Source: an uncultured Clostridia bacterium (GTDB lineage: Bacteria; Bacillota_I; Bacilli_A; RF39; UBA660). Taken from it: a DNA stretch of 45,425 nt. Below the pieces are notes generated by a model, which was given only the letters and a program-made list of their open reading frames with translations, was not told where the DNA came from and did no database searches. The DNA lies in NCBI GenBank assembly GCA_947643225.1, contig CANRVH010000007.1, positions 1-45,425 on the forward strand, in the 5' to 3' direction. The position numbers were made by a program, and so were the translations under genes. Of this stretch, positions 1-45,425 are shown piece after piece (position 1 is the first letter of the stretch; each line of letters starts with the position of its first letter).

Positions 1-264
1 GACTTGACTCACTTTTTTTATATAGAATTGTTTCACATCTATTGTAACTCTACAACATGTATGGTGAATCTAAATATAAGTTATTGATTTTTTCAATTAT
101 TTATGATATATTACTCACCAATTAATTTAATTAACTAGTTGTTATTATATGTTTAAATATAGGGGGTATAGTTCAATTGTTATAATATTAATTTTAAAAT
201 TGGATACCCAGTTCATTACCTACTATATAAGTCATTTAAACTAGATATATTTTAGGGGGATTTT

Positions 265-948
265 ATGTATCAGTATGTAAAGCAAAATTTGATAAATGAT
301 TTGGCAAAGAAGGAAAGTTATTCAAGTAAAAAAGAGAAAGAATTAAAAGAAATCCAGGAAAAATTAGAAGATATTAAATCTTATGATGAATTGCTTGAGA
401 TTCAATTTTTCAATTTCTTAATCACTAGTATTGCTACATTTTTAGGGATATCACTTGGTTGTTCAGGTATATTTATATTAATAAAGGTTTCAACTTTTTC
501 CGAAGTAATATTTGGAGGGGGATTAAGTGCTTTTAGTATATTTTGTCTTTTTTATACTAAACTAGGTATCCAATATATAATGAACAATATTAACAAAATC
601 AGAAGTTTAAAGCAAAAAGGTGTTAAAAAATTCAAAAAACAGGCAGATATACTGCAGGACAAAAAATTGGCTTTAGAAAAGGAAAAAAGCGATATTCAGT
701 GTAATATAGAGGAAATTACAGCGACTTTGATGCATATAGACTTTTTTGAAAAAACTGCTCATGATTTTCTTTATCAAGCTGATTCAAAGGAAGAATATGA
801 AGCAATGCTTGATACAAAGTTAAAATGTGAACAATTATTTGATCAATATTTAGATGGAAAAAGAGATTATAGTAGTATTCAGTTAAATGATTGCTCGAAT
901 GATACAGTAGTCTTTCAAAAAAAGCTACATAGAGGTAAACGAAAATAA
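265..948 (+). CDS. Two-TM coiled-coil membrane protein, unknown function
   Basis: A 227-residue host protein that I do not recognise. The first 45 residues are Lys/Glu-rich and look like coiled coil. Two hydrophobic segments follow (about 47-72 and 80-100), and a second charged coiled-coil stretch covers about 112-150. This suggests a membrane hairpin with both coiled coils on the same side. The ATG is preceded by an AGGGGG Shine-Dalgarno site. It lies upstream of the cotJ genes with a 242-nt gap, so it is probably a separate transcription unit. Confidence 0.7.
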   Translation: MYQYVKQNLINDLAKKESYSSKKEKELKEIQEKLEDIKSYDELLEIQFFNFLITSIATFLGISLGCSGIFILIKVSTFSEVIFGGGLSAFSIFCLFYTKLGIQYIMNNINKIRSLKQKGVKKFKKQADILQDKKLALEKEKSDIQCNIEEITATLMHIDFFEKTAHDFLYQADSKEEYEAMLDTKLKCEQLFDQYLDGKRDYSSIQLNDCSNDTVVFQKKLHRGKRK

Positions 949-1103
949 AATTTTTATAATTTATATTATTTATTTAGTAGCTGTCATAATTGTCAGGATA
1001 TTGAATTTAGGTTAAATTTTGGTTAATCCTATGTTAGGAGTATTCTTTTTTTGTTTTAAAATTTATTGTGGAGATTTGTATTTATTTTCACAATTTTTTA
1101 TAT

Positions 1104-1135
1104 GTATATTTTTATATGTTATTGTTCATATCTAT
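1104..1135 (+). promoter_or_regulatory. Possible mother-cell (SigE-like) promoter of the cotJ operon
   Basis: GTATATT (1104-1110) and CATATCTAT (1127-1135) loosely resemble the -35 and -10 of SigE-dependent promoters, with a 16-nt spacer that is slightly long. The assignment leans on the known mother-cell expression of cotJ operons. Another CATANNNTA match at 1166-1174 is too close to the ribosome binding site to be a promoter. Confidence 0.2.
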
Positions 1136-1190
1136 TAAATGCCCAAACAGAAATTTTTAATGATACATATATTACTTTGAAGGAGGATAT

Positions 1191-1589
1191 ATGTATAATT
1201 ATAATTTGAATGATCGAGATGGAAATAGGGCAGTTAGTCTATACTCACCAGAAGAAGGATATATGAAGGGTAATTTGTTTCCAGAACTTTATGATCAATA
1301 TAAAAACTACCAGCCAGTTATGCTAAGAGCAAAAGATGAACAAAGTAAATTATTGTTAGAATTAAGTGCAATTAGTTTTGCTAGTCATGAACTTAATTTA
1401 TACTTAGATTTACATCCAAATGATGAATCAGTTTTAGCACTTTTTAATGATTATCGAAGAAAAACGAATTCACTTATAGATGAATATGAAACGAAATATG
1501 GGCCAATTACGGTTAACAGTGATTCCCTAAATGCTAGTCCTTTTTTATGGGAAGTAGATACTTGGCCTTTTGAGGGAGGTAATCAGTAA
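1191..1589 (+). CDS. cotJB: Fused CotJA-CotJB spore coat protein
   Basis: Spore coat protein of the cotJ operon, made in the mother cell and deposited in the inner coat. Residues about 17-42 (YSPEEGYMKGNLFPELYDQY) match CotJA. Residues about 48-132 match CotJB, including ELNLYLDLHPND, EYETKYGPIT and the C-terminal WEVDTWPFE. CotJA and CotJB are usually two short genes, so this single 132-residue ORF is a fusion. A GGAGG site lies just before the ATG. Its TAA overlaps the ATG of cotJC (TAATG), so the two are translationally coupled. Confidence 0.85.
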   Translation: MYNYNLNDRDGNRAVSLYSPEEGYMKGNLFPELYDQYKNYQPVMLRAKDEQSKLLLELSAISFASHELNLYLDLHPNDESVLALFNDYRRKTNSLIDEYETKYGPITVNSDSLNASPFLWEVDTWPFEGGNQ

Positions 1590-1759
1590 TGTGGGCATAT
1601 GAAAAAAGATTACAATATCCAATTAATATTAAGAAAAAAAATTTAAAGATGGCAAAGGTGTTAGTTACTCAGTATGGTGGTGCATATTGTAAAAGAGACA
1701 TTAATTATAATACAACTCCAAAATATTATCATTTGGATCAAATTCTACTTTATTTATAA
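1589..1759 (+). pseudogene. cotJC: cotJC 5' fragment, interrupted by the prophage
   Basis: Start of the manganese-catalase-like coat protein CotJC. The first 31 codons encode the conserved N-terminus (MWAYEKRLQYPINIKKKN, then KVLVTQYGG). The reading frame enters phage DNA after 1683, continues for about 25 foreign residues and stops at 1757-1759. Replacing sequence after 1683 with sequence from 39068 restores a continuous 187-residue CotJC, the normal family length. The gene is therefore split without loss of coding sequence. SD GGGAGG lies at 1574-1579. Confidence 0.9.
1673..1683 (+). other. attL core (TATGGTGGTGC)
   Basis: The 11-bp core is identical at 39057-39067. It encodes Tyr-Gly-Gly-Ala of CotJC in both halves. 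Left of it is host sequence and right of it is phage sequence. Confidence 0.9.
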
Positions 1760-3143
1760 GTATATTAGCAACTTCATTTTTTTCTTTTATAGATATGCTA
1801 TCATCTATTAATATTTGGTAAATTTTTTTACCATTTTCTAAAATTTCTTTTTTTCTATTATTTTCTTTTGGTTTCTCTGTTAAATTCAATTCTTTTATAA
1901 GTTTGTTTTTTTCTTTTAAAATAATATTTTTATTTTCTTTATATTCTTCTAGAGTATCTATTCCTTCCCTGTAAGCTTCTTTTATTCTTATTTCTTTTTC
2001 ATCAAGCTTCTCTAATTGTTTCTTTATAATACCGTATTTATTAGAGATTTCCTCCTTTTTATGAGGAACAATGTTATTAATAACACCATTATCTATGTTT
2101 TCCTTTATCATTGAAATTATTAGATTATATACTTCGTTTATATCAAGAGTAGAGTAGTTAGAACATTTTCCTTTATTGTATCCATTGCATCGTAATTTTG
2201 CTTTACCACAAGTAACCATAGTACAACCACATTCCTTGCATCTTATCAATCCTTTAGTCCAATGTTTAGGATTGGTGCTTGTTTGTTGATGTGGTTTTTT
2301 CCATTTATTATTTTTAGCTAATTTACATTGCACTGTATTCCACAAATTTATATCTATAATTGGTTCATGTTTACCATCAACTAAAATAGTGTTTGGATCA
2401 TCGAAGTCGTAGGTGTCTCTTCTTCCAGGAGTATATCTTAATTTACCAATGTAGACAGGATTATTAAGTATATAACTTATAGTTCTATTTTCAAATTTAT
2501 TTCCTTTTTTTGTTTTAATACCTAATTCATTTACATCTTTAGCAATTTGTAGCATTGGTATATTGTTCAAACCATGTTCTTCAAAAATCATTTTAACAAT
2601 ATTTTTTTCTATTTGATTTGGTATGAATTTATTATCTACTATGTCATAACCAAATGGCGGTTTTGCTTGTGGCTCGCCCTTAGAATGTTTTTCCAGTTGC
2701 CCTTTTTTTACTTCTCCAGACAAGTTAATAGAGTAGTATTCTGCCATAGCTTCAAGAATAGCTTCCATTATAACACTCATTTTATCATCAGGATTGAGAG
2801 GTTCTGATATAGAAATAACAGGTATTCCATATTCTTTTTTTAATAGTGATTTATATACTATAGAATCTTCTCTGTTACGTGAAAATCTATCAAGTTTATG
2901 TACAAGTATTACATCAAATTTTTTTGGTTTAGATTTGGCTTGTTTTATCATTTCCATAAATGCAGGTCTTTTTTCTGCTTTCCGTCCTGATATTCCTTCA
3001 TCCTTAAAAATAAATTCTGATTCTATTAATATATCATTATTTTGTGCATACTGTTTTATTGCTTTTAATTGTGCAGCTAGAGAATAACCATCTCTAGCTT
3101 GTTCATCTGTTGACACTCTTATATAAACTGCTCCGATTTTCAT
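1701..3143 (-). CDS. Large serine recombinase (phage integrase)
   Basis: Site-specific serine recombinase of 480 residues that integrates and excises the prophage. The N-terminal resolvase domain (about 1-150) has the nucleophile Ser11 in YIRVSTDEQ and the conserved DRFSRNRED segment. The recombinase domain (from about 160) begins near PPFGYDIV. A zinc ribbon around 298-330 has paired cysteines (RCKECGC, then RCNGYNKGKCSNY), followed by a Lys/Glu-rich coiled coil. Its stop codon abuts the phage arm of attL, the usual arrangement for these integrases. Excision normally needs a directionality factor; the HTH protein at 38275 is a candidate. Confidence 0.95.
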   Translation of the reverse strand: MKIGAVYIRVSTDEQARDGYSLAAQLKAIKQYAQNNDILIESEFIFKDEGISGRKAEKRPAFMEMIKQAKSKPKKFDVILVHKLDRFSRNREDSIVYKSLLKKEYGIPVISISEPLNPDDKMSVIMEAILEAMAEYYSINLSGEVKKGQLEKHSKGEPQAKPPFGYDIVDNKFIPNQIEKNIVKMIFEEHGLNNIPMLQIAKDVNELGIKTKKGNKFENRTISYILNNPVYIGKLRYTPGRRDTYDFDDPNTILVDGKHEPIIDINLWNTVQCKLAKNNKWKKPHQQTSTNPKHWTKGLIRCKECGCTMVTCGKAKLRCNGYNKGKCSNYSTLDINEVYNLIISMIKENIDNGVINNIVPHKKEEISNKYGIIKKQLEKLDEKEIRIKEAYREGIDTLEEYKENKNIILKEKNKLIKELNLTEKPKENNRKKEILENGKKIYQILIDDSISIKEKNEVANILINKVEFDPNDNILELYYN

Positions 3144-3173
3144 TGTAACACTTCCTTTTTATTTAATTCTATG

Positions 3174-3209
3174 ATACAATGATATAGAAAAACTCCTATA
3201 TCATTGTAT
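3174..3209. repeat. 14-bp perfect inverted repeat upstream of the recombinase
   Basis: ATACAATGATATAG (3174-3187) and its exact reverse complement (3196-3209) flank 8 bp. It sits 30 bp upstream of the recombinase start, over the likely promoter/leader on the minus strand. It could be an operator or a hairpin in the leader RNA. Confidence 0.7.
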
Positions 3210-3249
3210 ATAGTTTTAGTTTAGTCGCTAAATATAGTTTTTCAATTTT

Positions 3250-3280
3250 GACTTCGTATTGCCGTACGAGGTCTTTTTTT
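3250..3280 (+). terminator. Rho-independent terminator reading rightward
   Basis: A 9-bp stem (GACTTCGTA / TACGAGGTC, one G-U pair) with a TTGCCG loop and seven T residues, oriented on the plus strand. No plus-strand gene ends here. It would stop transcripts entering from the interrupted cotJ operon. Confidence 0.75.
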
Positions 3281-3281
3281 A

Positions 3282-3833
3282 TTAACTGTTTAATATCTTT
3301 TCCTTTTCAGAATCAAACTCCTCTTGAGTTATAATATCAGTGTCTAACAATTCTTTTATTTTTTTTAATTCGTCATATTTGCTGGTTTTCGTGACAATAG
3401 TATCATTATTATTAATTAGGTTATTTTTAACATAATTTAGAGCATTATTTAATTCACTATTAGTATTTTGAACCAGTTTTTTTAAACCAGTGAATTGAAG
3501 TGTTTCTTTAAAGGAATCAATTACTAAAGTACTATCTATCAACCCATTCTTTATGTAAATGTCATTTATATTGTTTATGGAAATAGTTATTAATTGATTG
3601 CCGATAAGTTTATCTTGTGCTATTATCAATCTTTTATTTGTCAAAACTCCAGCAACTCTCTTTGAACTTTTTCCAATCATCAACATAAAACAAACTACTC
3701 CATATTCTCCATTTAGCAAACTGTTTTCTACAACTTTAAAATGTTTTTTCATCCATCCTGGTAATGATTCATTTCCAGTTTTTTTGGTTTCCACATAGTG
3801 AACAAAATCATCACAATGTAATAATTCTTTCAT
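3282..3833 (-). CDS. PH-like domain protein with SHOCT tail
   Basis: A 183-residue protein. Residues about 35-130 look like a bacterial pleckstrin-homology-like fold (GVLTNKRLIIAQ is typical of the YokE-like/bPH group). The last 30 residues (YDELKKIKELLDTDIITQEE) form a SHOCT motif, a short C-terminal oligomerisation or binding module. Such genes are common beside phage repressors and are probably lysogenically expressed. Its role is unknown; superinfection exclusion is one possibility. Confidence 0.75.
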   Translation of the reverse strand: MKELLHCDDFVHYVETKKTGNESLPGWMKKHFKVVENSLLNGEYGVVCFMLMIGKSSKRVAGVLTNKRLIIAQDKLIGNQLITISINNINDIYIKNGLIDSTLVIDSFKETLQFTGLKKLVQNTNSELNNALNYVKNNLINNNDTIVTKTSKYDELKKIKELLDTDIITQEEFDSEKEKILNS

Positions 3834-3896
3834 ATTTTCTCCTTTATATCTAATATATTTTAAAATATCTGTACTAGCATATCTTAATCAAATTTA

Positions 3897-4601
3897 TTAT
3901 ATTTTTCTACGATACTCTCTTGCTACACCTATTACTTTAACAGGTAATTCTATAATATCTTCTCTTGAATAGAATTTTAATTCATACTCTCCAATATTAT
4001 ATGGTTGTAACAAAATTCCTTCATCGGTTTTAGCGACTTTTTTGAATGTACAATCATCACCGTTGACCATAATCGCACAATCATCACCGTTATTGAATTC
4101 AGTTGTGCTCTCGAATATAACTATATCTCCATCTAAGTAATTTGGTGTCATAGAATTACCACTTATTTTTAATCCAAAAAAATTTTTACCACCTTTTGTC
4201 CAATCTTTTGGTATATCAGTATAACCGATAATATTTTCTTGAGCTTCTATAGGTATTCCAGCTTTAATAACTCCCAAAATAGGGATTTTAACTATTTCTG
4301 AATCTATGCCAATAGGCTCTGCATCATCAAAGATTAAATTATTTATCAATCTATTATTTATTTCATTCCATATATCATTTGGATTTTCATTTAAAGCTAA
4401 ACATATTTGTTTAAAAATTGTATTTTTCATTCTAGCTTCATTACTTTCATATCTAAATAGTGATTGTCTAGTAATAACATTATTTAGCCTTTTTACTACT
4501 TCTTCTAAACTATATCCTTTTGCTAATCTTTTTTCTTTAATGATATTTGCTGCAATTTTATTTAATTGATAATCTAAATTTTCATCATTATCAAAATTCA
4601 T
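3897..4601 (-). CDS. CI-like repressor (XRE HTH plus S24 LexA-type peptidase)
   Basis: Lysogeny repressor of 234 residues. The N-terminal helix-turn-helix covers about 14-75. The C-terminal S24 domain (about 105-230) shows the Ala114-Gly115 cleavage site in IKAGIP, catalytic Ser150 in SGNSMTP and Lys187 in CTFKKVA. It should self-cleave with activated RecA after DNA damage, releasing the lytic promoter. It is divergent from the Cro-like gene; GTAACT-type operators lie in and near the shared intergenic region. Confidence 0.92.
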   Translation of the reverse strand: MNFDNDENLDYQLNKIAANIIKEKRLAKGYSLEEVVKRLNNVITRQSLFRYESNEARMKNTIFKQICLALNENPNDIWNEINNRLINNLIFDDAEPIGIDSEIVKIPILGVIKAGIPIEAQENIIGYTDIPKDWTKGGKNFFGLKISGNSMTPNYLDGDIVIFESTTEFNNGDDCAIMVNGDDCTFKKVAKTDEGILLQPYNIGEYELKFYSREDIIELPVKVIGVAREYRRKI

Positions 4602-4660
4602 AGGTTTTCCCCCTTTCTGTTAACATTATAAACAAAAATAGAGAAAAAATCAATAAATAT

Positions 4661-4744
4661 GTTACTTTTTTTGTTGACAAAACATTTTTAGTCATGATAA
4701 TATTAAAATGTAACTAAAAAGAGTTACAAGAAAGGAGGCTAGAT
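4661..4744 (+). promoter_or_regulatory. Rightward early promoter with repressor operators
   Basis: TTGACA (4674-4679) and a -10-like GATAAT/TAATAT (about 4696-4703) form a promoter for the Cro-like gene. An 18-bp operator GTAACTAAAAAGAGTTAC (perfect 6-bp arms) spans 4710-4727. A degenerate copy (GTTAC, T-run, GTTGAC) covers 4661-4678 and overlaps the -35. Ribosome site AAAGGAGG lies just before the start at 4745. Confidence 0.7.
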
Positions 4745-4966
4745 ATGTATCCAAAATTAATTGGAAAACGTAATGAAAAAGGTATGACTCAACAAAATAT
4801 GGCTGATTTAATTGGAATTTCTAAAAATAATTATAATCTTAAAGAACAAGGAAAATTAGATTTTGGGTTATTAGAAGTCAAAAAGATATTATCAATACTT
4901 GGCGCTAGTTATGAAGAAATTTTTTTTGAACCATTTGTAACTAAAAAAAGTTACAAAAAAGAATAG
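4745..4966 (+). CDS. Cro-like XRE transcriptional regulator
   Basis: A 73-residue helix-turn-helix protein. The motif is around 13-45 (MTQQNMADLIGISKNNYNLK) and there is little else, as in phage Cro or small activators. It is first on the rightward early transcript and divergent from the CI-like repressor. Its last codons contain another operator copy. Confidence 0.88.
   Translation: MYPKLIGKRNEKGMTQQNMADLIGISKNNYNLKEQGKLDFGLLEVKKILSILGASYEEIFFEPFVTKKSYKKE
4937..4954 (+). promoter_or_regulatory. Second repressor operator, inside the end of the Cro-like gene
   Basis: GTAACTAAAAAAAGTTAC has the same 6-bp arms and 6-bp A-rich spacer as the operator at 4710-4727. The identical architecture suggests the same regulator binds both, perhaps with looping over about 227 bp. 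Confidence 0.6.
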
Positions 4967-4974
4967 GAGAGAAT

Positions 4975-5193
4975 ATGGCTAAATTAGAATTACATGATAC
5001 AGGTAATAATGAAAACTTTTCAATTAATATCGATGGTCAAGAATTAAATTGCAAACATTATTATGGCTATGAATTAAAAAGAACATCAGATAACGAAGAA
5101 GTATAATTAAAAGTTTTTTATTCATTTAAACCAAATGCCTACAAATTATATATAAAAAATAATAATACAGAAATAAAAAAAGTAAGTCAATAA
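4975..5193 (+). pseudogene. Small early phage protein with in-frame ochre codon
   Basis: A 43-residue ORF with good SD (AGGAGA) starts at 4975 and ends in TAA at 5104-5106. The same frame continues with protein-like sequence (LKVFYSFKPNAYKLYIKNNN) to a TAA at 5191-5193. The simplest reading is a roughly 72-residue protein broken by one nonsense change. Termination after 43 residues or readthrough cannot be excluded. Family not recognised. Confidence 0.45.
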
Positions 5194-5208
5194 TCTTAAC
5201 TTACTATA

Positions 5209-5394
5209 GGAATTTCAGTTATAAGTTTTTCTAGTAAAGCAATTGTAACAGGGTCTGTTAAACTAATTGACAAAATTGAAAATGAAATAATTGAGATATT
5301 AAGTCAAAAAAATATTACACACGCAATTGCATATATGATACTCAATGAAACAAAGGATAAATTACAAAATACAATTGTTAAGAAATGCGTTTAA
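5209..5394 (+). pseudogene. Possible remnant ORF without a start codon
   Basis: An open frame of 61 codons encodes protein-like sequence (KLIDKIENEIIEILSQKN). It has no in-frame ATG, GTG or TTG near its beginning and no SD. It overlaps the end of the minus-strand gene at 5378. It may be a decayed small gene. Confidence 0.25.
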
Positions 5395-5923
5395 TTAATT
5401 CTTGGATAGCATTAGCAATAGTTATTAATTCTTTATTTGGAGTTGAATTAGTTTTATCATAGGCAACTGAATAATCTTGAGAAAGATTTACATCGAAAAT
5501 ATCTTTATAAATTCTTGTGTTATTAGTGTACTCAATGGAAAAAGTAATATTTTTAATTTCGGATTTTCTCGTAACTATTGGTAAAAGATATCTTTGACCA
5601 GGCGCTAACATAATATTTTTTAGGTATTCTAGATTTGTTTTAAAATCACCATTAATTTTATTAAAAATTTCTTTATCAAAATCTAATTTAGTAATAAATG
5701 CAGAACTAACACCAAAATTTTTAATAGCAATATATTCTGTAGGACTATTGATAGCAATTGTTTCTTTGTAAATAACAATACAAGGTCTAGTAGTCTCTTC
5801 GATCATTTTACTATTTTGTTTTAAAGTTTTAACTGAAATCCAAAGTGACGAAATTATACCAAATAAGGTGATTACAGCAATAACTATCTGTATCCAATCT
5901 GAAGTTGTAATATTTAATATCAA
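5378..5923 (-). CDS. Single-TM membrane protein, unknown function
   Basis: A 181-residue protein with one hydrophobic segment (about 11-32), then a charged stretch and a probably beta-rich domain. It is on the lysogenic strand, isolated among rightward genes and with its own SD (AAAGGAGG before the start), so it may be expressed in the lysogen. Similar membrane-anchored proteins occur near phage immunity regions. Function unknown; exclusion or host modulation is conceivable. Confidence 0.6.
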   Translation of the reverse strand: MILNITTSDWIQIVIAVITLFGIISSLWISVKTLKQNSKMIEETTRPCIVIYKETIAINSPTEYIAIKNFGVSSAFITKLDFDKEIFNKINGDFKTNLEYLKNIMLAPGQRYLLPIVTRKSEIKNITFSIEYTNNTRIYKDIFDVNLSQDYSVAYDKTNSTPNKELITIANAIQELIKRIS

Positions 5924-6034
5924 AGTATACCTCCTTTCAAGAAAATTATATCTTGAAAGGGAAGATATGACAATAAAAAGCGACTAAACTAAAAAATGTC
6001 AAATTATGACGCATAAGATTTTATAGGAGGTCTT

Positions 6035-6139
6035 ATGAAACAATTAAAAATTGTAGTGGTTAATCCACCTGATAAAAAACATCAAGAAGAATTAATTAAG
6101 GAAATTACTGAATTTATTCAAGAAAAATATTATTCATAA
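6035..6139 (+). CDS. Short conserved-looking early phage peptide
   Basis: A 34-residue ORF with strong SD (AGGAGG, 6025-6030). It encodes MKQLKIVVVNPPDKKHQEEL followed by an amphipathic helix. Similar tiny NPP-motif proteins occur in early regions of Gram-positive phages. Function unknown. Confidence 0.6.
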   Translation: MKQLKIVVVNPPDKKHQEELIKEITEFIQEKYYS

Positions 6140-6206
6140 AAGGAATGACAATTAAATTTATTATTAATTATAGTAAAGATTATTACATTATAAATAGGAG
6201 AAAACG

Positions 6207-6263
6207 ATGAAAAAAATAAAAAAAGAGAATACCCAAGACCATCAATCTGAAAATTCTCTTTAA
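6207..6263 (+). CDS. Possible 18-residue leader peptide
   Basis: A minimal ORF with SD ATAGGAG. The coding region contains a 9-bp inverted repeat (AAAGAGAAT at 6222-6230 and ATTCTCTTT at 6253-6261), so translation could affect a hairpin upstream of 6356. It may equally be non-functional. Confidence 0.25.
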   Translation: MKKIKKENTQDHQSENSL

Positions 6264-6355
6264 ATAATGAAAATCTTGTATTAAAGAAATTCGCCTTTAT
6301 TATATCATGAATTTCTAATAAATACAAGCATTTTGAAGAAAGGAAAAGTATAAAA

Positions 6356-6544
6356 ATGGAAGATCAATTAATTATGGAAGCAATCCATAGAAATCATATA
6401 AAAACTAGAGAATTGAATAAGAAAAAACAAGTAAAAATAGAGAAATTATCAAGATTAGATAAATTAATTTTATCAATGTCTGCATTAGGTTTTTTTACAG
6501 GTGTAGTGACCTTTATTGCAGTAATAGAAAGTTTGAAATTTTAA
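6356..6544 (+). CDS. Small membrane protein
   Basis: A 62-residue protein. The first 40 residues are basic and helical, followed by one transmembrane segment (about 38-60). SD GAAAGGA lies 10 nt upstream. Unknown early phage protein. Confidence 0.6.
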   Translation: MEDQLIMEAIHRNHIKTRELNKKKQVKIEKLSRLDKLILSMSALGFFTGVVTFIAVIESLKF

Positions 6545-6554
6545 GGGGTGGAAT

Positions 6555-6857
6555 ATGGAAGAAAGAGTATACAAGTATTTACTTAATAACCATGTTGGAA
6601 GAGAAAATATGATTAAGAATAGGTCCTTAAGAGATTTATTCGATATTCATAGTGATAAGGCTATGAGGAAAGTTATTCAAAATATTAGAGAAGATAAGAA
6701 TTTTCCTAGAATAATAGGGTCTGTTTCTGGAAAAAGAGGAGGTTTTTATATCTGTGATAATGAAGAAGAGATAGAAGAAACCATTAATAATATTCGCTAT
6801 AGAGCAGGGCAAATGTATCGTATGTGTCATATCTTGGAATGGAAGATGAATTTATGA
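6555..6857 (+). CDS. Winged-helix-like early phage protein
   Basis: A 100-residue protein. Residues 1-75 look like a winged helix with a basic wing (GSVSGKRGGFYIC); the C-terminus is helical. Proteins of this kind commonly precede the replication gene in Gram-positive phages. Its stop codon overlaps the next gene's start (ATGA), indicating coupling. Function unknown. Confidence 0.65.
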   Translation: MEERVYKYLLNNHVGRENMIKNRSLRDLFDIHSDKAMRKVIQNIREDKNFPRIIGSVSGKRGGFYICDNEEEIEETINNIRYRAGQMYRMCHILEWKMNL

Positions 6858-7627
6858 CGGATGAAAAACCAGGTTATTATTCCATAATACCAGCCTCTGT
6901 TAGATATGATTCTGAGCTAAAAGCCAATGAAAAATTATTATATAGTGAAATTAGTGTTATGTGTGAAAAAACAGGATATTGCTATGCCACTAATGAATAT
7001 TTTGCAAAACTATATAATGTTCATAAAAATACGATTTCAGTATGGATAAATAACTTAAAAGAAAGAGGTTATATAGGAATTAAAATTACCTATAAAAATG
7101 ATAGTAAAGAAGTTGATAAAAGACTCATATTTTTATCAGAAGTTGTATTAAGGGAAATAGCTGAATTATATTGTAAAAATCATAAGAGGGGTATTAATGA
7201 AATCATTGATAGGTATCTACGAAATCATTTAGACCCTATCAATGAAAACATTGAGGAGAATAATACAAGTATTAATAATAATAAAAATAAAAAAGAAATA
7301 AAAAACATTTTTGAGATAATTGAAGAAAATTTTTCTAGAACATTAAATTCTATTGAATATGAAGAAATTGATAGTTGGGAAGATAATGAATTAACAAGAT
7401 ATGTAATTAAAGAGTCGATTTTAAAAGGCATTCCAAACATAAAATACATTTCAAGAATATTAGAAGATTATAAACTTAACAACATAACAACAGTACAACA
7501 AGCAAAATTAAGAGAAAAAAATAGAAAAAAATACAACAATCAAAATAGACAACCTATGCAAGATAAAAAAAATAGTAAATGGGACGAGGTTAGAAAAAGA
7601 GTAGAAAAGGAACAAGAAAATGACTGA
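6854..7627 (+). CDS. DnaD-like phage replication initiation protein
   Basis: A 257-residue protein. Residues about 1-100 form a winged-helix domain (ATNEYFAKLYNVHKNTISVW is the HTH) typical of phage replication initiators. A low-complexity Asn/Lys linker follows, then a DnaD-like C-terminal helix bundle (about 155-215) and a basic tail. I chose 6854 rather than the in-frame ATG at 6824: it overlaps the previous stop and gives the usual N-terminus MTDEKPGYYSIIPA. It likely acts at the phage origin with the loader-like gene next to it. Confidence 0.8.
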   Translation: MTDEKPGYYSIIPASVRYDSELKANEKLLYSEISVMCEKTGYCYATNEYFAKLYNVHKNTISVWINNLKERGYIGIKITYKNDSKEVDKRLIFLSEVVLREIAELYCKNHKRGINEIIDRYLRNHLDPINENIEENNTSINNNKNKKEIKNIFEIIEENFSRTLNSIEYEEIDSWEDNELTRYVIKESILKGIPNIKYISRILEDYKLNNITTVQQAKLREKNRKKYNNQNRQPMQDKKNSKWDEVRKRVEKEQEND

Positions 7628-8114
7628 AGAAGAAGTATATAAACTTTTAGAAAGAGTTAGAGTTTATTATCAACATTTATCAAAGTCTGATGAGATTTAC
7701 GAAGAGTGGTACAGAGTTTTAAAAAAATATAATGTCGAAGAAGTAAATAAAGGATTAGATAATTATTTAAGAGATGAAAAAAACAGAACAAGAATACCTA
7801 TGCCACAAGATCTAATTGACGGATTGATTACTGAAGAACAAAAAGAAAAATTAAAAAATGATTATTTAATAGATTGTAATTTATGTCATAAAACAATGCT
7901 GTTGAGTGAATATGATAGTCATTACAGTAAATGCTTGAAAGTTAAAGCTGTATTATTGCTTTTAAGAAAAAAAGGACAAGTAATAGAATATGATGAATTG
8001 AGCCGATATGATATCAAAACTTTAGAAAGATTTTTAAATGAAAATAAGATTTATGAAAAGAGGAGTTTTAATGGAAATAAAAATGTTTTCAGGGGAGAGA
8101 AACAAATTAATTAG
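7620..8114 (+). CDS. Replicative helicase loader/inhibitor-like protein
   Basis: A 164-residue protein. Its N-terminal helical region (about 1-75) resembles the G39P/helicase-loader group of phage proteins, judged by composition and by position after a DnaD-like gene. A CNLC pair and a later HYSKC (about 88-105) suggest a small zinc site. It overlaps the previous gene by 8 nt. Likely partner: host DnaB-type helicase. Confidence 0.55.
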   Translation: MTEEEVYKLLERVRVYYQHLSKSDEIYEEWYRVLKKYNVEEVNKGLDNYLRDEKNRTRIPMPQDLIDGLITEEQKEKLKNDYLIDCNLCHKTMLLSEYDSHYSKCLKVKAVLLLLRKKGQVIEYDELSRYDIKTLERFLNENKIYEKRSFNGNKNVFRGEKQIN

Positions 8115-8292
8115 AATTTTAGAACACTATAAAGCCTATGTACAAAAAGATGAAAGATTAAAAGAAGATTATAAAAGAATGGAACTAAAAGATATAACTT
8201 TGATTCATAACAGATTAATGGGACAAGTTCCTGTCGAAAATTATAGAGTTGTAAAAAGTGATGATCCGTCTGTATTTGGATTTAAGGAGTAA
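8071..8292 (+). CDS. Small early phage protein
   Basis: A 73-residue charged helical protein. Start 8071 is chosen because AGAGGAG lies just upstream, whereas the in-frame ATG at 8038 has no SD. It overlaps the preceding gene by 44 nt. Function unknown. Confidence 0.6.
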   Translation: MEIKMFSGERNKLIRILEHYKAYVQKDERLKEDYKRMELKDITLIHNRLMGQVPVENYRVVKSDDPSVFGFKE

Positions 8293-8294
8293 TC

Positions 8295-8519
8295 ATGTTA
8301 AATCCTAGAACAAAAGCTGATAAAGAATATCAAAGGGTATCAGATGAATATGACAAGATAAAGTATAAATGCAGTTGTGGTCATAAAACAATGATTCCAA
8401 AATGGGTTGATAAACAAGTTTGTGATTGGTGTGGAAGATATGTTTTTAAGACAAAACAAGATGAATTTAAATTTAGATTACAAGAAAAAATGAGGAGGGT
8501 AAATAATGGCATGTATTGA
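8295..8519 (+). CDS. Zinc-ribbon protein
   Basis: A 74-residue protein with a CxCG...CxxCG zinc ribbon (about 26-48: KCSCGHK, then VCDWCGR). This suggests a nucleic-acid or protein-binding role in early metabolism. It overlaps the next gene by 14 nt. Confidence 0.6.
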   Translation: MLNPRTKADKEYQRVSDEYDKIKYKCSCGHKTMIPKWVDKQVCDWCGRYVFKTKQDEFKFRLQEKMRRVNNGMY

Positions 8520-8718
8520 TGATGAAAACGGCGAGATTTATTTAACACCAGAAGAAGAAAGAAGTGAAAAACTAGAAGGCGAATTACTTCTTTATGAAAA
8601 TACAGTGAAATTTATTGAAGAAATGGTTTTAGATGCAGAAGAAGAAAAACGTGATGTAAAAGTAGAGGATATAAAACTATTATTAAACGACTTAAAAGGA
8701 GAGTTAGCTAGTGTTTAA
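8506..8718 (+). CDS. Small acidic early protein
   Basis: A 70-residue, strongly acidic, helical protein with SD GAGGAGG. Acidic proteins of this size in phages are sometimes DNA mimics, but nothing specific supports that here. Unknown function. Confidence 0.55.
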   Translation: MACIDDENGEIYLTPEEERSEKLEGELLLYENTVKFIEEMVLDAEEEKRDVKVEDIKLLLNDLKGELASV

Positions 8719-8968
8719 AATGTATGAAAAATATAGACAAAAAAAGAATACAGAACAGCTTGAATATATTTCAACTTTAGAAGAAATAGTTAGAGCAAAA
8801 GAAATAATAGAGAAACAAAATAATGAAATTATTTCATTGCAAAAAGAAAATATAAAACAAAAAGCAGAGATAATTAGATGTCATGAGATAGAAATAGCAA
8901 AGTTAAGAAAAGCGATACAGGAGTCAGAATTTAACCATAAAAAAAAGGAGAGTAAGAAAGATGAGTAA
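8711..8968 (+). CDS. Coiled-coil early protein
   Basis: An 85-residue, mostly coiled-coil Lys/Glu protein. The GTG at 8711 is well spaced from AAAGGAGAG; ATGs at 8720 and 8724 are alternatives. It is coupled to its neighbours by short overlaps. Unknown function. Confidence 0.5.
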   Translation: MFKMYEKYRQKKNTEQLEYISTLEEIVRAKEIIEKQNNEIISLQKENIKQKAEIIRCHEIEIAKLRKAIQESEFNHKKKESKKDE

Positions 8969-9770
8969 AGAAGAACTGATTGTAGTTAAACAATTACCAA
9001 TAATTGAAGAAAATTTAAAAAAGATAAGTGAGCAAATAGATAAGAAGGTTGAGTTAGCTAATAGTCTAGCTTGTACAGAAGATACAGTAAAAGATGTAAA
9101 AAATGCTCGAGCAGAGATGACTAAACAATTCAAAGAGCTAGAAAGTCAAAGAAAAGATGTAAAAGAAAAGGTTACGAAACCTTATGATGATTTTGAAGAG
9201 GTTTATAAAAAATACATATCAGACAAATTTAAAGAAGCAGACAAGGTATTAAAAGAAAAAATCGATGCAGTAGAAGACGAATTAAAAAATCAAAAGAAAG
9301 AGGAAGTAAAGAATTTCTTTAATGAATATGCAGAGAGCATGAATATTGATTTTGTTACTTATGAACAAGCAAATATAAATATTACTTTATCAGTCAGTAT
9401 GAAATCATTAAAAGAACAGGCAATATCATTTATAGACAAAGTAGTAGATGATATCAAATTAATTAACAGTCAACAATATGTAGATGAAATGATGATTGAA
9501 TACAAAAAAGATTTGAATGTATCAAAAGCGATTACAGATGTTAATAATCGTCATGTTGAACTAGAAAGAGTTAAGCAAGAAAAGGAATCAAAGAAAGAAC
9601 AAGAACTTACTGATGAAACTATGTTAAACAAAATAGATGAGTGTTTAAAAGCTCCAAAAGTTGAAAAGGTAGAAGAAATGTTAGAATTAACTTTTAAAGT
9701 TCGTGGAACAAGAGAAAAATTAAAATCACTAAAACAATTTTTAGAAAATGGGGGATATGATTATGAATAA
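8961..9770 (+). CDS. DUF1351 family protein
   Basis: A 269-residue coiled-coil protein of the DUF1351 type. The long helix with KDVKNARAEMTKQFKELESQ is characteristic, and the C-terminal part (LTFKVRGTREKLKSLKQFL) forms a small alpha/beta domain. In many Gram-positive phages this gene is next to RecT, and it overlaps recT here by 8 nt. That suggests a role in recombination/replication; the biochemical role is unknown. Confidence 0.8.
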   Translation: MSKEELIVVKQLPIIEENLKKISEQIDKKVELANSLACTEDTVKDVKNARAEMTKQFKELESQRKDVKEKVTKPYDDFEEVYKKYISDKFKEADKVLKEKIDAVEDELKNQKKEEVKNFFNEYAESMNIDFVTYEQANINITLSVSMKSLKEQAISFIDKVVDDIKLINSQQYVDEMMIEYKKDLNVSKAITDVNNRHVELERVKQEKESKKEQELTDETMLNKIDECLKAPKVEKVEEMLELTFKVRGTREKLKSLKQFLENGGYDYE

Positions 9771-10647
9771 TAAACAGGAATTAATAAAAGCACAACAACA
9801 AGCAAAAAACAAGTTAAATGCAATACCATTTGCAAGTTTTATAAATCAAGGAGCAATACAAAACAGAATAACAAAAACGATAGGAAGTGGGAGAGGACAA
9901 CGATTTATAACTGCTATTGTTTCGGCAGTAAATAATAATAGTTCATTAGCAGAATGTACAAACGATAGTATTTATTCAGGTGCATTGCTTGGTGAAAGCT
10001 TAAATCTTAGCCCAAGTCCACAATTAGGACACTACTATTTAGTTCCTTTTAAAGACAAAGAAAAAGGAAAAGTTGCACAATTCCAATTAGGATATAAAGG
10101 ATATTTACAGTTAGCAATTAGAAGTGGATATTACAAAAAAATAAATGTTTTAGACATAAAAGAAAACGAATTGATAAAATACAATCCTCTTGATGAAGAG
10201 ATAGAAGTAAATTTAATAGAAAATGGAGAAGAAAGAGAAAAAGCAAAAACAGTTGGGTATTATGCGATGTTTGAATATACAAATGGTTTTAAGAAAACAT
10301 TATATTGGTCTAAAAATAAAATGTCGGAACATGCAAAAAAATATTCTCAAGGTTACAGAAAAGATTTAAGAGAAGGTACAAGTTATACCTTTTGGTCTAA
10401 AGATTTTGACGGAATGGCATTTAAAACAATGCTAAGACAATTAATTTCAAAATGGGGAATTATGAGTATAGAAATGCAAAATGCAGTCGAAAAAGATATG
10501 GCTGTAATAAATGAAGATGGAACTCCTAATTATGTAGATAATTCATTTGATCCAACAGAAACTATAATTGACGAGCAAGAAGATATTCCAGAGGCACAGA
10601 TACAAGAAGAAAAAGAAATAAAGCAAGTGAATATAAATGACATATAA
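9763..10647 (+). CDS. recT: RecT-family single-strand annealing protein
   Basis: A 294-residue RecT annealase that pairs complementary single strands in phage recombination. Typical segments are ALLGESLNLSPSPQLGHYYL, FQLGYKGYLQLA and FKTMLRQLISKWG. The acidic C-terminal tail fits the family. I chose the ATG at 9763 (spaced from GGGGGA) over upstream in-frame ATGs at 9748 and 9757. No YqaJ/RecE exonuclease is beside it; instead a metallo-beta-lactamase fold protein follows. Confidence 0.92.
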   Translation: MNNKQELIKAQQQAKNKLNAIPFASFINQGAIQNRITKTIGSGRGQRFITAIVSAVNNNSSLAECTNDSIYSGALLGESLNLSPSPQLGHYYLVPFKDKEKGKVAQFQLGYKGYLQLAIRSGYYKKINVLDIKENELIKYNPLDEEIEVNLIENGEEREKAKTVGYYAMFEYTNGFKKTLYWSKNKMSEHAKKYSQGYRKDLREGTSYTFWSKDFDGMAFKTMLRQLISKWGIMSIEMQNAVEKDMAVINEDGTPNYVDNSFDPTETIIDEQEDIPEAQIQEEKEIKQVNINDI

Positions 10648-11278
10648 GATTATAAATACAGGTTCAGACGGAAATGCCACAGTTATAGAAAATACGATTT
10701 TAATAGATTGCGGTATTTCTTTCAAAAAAATAAAGCCATATATCAAAGATTTAAAGTTAGTGTTGTTGACACATATACATCAGGATCATTTTAATAAATC
10801 AACAATTAGAAAAATAGCACAAGAAAGACCAACTTTAAGATTTGGATGTTGTGAATGGTTAGTACAATATTTAATTGATTGTGGAGTAGGTAGAAGAAAC
10901 ATAGATGTTTATGATTTTGAAACTGGCTATAGTTATAATGAAAATTTAGCAGTTGAGGCTTTTGGATTATATCATGATGTGCCACAATGCGGTTATAGAA
11001 TATTTATTAATGATTATAAAGTTATTTATGCTACTGACACTTATACTTTAGAAGGTATTATAGCAAAAAACTACGATTACTACTTCATAGAAGGTAATTA
11101 CGAAGATGAAAACGAGCTACATAGTAGAGCTTACAACGATTACTATGAATCAAGGGTCAAAAGAACCCATTTAAGCAAAGAACAAGCTACAGAATGGTTA
11201 CTTGAAAATATGGGATTTAATTCAGTTTATGAATGGATGCACGAACACAAAAATAGAGAAAGAAAAGAGGAAAGTTAA
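10637..11278 (+). CDS. MBL-fold metallohydrolase
   Basis: A 213-residue metallo-beta-lactamase fold protein with the HxHxDH metal motif at 46-51 (THIHQDH), and further candidate ligands His in LYHDV and Asp in ATDTY. It overlaps recT by 11 nt. Phage MBL proteins in this position are thought to be nucleases that process DNA ends for RecT; that is inference from fold and context. Confidence 0.82.
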   Translation: MTYKIINTGSDGNATVIENTILIDCGISFKKIKPYIKDLKLVLLTHIHQDHFNKSTIRKIAQERPTLRFGCCEWLVQYLIDCGVGRRNIDVYDFETGYSYNENLAVEAFGLYHDVPQCGYRIFINDYKVIYATDTYTLEGIIAKNYDYYFIEGNYEDENELHSRAYNDYYESRVKRTHLSKEQATEWLLENMGFNSVYEWMHEHKNRERKEES

Positions 11279-11280
11279 TA

Positions 11281-11679
11281 ATGGATAGAAATAGTATAAT
11301 TACACAAATAAATAACTTGTTTGATGAAAATATGAATTTAAAGAATGAATTTCAAAAACAAAAACAATATTTTGAAAACATAACCAAAAAAGATGAGAAG
11401 GACGATACTATCTATATTATGAATACTATAGAACGTAAACTTTATGATATAGGTTTAAAACATTTATTTGAAGAAGGTTTTGAACCTTACCGTTCTATGC
11501 AAGACTGGGGCAGTAGTAAATATTACAATTTTGAAGAGTGGATTGATAAATCAATTAATTTAAATGGTTTTAACGATATTACGAAGAACGAATTTATAAA
11601 ATTGTTTAGTGAAAAGATGAAAGCAGAATATGAAGTAAAGTTAGCAAAAGAAAAACAAAAGGAGCAAGAGGCAGAGTAA
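11281..11679 (+). CDS. Early phage protein, unknown
   Basis: A 132-residue protein: N-terminal coiled coil (1-45), central region with aromatic residues (YRSMQDWGSSKYYNFEEWID), basic helical tail. Tightly packed after the MBL gene. Not recognised. Confidence 0.55.
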   Translation: MDRNSIITQINNLFDENMNLKNEFQKQKQYFENITKKDEKDDTIYIMNTIERKLYDIGLKHLFEEGFEPYRSMQDWGSSKYYNFEEWIDKSINLNGFNDITKNEFIKLFSEKMKAEYEVKLAKEKQKEQEAE

Positions 11680-11684
11680 GTGTA

Positions 11685-11990
11685 ATGAAAGAAGAACTAG
11701 AAAAGGACATAAAACAATTTCAAGAGGCTTTAGAAGATTATTATGATTTAACACCAGAAGATATAGATACAGCATATTCTCTATCTATGGTATTTATGCA
11801 ATTAGCTAATAGATGGTCTGAAATACAATTAAATGCAAGTAAGTATTGTGTAGGTTTAGAAGTATCTAGAACAGCATTTAGAGATTATGCTTACGAAAAG
11901 TACAGAATAGCTTCTAAAGCACATGAATTTTGTAGGGTAGTTTGGAGACAGGGCAAGGAAGAATATAAAAATAGTTTTATTAATGAATAG
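11685..11990 (+). CDS. Early phage protein, unknown
   Basis: A 101-residue, mostly helical, acidic protein. It ends 2 nt before the next frame. Not recognised. Confidence 0.55.
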   Translation: MKEELEKDIKQFQEALEDYYDLTPEDIDTAYSLSMVFMQLANRWSEIQLNASKYCVGLEVSRTAFRDYAYEKYRIASKAHEFCRVVWRQGKEEYKNSFINE

Positions 11991-11992
11991 AG

Positions 11993-12295
11993 GTGATAAA
12001 AATAAAATCAATAATACAAGAAAAAAAAGAGTGTTATTTTTGTAGTACAAAAAGTAATCTACATGAACACCATGTTTTTAACGGTAGAAATAGAAATAAT
12101 AGTGAAAAATATGGATTAAAAGTATATCTATGCACAAGACATCATAGTTTGAGCAAAGATAGTGTACACTTTAACCCTATTTATATGAAACTTTTAAAAA
12201 TAATAGGTCAATTATATTATGAAAAAATATTCGGTTTTGATGAACCGTTTACAAGTATATTTTATAGAAATTATAGGGAGGATCAAAGTGGGTAA
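11993..12295 (+). CDS. HNH-like small zinc protein
   Basis: A protein of about 100 residues with CYFC, LHEHHVF and LCTRHHSLS segments. This resembles the zinc/HNH-type small phage proteins with a HEHH core. The start is uncertain. GTG 11993 lies inside the SD-like AGGTGAT, whereas homologue-like N-termini (KSIIQEKKECYFC) suggest initiation near the ATA at 12002. Confidence 0.6.
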   Translation: MIKIKSIIQEKKECYFCSTKSNLHEHHVFNGRNRNNSEKYGLKVYLCTRHHSLSKDSVHFNPIYMKLLKIIGQLYYEKIFGFDEPFTSIFYRNYREDQSG

Positions 12296-12491
12296 AGTAT
12301 TAAAAATAGAACATATTTTATCAATAATAGGTTTAACAATGATAATAGTAGGTCTATTTATGATAATTATTGATAAATTAAACATGGTTATAGTAGATAA
12401 AATAAATCAAGAAAGATGTTACAACTTACCTTTAAAAGATTTTTATGGGGACAAGTCCTGTTTAAAGTATAAAGAGAGGTTATATAAATGA
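12288..12491 (+). CDS. Small membrane protein
   Basis: A 67-residue protein with one long hydrophobic segment (about 9-30) and a short Cys-containing tail. GTG 12288 is chosen because GGGAGG lies 9 nt upstream and it overlaps the previous gene's end. Unknown function. Confidence 0.55.
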   Translation: MGKVLKIEHILSIIGLTMIIVGLFMIIIDKLNMVIVDKINQERCYNLPLKDFYGDKSCLKYKERLYK

Positions 12492-12658
12492 ACTATGAAG
12501 TAGTGAATAAAACGATTTCAATAGATGAAAGAAGAAAAAAGAGAAACAAAGATATGGAAAGAAAAATATCAAGAAATGATATTAGAATGTCAGCAGTTAA
12601 GAGAAGGAAAAGAAAATCTAATAAAGCATTTAGAAGATATGATAATAGAAAGTGGTAA
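12488..12658 (+). CDS. Small Arg/Lys-rich protein
   Basis: A 56-residue, very basic protein (SAVKRRKRKSNKAFRR). ATG overlaps the preceding TGA (ATGA), with SD GAGAGG. Likely nucleic-acid binding by charge only. Confidence 0.5.
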   Translation: MNYEVVNKTISIDERRKKRNKDMERKISRNDIRMSAVKRRKRKSNKAFRRYDNRKW

Positions 12659-12660
12659 GC

Positions 12661-13011
12661 ATGAGTGAAGAATTAGAAGATTTAATTATTATTGGAAAAA
12701 CTAAAGATAAAATAATCTTTTCAAAGAATCAATGTAAAGAATTAGCTAACTATTTAATTGATATAGATAAAAAAAACAAACAGTTAAAAGAAGAAATTCA
12801 AGAATTGCATCGAAGAGATACATATACAAATATAGTGCATAATCAATTCCAAATCGAAAAGAAAGAAAAAAGATATTACAAGAATATACTCGATGAGTTA
12901 GAAAAGTGGTTAAAAGAAGAAAATAAAAAAACTTTTATCGATATTGTAAGTATAACTGCATACTGGAGAGTATTAAATAAAATAAAAGAACTAAAAGGAA
13001 GTGATAAGTGA
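12661..13011 (+). CDS. Coiled-coil early protein
   Basis: A 116-residue helical protein with central coiled coil (about 30-60). ATG 12661 is preferred over the upstream in-frame GTG 12652. Coupled to the next ORF by TGATG. Unknown function. Confidence 0.55.
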   Translation: MSEELEDLIIIGKTKDKIIFSKNQCKELANYLIDIDKKNKQLKEEIQELHRRDTYTNIVHNQFQIEKKEKRYYKNILDELEKWLKEENKKTFIDIVSITAYWRVLNKIKELKGSDK

Positions 13012-13109
13012 TGGAAATAAAAGAAGAGTCTTTAAAAACAATAAAAACATCAGAAGAAGCGATAGCTATATTTTTTTCATTATCTTTGTATGGATATAAG
13101 TTACTTTGA
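13011..13109 (+). CDS. Short early peptide
   Basis: A 32-residue ORF coupled to the previous stop (TGATG). Its C-terminal half is hydrophobic (AIAIFFSLSLYGYKLL). Possibly real, function unknown. Confidence 0.4.
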   Translation: MEIKEESLKTIKTSEEAIAIFFSLSLYGYKLL

Positions 13110-13137
13110 GAAGAGAAAAAGTGAGGTGAAATAGATA

Positions 13138-13341
13138 ATGACTGAACAATTAAAACATTTAAAAAAATATTATAAAGAGATAAAAAAAGAAAAAGTAATA
13201 AAATTTGAAACTGGAAGAGCATATATAGTTTATAATCCATTGACTGATAATTCAAAAGAAGAAACAGCAAGTAAAACAGATATAGTTCATAATAAACATT
13301 GTTATGATAAATTAAGATATTTCATTAAAGAGGAGAGTTAA
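13138..13341 (+). CDS. Small early protein, unknown
   Basis: A 67-residue basic protein after SD GTGAGGTGA. No recognisable domain. Confidence 0.5.
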   Translation: MTEQLKHLKKYYKEIKKEKVIKFETGRAYIVYNPLTDNSKEETASKTDIVHNKHCYDKLRYFIKEES

Positions 13342-13342
13342 T

Positions 13343-13681
13343 ATGTTAACACTACCAATTAAAAAGAAATGGTTCGATATGATCATTTCTGGAGAGAAGA
13401 AAGAAGAATATCGAGAAATAAAACCTTATTATGATAGTAGATTTGAGAAAGATAAATTAATAGGTTTTCATATGAATGGCGAACCTGTTATAGGTAAAAG
13501 TCATAATAGAGTTATAAATGTGATCTTTAGAAATGGATATTCAAAGAATAGTCAATCTATTAAATGTAAAGTAAAAATAACAAAAGGACATGGTAAACCT
13601 GAATGGGGAGCAGAACCAGGCAAATTATATTATGTACTAAAAATATTAAGTGTGGAGGAGGTAACAGATGTTAAAGATTGA
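13343..13681 (+). CDS. ASCH-like domain protein
   Basis: A 112-residue protein resembling ASCH/PUA-like domains: N-terminal LTLPIKKKWFDMIISGEKK followed by EYREIKPYY, with GKPEWGAEPG near the end. ASCH domains bind RNA or modified nucleotides. Its role in the phage is unknown. Confidence 0.7.
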   Translation: MLTLPIKKKWFDMIISGEKKEEYREIKPYYDSRFEKDKLIGFHMNGEPVIGKSHNRVINVIFRNGYSKNSQSIKCKVKITKGHGKPEWGAEPGKLYYVLKILSVEEVTDVKD

Positions 13682-13955
13682 AAATAATGTAAATTTAAAA
13701 GAATTAGAGAAGTATGGGTTTAATATTACTTATTATAGCATTTATGATGTTAATGGAAATTTTATATCAAATAAAGTTAAAGATATAACTTATATTAGTA
13801 AATATACTTCAACTACGATATACATAAGTAAAAAAAATAGAGAAATTATTATAAATGAAAGTTTTTTAGATAATATTGCTTTAGATATGTTATATGACTT
13901 AATAAAAGCTGATTTAGTAGAGAAAGTAGAGGATATTAATGATAAAAGAATGTAG
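13668..13955 (+). CDS. Small early protein, unknown
   Basis: A 95-residue protein, beta-rich by appearance, similar in tone to the protein at 16028 (both begin with a lysine-rich strand, then ELEKYGF or DLERFGY). The two may be distant paralogues. Function unknown. Confidence 0.55.
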   Translation: MLKIENNVNLKELEKYGFNITYYSIYDVNGNFISNKVKDITYISKYTSTTIYISKKNREIIINESFLDNIALDMLYDLIKADLVEKVEDINDKRM

Positions 13956-14130
13956 TTATTGTAATGCAGAAATAAATGCTGAAATAGATTCCTATTTTGT
14001 ATGTCAAGATAATTTTTTGCAAGTTAAATATTTTGATACAGAAGATGAAAATATATTTTGTAGTCAAGAATGTTTTTGTAATTATGTTCAGTTAGAACAG
14101 ATTGATCCATTAGATGAAGAAAGTGAGTGA
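13939..14130 (+). CDS. Small zinc-finger-like protein
   Basis: A 63-residue acidic protein with CSYC (5-8) and, later, CSQECFC, compatible with a four-Cys zinc site. It overlaps the previous gene by 17 nt. Confidence 0.55.
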   Translation: MIKECSYCNAEINAEIDSYFVCQDNFLQVKYFDTEDENIFCSQECFCNYVQLEQIDPLDEESE

Positions 14131-14137
14131 TTAGGAT

Positions 14138-14419
14138 ATGAAGTTAGGAAGTGTAAGTCCTTTTAGGAAAGAAGCACTAGATATAATTCTCCATAATTTA
14201 TATGAAAGATTATTAGAAGAACAAAAAATAAAAAAGGCTTTTTTGATAATAGAAGAAACTATATTTGAACAAGGAAAAGAAAAATATTATTTTAAAATGA
14301 ACGACATAGCTATACACGAAGATATTTATATTCCTCCAAAACTTGAACAAATACCATATCACAGTAACAGTTTTACATTTAAAGAAAGAATCAAGATATT
14401 ATTTAAAGGAAAAATATAA
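14138..14419 (+). CDS. Small early protein, unknown
   Basis: A 93-residue protein with a helical first half and no recognisable motif. In the run of tightly packed early genes. Confidence 0.5.
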   Translation: MKLGSVSPFRKEALDIILHNLYERLLEEQKIKKAFLIIEETIFEQGKEKYYFKMNDIAIHEDIYIPPKLEQIPYHSNSFTFKERIKILFKGKI

Positions 14420-14433
14420 GGAGTGATTGGAAT

Positions 14434-14748
14434 ATGAATTATAATTGTAAGTATTGTGATTATGTTGATAAATGTTCTAGAAAGTGCGAATATAATAGTC
14501 TTTTATGTAGAATGAATAGGTCGTTTCCAAAAGTGGTAGAAAGACCTTATAAAGAGGTTTTATACGAGAATAGTGATTTGAAATTAGAAAACAAAGAACT
14601 CAAAGAAAAGCTAGTGCAGAAAAACAAAGTAATTGAAAGAGCTAGAAAACGATTAGGAGATTTTGCTGATGAAATGACTAGCAACGGAAGTGCTTATGCA
14701 ATATGTGTAGATGTTTTAGATATTTTAAATAAAGGAGTAGATGAATAA
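14434..14748 (+). CDS. Cys-rich N-terminus plus coiled-coil protein
   Basis: A 104-residue protein. Residues 4-25 hold five cysteines (CKYC, CSRKC, LLC), suggesting a zinc site. Residues about 45-80 are coiled coil. Function unknown. Confidence 0.5.
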   Translation: MNYNCKYCDYVDKCSRKCEYNSLLCRMNRSFPKVVERPYKEVLYENSDLKLENKELKEKLVQKNKVIERARKRLGDFADEMTSNGSAYAICVDVLDILNKGVDE

Positions 14749-15021
14749 ATGGAAAATGATTTATCTTTCTCTTGTAATATATCCGAAGATTTTATGCAGA
14801 AATTAAAACAACTATCAGAAATAAAGGAAAATGATGAATATATTTTAGAGATTAGAACTAAAGATAATAATTTAGTTAAGTTTAGAGGTGATATTAAAGC
14901 AGATATTCATAGCTTATTCAAGAAAAAAAAGAAAGGAAAAAAATATAAATTTTTCAAAACAAAGTATATTAGTTTGAAAGATTTAAATTTTATTTTTAGA
15001 GGTGTAAAAAATGAAAAATAA
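14749..15021 (+). CDS. Small early protein, unknown
   Basis: A 90-residue protein with a Lys-rich centre (KKKKKGKKYKFFK). Start directly follows the previous stop. Not recognised. Confidence 0.5.
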   Translation: MENDLSFSCNISEDFMQKLKQLSEIKENDEYILEIRTKDNNLVKFRGDIKADIHSLFKKKKKGKKYKFFKTKYISLKDLNFIFRGVKNEK

Positions 15022-15355
15022 AAAAGTAACAACAATTATAACAATAATAATAGCATTAATAATTATATTATTTGGTACAACAAGGTGTATGTGCAAATAT
15101 ATGAATGAACAACAAGTAACATGTACAGTAGACGATAAATGGATTAAAAGAAGTGATGAGAAAGACATATATTTAGTAAGTTGCGATGAAAAAGTATATA
15201 AGATAACAGATTTACTTTACAAAGGTAAATTTAACAGTTCTGATATATACGCAAAACTAAAGAAGGGTAAGAAGTACAAATTAACTGTAACTGGTTATAG
15301 ATTAAGTTACTTTTCAGAGTATCAGAATATCAATGAAGTTGTGGAGGTTAAATAG
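15011..15355 (+). CDS. Membrane-anchored or exported small protein
   Basis: A 114-residue protein. A hydrophobic segment (about 5-24) follows a Lys-rich start, and the remainder looks beta-rich. The next gene encodes a lipoprotein, so the two may form an envelope pair. Confidence 0.55.
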   Translation: MKNKKVTTIITIIIALIIILFGTTRCMCKYMNEQQVTCTVDDKWIKRSDEKDIYLVSCDEKVYKITDLLYKGKFNSSDIYAKLKKGKKYKLTVTGYRLSYFSEYQNINEVVEVK

Positions 15356-15586
15356 ATGAAGAAATTATTAGTATTAATTATAGTAGCTATATTTGTAGTT
15401 ACTGGTTGTTCAAATATAGACTGTTCAAGTGGTAAAGTAACAGGAAAATATTATAGAAAAGCTTATACTAGCTATACTCATACTGGAAAAGTAATGATAC
15501 CACATCATCATTCTGAAAAATGGCAAATTGAGTTAAATCAAAGTTGTACGTTTAATGTTACAAAAGAAGAATTTAAAAAAATATGA
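15356..15586 (+). CDS. Phage lipoprotein, C-terminus frameshifted
   Basis: A 76-residue ORF with a signal peptide and lipobox VTGC (Cys18). The frame ends at TGA 15584-15586 just after an A7 run (15575-15581). Skipping one A continues the protein with KKYEIGQVIEKIYKIKGGK to a stop at 15633-15635, directly before the next ATG. The extension reads as real protein, so this is a frameshift by mutation, sequencing error or programmed slippage. Confidence 0.6.
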   Translation: MKKLLVLIIVAIFVVTGCSNIDCSSGKVTGKYYRKAYTSYTHTGKVMIPHHHSEKWQIELNQSCTFNVTKEEFKKI

Positions 15587-15635
15587 AATAGGACAAGTTA
15601 TAGAAAAGATATATAAAATTAAGGGAGGTAAGTAA

Positions 15636-15986
15636 ATGAAAATAATAGATATATTAGTAAATATAGCAAATGATAAACTTGCAGATAAAACAAGATTTAA
15701 AGTTTATAGTAGTAGTGATAAAAATCCATTTATTTGTGAATATGACAATAGTTATCCAGGAACTATTTGGTGTATAACAGACGACAGAATAAAATTTAAT
15801 TATAAAATAGATTTTATGAGAATGCTTAATTATGAAGTAGAAATAATAGAAGAAGATAAGGATATAGAGGAAGCAGAACTGTATCAATATGTAGGGAATA
15901 CATTAATTGGAAGAAATATGTGGTCGTTTTATTACAAAATTAATGAATTAGTAAGAGAAGTAAATAGGATAAAAAAAAGAAAATAA
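15636..15986 (+). CDS. Early phage protein, unknown
   Basis: A 116-residue acidic protein ending in a basic helix (EVNRIKKRK). SD AGGGAGG. Resembles unnamed phage proteins that carry a short beta domain and a C-terminal helix. Function unknown. Confidence 0.55.
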   Translation: MKIIDILVNIANDKLADKTRFKVYSSSDKNPFICEYDNSYPGTIWCITDDRIKFNYKIDFMRMLNYEVEIIEEDKDIEEAELYQYVGNTLIGRNMWSFYYKINELVREVNRIKKRK

Positions 15987-16027
15987 ATAATAAAACAAAT
16001 GGAAACACTAATATTAGAGGTGTTTCT

Positions 16028-16300
16028 ATGAAAATAAAAAAACATGTTTATTTAGGAGATTTAGAACGATTTGGTTATAAATATGAAGCAAATTTGATAT
16101 ATCCAACTTATAAAAAGACCATAAAGCAAGGTAATTCTAATATTGTGATAGAAATATTAGTATTAGATAGAACAATATTCGTTAACAAGAATAAAAAGAT
16201 AAAATCAAATCATTTAAGATATTTAGAAGATTTAAAACGACAAGATTTTATACTAATAGAAGACAGTGATAATATCAAAGATAGGTTTTGGTTGAGATAA
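16028..16300 (+). CDS. Small protein, unknown
   Basis: A 90-residue protein with an N-terminal layout like the protein at 13668. SD AGAGGTG. Function unknown. Confidence 0.5.
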   Translation: MKIKKHVYLGDLERFGYKYEANLIYPTYKKTIKQGNSNIVIEILVLDRTIFVNKNKKIKSNHLRYLEDLKRQDFILIEDSDNIKDRFWLR

Positions 16301-16338
16301 TTTTAATAAAGCAGGGGGATTCGGAGAAAGGGGAGTTA

Positions 16339-16773
16339 ATGGACTTAAAAGAATATTTATTAGATTATGTTGATATGCAAAAAGAAATAAAAGATTTGGA
16401 AGAAAAAATACAAAAATTAGAAATAAGTGTAAATAAATATAGTATAGTAGAAACTTCTTCTTTAAAATCACCTTTTCAAAAACACAACATTAAAATCGAT
16501 CATGCTGATATAAAGAAAACAAAAACATTAAACTATTATAAAGTTTTATTACAACAAAGATATGATAGGTTGTTAGAACAACAAATCAAAGTTGAGGAAT
16601 TTATTGATAGGCTACCTACAAGTAGACTAAGACAAATTTTTGAAAACAAATATATTAATGGTTATTCATATATAAGAATAGCTATAGAAATGAATAAGAA
16701 TAGAAAAAGTAACTATGTTACAGCGGAGGGTATTAGAAAAGAACATGATAGGTACTTGAATAATGTTTGTTGA
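16339..16773 (+). CDS. ArpU-like late transcription regulator
   Basis: A 144-residue protein with an N-terminal coiled coil and C-terminal sigma-70 region-4-like HTH (INGYSYIRIAIEMNKNR). Such ArpU/DUF1492-type proteins activate late phage genes. Start 16339 is chosen for the AAAGGGGAG site; the in-frame ATG at 16288 lacks one. It closes the early operon, just before the late regulatory genes. Confidence 0.7.
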   Translation: MDLKEYLLDYVDMQKEIKDLEEKIQKLEISVNKYSIVETSSLKSPFQKHNIKIDHADIKKTKTLNYYKVLLQQRYDRLLEQQIKVEEFIDRLPTSRLRQIFENKYINGYSYIRIAIEMNKNRKSNYVTAEGIRKEHDRYLNNVC

Positions 16774-16858
16774 TAGATTATTGAATAGATCTTTGAAAAT
16801 TTATAATAAAAACTTTTACGTCAAATTAAGGCGCATCTCATAAAAATAAAAAAATATA

Positions 16859-16907
16859 TTGACATATTATGTTCGTCTATATTATATTAAATACAGGCGA
16901 ACATAAT
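16859..16907 (+). promoter_or_regulatory. Autoregulated promoter of the RHH gene
   Basis: TTGACA (16859-16864) and TATATT (16883-16888), 18-nt spacer. Inverted ATTATGTTCG (16866-16875) and CGAACATAAT (16898-16907) flank the -10, so a dimeric repressor would occlude it. Confidence 0.65.
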
Positions 16908-16921
16908 AGAGAGGAGATGTG

Positions 16922-17089
16922 ATGAAAGAAAATAAAAAAGGAAGACCATATCAAAGTGGAATCCCTAAAAATATTCGTCTAACTTTAAGACTTGATGAAA
17001 ATGAACATAAAATACTACAAGATAAAGCGAAAAAAAACAACATGAATATTGCAGAGTATTTACGTTATTTGATAGAAAAAGACAAATAA
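16922..17089 (+). CDS. Ribbon-helix-helix repressor
   Basis: A 55-residue Arc/CopG-type protein. The strand IRLTLRLDENEHKIL, followed by a helix-turn-helix ending in AEYLRYLIEKDK, is typical. Operators of inverted type lie across its own promoter, and a third half-site is at 17121-17130, downstream toward the late genes. It probably represses itself and perhaps the following promoter. Confidence 0.7.
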   Translation: MKENKKGRPYQSGIPKNIRLTLRLDENEHKILQDKAKKNNMNIAEYLRYLIEKDK

Positions 17090-17120
17090 AAAAAGATAGA
17101 TGATGTGCTTTCAGTTTTGG

Positions 17121-17221
17121 CGAACATAATGACACATATCTATCTACGATGTGAACTACTTGAATAAGTAATTCTGTTATATTGTAACAGAAAATATATG
17201 ATTTGTCCACTATAGTGGACA
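17121..17221. promoter_or_regulatory. Regulatory region with RHH half-site and palindromes
   Basis: CGAACATAAT (17121-17130) repeats the RHH operator arm. TTCTGTTA/TAACAGAA arms (17172-17179, 17185-17192) form an inverted repeat. TGTCCACTATAGTGGACA (17204-17221) is a perfect 18-bp palindrome. These precede the microprotein at 17285 and look like binding sites for more than one regulator. Confidence 0.5.
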
Positions 17222-17284
17222 GTATAAATAACCTTTTTTCAAGTAAGTTCAAATCAAGAATTTATGTGAAAGAAGGTTTTTATT

Positions 17285-17407
17285 ATGAATAAAATTATAA
17301 ATTATTTCTTTGATGAAGAGGAAAAAGAACTAATAGTATATTACAATTTTTTAATTAGAATAATTATTATATCAATGATCATTTCGATATTGGTGGTGAT
17401 TGCATGA
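17285..17407 (+). CDS. 40-residue membrane microprotein, phage copy
   Basis: Begins MNKIINYFFDEEEKE, then a hydrophobic transmembrane helix (about 24-40). SD GAAAGAAGG. Its N-terminal 15 residues are identical to those of a host microprotein encoded at 40487-40612. Its stop overlaps the next start (ATGA). Function unknown. Confidence 0.7.
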   Translation: MNKIINYFFDEEEKELIVYYNFLIRIIIISMIISILVVIA

Positions 17408-17637
17408 TAGTAGAAATACCAATTGTACCAGTTCCTATATGGAATGATAAGCCGTTATTTGATTATTTTGAGGAATTAAAGGGATATATGATAATCATAA
17501 ATGCAAAACGAGATTGTAAGAGGATTAAATTGCTTATGAAAGCTGTTAGAAAATCAATACAGAAGGATTTTATAAAGAAAACAGGGTTAAAACCAACGGT
17601 TAAATTTAAAATATGTAGATATAAAGAAAGGGATTAA
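17404..17637 (+). CDS. Small protein coupled to the microprotein
   Basis: A 77-residue protein with basic C-terminal half (KRIKLLMKAVRKSIQKDF). Start overlaps the microprotein stop. Not recognised. Confidence 0.5.
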   Translation: MIVEIPIVPVPIWNDKPLFDYFEELKGYMIIINAKRDCKRIKLLMKAVRKSIQKDFIKKTGLKPTVKFKICRYKERD

Positions 17638-17640
17638 TAA

Positions 17641-18405
17641 ATGGAAAATAAATTAGAAATATTAAAAGTAGAATTAAACGAAAATCAAGAACCAATAGTT
17701 GGAGGAAGAGAATTACACGAAGTTTTAGGAGTAAAAACTCAATATACAAAATGGTTTGAAAGAATGTGCGAATATGGATTTTTAGGATTATTGGTTAGTC
17801 AAAAATGTCTAACCAATAATCCTAAAAATCCATATACAGAAGTAATCAATCACGCAATTAAATTAGATATGGCTAAAGAAATAGCGATGATACAAAGAAA
17901 TGAAAAAGGTAAACAAGTAAGACAATATTTTATACAGGTTGAAAGAGATTTTAATAGTCCAGATAAAATCATGGCTAGAGCTTTAAAAATGGCAGATATC
18001 AAAATAAATCAATTATCTATAAATATGGAAAAATTACAATTAGAAAATTCACAAAAGGAACAAGTCATAAACGAATTAAAACCAAAAGCAGATTATACAG
18101 ATAAAATTTTGCAAAGTAAAAATTTGGTTACAATAACAGCAATAGCAAAAGATTATGGCATGGGTGCTAAAACTATGAATAAAAAGCTTCATGAATTAGG
18201 AGTTCAATATAATTTAAGTGGTCAATGGCTATTATATGCTAAGTATCAAGATAAGGGTTATACACATAGTGAAACTATAGATCTAAATCATAAAGATGGT
18301 AGCGAGTTTGTAAAAATGAATACAAAATGGACACAAAAAGGTAGGTTGTTTCTATACGAATTATTAAAAGATAATGGGTTATTACCTATGATAGAAAGGA
18401 TATAA
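17641..18405 (+). CDS. Phage antirepressor (AntA/AntB plus KilAC)
   Basis: A 254-residue protein. The N-terminal AntA/AntB domain (about 12-110, VGGRELHEVLGVKTQYTKWF) is followed by a coiled linker and a C-terminal KilAC DNA-binding domain (about 140-250, SKNLVTITAIAKDYGMGAKT and TQKGRLFLYELL). Antirepressors inactivate the CI-type repressor. It lies far from the immunity region and directly before the tRNA and late genes. Confidence 0.85.
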   Translation: MENKLEILKVELNENQEPIVGGRELHEVLGVKTQYTKWFERMCEYGFLGLLVSQKCLTNNPKNPYTEVINHAIKLDMAKEIAMIQRNEKGKQVRQYFIQVERDFNSPDKIMARALKMADIKINQLSINMEKLQLENSQKEQVINELKPKADYTDKILQSKNLVTITAIAKDYGMGAKTMNKKLHELGVQYNLSGQWLLYAKYQDKGYTHSETIDLNHKDGSEFVKMNTKWTQKGRLFLYELLKDNGLLPMIERI

Positions 18406-18453
18406 TGAACTTTAATTGGTATTTTTTAAATTAATTCGTATCAAAAATAAAGT

Positions 18454-18470
18454 TTGTCCGTTTTGTCCGT
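18454..18470 (+). repeat. Tandem TTGTCCGTT motif
   Basis: TTTGTCCG occurs twice in direct tandem with 9-bp phase in the leader before the late region. It may be an activator site for late transcription. No clear -10 at standard spacing follows. Confidence 0.35.
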
Positions 18471-18505
18471 TTTAGATATGTTATATTAGTATTGTGAAAA
18501 TGTTT

Positions 18506-18538
18506 GAGGAACCAAAATAATGGTTTTTCTCTTTTTTT
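18506..18538 (+). terminator. Terminator after the antirepressor
   Basis: A 9-bp stem (GAGGAACCA / TGGTTTTTC with two G-U pairs), AAATAA loop and a long T-run. It separates early/regulatory transcripts from the tRNA and late operon. A -10-like TATAAC at 18610-18615 lies 21 nt before the tRNA and may start late transcription. Confidence 0.6.
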
Positions 18539-18635
18539 GTGCAACAAAATATGAAGGGAAGTGTGAAAATGGAATTAACATAAGGGAATAACGATAATTT
18601 TATCAGTAGTATAACAGATTTTAGAAAATATATAT

Positions 18636-18712
18636 CGCAGGGTGGAGCAGTCTGGTAGCTTGTCAGTCTCCTTAGCTGAAGGTCGTAGGTTCAAATCCTA
18701 CCCCTGCAACCA
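18636..18712 (+). tRNA. Initiator-type tRNA with anticodon CCU (reads AGG)
   Basis: A 77-nt tRNA with encoded CCA. Acceptor CGCAGGG pairs with CCCTGCA except C1xA72, the hallmark mismatch of bacterial initiator tRNA. D-stem GAGC/GCTT keeps A11:U24, another initiator mark, and the D-loop AGTCTGGTA, variable loop AGGTC and T-loop TTCAAAT match initiators. The anticodon loop is CTCCTTA, so positions 34-36 (18670-18672) are CCU instead of CAU. Anticodon stem 29-31/39-41 is A-U, G-C, U-G rather than three G-C pairs, keeping the central G30:C40. Position 37 is U, unusual. I infer initiation at AGG: eight downstream genes have AGG at the start position. The amino acid it carries (Met, Arg or other) and whether it is formylated are unknown. 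Confidence 0.93.
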
Positions 18713-18737
18713 AATGAAACATAGGAGGTGGTATATT

Positions 18738-18953
18738 AGGAATTTAAATAAGTATATAAATATGCTATTGATAAATTTATCTGAGAGATATGATATATCA
18801 CTTGTAGAAGTATATAAACCAAGAGAAGGAAAAGTATTTAAAAATTATACTGTGAATTTAAAAGTAAAAGAAGATGATGAGGAAGCTTCAAATGAACAGC
18901 ATCATTTTAGCAACAAAAGAAAGTTAGTGAGTTGGTTAATATGTCTAAAGTAG
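18738..18953 (+). CDS. Small late protein starting at AGG
   Basis: A 71-residue protein directly after the tRNA. AGG at 18738 is 7 nt after AGGAGGTG (18723-18730). An in-frame ATG at 18714 exists but lies upstream of that SD and only 2 nt after the tRNA, so AGG is the better start. Helical N-terminus, charged C-terminus; it overlaps the terminase start. Function unknown. Confidence 0.65.
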   Translation, partial: RNLNKYINMLLINLSERYDISLVEVYKPREGKVFKNYTVNLKVKEDDEEASNEQHHFSNKRKLVSWLICLK

Positions 18954-20611
18954 TTAATAAGAAAACATCAAGAACAAAATTAACTGATAAGCAAAAAAAG
19001 AAGATAATAGCTGACTATGTAGATAACAATAATTATTCTGAAACTGCAAGAATGAATAATGTAAGTGAGTATACCGTTAGAACTTTATGCAAAAGTGATA
19101 ATAACAAAGAGGTTAAAGAAAAAATCGAGCAAAAAAAAGAAGAAAATACTAAAACGATGCTTGATATGATATCAAAAACCAATGAGAAAAGACTGAATGT
19201 AATTTCTAAATTAGTTGATGCCATAGATGATAAAGCAGAGAAAGTTGATCAATTTACGAGTGTTAAAGATTTAGCTAGTGCATATGGAATTTTGATTGAT
19301 AAAGAATTAAAGTTTGCAGAAATGCAAAAAGTTAATCTTGAAAAGAATAAGCCATTAGTTTATTTGCCTGCTAAAGATATAGGTAAAGGATTTGTTGATT
19401 TATATAGGGATATTAAAGAAAGAAAGCATGATGATTATTGGTTAGAAGGTGGACGTGGTTCTATTAAGTCATCGTTTTGGAGCGAAATAGTTCCAGAAGA
19501 ATTAGAAAATCATCCTAACTGGTGTGCTATATGTATTCGTAAAGTTGCTAATACATTGAAAGATAGTGTTTATAGTCAATTGGAATGGGGAATGGATAAA
19601 CTTAGTGAAACATTTCCTTTTATTAATGAAAATTGGAAGAAAACTACAAGTCCTTTGGAAATGAAAAATAAAAATACTGGTCAAATGATTTATTTTAGAG
19701 GGGCAGATGATCCTGGTAAAATTAAATCTATCAAACCTCCAAAAGGAATGTACATAGCATTAATAATATACGAAGAGTTTGACCAAATGAATGGAATGAA
19801 TGAAGTCCGTAAGATAGATCAATCAGTAAAACGTGGCGGTAATGAATTTATTACATTTAGAATATATAATACACCTAAATCTAAACGACACTTTGTTAAT
19901 GTAGAAAAGAGATTACCTAATCCTAAAAGGCTAGTACACAGAAGTACATATTTAGATGTTCCAGTTGACTGGTTAGGAAAGCCATTCTTTGATGATGCAG
20001 AGTTATTAAAGCAGAATAATCCAATCGTATATGCTAATGAATATTTAGGTGAAGAAACAGGAGATGGTGGCAATGTATTTGAAAACGTAGAATTGAGAGA
20101 AATTGCTAATGAAGAAATAGAAAATTTTGATTACACATATCAAGGTATGGACTTTGGCTGGTATCCTGACCCTTTGGCATGGACAAAAATGTGTTATCAA
20201 CCTAATAAATTAACACTTTACATTTTTGATGAATTTGTAGTTAATAAAATGAGTAATGCTGAAGTTTGGAATTATTTACAGGAAGAGAAAAAAGTAGATA
20301 ACAACGATTTAATTACTGCTGATAGTGAAGATATGAAGTCAATAGGAGATTTTCAAAGTTATGGTTCTCTTATGAGGGGAGCAAAGAAAGGACCTGGAAC
20401 AGTGGATTATTCAATGAAATGGTTAGCAAGATTAGCAAAAATAGTAATAGATCCAAAAAGATGTCCGAAGACTGCAGAAGAATTTACAACTTATGAACAT
20501 CCACAGGATAAAGATGGCAACTATATAAGTGGTTATGTAGATAAAGATAATCATTGTATAGACAGTGTCAGGTATGCGTTAAATCCTGTTTGGCGAAGAA
20601 AGGGAGAGTGA
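18941..20611 (+). CDS. terL: Terminase large subunit with N-terminal HTH
   Basis: A 556-residue packaging motor. The ATPase has Walker A-like GGRGSIKSS (about 170-178) and Walker B ALIIYEEFD (about 273-281). The nuclease domain starts near YQGMDFGWYPDP, with a second acidic site TADSEDMKS. Residues about 15-60 form a helix-turn-helix like that of small terminases (NNYSETARMNNVSEYTVRTL). No separate small terminase is visible, so TerS may be fused. It belongs to the PBSX-like terminases. ATG start at 18941. Confidence 0.92.
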   Translation: MSKVVNKKTSRTKLTDKQKKKIIADYVDNNNYSETARMNNVSEYTVRTLCKSDNNKEVKEKIEQKKEENTKTMLDMISKTNEKRLNVISKLVDAIDDKAEKVDQFTSVKDLASAYGILIDKELKFAEMQKVNLEKNKPLVYLPAKDIGKGFVDLYRDIKERKHDDYWLEGGRGSIKSSFWSEIVPEELENHPNWCAICIRKVANTLKDSVYSQLEWGMDKLSETFPFINENWKKTTSPLEMKNKNTGQMIYFRGADDPGKIKSIKPPKGMYIALIIYEEFDQMNGMNEVRKIDQSVKRGGNEFITFRIYNTPKSKRHFVNVEKRLPNPKRLVHRSTYLDVPVDWLGKPFFDDAELLKQNNPIVYANEYLGEETGDGGNVFENVELREIANEEIENFDYTYQGMDFGWYPDPLAWTKMCYQPNKLTLYIFDEFVVNKMSNAEVWNYLQEEKKVDNNDLITADSEDMKSIGDFQSYGSLMRGAKKGPGTVDYSMKWLARLAKIVIDPKRCPKTAEEFTTYEHPQDKDGNYISGYVDKDNHCIDSVRYALNPVWRRKGE

Positions 20612-20615
20612 TAAT

Positions 20616-21914
20616 AGGATAATAAACTTTTGGAATAAAATACTTGCCTTATTTGAAAAAAAGCAGGCTATAGATGATAAAAATTTAGAAGAAAATAAAA
20701 GATACGCTCATAACTATGAAGATACTAAAGATATTAATTTCACTGCTATATTCTCAAATAAACTAGCTAATTATGTTGTAAGTGATAGTAGTATAAATAT
20801 AGTGATTAATAATAAGAGAGATGAAGTGTTACAAAAAGTATTAAAGAATTTAAAGAAGAAATTAAAAAAAGTAGTGTCTCGAAGTTTAGGAACAGGTGGT
20901 GTTTTAGTTGTACCATATGTTGCTAGTGATAGATTATATTTTAATATTATCAATCAAAGTAGATTACTTATCAATAAAAAAATAGGTGATGATATTGTCG
21001 ATTGTACTATATTAGCAGAACATATAATTAGAGATCAAAAAAATTATTACAGATGGGCGGATTATACATTAGAAAATGGAAATTTATATATTAAATATAG
21101 GGCGACAGTTGAAAGTAATTCTATCTCTATGGAAACAATTCCAGAATGGATAAATATAAAAGATATATCAATCACGAATGTCGAAAGAATGCCGTTTATG
21201 TTTATTAAATCTCCTATCGATAATCGAAAAGAAAATGATGATTATGGTGTACCTATAACGTATGGTTGTGAAAAACAAATTTTTAAAATAAGAAAAACTC
21301 TACAACAAATAGATAGAGAATATGAATTAAAAGAAGCTTTTGTTGGTGCTGATATAACTATGTTCAAAGGCGAAGGAGCATTACCAAAGAACGGACTCTA
21401 TAAAAAAATAAATGCTGGTGATGATAATTTTTGGGAAGTGTTTGATCCTGATTTTAGAGATACTCCTTTGTTCAACAAATTAATGAATGAATGTTCTATG
21501 TTAGAAAAACAAATAGGAACAAGTGAGGGTATTCTTACTAAAGCAGAAACCAAAAATGCAACAGCAACTGAAATAAGAAAGATAATGAAAGATACCTTTG
21601 ATTTATGTGATGATATAAGAACAGAGTTAGAAGAAGGTTTAGAGGATTTTTTGTATGCGTGCAATGTACTAGCAAACTATTACAAGCTAACTCCTCAAGG
21701 AGATTATGAATTAAAGATAGATTGGTCTTATTCGCTATTAGAAGATACACAACAGGAATTCAATCAGTTTTTACAAGGAGAATCAAGAGGAGTGATAAAA
21801 AAATCAGAATTGAGGCAGTTTATCAAACCTAATGAAACACTAGAAGAAGCACAAGTTGTTATTGATGAAATAAAAGAACAAACTCCAAGTACACAAGACT
21901 TATTAGGAGGTTAA
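20616..21914 (+). CDS. Portal protein, AGG start
   Basis: A 432-residue portal of the SPP1/A118 type, the dodecameric DNA channel at the capsid vertex. The frame is open from AGG 20616, placed 9 nt after AGGGAG. It encodes a typical portal N-terminus (x-IINFWNKILALFEKK). The first in-frame NTG downstream is GTG 20802, which would remove 62 residues, so the full protein requires AGG. Typical segments include SRSLGTGGVLVVPYV and GILTKAETKNATATEIR. It follows terL, as expected. Confidence 0.88.
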   Translation, partial: RIINFWNKILALFEKKQAIDDKNLEENKRYAHNYEDTKDINFTAIFSNKLANYVVSDSSINIVINNKRDEVLQKVLKNLKKKLKKVVSRSLGTGGVLVVPYVASDRLYFNIINQSRLLINKKIGDDIVDCTILAEHIIRDQKNYYRWADYTLENGNLYIKYRATVESNSISMETIPEWINIKDISITNVERMPFMFIKSPIDNRKENDDYGVPITYGCEKQIFKIRKTLQQIDREYELKEAFVGADITMFKGEGALPKNGLYKKINAGDDNFWEVFDPDFRDTPLFNKLMNECSMLEKQIGTSEGILTKAETKNATATEIRKIMKDTFDLCDDIRTELEEGLEDFLYACNVLANYYKLTPQGDYELKIDWSYSLLEDTQQEFNQFLQGESRGVIKKSELRQFIKPNETLEEAQVVIDEIKEQTPSTQDLLGG

Positions 21915-21918
21915 TAAG

Positions 21919-22173
21919 ATGAATATACCTAGGCTAGCAAATGGTGGAATTATAGACACTTTTTCACCAATAGTAGAATTTCCTATGAGGAATAAAGAAT
22001 TAATTGAACCTTTAAATAAGAAATATATAGCAATATACAATAGAACTAGAAAAAGAAGGATTAAGAAAAAGCAAGTGAAGAAAAGTTTATTTTTACAAAT
22101 GTATCAATTTTGTGGTTTAAGTAACATTGCAAAGAAAGATATAAAAATATGTGTTGGAGGTAAAGAAATATGA
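21919..22173 (+). CDS. Small protein in head module
   Basis: An 84-residue basic protein, ATG with SD TAGGAGG. No known domain. Sits between portal and minor capsid gene. Confidence 0.55.
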   Translation: MNIPRLANGGIIDTFSPIVEFPMRNKELIEPLNKKYIAIYNRTRKRRIKKKQVKKSLFLQMYQFCGLSNIAKKDIKICVGGKEI

Positions 22174-22439
22174 AAACTAACTGTATTAATTGTGGTGCTC
22201 CACTTCATAATAGTGAAGGAATAACAAAATGTAGTTATTGTGGAACTGAATATAATTGCGATAAACGTGGATATATAGAAGATTACAAAGTTAAGTTGAA
22301 TATACGAGGACAGGAAAGAGAATTTTATATTTCTGATATAACAGCAGAATATATTTGTGATAGTTACAGGAGTGTGCTTGGAGATTTAAGAATTAATAAG
22401 TCAAAGCCAAAACTAAAAATGGAATTGATAGAAATGTAA
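22170..22439 (+). CDS. Zinc-ribbon protein
   Basis: An 89-residue protein. An N-terminal zinc ribbon (CINCGAPL, then CSYCGTEY) is followed by a small alpha/beta domain. ATG overlaps the preceding stop. SD GGAGG. Function unknown. Confidence 0.6.
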   Translation: MKTNCINCGAPLHNSEGITKCSYCGTEYNCDKRGYIEDYKVKLNIRGQEREFYISDITAEYICDSYRSVLGDLRINKSKPKLKMELIEM

Positions 22440-22448
22440 AGGTAAATA

Positions 22449-22640
22449 ATGACAGCCAAAGTATTAAATATAGTAATGGTTTCCCTTAAAATGTTATTTA
22501 TTTTAATTGTTACTTTAATATTATTATTAGTTCATTTTGTAGTTTGCATTATATGTAACCCAATTATTAGTTTTATTAACTTTAGTCTAAATAGAGAAAT
22601 ATCGTATGTAGATGTTTGTAAAATATTTGGAGGAAGATAA
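22449..22640 (+). CDS. Small membrane protein
   Basis: A 63-residue protein with one long hydrophobic segment (about 8-42). Its TAA (22638-22640) lies in the same frame as, and directly before, the AGG of the minor capsid gene. Confidence 0.55.
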   Translation: MTAKVLNIVMVSLKMLFILIVTLILLLVHFVVCIICNPIISFINFSLNREISYVDVCKIFGGR

Positions 22641-23834
22641 AGGATAAGCGAAGAAGTATTAGAAAAAATATCAGAGAGGCTTGTTAACAGAATAGAAGAA
22701 TTAAATCTATTTATGATTAATAAGCTGGGAAAACAAATAGTAGATATTGGTACAGTGACACCCAGTCAAGTAGCGGAGGTGTTACAATCGATTAAATACG
22801 GTAATAACATAAATGAAATAATGAGTAAGATAGCTGAAATAACTGATAAGAATGTAGAAGATATCTATGAAATGTTTGAGGAAGTAGCAAAATTAAACCA
22901 AAATTATACTAAACAATTTTACGAGTATAAGAAAGTTAATTTTATTCCATATGATCAAAATAAAGCATTACAGGAACAGGTTAAGTCAATTGCAAAGGCT
23001 ACTGCTAATGAATATATAAATATGAGCAAGACTTTTGCATATATGAGATATAATTCAGAAGGAATAAAAGAGTTTACTTCTATATCAAATATCTACCAAA
23101 AAGTAACTGATGAGGCTATTTTAAGTGTTGTTCAGGGTAGAAGTTCTTACCAAACAGCAATGCAAAAGGCAATGAGAGAAATCACTTCAAATGGTCTAAA
23201 AACTGTAGATTATGCTACCGGCTATTCTAGAAGAGCAGATTCATCTGTAAGAATGAATATTATGGACGGTATAAGAAGATTAAATAGAGAATTGCAGGAA
23301 TCATTTGGAAAAGAATTTGGAGCAGATGGTGTAGAAGTGTCTCATCATAAGAATTCAGCTCCTGATCATATTGATACGATAGATGGAAAACAGTTTAGTC
23401 TTAATGGGAAAGTGATGATTAAAGGCATCAATTATCAAGATTACAATACTGTTAATAACTCTCTAAAAAGACATGTAGGAGAACTAAATTGTTATCATTT
23501 CGTTTATTCTGTTGTTTTAGGTATATCTAATCCCTTATATTCAAAAGAACAGTTAGAGGCTGATAAAAAGGTTAATGAAGAAGGGTTTGAATATGAAGGT
23601 AAGCATTATACTATGTACGAAGGCACACAACTACAAAGACAAATAGAAACAAAAATAAGGCAGTATAAAGATAAACAAATAGGAGCTAAAGTAATAAATG
23701 ATACTGAGGAGATATATCACTGTCAAGAAAAGATAAGACAGCTTACACAAAAGTATAAAGAACTATCTGATATTAGTGGTTTACCTTCTAAGATTGATAG
23801 ATTACGAGTAGAAGGATATAAGAAAGTGAAGTGA
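22641..23834 (+). CDS. Minor capsid protein (phage minor capsid protein 2 type), AGG start
   Basis: A 397-residue head protein. The N-terminus SEEVLEKISERLVNRIEELN matches the family's beginning, and the conserved core includes RRADSSVRMNIMDG, EVSHHKNSAPDH and GKQFSLNGK. An in-frame TAA immediately precedes AGG 22641, so initiation cannot lie upstream. The first in-frame NTG downstream is ATG 22713, which would remove the conserved helix. GGAGG is 7 nt before AGG. This is the clearest single case for AGG initiation. Confidence 0.88.
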   Translation, partial: RISEEVLEKISERLVNRIEELNLFMINKLGKQIVDIGTVTPSQVAEVLQSIKYGNNINEIMSKIAEITDKNVEDIYEMFEEVAKLNQNYTKQFYEYKKVNFIPYDQNKALQEQVKSIAKATANEYINMSKTFAYMRYNSEGIKEFTSISNIYQKVTDEAILSVVQGRSSYQTAMQKAMREITSNGLKTVDYATGYSRRADSSVRMNIMDGIRRLNRELQESFGKEFGADGVEVSHHKNSAPDHIDTIDGKQFSLNGKVMIKGINYQDYNTVNNSLKRHVGELNCYHFVYSVVLGISNPLYSKEQLEADKKVNEEGFEYEGKHYTMYEGTQLQRQIETKIRQYKDKQIGAKVINDTEEIYHCQEKIRQLTQKYKELSDISGLPSKIDRLRVEGYKKVK

Positions 23835-23838
23835 TAAT

Positions 23839-24501
23839 AGGAACGATATAGGTGGTGCATGGAGGACTGTAGGGGGCAAGAGAATATTCATTAAAGATGG
23901 TCAAGATTTAGCAACTGCTATGAAAGAAAGTGGTAAATTTATTAATAATAAAAACAAGGGCTATAAAAAATTAAACGAAAGTGAAATAGAAAACCTACAA
24001 AAATCTAGTGATGAGTGTTATAATAAGCTTACTTCTGACGAGAAAGAAGCTATACAATATTATTGTGAGGATGGCTATAGTGAAGTTAATGATTATTTAA
24101 ATAATAAATTTGATGGTTATGAAAGTACAAATGATTTTATAAAACAAATAGATAATGTGATGACAAAGTATAAATTAAAAGAAGATGTAATAACATACAG
24201 AAAAACTGACAAACAATTTTACAAAAACTACAACGTTGGAGACACTTTTTCAGAAAAGATGTTTTATAGTACTTCATTAAACAAGAATATAGCGGATAAC
24301 GTGAGTGATTATCATGAAAATCCTATAATTGCTGAAATAAGAGTTCCTAAAGGTACTAAAAGTATATATATCGGAGGGAACAATCCTTATGAATTTGAAG
24401 CTGAACTGTTATTATCAAGAAATTTATCATATAAAGTTATTGAAAAATCCGAAAACAATATTATTTTGGAGGTTGTAGATGAAAAAAGAAAACGAAATTA
24501 A
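23839..24501 (+). CDS. ADP-ribosyltransferase toxin-like protein, AGG start
   Basis: A 220-residue protein of the R-S-E ADP-ribosyltransferase class: Arg121 in ITYRKTD, STS at 144-146 in FYSTSLN, and E187-x-E189 in FEAELLL. The N-terminal part (WRTVGGKRIFIKDGQDLATA) is typical of effector domains attached to phage head proteins. Such enzymes are often packaged and injected to modify host targets. AGG 23839 is 4 nt after the previous stop, with only a weak SD (AAGTGAT). The first downstream ATG (23920) would remove 27 residues. Confidence 0.75.
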   Translation, partial: RNDIGGAWRTVGGKRIFIKDGQDLATAMKESGKFINNKNKGYKKLNESEIENLQKSSDECYNKLTSDEKEAIQYYCEDGYSEVNDYLNNKFDGYESTNDFIKQIDNVMTKYKLKEDVITYRKTDKQFYKNYNVGDTFSEKMFYSTSLNKNIADNVSDYHENPIIAEIRVPKGTKSIYIGGNNPYEFEAELLLSRNLSYKVIEKSENNIILEVVDEKRKRN

Positions 24502-24733
24502 ACTTGGATATTGGCTTAACAAAGAAGATAATAATTTATGTATGTCCAGAGCTGAATTTGAAGATAAAAAAAAAGAGCATAAATACTGGAATAAACCATA
24601 TGAATTTTATAGAGTTTTTCCTATATTAAATCGTGGAAGTCAACAAAAATTAATGCAATTTGTAAGAACAAATAATAATCCAGTAGACATCATTAAAGAG
24701 TGTGCAAAACTGTTAGGAGAAGAAAATAAATAA
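24479..24733 (+). CDS. Small protein after the ADP-ribosyltransferase
   Basis: An 84-residue protein, ATG start, SD TTGGAGG, overlapping the toxin-like gene by 23 nt. Not recognised. By position it could be an immunity or modulating partner of the toxin, and its ordinary ATG would allow it to be made when the toxin is not; this is inference only. Confidence 0.5.
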   Translation: MKKENEIKLGYWLNKEDNNLCMSRAEFEDKKKEHKYWNKPYEFYRVFPILNRGSQQKLMQFVRTNNNPVDIIKECAKLLGEENK

Positions 24734-24794
24734 TTTATAGTCACTACCATAGGGAACAAAAAGAAGTTTCTTTTATAGTGCTTATAAATGCACT

Positions 24795-24820
24795 AAGTAC
24801 ATAGAAATATGTGCTTTTTT
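24795..24820 (+). terminator. Terminator between toxin-like pair and scaffold gene
   Basis: AAGTACATA / TATGTGCTT (9 bp, one G-U) with GAAA loop and T-run. A second hairpin, ACGTGG/CCACGT (24865-24870, 24877-24882), lies in the leader of the scaffold gene. Together they probably set relative levels of capsid genes. Confidence 0.6.
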
Positions 24821-24907
24821 CGTGTGGTATAGCAACGATAGGACTAACAAATATTTTAATTCACACGTGGACTAGACCACGTAAAAAAATGTAAGGAGGA
24901 AGAATAT

Positions 24908-25444
24908 ATGCGTGAATTTTTAAAAGGATTGGGTTTGGACAAAGAAACAGTAGACACCATTATGGCTGAATATGGTAAAAATGTTCAAGGATTAAAAGAG
25001 GAAAAAGATGCTTTATCGAATAAGATAAATACTTATGAATCTGAAATCAAAAATCTTAAAGAAAGTTCAAAACAAAACGATGATTGGAAGTCTAAATTTG
25101 AAACATTAGAGCAGAAAATCAAACAACAAGAAGCTGATGAAAAGGCAAAAACAGAAGATAAAATTTTAACCGATAACATTATTTCTGTATTTGGAGATAA
25201 AAAGTTTACAAGTGACTATGTTAAAAACGGACTGATCGCTGATATTAAAACAGAATTAACAAAAGCAGAAAATAAAGGAAAAGGTATAAAAGAAATCTTC
25301 GAAAGTCTTACAAAAGACAAAGATGGAATATTTGAAAACCCAAATAAACCAACAGATATGCCACCGTTAGGAGAAGATGGTAAGATTTCAGATGAAGGAG
25401 CTGACGGTTTTGTTTCAATTATTCAAGAAAATCAAAGGAAATAA
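24908..25444 (+). CDS. Capsid scaffolding protein
   Basis: A 178-residue protein: long coiled coil (about 25-85, EKDALSNKINTYESEIKNLK), acidic C-terminus. This is the standard form of A118/SPP1-like scaffolds (gp20-type), placed directly before the capsid gene. ATG with SD AAGGAGG. Confidence 0.8.
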   Translation: MREFLKGLGLDKETVDTIMAEYGKNVQGLKEEKDALSNKINTYESEIKNLKESSKQNDDWKSKFETLEQKIKQQEADEKAKTEDKILTDNIISVFGDKKFTSDYVKNGLIADIKTELTKAENKGKGIKEIFESLTKDKDGIFENPNKPTDMPPLGEDGKISDEGADGFVSIIQENQRK

Positions 25445-25471
25445 AAAAATAAGAATAGGAGATGTTTAAAA

Positions 25472-26392
25472 AGGTATTTAAAAGATGAATTAAAAGGGTT
25501 TGTTCCTACAGAACAAGCAAAAGATATTATCAAAGGAGTAGCACAAGGTTCTGTGCTAATGAAATTATCACATGTTGAGTCTATGAAAAGTGATGAAAAA
25601 ACATTTAATGTTTTAACCGATGGACCAGGAGCTTACTGGGTTGGGGAAAGCAAGAGAATTCATACTTCAAAAGCTACATGGATTCACCCAAAAATGAAAG
25701 CTAAAAAATTAGCTGTAATTATCCCAGTAACTAAAGAAAAATTAGAAGATTCAACAATCGAAGTATTTAATGAATTGAAAGAGGGCATTTCAGAAGCGTT
25801 TTATAAAACGTTTGATTTAGCTGGTTTATTTGGTGAAGATTCCCCATTTGAAAAAAATGTACTAAGCGTTGCTACATCTGCAGGTAACGTTGTTGTTCTT
25901 GGAACTAATGGTGAAGGAAAAATTGATCTAGATGTATCTGATGCTATGGCATTAGTTGAAGAAGAAGATTTCGATGTTACTTCATTCGTAGCTAGAAAAG
26001 GTGTTAAAAACTCTTTAAGAAAATTAAGAGATGCGAACGGAAACCAATTGTATGTTGAAGGTGTAAATGGTGGAGAATTTTATAATGAACCTATTGAATT
26101 TGCACAAAAGGGAGCTTGGGATAAAACAAAAGCAGAAATTATCGGTGGAGATTTTAAAAAGTATTCTCTTATTGGTATTAGAAGTGGGATTTCTTATGAA
26201 GTATTAACAGAAGCAACACTTCAAGATACTTTAGATGAGGATGGTAAACCATTATCACTAGCTGAACAAGATATGATTGCAATTAAGGCAACTATGAGAC
26301 TTGGGTATTTACCAGTTAAAGATGAAGCTTTCTGTGCAATTGTTCCAAGTGGTTCTACAACTGAAGGTGAAGAAAGTGAAGGCACAAAGTAG
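25472..26392 (+). CDS. Major capsid protein, AGG start
   Basis: A 306-residue HK97-fold capsid protein. Typical segments are GAYWVGESKRIHTSKATW, AVIIPVTKEKLEDS and TMRLGYLPVKDEAF. The frame opens at AGG 25472, 10 nt after AGGAG (25457-25461), and encodes YLKDELKGFVPTEQAKDIIK, the usual N-arm. There is no in-frame ATG/GTG/TTG between AGG and the late internal start at 25553, which would remove 27 residues. A decoy ATG (25462) opens only an 8-codon frame. Confidence 0.9.
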   Translation, partial: RYLKDELKGFVPTEQAKDIIKGVAQGSVLMKLSHVESMKSDEKTFNVLTDGPGAYWVGESKRIHTSKATWIHPKMKAKKLAVIIPVTKEKLEDSTIEVFNELKEGISEAFYKTFDLAGLFGEDSPFEKNVLSVATSAGNVVVLGTNGEGKIDLDVSDAMALVEEEDFDVTSFVARKGVKNSLRKLRDANGNQLYVEGVNGGEFYNEPIEFAQKGAWDKTKAEIIGGDFKKYSLIGIRSGISYEVLTEATLQDTLDEDGKPLSLAEQDMIAIKATMRLGYLPVKDEAFCAIVPSGSTTEGEESEGTK

Positions 26393-26403
26393 GAGGGATA
26401 ATT

Positions 26404-26727
26404 ATGAATAAATATAAAAAGGGAAATTCTGTTATTTACGCAACAGAGAAAAGCTATAATACAATTTATAAGGTCCAAGGATATATTCCATGTGACAAAT
26501 CAGAAATTGTCGAGGACAATCTTGAACTAGAAACAGTTAAAGCAGAATTGGAATCAACGAAAGAACAATTAACTAACTCAAGTACTGAACTAGAAACAGT
26601 TAAAGCAGAAAATAAATCTTTAAATGAAACAATAGACAAATTAACTGATGAGATTGATAAACTAAAAGATGATTTTAAAAAAACAAAATCTAAATCAAAA
26701 AAAGATGAATCAGAAGAAAATGAATAG
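26404..26727 (+). CDS. Head-associated coiled-coil protein
   Basis: A 107-residue protein. The first 40 residues form a small beta-rich domain and the rest is coiled coil with two copies of LELETVKAE-type repeat (also visible as CTAGAAACAGTTAAAGCAGA twice in DNA). ATG, SD GGAGGG. Possibly a head fibre or decoration protein. Confidence 0.55.
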   Translation: MNKYKKGNSVIYATEKSYNTIYKVQGYIPCDKSEIVEDNLELETVKAELESTKEQLTNSSTELETVKAENKSLNETIDKLTDEIDKLKDDFKKTKSKSKKDESEENE

Positions 26728-26741
26728 GCAGGGAGGACATT

Positions 26742-27116
26742 ATGAAATTCGAAAACCAATATTTAACTTATAAAGAATATAAAGAGTTAAAGGGCGAACT
26801 TTCAGAAATGTCCTTTAGCTTATTAGAATATCGAGCAGAAAAGGAAATCGATGAGCAAACATTTAATCGTTTTAGAAAACTAAAAGAGTATCCTATAGAG
26901 TTAAAACTTTGTATTAATGAATTGATTACCGAAATCAAAAGGTACAACGAAGTTAGTAATAAATCTAGTGAGACAGTAGGTAGCTATTCAGTAAGCTATG
27001 ATAAACCAGTAACACAGGAAAAGAAAAAGTCTTTAAATGCCATAATTAAGGCGTATTTATCCGAAGTAAAAGTAGGTGGTATATTTGTTCTATATTGTGG
27101 AGATGATGAAAAGTGA
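26742..27116 (+). CDS. Head-tail connector protein
   Basis: A 124-residue protein with helical first half (LEYRAEKEIDEQTFNRF) like gp6/gp15-type connector adaptors. It is the first gene of the completion module after the capsid. ATG, SD GGGAGG. Confidence 0.65.
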   Translation: MKFENQYLTYKEYKELKGELSEMSFSLLEYRAEKEIDEQTFNRFRKLKEYPIELKLCINELITEIKRYNEVSNKSSETVGSYSVSYDKPVTQEKKKSLNAIIKAYLSEVKVGGIFVLYCGDDEK

Positions 27117-27466
27117 CAACTAATTCAAGTATGACATTGTATCATAAAAGATTTAATCCTCAAACGAGATTAGATGAATGGGATAGATATCCAATAAAAA
27201 ATGTGATGTGGCAGGGTGGAAAAGGTGCAAGTGTTGACAAAGGCTATGACAAAGCTAATGATATCAAAGTATTTATACCATACGATAAGAATGATGAATT
27301 AGAAAAAATACCATTTTCTATTGGCGATATTATCGTAGAAGACATTATAGAAGATGATATAGTTAAACAAAGTGATTTAAAGGTTGATTATTACAATATT
27401 ACTACGGCTATAAATAACAATAAATATGATGATAGTATGAAACACTGGTACTTAGGAGCTAAATAA
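27113..27466 (+). CDS. Minor capsid / head closure protein
   Basis: A 117-residue, beta-rich protein (RYPIKNVMWQGGKGASVDKG) of the A118-type minor capsid/closure group. GTG start overlaps the preceding stop; a GGAG lies upstream. Confidence 0.65.
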   Translation: MTTNSSMTLYHKRFNPQTRLDEWDRYPIKNVMWQGGKGASVDKGYDKANDIKVFIPYDKNDELEKIPFSIGDIIVEDIIEDDIVKQSDLKVDYYNITTAINNNKYDDSMKHWYLGAK

Positions 27467-27867
27467 TGAGTGTAAAAATGAAACCTACAAGTGTAATTAA
27501 AACACGATTAGGCATCCAAAAAAATGGACCAGCTCATGCATTTTTAACTGATACTTGTTTTAGATATATGAGTTCTTTTGTTCCAGGAGGAGTTAACAGT
27601 CATTTAAATAAGTCCGTTGATAAACAAGTAGATAAAGGTATATACCAAGGACGTGATCCTCAATTTTTGTATTATGGAAAATTAATGGTTGACCCAGTAA
27701 CGAGGAGTGCATGGGCTAGAAAAGGAGAAAAAAAAGTTTTAACTAATAAAGATTTAAAATTTCACACTCCAGGAACAGGAGCTTATTGGGATAAAAGAAT
27801 GATGACATCGAAGGGTAATGAGGTAGTAAAGGAAGTACAAGAATACGTGAATAGAGGGTGTAAATAA
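27466..27867 (+). CDS. Minor capsid protein (completion module)
   Basis: A 133-residue protein resembling the minor capsid 2 (PF11114-like) group: FLTDTCFRYMSSFVPGG and RDPQFLYYGKLMVDPVTRSAWA. ATG start overlapping the previous stop. Its TAA overlaps the next AGG by one base. Confidence 0.7.
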   Translation: MSVKMKPTSVIKTRLGIQKNGPAHAFLTDTCFRYMSSFVPGGVNSHLNKSVDKQVDKGIYQGRDPQFLYYGKLMVDPVTRSAWARKGEKKVLTNKDLKFHTPGTGAYWDKRMMTSKGNEVVKEVQEYVNRGCK

Positions 27868-28268
27868 GGATTGAAAAGATAAGACAATATTTAATTGATA
27901 TTAATATTATTGATAAAAATTGTAGAATAAACGTTGATTTTTTGGGAGAAAATCCAACTGAGTTTGCTATAGTTCCAATTCCTGTTGATCCAATATTGGA
28001 AAGACATGTAGATGGTTCATCATTAAGACAATATCAATTTCAATTAATTAGTTGTAATGATTATGGTGCTGATGTTCTTCAGAATATGGCCAATAGTAAA
28101 TTTTATGAGGATTTATATGATTTGATAGAAAAAAATAATAAGAAAGAAATATGGCCGGATATAGAAGGCATAGAAAGTATAGAATGTTTAAACAATGGAG
28201 CAATATCGGATGCTACAACTAATACTGCAAGATATTCAATTCAAATGAAAATTATATATGGAAAATAG
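27867..28268 (+). CDS. Minor capsid / tail terminator-like protein, AGG start
   Basis: A 133-residue protein of the minor capsid 3/tail completion type (YLIDINIIDKNCRINVDFLG, with QYQFQLISCNDYG). AGG (27867-27869) shares its A with the preceding TAA, like the common TAATG overlap. GAGGG lies 8 nt upstream. The first internal NTG start (27942) would remove 25 residues including the conserved N-terminal helix. Confidence 0.82.
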   Translation, partial: RIEKIRQYLIDINIIDKNCRINVDFLGENPTEFAIVPIPVDPILERHVDGSSLRQYQFQLISCNDYGADVLQNMANSKFYEDLYDLIEKNNKKEIWPDIEGIESIECLNNGAISDATTNTARYSIQMKIIYGK

Positions 28269-28279
28269 GAGGCAAGATA

Positions 28280-28795
28280 AGGGGAAAGTATAAAAGAGAA
28301 CAATATCAAATATTTGTAGATCCTACTAAAAAGGGAGATGCTACATCTATTTGGGAGGTAATAGGAAAGGATAATGATGAGTTGTCCAAAGAATTAAACA
28401 ATGAGGTAGAAGAAACTAAAAATGTTTTAGGAGAAACAGAAGTTGATGTAACAGCTGGCAACAGGACAATGTCTGTAGATCCATATAAAATGAGAAAGGA
28501 ATCAAAATTTGCTGATGAGTTATATGATATTATTAAATACGATAGAGATGGTTCTGATGTTGAATATCCATTTTTGGAGGTTAATACCTTTAAAGAGGTA
28601 GGAGAAAATACAGGTGAATTTGATGCTTGGATTCAGAGTGCAGCCGTTGATCTAAAATCATATGGTGGAGATGTAAAGGCTATTGGTGCACCTTTTGATA
28701 TTCATTTTATAGGTAAAAAAACATATGGAACGTTTAACCCATCAACTAGAAAATTCACACCAGAAACTGCAACAATTAATACCAAAAGTAAGTAA
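28280..28795 (+). CDS. Tail tube (major tail) protein, AGG start
   Basis: A 171-residue major tail protein. AGG 28280 lies 7 nt after a perfect AGGAGG (28267-28272) and is followed by GKYKREQYQIFVDPT, a typical tail-tube N-terminus. Other segments: GNRTMSVDPYKMRKESKFAD and GAPFDIHFIGKKTYGTF. The next in-frame NTG is TTG 28382, 34 codons inside, which would remove conserved sequence. Confidence 0.85.
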   Translation, partial: RGKYKREQYQIFVDPTKKGDATSIWEVIGKDNDELSKELNNEVEETKNVLGETEVDVTAGNRTMSVDPYKMRKESKFADELYDIIKYDRDGSDVEYPFLEVNTFKEVGENTGEFDAWIQSAAVDLKSYGGDVKAIGAPFDIHFIGKKTYGTFNPSTRKFTPETATINTKSK

Positions 28796-28800
28796 TATAT

Positions 28801-28824
28801 GAGAGGAATGTATCCTCTCTCTTT
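28801..28824 (+). terminator. Terminator/attenuator after tail tube gene
   Basis: GAGAGGA / TCCTCTC 7-bp stem followed by a T-rich tract. Common after highly expressed tail tube genes. Confidence 0.65.
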
Positions 28825-28847
28825 TTATGAAAGTGAGGAATAATTAT

Positions 28848-29333
28848 ATGTCAGATAATACTATTCAATTAAAAAATGAGAATATATTAAGATTAGAAAT
28901 AGTTACTGATAAAGGAGAAAGAACAGGAAATTATCTTGAATTTGATTTAGAAGATATTGAATTACCTTTTATTTATCAAGATATTATAGAAAAATTAAAA
29001 GCTAGTAGAAGAAAAATAAAAAATACATTTCTTATTATCGAAAAAAAAGAAGATCATAAAGGTAAAAAATTAATGAGTTCTAATCAAGAAGCTAAATTAA
29101 AAGCATTAAATGATTTTTACAAAGAACAAACAGAAATATATAATATGTTTTTAGGCGAAAATGGAGTTCAAAAATTGTTAAATGGAAGAAAACTAAGATG
29201 GACTACTTTAGATGAAATCGATGAAATTATAGAAGAAAAAATAGCTCCAAAATTGGATATTACTTTAGATGATATAACAAAAAAGATAAAGAAAAAGTAT
29301 TCAGTGCAAAAGGAAGATAATGTGCTTGAATAA
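28848..29333 (+). CDS. Tail assembly protein (A118 gp14-like)
   Basis: A 161-residue protein. ATG 28848 is preferred because GTGAGGA lies before it; the in-frame ATG 28827 is in the terminator tail. Position between tail tube and Gp15 is that of a tail assembly chaperone. Confidence 0.65.
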   Translation: MSDNTIQLKNENILRLEIVTDKGERTGNYLEFDLEDIELPFIYQDIIEKLKASRRKIKNTFLIIEKKEDHKGKKLMSSNQEAKLKALNDFYKEQTEIYNMFLGENGVQKLLNGRKLRWTTLDEIDEIIEEKIAPKLDITLDDITKKIKKKYSVQKEDNVLE

Positions 29334-29913
29334 TCCTGAATATGTTAAAGTTAACAATAAAAAATATAAAATTAATACTGATTTTAGAGTAGCTATCGAA
29401 TGTAATGTAATAGCAGAAGATGATAATATTGGAGATACAGAAAGACCTTTAGCCATAATTTATAAACTATTTGGTGATGAAGGATTAAATAACTCTCAAG
29501 ATTGGGAACAATTGATTGAGTTGGCTATTAAATACTTATGTTTAGGTAAAGAATTAGAAGACTCTACTGAAGAATCAGATATGGACTTAGAAAAGGATAG
29601 GTATTATATAAGAAGTAGTTTTATTCAGGATTACAAATATAATCCTTACGACATGGAATATCTTCATTGGTGGGACTTTTTTAATGACTTAAGCAATTTA
29701 TCTAATAGTGAATTTGGAAATTGTTGCATTTTAAATCGTGTAAGGAATTTAAGGACATTAGACGTTTCTAAAATAAAAAATCCAAAAGAAAAAGAAAAAA
29801 TCCTAAAATCAAAAAAACAAGTGTCATTAAATAAAATTCAAAAATATGAAATATCTGATGAAGAAAAGCAAAATCAGGATAAATTTTACGATTTATTAGA
29901 CGGAGGTGATTAA
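29320..29913 (+). CDS. Gp15-family tail assembly chaperone
   Basis: A 197-residue protein like bacteriophage Gp15: YKINTDFRVAIECNVIAED, a helical acidic middle and the conserved YMEYLHWWDFFNDL-like motif. It overlaps the previous gene by 14 nt; the two probably guide the tape measure during tail assembly. Confidence 0.8.
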   Translation: MCLNNPEYVKVNNKKYKINTDFRVAIECNVIAEDDNIGDTERPLAIIYKLFGDEGLNNSQDWEQLIELAIKYLCLGKELEDSTEESDMDLEKDRYYIRSSFIQDYKYNPYDMEYLHWWDFFNDLSNLSNSEFGNCCILNRVRNLRTLDVSKIKNPKEKEKILKSKKQVSLNKIQKYEISDEEKQNQDKFYDLLDGGD

Positions 29914-31924
29914 TGGGGATGGACAAGTTGTAATTGGAACGGAATTAGATACTGATAATTTTGATAAAGAAGTATCACATATTGAAAAAAGACTTAATGA
30001 ATTGGATGAAAAAAGTAAAAAGCCAATTGAGATAAGCGGTGTCAAGATTACAGGAACAAATAATCTCACGGATGAAGAGGTAAATGAATATAATGAACTT
30101 CAATCCAAATTGGGTGAATTATACAGTCAGAAGATGGAACTATCAAAAGTTGAAAAGTCTATTTCACAGGAATTAAAGAATCAAGAGGCAACTATTGAAA
30201 AACAAAATAATTCAGTTCAAAAACAAAGTTCAATAAATTCTAGCAATGCTGAAAAAATTTCGGTTCTATCAGCTCATTTGGAAGAAATGTTAAAAGAATA
30301 TAATGATATAAAAGGCGCAAATATTATTAGTAGTAAGGATTTAGGTAGAGCGAATGAATTAAAAAAAGAAATAAAACAAACTTCTAAAGAAATTGAAAAA
30401 CTTGGTGGAGGAAAAATAAGTATTAATGGAATTACAGATACATCTAAGAAAATTGAAAATATAAATAGTGGACTTGAAAATACTATAAAAAAAGTTGGAA
30501 AATGGGCATTAGCGGTATTTGCAATAGAAAGTGCATATGGTGCAGTAAGGAATGCTATAAGTACAATATCACAATATGATGATCAAATACAAAGCAATTT
30601 ACAATATATCCAATATGCTTTAGCAAATGCATTAAAACCACTTATAGAGACTATATTAAATCTTGTTGTGAAATTATTACAATATGTTAATTATATCGCT
30701 CAAGCATGGTTTGGAATAAATTTATTTAGTGGTGCTAAAGAGTTTCAAAGTATGGCTGATAATTCAAAGAAAACGGCTAAAAATGTTAGGGAAACTCGAA
30801 AAAGTTTAATAGGTGGTATAGATGAAATAACCATTTTAGATTCTGACAAAAGTAGTGAAAATGATAATATTACAGGTTTAGAAAATAAAATACCTAACTT
30901 TGATTTATCCACTCTAGATGGGCCTATTCCTGCTTGGTTAAAATGGATTGTTGACCATAAAGATATAATATTATCTGTAATGGCTGGTATAACTGCAGGA
31001 TTGCTTGCTTGGAAACTTGGACTTGGAGGTTTGAAATCATTAGGAATAGGTATTGCAATAGCAGGCATTGTTTATGCAATTCAATCTATAATTGAATATT
31101 TAAAAGATCCTAGTTGGGAAAATTTTGGGAAAATAATTACTGGAATAGGGCTAACTATTGCAGGTGTTGCTATTGCATTTGGAGCATGGCCAATAGCAGT
31201 GGCAGGTGCTGTTGTAGCGATTTTAGGAATTATTGTATCTCATTGGGAAGAAATTAAAACTTTCTTCTTAAATATTGCTACATGGTTAGAAAATAACCTC
31301 GGAGAATTCGGAAAATTTTTAGGTGGTGTTATAAGAGACTGGCTATCTATATTTGACGGACTATTTACAGGTGCAAAACAAATTTTTGATGGAATAATCA
31401 AAATAGCAAAAGGTGATTTTGCTGGCGGATTAGAACTGGTAATAAAAGGGTTGGCTAATTGTATTATTTCGCTTGTAAATAAAATGATAACAAGTCTTAA
31501 TACTGTCATTTCACCAATACGGAGTTTAATTGTTGCAGTAGGAAAGGTTACTGGCAAAAATTGGACGATGAGTAATATAAAAATACCAACACTTCCAAAA
31601 CTTGCAAAAGGAGGAATTGTTAACAATCCAGGAAAAGGTGTTAATATGGGATCTTATGTTGCAGGGGAAAGAGGAGCAGAAGCTATCCTTCCATTACAAA
31701 ACAGTAAGTTTGTAAATGATTTTGCTAAGCAAGTGGCTGATCAAACAGGTAATAACGATTTAATTATTCAGTTGTTAATAGATTTAAATAGAAATATATC
31801 AGAACTAGCAAAACAACCAACTATTTTAAATATTAATGGTCAGGAATTGGCTCAAGTAACATATGAAGATTTTGAAAACGAAGGAAGAAGAAAACAAAAA
31901 TCTACCACAATAAAAAGGAGTTGA
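29906..31924 (+). CDS. Tape measure protein; start uncertain (possibly GGG)
   Basis: A tail length determinant of about 670 residues: N-terminal coiled coil (about 10-180), a hydrophobic middle (about 345-460, LSVMAGITAGLLAWK and following) and the C-terminal ILPLQNSKFVNDFAKQV segment. The frame's only NTG (GTG 29906) lies inside the SD GGAGG and is unlikely. The ATG at 29913 is out of frame. GGG 29915, 8 nt after GGAGG, would give x-DGQVVIGTELDT, a common tape-measure N-terminus. A CCU initiator could read GGG by first-position wobble, as CAU reads GUG. One missing G after ATG is the alternative. Confidence 0.85.
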   Translation: MINGDGQVVIGTELDTDNFDKEVSHIEKRLNELDEKSKKPIEISGVKITGTNNLTDEEVNEYNELQSKLGELYSQKMELSKVEKSISQELKNQEATIEKQNNSVQKQSSINSSNAEKISVLSAHLEEMLKEYNDIKGANIISSKDLGRANELKKEIKQTSKEIEKLGGGKISINGITDTSKKIENINSGLENTIKKVGKWALAVFAIESAYGAVRNAISTISQYDDQIQSNLQYIQYALANALKPLIETILNLVVKLLQYVNYIAQAWFGINLFSGAKEFQSMADNSKKTAKNVRETRKSLIGGIDEITILDSDKSSENDNITGLENKIPNFDLSTLDGPIPAWLKWIVDHKDIILSVMAGITAGLLAWKLGLGGLKSLGIGIAIAGIVYAIQSIIEYLKDPSWENFGKIITGIGLTIAGVAIAFGAWPIAVAGAVVAILGIIVSHWEEIKTFFLNIATWLENNLGEFGKFLGGVIRDWLSIFDGLFTGAKQIFDGIIKIAKGDFAGGLELVIKGLANCIISLVNKMITSLNTVISPIRSLIVAVGKVTGKNWTMSNIKIPTLPKLAKGGIVNNPGKGVNMGSYVAGERGAEAILPLQNSKFVNDFAKQVADQTGNNDLIIQLLIDLNRNISELAKQPTILNINGQELAQVTYEDFENEGRRKQKSTTIKRS

Positions 31925-31928
31925 TAGA

Positions 31929-32309
31929 AGGGCATTTATAGAAGCAAGTTATGATAATAACGTATGGTTTGATTTACCCACACCATCAAAGGATAATTTC
32001 AGTCCAACTTATACTCACTTAGAAAATTCATTTAGAGATTCAATAGGTTATTTACATAGAGATATAAAAAGAAGAAATCTTACAAAGGTAGTAGTAGGTT
32101 GGTCAAAATTAAATGCCGAACAAATGGCCTTATTACAAACACTATATGAAAAAGATTATTTTTATTTGAAATTTACTGATAATTATGGTAATAGAGTTGT
32201 TAAAAAAGTATATGCTGGTCCACTCGATGGGAAAACAAAATATGCCGATATTAATACATATTTATTAGTAAAAAGAACTGATGTTCAAATGAGCTTTATC
32301 GAGTATTAG
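31929..32309 (+). CDS. Distal tail protein, AGG start
   Basis: A 126-residue protein of the tail-tip type (AFIEASYDNNVWFDLPTPSK; C-terminal LLVKRTDVQMSFIEY). AGG 31929 is 8 nt after AGGAG (31916-31920) and 4 nt after the tape measure stop. The next NTG start (32124) would discard half of the protein. In family members this N-terminus begins with Met at this position. Confidence 0.82.
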   Translation, partial: RAFIEASYDNNVWFDLPTPSKDNFSPTYTHLENSFRDSIGYLHRDIKRRNLTKVVVGWSKLNAEQMALLQTLYEKDYFYLKFTDNYGNRVVKKVYAGPLDGKTKYADINTYLLVKRTDVQMSFIEY

Positions 32310-32318
32310 GAGGTATAT

Positions 32319-34121
32319 ATGGAAACAGTAAGTGAAAGTTTTAAGAATACAATAAAGTCTGATACTCGAGAAATTAAGGGTTATATAGAAATTATTTTTG
32401 ATAATCAAGATGGTAGCGGATATACATTATCAACTGCTCCAAACAGATTAAGAAACAGTTTAGAAAATGAAATAGTTGATGGAATAAGAAAAAATAATAA
32501 ATATGCTAGTTTAGAAGAAAATTATACAGAATTAGATGGTAGTTTTCTTCTTCCTAACTATAATGTGAAGGGGGATAGGACAGGATATATAAGTGATGAA
32601 GTATTTGATGAACTAGAAAATAGGACTATAACATTGACTAAAAAAGATAACTTTGTTAATAGCAGTGGAATAACTATTTATTTTGAAAATAATATAGCTC
32701 AGAAATTTAATTTAAAAATAATTGACGAAAATGATGAAGAAATAAATTTGAGTGTTGATAATGATAAGAATGTTTATCAACATATATTTGAAAATCCTGT
32801 AAGAATAAAAGAAGTGTCACTTAATTTCTTGCAGATGGAGCATTCAAATAGAAGGATAAGAATTTCGGAAATAGATTTTGGTATATCTCAGGTTTACGAG
32901 GGTTCAGATTTAGTATCATTTTCTGTTAATGAGGAAATAGATTTGCTGTTTACAAGTACACCTATAAATAGTTGCACAATCAATCTAAATAATTATGATA
33001 ATTTATTTAATCCTTTAAATCCAACAGGTTTAGTAAAATATTTAACTGATAACTGCATAATAAATCCTTTTGTTGGAGTTTTAACAAAAGAAAATGGAAT
33101 AGAGTATGTTTCAATGGGGATTTTTTATTTAAAAGATTGGAGTTCCGATAATAATAGCAATGTTACTTTAAATGGTCAGTCATTAATGGGAATTTTATCA
33201 GGATTAACTATTAAAAGTGACGGACAATTTTTGTATAATAATAACCAAAGTTGGACAGGCAAAACTCTTGGAACATATTTGTCAAAAATGTATGGTTATA
33301 TTTTCATTTTTAAAAGTTATGGTACAGGACATAATTTATATTTAAAAGATACCAATTTGTTAAATTATTTAAAAACCCATTTTGCTTTTATGGCAACAGC
33401 CGATTATCCAAGGAAATTCTTTATTTCAAGAAGTAATGAGGCTATATTAGATTTAATAGATGATACTCCGGTTGATATTATATCAAGAAAACAATTAATA
33501 GAAGATGTTAAATATGAGAGTAAAACTGTAATTAATAAAGTTCAAATAACAGATATAGATCATTTTAGTTCTAAGTCATCAACTACAAAAGAAGATGTAC
33601 TTAATCAAACTTATACTTTAACTTCGGATGAAGAGTATGTTTGGTTTACTTTTAATAAGAGAATCAGTGGAAGACTAGATGATAGGGAAATTTTTAGTTA
33701 CACAAATAATGGAAATGGAAAAGCAGAAATGGTAGATTATAACAACTGGCTTGCGTATATAAAATTTACAGGTAATGTAGGCGACATAATTACAGTCCAT
33801 TTGGTAGCATTTATATTTGACAATCCCTCTGTATTAAATTTTTTGTTTCAAAATGATAATAAAATAGGAGATATATTATCACTTGATTATACAAATTATT
33901 TCAATGCAAAAAATGAAAATTTAAAATCTAATGCAGACTTCTATTTAACTAGAGATAAAAAGTATAAAGTCACAGGCAATTATGTAGGAGATCCAAGTTT
34001 AACTGCTGGAGATACTATAACAGTTGAAACGAAATTTGGTAATAAGAACGTTGTTTTAACTAAAATTGGTTTAAAATTTGATGGTGGATTAAGTGGTAAT
34101 TTCGAAGGAATGGGTGATTAA
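32319..34121 (+). CDS. Tail tip / baseplate protein
   Basis: A 600-residue protein after the distal tail gene. About 180-400 resembles tail-associated proteins of A118-like phages (DLVSFSVNEEIDLLFTSTPI; TINLNNYDNLFNPLNPTG-type repeat region). A peptidase site is not obvious. ATG with SD AGGAGG. Probably forms the tail hub. Confidence 0.7.
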   Translation: METVSESFKNTIKSDTREIKGYIEIIFDNQDGSGYTLSTAPNRLRNSLENEIVDGIRKNNKYASLEENYTELDGSFLLPNYNVKGDRTGYISDEVFDELENRTITLTKKDNFVNSSGITIYFENNIAQKFNLKIIDENDEEINLSVDNDKNVYQHIFENPVRIKEVSLNFLQMEHSNRRIRISEIDFGISQVYEGSDLVSFSVNEEIDLLFTSTPINSCTINLNNYDNLFNPLNPTGLVKYLTDNCIINPFVGVLTKENGIEYVSMGIFYLKDWSSDNNSNVTLNGQSLMGILSGLTIKSDGQFLYNNNQSWTGKTLGTYLSKMYGYIFIFKSYGTGHNLYLKDTNLLNYLKTHFAFMATADYPRKFFISRSNEAILDLIDDTPVDIISRKQLIEDVKYESKTVINKVQITDIDHFSSKSSTTKEDVLNQTYTLTSDEEYVWFTFNKRISGRLDDREIFSYTNNGNGKAEMVDYNNWLAYIKFTGNVGDIITVHLVAFIFDNPSVLNFLFQNDNKIGDILSLDYTNYFNAKNENLKSNADFYLTRDKKYKVTGNYVGDPSLTAGDTITVETKFGNKNVVLTKIGLKFDGGLSGNFEGMGD

Positions 34122-34123
34122 AA

Positions 34124-34255
34124 GTGCAGAAGATGAAAAAAGAAAATATTATTATTGTGGTAGGAAATAAATATATCAATAAAGCAAAGCAACTAGGTTT
34201 TGAAGTATATAATGGTTATCTTTTACCAAATGCAGAGGTGGATTTTTATGAATAA
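34124..34255 (+). CDS. Short protein in tail module
   Basis: A 43-residue ORF from GTG 34124 (ATG 34133 is an alternative), with GGGTGA just upstream. It overlaps the next gene by 8 nt. Function unknown. Confidence 0.5.
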   Translation: MQKMKKENIIIVVGNKYINKAKQLGFEVYNGYLLPNAEVDFYE

Positions 34256-35024
34256 TTTTTTAGATAAAAGGAAGTTAAATGATATAGAAAATAAAATAGT
34301 TAAATTACATGCCTTATTTAGAAAGCAATATAATGTTACTGAGACATCGCTAAAAAATATCATAATAGGTGATATTCTAAATAGTAGGGTTTTATATTTT
34401 AGTTTTCCTTGGGAAAGTTATGAAGAAATTGGTGATGTAGAGGAGCAATTTATCACTATTAACGATGATAAATTTATTTGTGCAAAACCAAATGCTAATA
34501 ATGATTCTAAGTATATAGGTTATAAATATAAAGGACATTATATATTTTTATATTATAAATTCAATAATAGTACTAATAATCTTTACAATTATATTCGTTA
34601 TAAATTTCCTGCAGACTATGGTAAGGTAACAAATATAGATAATACTAATTCATTTTATCAATATATTAAAATTAAAGCAGATGAATATAAGCTTTTAGAA
34701 TATAAAAAGAAGATATGGATTGATAATGAAATACCTTATTTGCAATATATAGATCATATAGAAGAAGGTATAAATGGCATAGCTAGCATTCTTTATAAGC
34801 CTTTTGGATATGAATACAAAGAGTGGACTACTACAGGTTTTTATGGAATCGGAATTAATGATTATGGTTTAGCTCAAAGACCAATTAGTCAAAAAGATTT
34901 TGATAGATGGGTCAAAAATATTGAATTGTTAGAATCAGCGATTGATTCTTTTTTTAATATATGGAATGTTGTTAGTTATATAAATTGGAATGAAGAAAAT
35001 GATTTTAAATGGGAGGATTTTTAA
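34248..35024 (+). CDS. Tail/receptor module protein, unknown
   Basis: A 258-residue protein with aromatic-rich, mixed alpha/beta composition. Start 34248 (MNNFLDKRKLND) is preferred to the in-frame ATG at 34200, since CAGAGGTG precedes it. Between the tail hub and the next tail genes; possible baseplate or receptor-binding part. Confidence 0.6.
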   Translation: MNNFLDKRKLNDIENKIVKLHALFRKQYNVTETSLKNIIIGDILNSRVLYFSFPWESYEEIGDVEEQFITINDDKFICAKPNANNDSKYIGYKYKGHYIFLYYKFNNSTNNLYNYIRYKFPADYGKVTNIDNTNSFYQYIKIKADEYKLLEYKKKIWIDNEIPYLQYIDHIEEGINGIASILYKPFGYEYKEWTTTGFYGIGINDYGLAQRPISQKDFDRWVKNIELLESAIDSFFNIWNVVSYINWNEENDFKWEDF

Positions 35025-35025
35025 T

Positions 35026-35601
35026 GTGGCAAAAGTGAACTTTAAAAGAAGATTAACAAATGAAGAAGTAGATGAACTACCTGTTGAAGATGGAAGTTTA
35101 ATAATTACAAAAGAAGGTAGCCTCTTTATTGATTATGATGAAGAAAGAAAACAAATTCAAGGCGGTAAAGGTGCTGATTATGATAGTTTACCAGTAGGTT
35201 CAGTAATTGACTTTGAAGGAACAGAAATTCCTGAAGGATATGAAGAAGTAGAAAATAAAAAGGTGTTATTCAATGGCAAAGAAAATAATTCCTTAATATT
35301 GAATGAAGATGTTAATAATTATTCAAAATTACTTATCATATTTTGTGCTAATAATGTTTATAATTCGATCATAGTTGATAATCCCGATGGAAAAACAATA
35401 AGCCTATTTACAAGTTATATGGTTGATGCAAATACATTAAAAATAAGTTCTAAAAACATAACATTATCAGGTACAACAATTTCGATTGGCAATTATATGG
35501 AATGGAACAATACATGGGGTAATTCAAATATAACATCAAGTAAAAGTAACTCAATTTATATTACTAAAATTATAGGATATAAACAGGAGGTAGAAATATG
35601 A
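35026..35601 (+). CDS. Tail fibre-like protein
   Basis: A 191-residue protein. N-terminal KVNFKRRLTNEEVDELPVED and SLFIDYDEERKQI resemble baseplate/fibre attachment modules. The C-terminus is beta-rich. GTG 35026 follows GGGAGG with good spacing. Confidence 0.6.
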   Translation: MAKVNFKRRLTNEEVDELPVEDGSLIITKEGSLFIDYDEERKQIQGGKGADYDSLPVGSVIDFEGTEIPEGYEEVENKKVLFNGKENNSLILNEDVNNYSKLLIIFCANNVYNSIIVDNPDGKTISLFTSYMVDANTLKISSKNITLSGTTISIGNYMEWNNTWGNSNITSSKSNSIYITKIIGYKQEVEI

Positions 35602-36035
35602 AAAAACTAAAAAAAGTAAGTGGAACGGCAGTTTTGCAAGGGAATGTAGTAGATAGTTTAGAAAGTAATAGTACAGAAAATGCACCTTCAATAAAAGCTG
35701 TAAATGATGCTTTTAAATTCTACGGAGAAGTAGTGAAATTAGCAGATTTTACAACTTCATCTTATATAGCAAAAGAAATAGAGGATTTAAATAATTTTAA
35801 ACTTCTTATTTGGCAATGTTGTTATAAAGGACAGGAATATAGAGTTTTGGGAAGCATAATAGGTACAGCATTACAATTAAAGCAATGCAATAACAGTGGT
35901 TTAACTTGGCAAACAAGTTTTGTAGGAGATCCAACAAATTTTATGTGTGAGCTTTACTATAAGAGTGATACAGAATTATTTGGAAGAGTAACTGGTCAAT
36001 ATTGTATGGGTGTTCTTTATGGAATTAGAAAATAG
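35598..36035 (+). CDS. Tail-associated protein
   Basis: A 145-residue protein with a short N-terminal attachment segment (SLESNSTENAPSIKAVNDAF, a common fibre motif) and a beta-rich C-terminal domain. It overlaps the previous gene's stop (ATGA). Confidence 0.6.
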   Translation: MKKLKKVSGTAVLQGNVVDSLESNSTENAPSIKAVNDAFKFYGEVVKLADFTTSSYIAKEIEDLNNFKLLIWQCCYKGQEYRVLGSIIGTALQLKQCNNSGLTWQTSFVGDPTNFMCELYYKSDTELFGRVTGQYCMGVLYGIRK

Positions 36036-36051
36036 AAAGGGATGAAAAAAT

Positions 36052-36423
36052 ATGGAAGAATTTATAGAAAAAATAGTAGGTATAACTGAACCAAAGACTC
36101 TATTTATAATATGTGGAGTATTTATATTTGGAGATGTCTTAACAGGATATCTAAAGGCATTTAAGAATAAGAAAGTTAACTCATCAATTAGTAGAGATGG
36201 ATATATCAAAAAAATAGGATGGGTTATATGCTTGCTTGTAGGTTTTTTAGTAGATAGGTTAGTAGAAGTAAACTTATTTTTAATAGGTAGTGCGATGGTA
36301 TGTATAACAACAGAAGCAATATCTTTCTATGAAAATCTAGGGGAGATTGGTAACAAAGGATTACCGTTTAAAAGATATTTTGTTAAATTAGCAGAATTAG
36401 AAAACAATAGGGAGAGTGAATAA
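36052..36423 (+). CDS. Phage holin
   Basis: A 123-residue holin of the phi29-like / toxin-secretion holin family: three hydrophobic segments (about 16-32, 58-78, 80-100) and the typical GDVLTGYLKAFKNKKVNSSI segment. It makes membrane lesions for release of the endolysin. ATG start, unlike the virion genes. Confidence 0.85.
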   Translation: MEEFIEKIVGITEPKTLFIICGVFIFGDVLTGYLKAFKNKKVNSSISRDGYIKKIGWVICLLVGFLVDRLVEVNLFLIGSAMVCITTEAISFYENLGEIGNKGLPFKRYFVKLAELENNRESE

Positions 36424-36424
36424 T

Positions 36425-37369
36425 ATGATAAAAGGTCAAAAATCAGTTAGAAATGGTATAGAAGATTTCTTATGCCCATTCACAGATATGTATATTTCAC
36501 AAGGGTCAAACGGTTCGTATTCACACAAAGGAATTATGGCTAACGATGTTCGAGGCTTGCAAGCAGGGGTTAGATATCCTTATTACGCACCATGTACTTG
36601 CAAATGTATTAGAACCTATCCAAGCAGTGGACAAGTTATGTGGCAATCTGTAAATAAAGTAAGGTTTGCTAATGGCAGAGTAGACTATGCAACATTTATG
36701 ACAGTACATGATAATTCAATGGATGCGAAAGTAGGACAAGTAGTAGAACAAGGTTCTCAACTTGGAAACATGGGAACAAAAGGAAATGCGACAGGAGTAC
36801 ACTGTCACATTGAAGTATCCCAAAGTGCAGATACAAGTTGGATTAAAAATCAGTATGGAATTTATCATTTTAATAATGAGTATGATCTAGATGATTGTTA
36901 CTTTGTAGATAATACTAATATTTTAAAAGGTATGGGAGGAAATTGGCGTACTACTAAAGATGTGGCGGTACAAGAAACATCTATAAATAACATAGAAATA
37001 GTAGATCAAATACTTCATGTTGGTTCTAAGGTTAAATTTGATGGGATTTTTAAAGTAGATATTTTAAAAAGTCCATTATCAAGCAATCTGTTTGGCTGTT
37101 GTCAATTAACTGGATGTTCTTATAATTCTTATAAAACTGAACAAGTAAAATCTCATCACTGGATACCAACAAGTGATTTTATAGAAGTAGATAAAAACGG
37201 TCATGTGACAAGCGACCAGGTTTTAAGTGGTGGGAATAGCTATGTACTTAACAAAAATGTTTATGAAGTAAAAGATATTGATACTAAGACAAATAGTGCT
37301 AAATTAAATATTAATGGGCGCGACGTTTGGGTATTTAGTACATTCTTATATGAAGTAAGTAATAATTAA
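36425..37369 (+). CDS. M23-type endopeptidase endolysin
   Basis: A 314-residue lysis enzyme. The M23 metallopeptidase domain (about 15-145) has His34 and Asp41 in SHKGIMANDV and His126-x-His128 in GVHCHIEVS. A C-terminal segment (about 195-310) looks like a wall-binding SH3-like region. Start ATG 36425 has SD GGGAGAG; the in-frame GTG 36416 overlaps that SD. It is adjacent to the holin. Confidence 0.85.
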   Translation: MIKGQKSVRNGIEDFLCPFTDMYISQGSNGSYSHKGIMANDVRGLQAGVRYPYYAPCTCKCIRTYPSSGQVMWQSVNKVRFANGRVDYATFMTVHDNSMDAKVGQVVEQGSQLGNMGTKGNATGVHCHIEVSQSADTSWIKNQYGIYHFNNEYDLDDCYFVDNTNILKGMGGNWRTTKDVAVQETSINNIEIVDQILHVGSKVKFDGIFKVDILKSPLSSNLFGCCQLTGCSYNSYKTEQVKSHHWIPTSDFIEVDKNGHVTSDQVLSGGNSYVLNKNVYEVKDIDTKTNSAKLNINGRDVWVFSTFLYEVSNN

Positions 37370-37373
37370 TTTA

Positions 37374-37411
37374 AGAGTTAGTAGGGTAGTTACTTTACTA
37401 ACTCTTTTTTT
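37374..37411 (+). terminator. Terminator of the late operon
   Basis: A 10-bp stem (AGAGTTAGTA / TACTAACTCT) followed by a T-run, 5 nt after the endolysin stop. Confidence 0.85.
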
Positions 37412-37512
37412 GTTTATTAGTGTTAAAATGGTCTTTACTTTTACAAAGATGTCATGATATATTGTTAATAGGATAAGTGTTTATTCATTTATTCCTTTCT
37501 AAAAATTTTTAG

Positions 37513-37540
37513 TTGACATTTCTTAAAAATGCTGTATACT
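37513..37540 (+). promoter_or_regulatory. Strong sigma-A-type promoter
   Basis: TTGACA (37513-37518), 16-nt spacer, TATACT (37535-37540). It drives the non-coding transcript downstream. Confidence 0.75.
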
Positions 37541-37546
37541 AAAAGC

Positions 37547-37683
37547 ATTTCATTAAGAAATATGTATTTTATGTAGATTATTACATAAAATAAAAAAGAG
37601 AGATATATCTATTTGGCTTTAGATGTATCCTCCACATTTTATTAAATGTTTTGTAGCACCTAATTACTAGGTGCTATTTTTTT
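37547..37683 (+). ncRNA. Small structured RNA of about 137 nt
   Basis: Inferred from a good promoter, no ORF, an internal hairpin (ATTTTATGT/ACATAAAAT) and a strong terminator (TAGCACCTA/TAGGTGCTA plus seven T, 37654-37683). It converges with the leftward toxin-like gene and overlaps its 3' end, as an antitoxin RNA of a type I system would. The region 37684-38058 otherwise holds only that leftward locus and a CTGAATTT/AAATTCAG hairpin (37898-37915). Confidence 0.55.
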
Positions 37684-37760
37684 AAGATTAATGAAACTGT
37701 TATAATTAGTACCAGTATTACTACCAGTATCAAAAATGTGAATACTAGGTATTCCAACCC
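37674..37760 (-). CDS. Hydrophobic toxin-like peptide; start unclear
   Basis: A 27-28-residue frame, nearly all hydrophobic with a KK end (LEYLVFTFLILVVILVLI, then SLILKK), as in type I toxins. In-frame candidates are TTG 37757 or GGG 37760. The strong SD AAGGAGGTGA (37794-37803) and ATG 37789 open a different, 14-codon frame ending at 37745. Either a one-base frameshift broke the gene or translation is coupled. CCTCC at 37820-37824 can pair with the SD, as in type I toxin mRNAs. Confidence 0.35.
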   Translation of the reverse strand, partial: GLEYLVFTFLILVVILVLIITVSLILKK

Positions 37761-38058
37761 ATTGATGATTTAAAATTATATAGTAACATCTTATCACCTC
37801 CTTGGCTATATAAAGTCGTGGAGGCAAAACACCTATAATAGATTATATCTCTATTCAAATATACAATATATTGAACAAAAAGACAATTAAAATATACTGA
37901 ATTTAAAAATTCAGCTTAAAACTGTTCTGAAATACGCAAAATTTCTCTAAAGGAAATTAAAAATTATAATAGAAAATTATTGTAAACGTAGAAAATTGGT
38001 AGTTTGCGATACTAATTTTTTTATGTAATAATTTTTCCCGAAAGGGGGGGAAGAGTGG

Positions 38059-38229
38059 ATGAAAGCAACAATATTAAAAGATGAAAGAGCTGAACGTTTC
38101 TACGAAGTTACAGGCATAAAAGGAAAACGTATTATTGTATATAAAAATAGAAGATATTATTATGCTATAGTAATTGATAAATCTTTCTGTGTTCGACTTG
38201 ATGAAGAAATGGCAAGTGAATTCATATAG
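38059..38229 (+). CDS. Small protein, unknown
   Basis: A 56-residue basic protein (GIKGKRIIVYKNRRYYYAIV), with a GGGGGGG-AAG site upstream. Paired with the HTH protein that follows. Not recognised. Confidence 0.55.
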   Translation: MKATILKDERAERFYEVTGIKGKRIIVYKNRRYYYAIVIDKSFCVRLDEEMASEFI

Positions 38230-38274
38230 ATTATATAAAAAACTGGCATTAAAAATTAAGTAAGGAGAATAAAA

Positions 38275-38484
38275 ATGAATTTAACTGTTAAAGAAGCAGC
38301 TCGTTTAACGGGGAAAACTGAACAATTCATTAGAATAGGACTTCAAAGAGAATTATTACCAATTGGAGTAGCTATACAAAATCCAGGTGGGAGATATAGC
38401 TATCATATAAGTCCAAAATTATTTGAAGAATACACAGGAATAAAATTGCCTGATTATTACTTTGAATATTCAGAAATAAAGTAA
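38275..38484 (+). CDS. Excisionase-like HTH protein
   Basis: A 69-residue MerR/excisionase-type winged helix: LTVKEAARLTGKTEQFIRIG at the N-terminus. Encoded near attR. It could be the recombination directionality factor or a regulator. Serine integrase directionality factors are diverse and cannot be recognised by sequence alone. SD AAGGAG. Confidence 0.65.
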   Translation: MNLTVKEAARLTGKTEQFIRIGLQRELLPIGVAIQNPGGRYSYHISPKLFEEYTGIKLPDYYFEYSEIK

Positions 38485-38510
38485 ATGTGTTAAATAGATA
38501 AAGATACAAA

Positions 38511-38546
38511 AAGCTAGCCTTATCTCGGTTAGCTTCTTTTTTTTTG
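38511..38546. terminator. Terminator between convergent genes
   Basis: AAGCTAGCC / GGTTAGCTT (9 bp, one G-T) followed by a long T-run on the plus strand, overlapping the end of the minus-strand gene. Confidence 0.75.
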
Positions 38547-39023
38547 CTCTAATTTATATATGAAATCTTGTCCGTATCTATTTATAAATTGTTCTAAAGA
38601 ATGAGTTTTCATATATTCTTTTTGAAATCTAACTTTATATATTAGATTCATCATTCTATCTTTATGAAATAGTTTGTGGCAGAAATTACACAAAGGAGCA
38701 ACCATTCCATCTTCTATAGATCTACTTCTATATGCTCCACTAAATATTTCATTTTTTTCAACTTGCGTATACATATTTATTCTTTTATCAAAATCACCTG
38801 TTTTTAAGCCACATTCACAGCATTTTGTTAAATTAGAATAGATTATACTAAATCTTTCTTTTTCTCTCTTAGTTTGTTTATTTGTCCGTGATTTTAGTGC
38901 TTTATATTGTTTGTATTCTTTATATCTACAATTATTACAGTTTTTTAATGTAATTTCTTCTTTTAACTTTTTACAATAAATAGTTTTATTCATTTTTTGT
39001 TTTAGATTTTTACAATAAGGCAT
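38529..39023 (-). CDS. Zinc-finger / HNH-like phage protein
   Basis: A 164-residue protein with cysteine pairs CNNCRY (29-34), CCECG (69-73) and CNFCHKLFH (112-120). The spacing resembles HNH-type nucleases and NinG-like proteins, but a full catalytic HNH is not clear. Leftward, next to attR, with its own promoter: a lysogeny-expressed accessory gene. Confidence 0.6.
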   Translation of the reverse strand: MPYCKNLKQKMNKTIYCKKLKEEITLKNCNNCRYKEYKQYKALKSRTNKQTKREKERFSIIYSNLTKCCECGLKTGDFDKRINMYTQVEKNEIFSGAYRSRSIEDGMVAPLCNFCHKLFHKDRMMNLIYKVRFQKEYMKTHSLEQFINRYGQDFIYKLEQKKRS

Positions 39024-39056
39024 AAGTTCAATTCCTTCCTTATGTCTCTTCTGTAA

Positions 39057-39067
39057 TATGGTGGTGC
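39057..39067 (+). other. attR core (TATGGTGGTGC)
   Basis: Second copy of the 11-bp core. Host cotJC sequence resumes immediately to the right. Confidence 0.9.
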
Positions 39068-39536
39068 GAATGGTGAACTTGCTGCGGCTCTTCGCTATTT
39101 AAACCAAAGATATACTATGCCAGATAATCAGGGAAGAGCTTTACTTACTGATATTGGTACAGAAGAACTAGCTCATGTAGAAATGATTTCTACGATGGTC
39201 TATCAATTGATGAAAGATGCAACAATTGATGAGATTAAAGCTGCAGGACTTGATCCTCATTATGCAGAACATAGTAGAGCATTATTTCCAACAAATGCTG
39301 ATGGTGTTCCTTTTACAACAACTTATTTTGCAACAACAGGTGATCCTTTAGCTGATATATCTGAAAATATGGCGGCTGAACAAAAGGCTAGAGCAGTTTA
39401 TGAAAACTTAATTGATTTGGCTGATGATCCTGATATTATAGGTCCTTTATTATGGCTTAGACAAAGAGAAATTGTTCATTATGCTAGATTTAAAGAATTA
39501 TTTAAGTATTATCAGGATAAACTTAGAAAAAATTAG
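39057..39536 (+). pseudogene. cotJC: cotJC 3' portion
   Basis: Encodes CotJC from the shared Tyr-Gly-Gly-Ala onward: NGELAAALRYLNQRYTMPDN, then the di-manganese ferritin-like core with EELAHVEM and later REIVHYARF. Glu/His ligands are intact. Joined to 1589-1672 it gives 187 residues with no frame change. In the lysogen the portion from ATG 39117 is open but lacks an SD. CotJC is a spore-coat manganese catalase-like protein. Confidence 0.92.
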
Positions 39537-39544
39537 GATATATG

Positions 39545-39578
39545 AAAAATAGTTGATCAATGATGATTAACTATTTTT
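39545..39578. terminator. Bidirectional terminator between cotJC and the response regulator
   Basis: AAAAATAGTT / AACTATTTTT (10 bp) around a 14-nt loop, between convergent genes; A- and T-rich ends serve both directions. Confidence 0.75.
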
Positions 39579-40227
39579 AGTCTATTTTAATTTTTATTTT
39601 ATTTTCAAAAGTAATTGTATTTTTATTTGATGATTTTATATTTCTATCATTTACTAGAAGATAGTTTTTAATTTTTCTTAATTTTAAATCTTTTTCTAAG
39701 CTTTTTAGTGATCTTCTAATTCTGAAATTTTCATCTAGAGTTTTAATAAAACAGTATTTACTGTTTTTTTCTTTTAAGATATAACAAATATCATTTATTG
39801 ATACTTGACAGCTTTTATTAATCGTTAAGAATTTTTTCTTTTCTAGTATGTTTATTGCATGAACTATACTTTCTTTGAGATTTTCTTCAAATTGGTTTAG
39901 TTTTGATAAATAAGTAAAAATAGATAATCTTAAAGAAATGAAATTTTCTTTTTGGTTTAGAATGGAAGAAATGATGATAATGCTATCCCAATCATAGGCT
40001 GATTCTCTTATTTGTCTACATATATCATATCCAGAATAGGAACCTATTTTAATATCAATGATATATATTTTAATTTTTTTATTATGAATAAGATTTTTTA
40101 ATTCTTTATTGTAACTTGAAAATGCTATGATCTTCCATTCAAGATTATTCTCTATTAATACTTGATTTAAATATTTGCATATTTTTTGATTAAATTCAAG
40201 ATTATCTTCTATTATTACAATTTCCAT
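39577..40227 (-). CDS. LytTR-type response regulator
   Basis: A 216-residue regulator. The receiver domain (about 1-120) has acidic residues IIEDN near the start and the phosphoacceptor Asp in YIIDIKIG (about 57). The C-terminal LytTR-like DNA-binding domain (about 130-216) has YILKEKNSKYCFIKT and the basic FRIRRSLKSLEKDL. This is the AgrA/ComE layout. No histidine kinase is in the window. Confidence 0.8.
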   Translation of the reverse strand: MEIVIIEDNLEFNQKICKYLNQVLIENNLEWKIIAFSSYNKELKNLIHNKKIKIYIIDIKIGSYSGYDICRQIRESAYDWDSIIIISSILNQKENFISLRLSIFTYLSKLNQFEENLKESIVHAINILEKKKFLTINKSCQVSINDICYILKEKNSKYCFIKTLDENFRIRRSLKSLEKDLKLRKIKNYLLVNDRNIKSSNKNTITFENKIKIKID

Positions 40228-40486
40228 AAGGCTACAACTTCTCCTTAAATTATTCTATTAGAAATTATAACATGAATTTCATTAAAATTTGAAAAGTGAC
40301 TTTAAAATTTGTTTTTTAGACCTTGAAAATGAATTTAGTGTTATGTTTTTTTAGTTAAAGTCAGAGTTTGTCATGATTATTCTTGATTGTGTTATGATTA
40401 ATTTATATTTCATTAAAGTGCAGTATAATGAGATTTTATTTTTTAGTAATTTTATTAGGCTGTACTTTTAATAGGGAGTGGCAGTA

Positions 40487-40612
40487 GTGAATAAAATTAT
40501 TAATTATTTTTTTGATGAGGAAGAGAAGGAGGAGTTATTGTTTCTTTATGTTCGTATGGCAATATTATATTTTATAGGGATAATTGTTTTAATTTTAACG
40601 TTTATTCTTTAG
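40487..40612 (+). CDS. 41-residue membrane microprotein, host copy
   Basis: GTG start with SD AGGGAG (40473-40478). Sequence begins MNKIINYFFDEEEKE and continues with one transmembrane helix. The first 15 residues equal those of the phage microprotein at 17285. It lies between the response regulator and the NdvB-like gene, overlapping the latter's stop by 11 nt, convergently. Its role may relate to the membrane or to signalling. Confidence 0.7.
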   Translation: MNKIINYFFDEEEKEELLFLYVRMAILYFIGIIVLILTFIL

Positions 40613-43600
40613 TAATATATAAGTCTATATTATGGGGCTTGTAATCGTTTTTAAGTTCTATGTAATCTATATTTTCTTGCTGGTTGTTAATCAGTAGTTT
40701 ATTTTCTTTATTATTTATGATGATGTTAATGTGATATGTTGTATTTAAATACTGGTAAGTTAATTGATAGTTTTTTATGGAAGATGGTAAATGAGGTTTA
40801 ATATACAGTTTTTTGTTTTTTCTTTTAAAACCTAAAATTCCTTCTAGTCCTATTTGATAAAGATAACTTGAGTACTTATTTATTTTTTCTATATTTTCTA
40901 TATTATATGATGTTATATTTTGGAAATGTTCATAGAGTATATCATAAGGTTGTTCCTTTAAAAGAAAATATAAATATAATATTTCCTTATTCTGTAAAAA
41001 AGTTGGTATTTTTTTTGAAATTATAACTTTTTCTTCTTTATTTGTGGTTATTCCTAATAAAATTCTATATATTTTACTTATTTTATCTTTATCTTTTAAA
41101 AGTTCTTTTTTTATTGTGGTTAGTTCTTCTTTTATTTTTTTGGTATCGATGTTTTTATCATATTGTTTTGATAATTTGATAAATTGTTCTAGAATCATAT
41201 ATAAATAAAATTTATTGGTGTTTTTTTCTTTTTTTAAATTTGTTATTTTTATTTTTAATTGTTCATAAAGGTTTGCCTCTTTCTTTATTTTTTCACTTAA
41301 AATTTCTGTTTGCTCAGATTGATCAATATAAATAGAAGTTGTATAGATTAGATAAAATAAGTTTTCTTCAGTTAGTTCTTCTTGTATATTATTTATTATG
41401 GTCTCTTTTGCTATTTCTGGAAATATACTTAATATATTTAAACTATTTCTTAGACATGACTGGTTGCTACTTTGAAATATTTTTTCTGTAAGTGTTTTGT
41501 ATAGTAAACTATGATTTATTAAATCATCAAAGAGTTGGTTATTTGTTTTTACTTTAATTTTATTTAACATGGTTTTAAAGTAATTTGTGCTAATTGTAAG
41601 TGAGGTATTAATTGTTGCTATATTAGAATATTTTTCCTTCAAAAAGTTTAAGTATGTTAAATCTGATATTCCTAAGGTAAAGGCTAGTTCTTTGGATGAG
41701 TTTTTAGGAATCATTTTTTTAATTTCTATTATTTTTTTTGATGGATTACTTAAATTTACATTTTTAAATTTTTCTGTACAGGTGATATAGCAGGTATTTC
41801 TAAAAAAGTAGGAGTTTAGTTTATTTTGCATGGTAACTAAATTATTTTGCTCATTATATTTACAAAGAATATATCTGCTACTGTTGGGAAAATCGTCGAT
41901 AAGTGTTGGATGAATGATGTATTTGATAGAAATAGATAATGTTTCTTCACTATTGTTTTTGATTGTCAATTTGTAGAATTTTGTTTTTTCAAAGTAAGAG
42001 ATGAATTCTGTTAGTTCTATAGCTAATTTTTTTGTTTTTGCTAAATATGTTGTATATCCGTGACCATATTTTATTGTGTCAAAAATTAGGTTTGTATTGT
42101 TAATGATTATTTTTTCTTTGAATGATAATCTCATTTTATTATTAATATAAGTATAGTTTTCTGCATTAGGAGTAGTAATTGTTTTTAATGATGTAGGTGA
42201 AGTGATGGTATGATTGGATAGGAATTTCTTTCTTTCTTTTACATTTAATGATAGATCGTTTGAATTTATCCCCTTTTTTTCTTTATAATTTTCTTTTTCT
42301 ACTTTTTTTAAATTTTTTTTCAATTTTGTTAAATAGTCTGTTAAATTTTGATAAAGTGTCGCATCAATTGTTAAGTAGGATAGAGTATAAAATAAAATAA
42401 TTTCTTCTTTAGATATACTTTGTTCATCTAAGATGTATATTTTTCCAGGAATTTTTAGTAAGTGTTTTTTTTCTTCTTTGATATGATATTGTAAATCTTT
42501 TAGGTATTCTTTATCAATATTATTGAAAATGACTAGGTGTAGTGGAAAGTTATGTTCTTTTACATATGTAAAAAATAAAACTGTTTCTTTTAATATTGAT
42601 TTATTGGAAGTATTTCGAAGATCTAGTATCATTAAGGGTATATTAGCATCAATATTAAATTTTTTTAGATTCTCTGTTGTTAAAATATTATAAGTCAATA
42701 GTTTTTTTCTTGCTTCATTTATTTTAAATTGATTGACTTCAATAAGATAATTTAGAAGAGAGTAGTTTGTAGTTAATTTCTTTTCTTTTGTTAATGTAAA
42801 CAAAGATTTGATATAGGGAATCTTATATTGATTAATTAGTGATTCAATATTCATATTTTCTGAGATTATAGTAATCATATATAGTTCTTTTTTTTCTTTT
42901 ATTTTTAATTTTTCTGTTTTTAATCTGATTTTTTTTTCTTCCTCTAAAGATAGTTCATTTTTGGTGTTTAAAAAATAAGTTGTTATATAGATATTATGAT
43001 TTTTATTTTTAATTGTTAAAGGAAGGGGATTGATTAATTCTTCATTTTGATTTATTGTTAGAAGAAATTCTAATGATATGTTGGTTGTTTCTTTCTTTTT
43101 ATTTTCTAATATTAATTTCTTTATTTCAATATGATCGAATTCAGAGATGATTGGTTCTATTGTTAATTTTATTTCTTTATATTCTTTGTTTATTTTTACT
43201 TTGTTTACTTTTAAATCAATATTAGTTGTTTGAAGGGGAAGGGGGTCCTTATTATCTATTTTGATTTGAAGTTGTTTATTCCAATTGGTTTTTAATAGTT
43301 TATCTCCTTTATATTTTATTATTTCTGTTTCATTGCGGTCTATATAAAGTGATAAATTTTTGTTGGATAAGATGGATGTATCTAATTGTACTTCTTTTTT
43401 TTCAACGATCTCTTTTATGGTAAATGGTTGTTTTGTGTTTCTTTTTTTATGAATGATGTAAGATAGAAGTGGAGAAAGCAAAAAGATTATTCCTGTTAAA
43501 TTGTGTAATAGAAGAAAAATAAGACCCATAGTGATATTTATTTTATATTTTGTTTTATCCTTTTCTCTTTTTATAATCGTGAATAGATATTCAGGAATAT

Positions 43601-45293
43601 TTGCATATTCGTTGATGGCTTTAATTAATGACTGATAGAAGAATAAAAGGAGGGTGATTTCTATTAGAAGTAAAGTTATGGAGTGTGAAAATAATATGCT
43701 GATTAGGAAAAGGAAATAGAGCAGTTGTTTTTTAAGATTTGTTAACAAGAGTAATTTATTTTTATTGGATTTTTGCTTTAATTCGCTGATGTTTCTTTTT
43801 ATAAAGTGATGATAATATTTTAAGTAGGTATTAAATGTATTTTTCTTTTTTCTGGTAAAAAGTATTTCTTTTTGATAGTTAGCATTTAATATTTTCTTTC
43901 TTAGAAAGGAGTTTTTTCCTTTTAGTAGTTCTTGTTCTACTTCTAAATTATAGATTTCATTATGATTTAATAGAGCTTCTTCTTTTTGGTAGAGTAGACT
44001 ATATAAATTTTCTTCTTTGTTTATAATAGGAAAGAAAAGTAGTGCGTGTCCTTTTTTTACTCGTCTTTTTCTTTTATCTAAAACGATTTTATTTAGTGGA
44101 TGGTCCATTATTCCGATTAAATATTTGATTTTTTTACTATCAATTTTTTCTATTTCATTTAGATTTATTATATATTTTGTGCTTTTGGGATAAGATATTT
44201 TTTCTTCTTTTTGATAAAATTGGTAAATTTTTTTGTCATTATTTTTATTCAAATTATTACATTTATGATTTAAATATGTTATTAGTTCTGGTTCTAGATT
44301 TTTGTTTTTATTGATGATGTTAAATTTGATATTTTCTGATTTATTTAGATTTAAATCAATAAAAAATACATCAATTTGTTCTTTGTCAAGAAAAAATATA
44401 TATAGATTTACTATTGTTTTACTAGCAGAGGGTATTTTTTTACTGGAATAATCTAGACGAAGGAGAGGATGATTTTTTTTAAATAGATAGAGACCAATAT
44501 GTTCTTTTTTTTCTATTATATCTTTGTAAAATTTTAAAGGCTTTCTTTTTCTTTGTATTTTTTTTCTATAAATATTTTTACTTTCTTTTGACATGATTTG
44601 ATAAAATTTGTCTTTATTTAATAGTTGTTCTATTTCTAGAAGCTTTAAGTAAAATTCCTCCATATTTAATTTTTCTGATTGCTTTATACTATAGATGATA
44701 TTATTTAATAAAAGAATTTTTTCTTTCTCTTTTCTTTTTGTAGTGGTTAAAATTTTGGATAGATTTTTATTTTGACTTTGAAGTGTAAGATTAAAAGCTT
44801 TGAAAACTTTTTGATTGTTTAATTTGTTTATTTCTTTATTTAGAATGGAGATGGTTTCATCTTTTGTATTTTCTGTTAGAGAATAGTATTTATTAATTGA
44901 AATATCTTTCTTTAATTTTAATTGATGTATTTTTTTTGCAATTTTTTTCTTTTCTAGTAGATTAGTATGTTCCTCTTTTATTAAAAGAGTTAATTTATCT
45001 GTAAGTATTTTTTTAATTAATATAGGAATTTGATCGATTTCTTGATAATTAAATTTTTTTTTATTTTCTTGTTGAATAGATTTTAAATATTCTATTAGAT
45101 CTTTTTCTATTAGAAAATAGTTATTTTCTAATAAGTATATTTTTATATTTTTATATAGTAAATTTTTCTTTTTAATTTTTTTTATTTTGGGAGAGTTGAT
45201 CATGTTGTAATTTTCTTTTATTAAATTAGTAAATGAAGTAGGGGTGTTTATATTTATTATGTTTTTGATTCGTTTTTTCTTCTTTACTAACAT
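40602..45293 (-). CDS. Degenerate NdvB-like (GT84/GH94-type) membrane protein, probably non-catalytic
   Basis: A 1563-residue protein with the architecture of cyclic beta-1,2-glucan synthase NdvB, about half its usual length. A GT84 remnant is at about 370-425: YIINLNEIEKI stands where NdvB has the Asp-x-Asp of its donor site, and MDHPLNKIVLD matches the family's AHPLNRPVFD. Two transmembrane regions follow (about 521-555, 588-615, ending LLSPLLSYI). Two GH94-like beta-sandwich regions and an all-helical domain follow, with PLMILDLR and a C-terminal YLYQIGLEGILGF, as in NdvB. The GDWNDG-type GH94 acid motif is absent. It is intact with no stops, so probably a structural pseudo-enzyme rather than a decaying gene. 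Own SD on the minus strand. Confidence 0.75.
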   Translation of the reverse strand: MLVKKKKRIKNIININTPTSFTNLIKENYNMINSPKIKKIKKKNLLYKNIKIYLLENNYFLIEKDLIEYLKSIQQENKKKFNYQEIDQIPILIKKILTDKLTLLIKEEHTNLLEKKKIAKKIHQLKLKKDISINKYYSLTENTKDETISILNKEINKLNNQKVFKAFNLTLQSQNKNLSKILTTTKRKEKEKILLLNNIIYSIKQSEKLNMEEFYLKLLEIEQLLNKDKFYQIMSKESKNIYRKKIQRKRKPLKFYKDIIEKKEHIGLYLFKKNHPLLRLDYSSKKIPSASKTIVNLYIFFLDKEQIDVFFIDLNLNKSENIKFNIINKNKNLEPELITYLNHKCNNLNKNNDKKIYQFYQKEEKISYPKSTKYIINLNEIEKIDSKKIKYLIGIMDHPLNKIVLDKRKRRVKKGHALLFFPIINKEENLYSLLYQKEEALLNHNEIYNLEVEQELLKGKNSFLRKKILNANYQKEILFTRKKKNTFNTYLKYYHHFIKRNISELKQKSNKNKLLLLTNLKKQLLYFLFLISILFSHSITLLLIEITLLLFFYQSLIKAINEYANIPEYLFTIIKREKDKTKYKINITMGLIFLLLHNLTGIIFLLSPLLSYIIHKKRNTKQPFTIKEIVEKKEVQLDTSILSNKNLSLYIDRNETEIIKYKGDKLLKTNWNKQLQIKIDNKDPLPLQTTNIDLKVNKVKINKEYKEIKLTIEPIISEFDHIEIKKLILENKKKETTNISLEFLLTINQNEELINPLPLTIKNKNHNIYITTYFLNTKNELSLEEEKKIRLKTEKLKIKEKKELYMITIISENMNIESLINQYKIPYIKSLFTLTKEKKLTTNYSLLNYLIEVNQFKINEARKKLLTYNILTTENLKKFNIDANIPLMILDLRNTSNKSILKETVLFFTYVKEHNFPLHLVIFNNIDKEYLKDLQYHIKEEKKHLLKIPGKIYILDEQSISKEEIILFYTLSYLTIDATLYQNLTDYLTKLKKNLKKVEKENYKEKKGINSNDLSLNVKERKKFLSNHTITSPTSLKTITTPNAENYTYINNKMRLSFKEKIIINNTNLIFDTIKYGHGYTTYLAKTKKLAIELTEFISYFEKTKFYKLTIKNNSEETLSISIKYIIHPTLIDDFPNSSRYILCKYNEQNNLVTMQNKLNSYFFRNTCYITCTEKFKNVNLSNPSKKIIEIKKMIPKNSSKELAFTLGISDLTYLNFLKEKYSNIATINTSLTISTNYFKTMLNKIKVKTNNQLFDDLINHSLLYKTLTEKIFQSSNQSCLRNSLNILSIFPEIAKETIINNIQEELTEENLFYLIYTTSIYIDQSEQTEILSEKIKKEANLYEQLKIKITNLKKEKNTNKFYLYMILEQFIKLSKQYDKNIDTKKIKEELTTIKKELLKDKDKISKIYRILLGITTNKEEKVIISKKIPTFLQNKEILYLYFLLKEQPYDILYEHFQNITSYNIENIEKINKYSSYLYQIGLEGILGFKRKNKKLYIKPHLPSSIKNYQLTYQYLNTTYHINIIINNKENKLLINNQQENIDYIELKNDYKPHNIDLYITKE

Positions 45294-45425
45294 ATTTTTC
45301 TCTCCTTTTTTTTATTATACATGATCATATTCAGAATAACAATGACTGGAGTTTTAATTAAATAAAAATATGTAGCATTACAATTGATGTGACACCTTTT
45401 GGGTACAAAAAAAGCAATAAGTCGT

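Follow-up and report, generated by a model that had tools for sequence, protein, structure and literature searches.

An initiator-type tRNA with a CCU anticodon lies ahead of phage late genes

A tRNA with the body of an initiator and the anticodon CCU, placed just ahead of phage genes that appear to begin with AGG, raises the question of whether a phage can start its proteins at a codon of its own choosing. The locus lies in a 45,425-nt contig from an uncultured Clostridia bacterium, all of which was analysed and is here called the window. In order, it contains a site-specific recombinase (1701-3143), an S24/HTH repressor-like gene, RecT, a KilAC antirepressor, terminase, portal, minor capsid, capsid and tail genes, and it likely holds a prophage. 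A very long ORF with a GH94 supersandwich match (40602-45293, - strand) is probably a host gene past the prophage end. The tRNA is found between the antirepressor and terminase genes, 3' of a terminator-like hairpin that is a possible late-operon boundary, and just ahead of the late genes:

17641-18405, + strand: phage antirepressor, the last early gene before the tRNA
18506-18529, + strand: terminator-like hairpin with a T tail, between the antirepressor gene and the tRNA (1 found against 0.1 expected in shuffles)
18636-18712, + strand: initiator-type tRNA with C1xA72 and an encoded CCA; anticodon CCU at 18670-18672

The tRNA is real and of the initiator type. It is the sole tRNA called by ARAGORN in the window, at exactly 18636-18712, where it is named tRNA-Arg with anticodon CCT, and it matches the Rfam tRNA family at 55.0 bits (E 3e-9). 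RNAfold on the single sequence gives an uninformative z of -0.74. When the genome that holds the window was searched with the tRNA stretch (E 0.001), the only other match was the host initiator tRNA-Met(CAT), at 76%.

An excerpt of a review (PMC7949028) lists C1xA72, G2:C71, C3:G70, A11:U24 and three G:C pairs as initiator features, and names G2:C71, C3:G70 and A11:U24 as aids to formylation. Read from its sequence, the window tRNA has no Watson-Crick pair at 1:72 (C1xA72, where an elongator tRNA-Arg(CCU) would be paired), and it has G2:C71, C3:G70 and A11:U24, a GGTA D-loop, U37 and an encoded CCA. From the three consecutive G:C pairs expected at 29-31:39-41 it retains G30:C40 alone (29:41 is A:U and 31:39 is U.G), and its anticodon is CCU instead of CAU. 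A sequence-only reading of this DNA had already described C1xA72, A11:U24, initiator-type loops, an encoded CCA, the anticodon CCU, the loss of two stem G-C pairs with G30:C40 kept, and U at 37; each of these agrees with what we find.

The same constraints are visible in 21 variant tRNAs from the search described below, all chosen with an unpaired 1x72. In this alignment 96.9% of stem cells are paired, and double changes occur at 14 of 20 pairs, a level of covariation reached in 0 of 500 shuffles. G30:C40, G2:C71 and C3:G70 are invariant (21/21), and A11:U24 is present in 17 of the 21. The formylation set is therefore retained and, among the three G:C pairs, the middle one alone is always kept. 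Throughout the AGG, ACG and AAG systems, anticodon bases 34 and 36 are C and U, and only the middle base varies.

AGG occupies the start position of eight late genes

Downstream of the tRNA, eight late ORFs have AGG at the start position, in keeping with the AGG starts that the sequence-only reading had seen there:

18723-18730, + strand: Shine-Dalgarno AGGAGGTG ahead of the first AGG start
18738-18953, + strand: AGG-start gene in the terminase-small-subunit position, 71 aa, no PHROG match
18941-20611, + strand: terminase large subunit (PHROG search from codon 2); its ATG start was assigned without a Shine-Dalgarno match and is uncertain
20616-21914, + strand: AGG-start portal protein (PHROG)
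22641-23834, + strand: AGG-start minor capsid protein 2 (Phage_min_cap2)
23839-24501, + strand: AGG-start ADP-ribosyltransferase-domain gene of the phage; no ortholog start is well aligned
25472-26392, + strand: AGG-start major capsid protein
27867-28268, + strand: AGG-start tail completion protein
28280-28795, + strand: AGG-start tail protein (phrog_3099)
29915-31924, + strand: tape-measure ORF, GGG at codon 1 by alignment
31929-32309, + strand: AGG-start tail-region protein (DUF6711-like, below the Pfam cut-off)

Shine-Dalgarno matches of 5-8 bases precede the AGG ORFs at 18738, 22641, 25472, 28280 and 31929, and weak ones (4-5 bases; GAGG, AAAGG or GTGAT) precede those at 27867, 20616 and 23839. 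Near the 5' ends of the eight ORFs, no ATG, GTG or TTG with a 5-base Shine-Dalgarno match was seen, with one exception: the 28280 ORF has such a TTG 34 codons in, which counts against its AGG start. The scaffold gene (24908) and several other late genes of the window retain ATG starts.

The ADP-ribosyltransferase-domain gene adjoins the minor capsid gene and shares the AGG at the start position, which may keep a host-takeover function silent in the lysogen.

The aligned start codon follows the anticodon in related phages

When 196 related genomes were searched with the portal, four relatives other than the window itself came up, at 52-78% identity; L003 comes from IMG/VR, and L059 was found through the tRNA pattern. 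The tRNA is CCU in the window and L059. In L018, which belongs to the same genus as the window, it is CGU with C1xA72 (L018:4481-4556). The aligned start column reads AGG in the window and L059, ACG in L018 and ATG in L016 and L017, and in L003 and L019 ATG lies at the column or one codon before it. By gene, the starts are:

First gene, 71 aa (18738): AGG in the window and L059, ACG in L018, ATG in L016 and L017
Portal: AGG in the window and L059, ACG in L018, ATG in L016 and L017, ATG one codon earlier in L003 and L019
Minor capsid protein 2: AGG in the window and L059, ATG in L016, L017, L018, L003 and L019
Tail completion: AGG in the window and L059, ACG in L018, ATG in L016, ATG one codon earlier in L003
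Gene 27466: ATG in the window, AGG in L059, ACG in L018
Tail protein (28280): AGG in L059; the phrog_3099 gene of L018 starts ACG
Tail-region gene (31929): AGG in L059; L018 has an ACG-start ORF of similar size after the tape measure
Tape measure: GGG in the window, AGG in L059, ACG in L018

Five of the eight AGG genes thus have ATG orthologs at or beside that codon. For the capsid gene (25472), the L016 ortholog, 93% identical, has ATG one codon upstream of the AGG position, and all 21 of the 23 capsid relatives found in IMG/VR that include the N-terminus have ATG 1-4 codons upstream. The GGG of the tape measure may be a wobble start, GGG:CCU being analogous to GUG:CAU (U36.G wobble).

Two loci count against a strict correspondence. 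The minor capsid gene of L018 starts with ATG despite the CGU tRNA, and L016 carries a CGU initiator-like tRNA (L016:2216-2289; G1xA72, G30:C40 lost) in the same operon position while its genes start with ATG. The L016 tRNA is likely a decayed relic of a lost system.

Model R1, run on 13 of the 23 capsid-relative loci, gave three matches of one kind; the L169 match was read as CAT. It is a 53-nt tRNA-like gene (L169:2030-2082; similar in L170 and L173) with a CAU anticodon, CCA and apparently no T arm, which sits upstream of the capsid region in ATG-start relatives and is possibly a minimal initiator tRNA.

Other phage lineages pair variant tRNAs with matching start codons

The sequence-only reading had proposed looking through phage genomes for initiator-like tRNAs with anticodons other than CAU and comparing them with the starts of late genes. 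A strict CCT tRNA pattern gave 0 matches in viral contigs; the families came from a relaxed pattern (an initiator-type tRNA with a GGTAGCT D-arm and a position 35 other than A), which found 17 IMG/VR and 13 GTDB stretches. Position 1x72 is unpaired in 24 of these 30. The phages that carry 18 of these 24 have matching starts, although several are copies of one phage and for three (L022, L035 and L026) the support comes from one or two genes; the other six (L024, L030, L034, L041, L047 and L048) have no matching starts. In all, a codon/anticodon link is present in four phage groups and three pairs (AGG/CCU, ACG/CGU and AAG/CUU), with AUA/UAU and AAC/GUU as two weaker pairs.

The CUU group (L061-L065, L046 and L036) starts genes with AAG. 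By PHROG, these include the terminase small subunit, portal, capsid and major tail protein of L061 and the capsid and major tail protein of L062. Among 12 IMG/VR relatives in the CUU portal family, 10 start with AAG and 2 with ATG. A CUU tRNA lies upstream in 6/6 AAG portal loci with enough contig (L098, L099, L101, L105, L106 and L109), and none was found at E 1 in the 6 kb upstream of the ATG portal of L107. L101, L105 and L106 have a different tRNA body with the same anticodon arm as the rest of the group. In these three tRNAs and those of L143 and L144, T-loop G55 and A18 replace the usual G18/U55 pair; the occurrence of such odd tertiary pairs in two separate lineages suggests selection on the tRNA body. 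The related CUU phage contigs L042, L043 and L044 are binned in MAGs called Clostridia, Gastranaerophilales and Methanobrevibacter, and are probably misbinned.

A CCU tRNA is paired with AGG in the Lacrimispora prophages L066 and L067 and the related IMG/VR contig L028, and in L066 the AGG starts are those of the terminase small subunit, portal, head closure, tail sheath and tape measure. Two strain records contain a system of this type, L. amygdalina PI-S10-A1B (NZ_QOHO01000016.1) and L. defluvii PI-S10-B5A (JAAOXG010000061.1). The nearest portal relative of this type, L110 (49%), has no ARAGORN tRNA; its observed/expected counts in the test described below are 9/1.3 for ATG and 0/1.0 for AGG, and its portal gene yielded no start preceded by a Shine-Dalgarno match.

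L071, also CCU, has AGG starts at genes that include portal, capsid, tail terminator and major tail genes. Its portal family comprises 39 IMG/VR loci, 37 of them with the N-terminus (9 AGG, 28 ATG). A CCU tRNA with unpaired 1x72 is located 2.9-5.1 kb upstream of the AGG portal in 7/7 loci with enough sequence, a count that leaves aside L113 and L114, which have only about 1 kb upstream. The same kind of tRNA was found upstream of 0/28 ATG portals; of these, 22 are preceded by at least 4 kb of sequence and 16 by at least 5.2 kb. Fisher values for this family ignore descent; as the AGG portals group into a single clade in a 34-row tree, the L071-family loci may represent one event. In L123, an ATG-start relative, there is a 70-nt tRNA with a CAU anticodon and C1xA72 (L123:7926-7995).

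Three cases are weaker. L053 has a UAU tRNA and an ATA-start ORF directly after a stop codon, with the Shine-Dalgarno GGTGAT; judged from its own sequence only, this ORF is terminase small-subunit-like. In L022/L035, which have a GUU tRNA, the first gene after the tRNA alone starts with AAC. L072 (CCU) shows AGG at portal-like and capsid-like ORFs by eye, with a codon-blind count of 2/1.6.

Several candidates were not counted as support because matching starts are absent: L024/L030, L034, L041, L047/L069, L048/L068 and L074 (from L025). L024/L030, one phage with little sequence, has a CCU tRNA with C1xA72 and visible terminase genes that start with ATG, and so counts against the pairing. The L041 tRNA belongs to a series of tRNA genes and is followed by three tRNA-Met. 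Position 1:72 is paired in L031, L032, L037, L038 and L049 (C1:G72) and in L025 (T1:A72). An ATG start is visible downstream in L057/L058 (CAG), and three GenBank phage records matching the window tRNA read CAT (H1 and H37) or CAA (H2).

Matching codons are enriched after Shine-Dalgarno sites

We applied a codon-blind test to ORFs of 80 codons or more. Within their first 40 codons, the number of times that each codon followed a Shine-Dalgarno match of 5 bases or longer, at spacing 4-10, was compared with the frequency of that codon there. In the late region of the window, AGG was observed 7 times against 2.0 expected (p 4e-3), and only ATG ranks above it; in the early region, it was observed once against 0.9 expected. 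Observed/expected values for AGG elsewhere are 8/1.5 in L059, 10/1.8 in L071, 20/9.1 in three closely related Lacrimispora-type loci and 4/0.8 in L144 (where ATG is 5/1.1). ACG gives 7/1.0 in L018 and L060 together, and AAG 26/7.3 in seven related CUU loci. Taken singly, L101, L105 and L106 give 5/1.7, 4/1.3 and 3/1.2 for AAG (p 0.02, 0.04 and 0.1). After the portal start, Shine-Dalgarno-led AGG occurs 8, 8 and 7 times in L115, L117 and L118 and ATG 0, 0 and 1 times, while 12 ATG-start relatives give 1/3.2 for AGG and 73/14.0 for ATG.

Within each group, the other two codons of the AGG/ACG/AAG trio show no enrichment. Enrichment of the matching codon is also absent from the early regions of the window and two CUU phages, from L016, and from L017, L003 and L019 pooled; the early region of L018 has 12 Shine-Dalgarno sites only. 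In the CUU group ATA, too, exceeds its expectation (18/9.5, p 7e-3), which counts against the proposal, and scattered other codons have p values of 0.01-0.05. Since the group counts take in close relatives, their p values overstate independence. The window alone gives only the p of 4e-3; the decisive support is comparative.

Predicted use of the tRNA and alternative explanations

An initiator-type body with CCU, together with AGG where relatives have AUG, makes it likely that the phage initiates there with its own tRNA. Judged from these sequences, we think it highly probable that the phage initiates late virion genes at AGG via its own CCU initiator tRNA. The data show plainly how the tRNA is built, which codon occupies the start position, and that codon and anticodon match across phage lineages; from this we infer use in initiation, charging, formylation and a benefit to the phage.

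The tRNA would be transcribed first in the late operon; a host synthetase would charge it, it would be formylated through C1xA72/G2:C71/C3:G70, and IF2 would carry it to the P site. AGG, positioned by a normal Shine-Dalgarno site, would pair with CCU in a duplex that IF3 would accept. As host fMet-tRNA(CAU) would be a poor reader of AGG, the virion proteins concerned would be made only once the phage tRNA is present. Gating of late genes is the most likely benefit, and independence from attack on the host initiator tRNA is possibly an added one. With regard to charging, MetRS needs CAU, the CUU anticodon fits LysRS identity, and A20 is the ArgRS identity base. The window tRNA has U20, and A20 is absent from most CCU tRNAs, L143 excepted, which counts against the proposal, as does the loss of two of the three G:C pairs in the anticodon stem.

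Phages have likely evolved private initiator tRNA/start-codon pairs for virion genes, if the sequence patterns are read correctly, with L024/L030 and L016 as exceptions. We are more tentative, at somewhat less than an even chance, about the full claim that phages repeatedly evolved a private start code (CCU, CUU, CGU and possibly UAU/GUU, reading AGG, AAG, ACG, AUA and AAC) in which formyl-Arg, -Lys or -Thr comes first, not methionine, and virion translation is cut off from the host initiator tRNA and coupled to late transcription. The orthogonal initiation system suggested by the sequence-only reading is supported by the codon/anticodon link in related phages, whose absence that reading had named as grounds for rejection; the orthogonality itself is only partial, as many late genes of the window still start with ATG, and use of the tRNA is a prediction.

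Of the alternatives, the one that survives best is that the system is mainly anti-defence, a phage initiator with a changed anticodon loop resisting tRNA-fMet nucleases and start codons having followed the anticodon. Phage tRNAs with changed anticodon loops have been proposed to resist VapC and PrrC, in an excerpt that also cites VapC cutting initiator tRNA (PMC10264068), and the A18 with G55 pairs in two lineages fit this explanation as well. However, simple resistance needs no loss of AUG reading, and the many late genes that keep ATG would still depend on host fMet-tRNA. In addition, the genome of the window has no PIN-domain match at E 0.001 (one 93%-complete genome). We therefore consider resistance as the main function unlikely, though a serious competitor to initiation at AGG for gating.

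It is very improbable that the molecule is an elongator tRNA-Arg(CCU) supplying a rare codon, with AGG after Shine-Dalgarno sites being chance or part of the Shine-Dalgarno signal. While ARAGORN names it tRNA-Arg, phage tRNAs are often thought to supply codons (PMC10264068, in excerpt) and AGG is a minor Arg codon in the window (29/159 Arg codons in the 20 late genes counted), the unpaired 1x72 is initiator-like and the closest tRNA in the same genome is an initiator. AGG use also differs little between early genes (5.0 per 1000) and late genes (6.0 per 1000) among those counted, no enrichment is seen in early regions or relatives without the tRNA, and an elongator would not account for an aligned start that becomes ACG when the anticodon changes, or for the AAG starts that accompany CUU.

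Least probable of all is that the true starts are internal and the AGG region is untranslated: in-frame ATG, GTG or TTG codons do follow after 7-146 codons in the 20 gene pairs examined, some with Shine-Dalgarno matches (e.g. the L066 sheath gene), but a 4-base match is missing at many internal ATGs, alignment with ATG-start orthologs reaches codon 2, and the stretch ahead of the first internal start shows coding-like evolution. Across these pairs, close relatives included, substitutions between the proposed start and the first in-frame ATG, GTG or TTG number 119/76/236 at codon positions 1/2/3 (p 6e-20), a pattern which indicates that these codons evolve as coding.

Relation to known initiation systems

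To our knowledge, the start codon is regarded as almost invariant across life, a single initiator tRNA reading AUG and its near-cognates. A search of the open-access PMC literature found, among the top matches listed, no report of a natural initiator tRNA with a non-CAU anticodon and matching starts. If correct, a natural co-change of initiator tRNA and start codons, involving three codons or more, would mean that the start signal is reassignable. It would also explain the truncated or missed portal and capsid genes to be expected from standard gene callers in such phages, provide protein engineering with a natural orthogonal initiation system, and allow the need for methionine in initiation to be tested directly.

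Bacterial tRNA-fMet, including phage-borne tRNA-Met copies, resembles the window tRNA in C1xA72, G2:C71, C3:G70, A11:U24, G30:C40, size and T-loop. It differs in having CAU, G29:C41 and G31:C39, whereas the window tRNA has CCU, both pairs replaced, and AGG starts in the same phage. Stop-codon recoding phages carry suppressor tRNAs, and in them, too, phage tRNA and codon use change together. Here, in contrast, an initiator-type tRNA would change the start codon while stops are read normally; the CCU, CUU and CGU anticodons all read sense codons, unlike those of suppressors. Nuclease-resistant phage tRNAs (PMC10264068, in excerpt) share an altered anticodon loop; cleavage resistance is proposed there, whereas here the anticodon itself is changed and start codons match.

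Engineered initiator tRNAs, as described in excerpts of three papers (PMC8576571, PMC13232202 and PMC10158994), likewise combine an initiator body, a new anticodon and a matching non-AUG start. Those are man-made and serve a reporter or model peptide, whereas the pairs described here are natural, lie in phage genomes and extend across virion modules. According to the same excerpts, initiators given new anticodons are functional both in E. coli (PMC8576571) and in cell-free systems (PMC13232202). When charged with acetyl-proline, initiator tRNAs bearing other anticodons also function in a reconstituted E. coli cell-free system, provided that the first two base pairs are Watson-Crick (PMC10158994, in excerpt). 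In that excerpt AGG/CCU and ACG/CGU are outside the twelve pairs listed as better than AUG/CAU, which counts against our proposal, and AAG/CUU gave 47.6%, above AUG/CAU.
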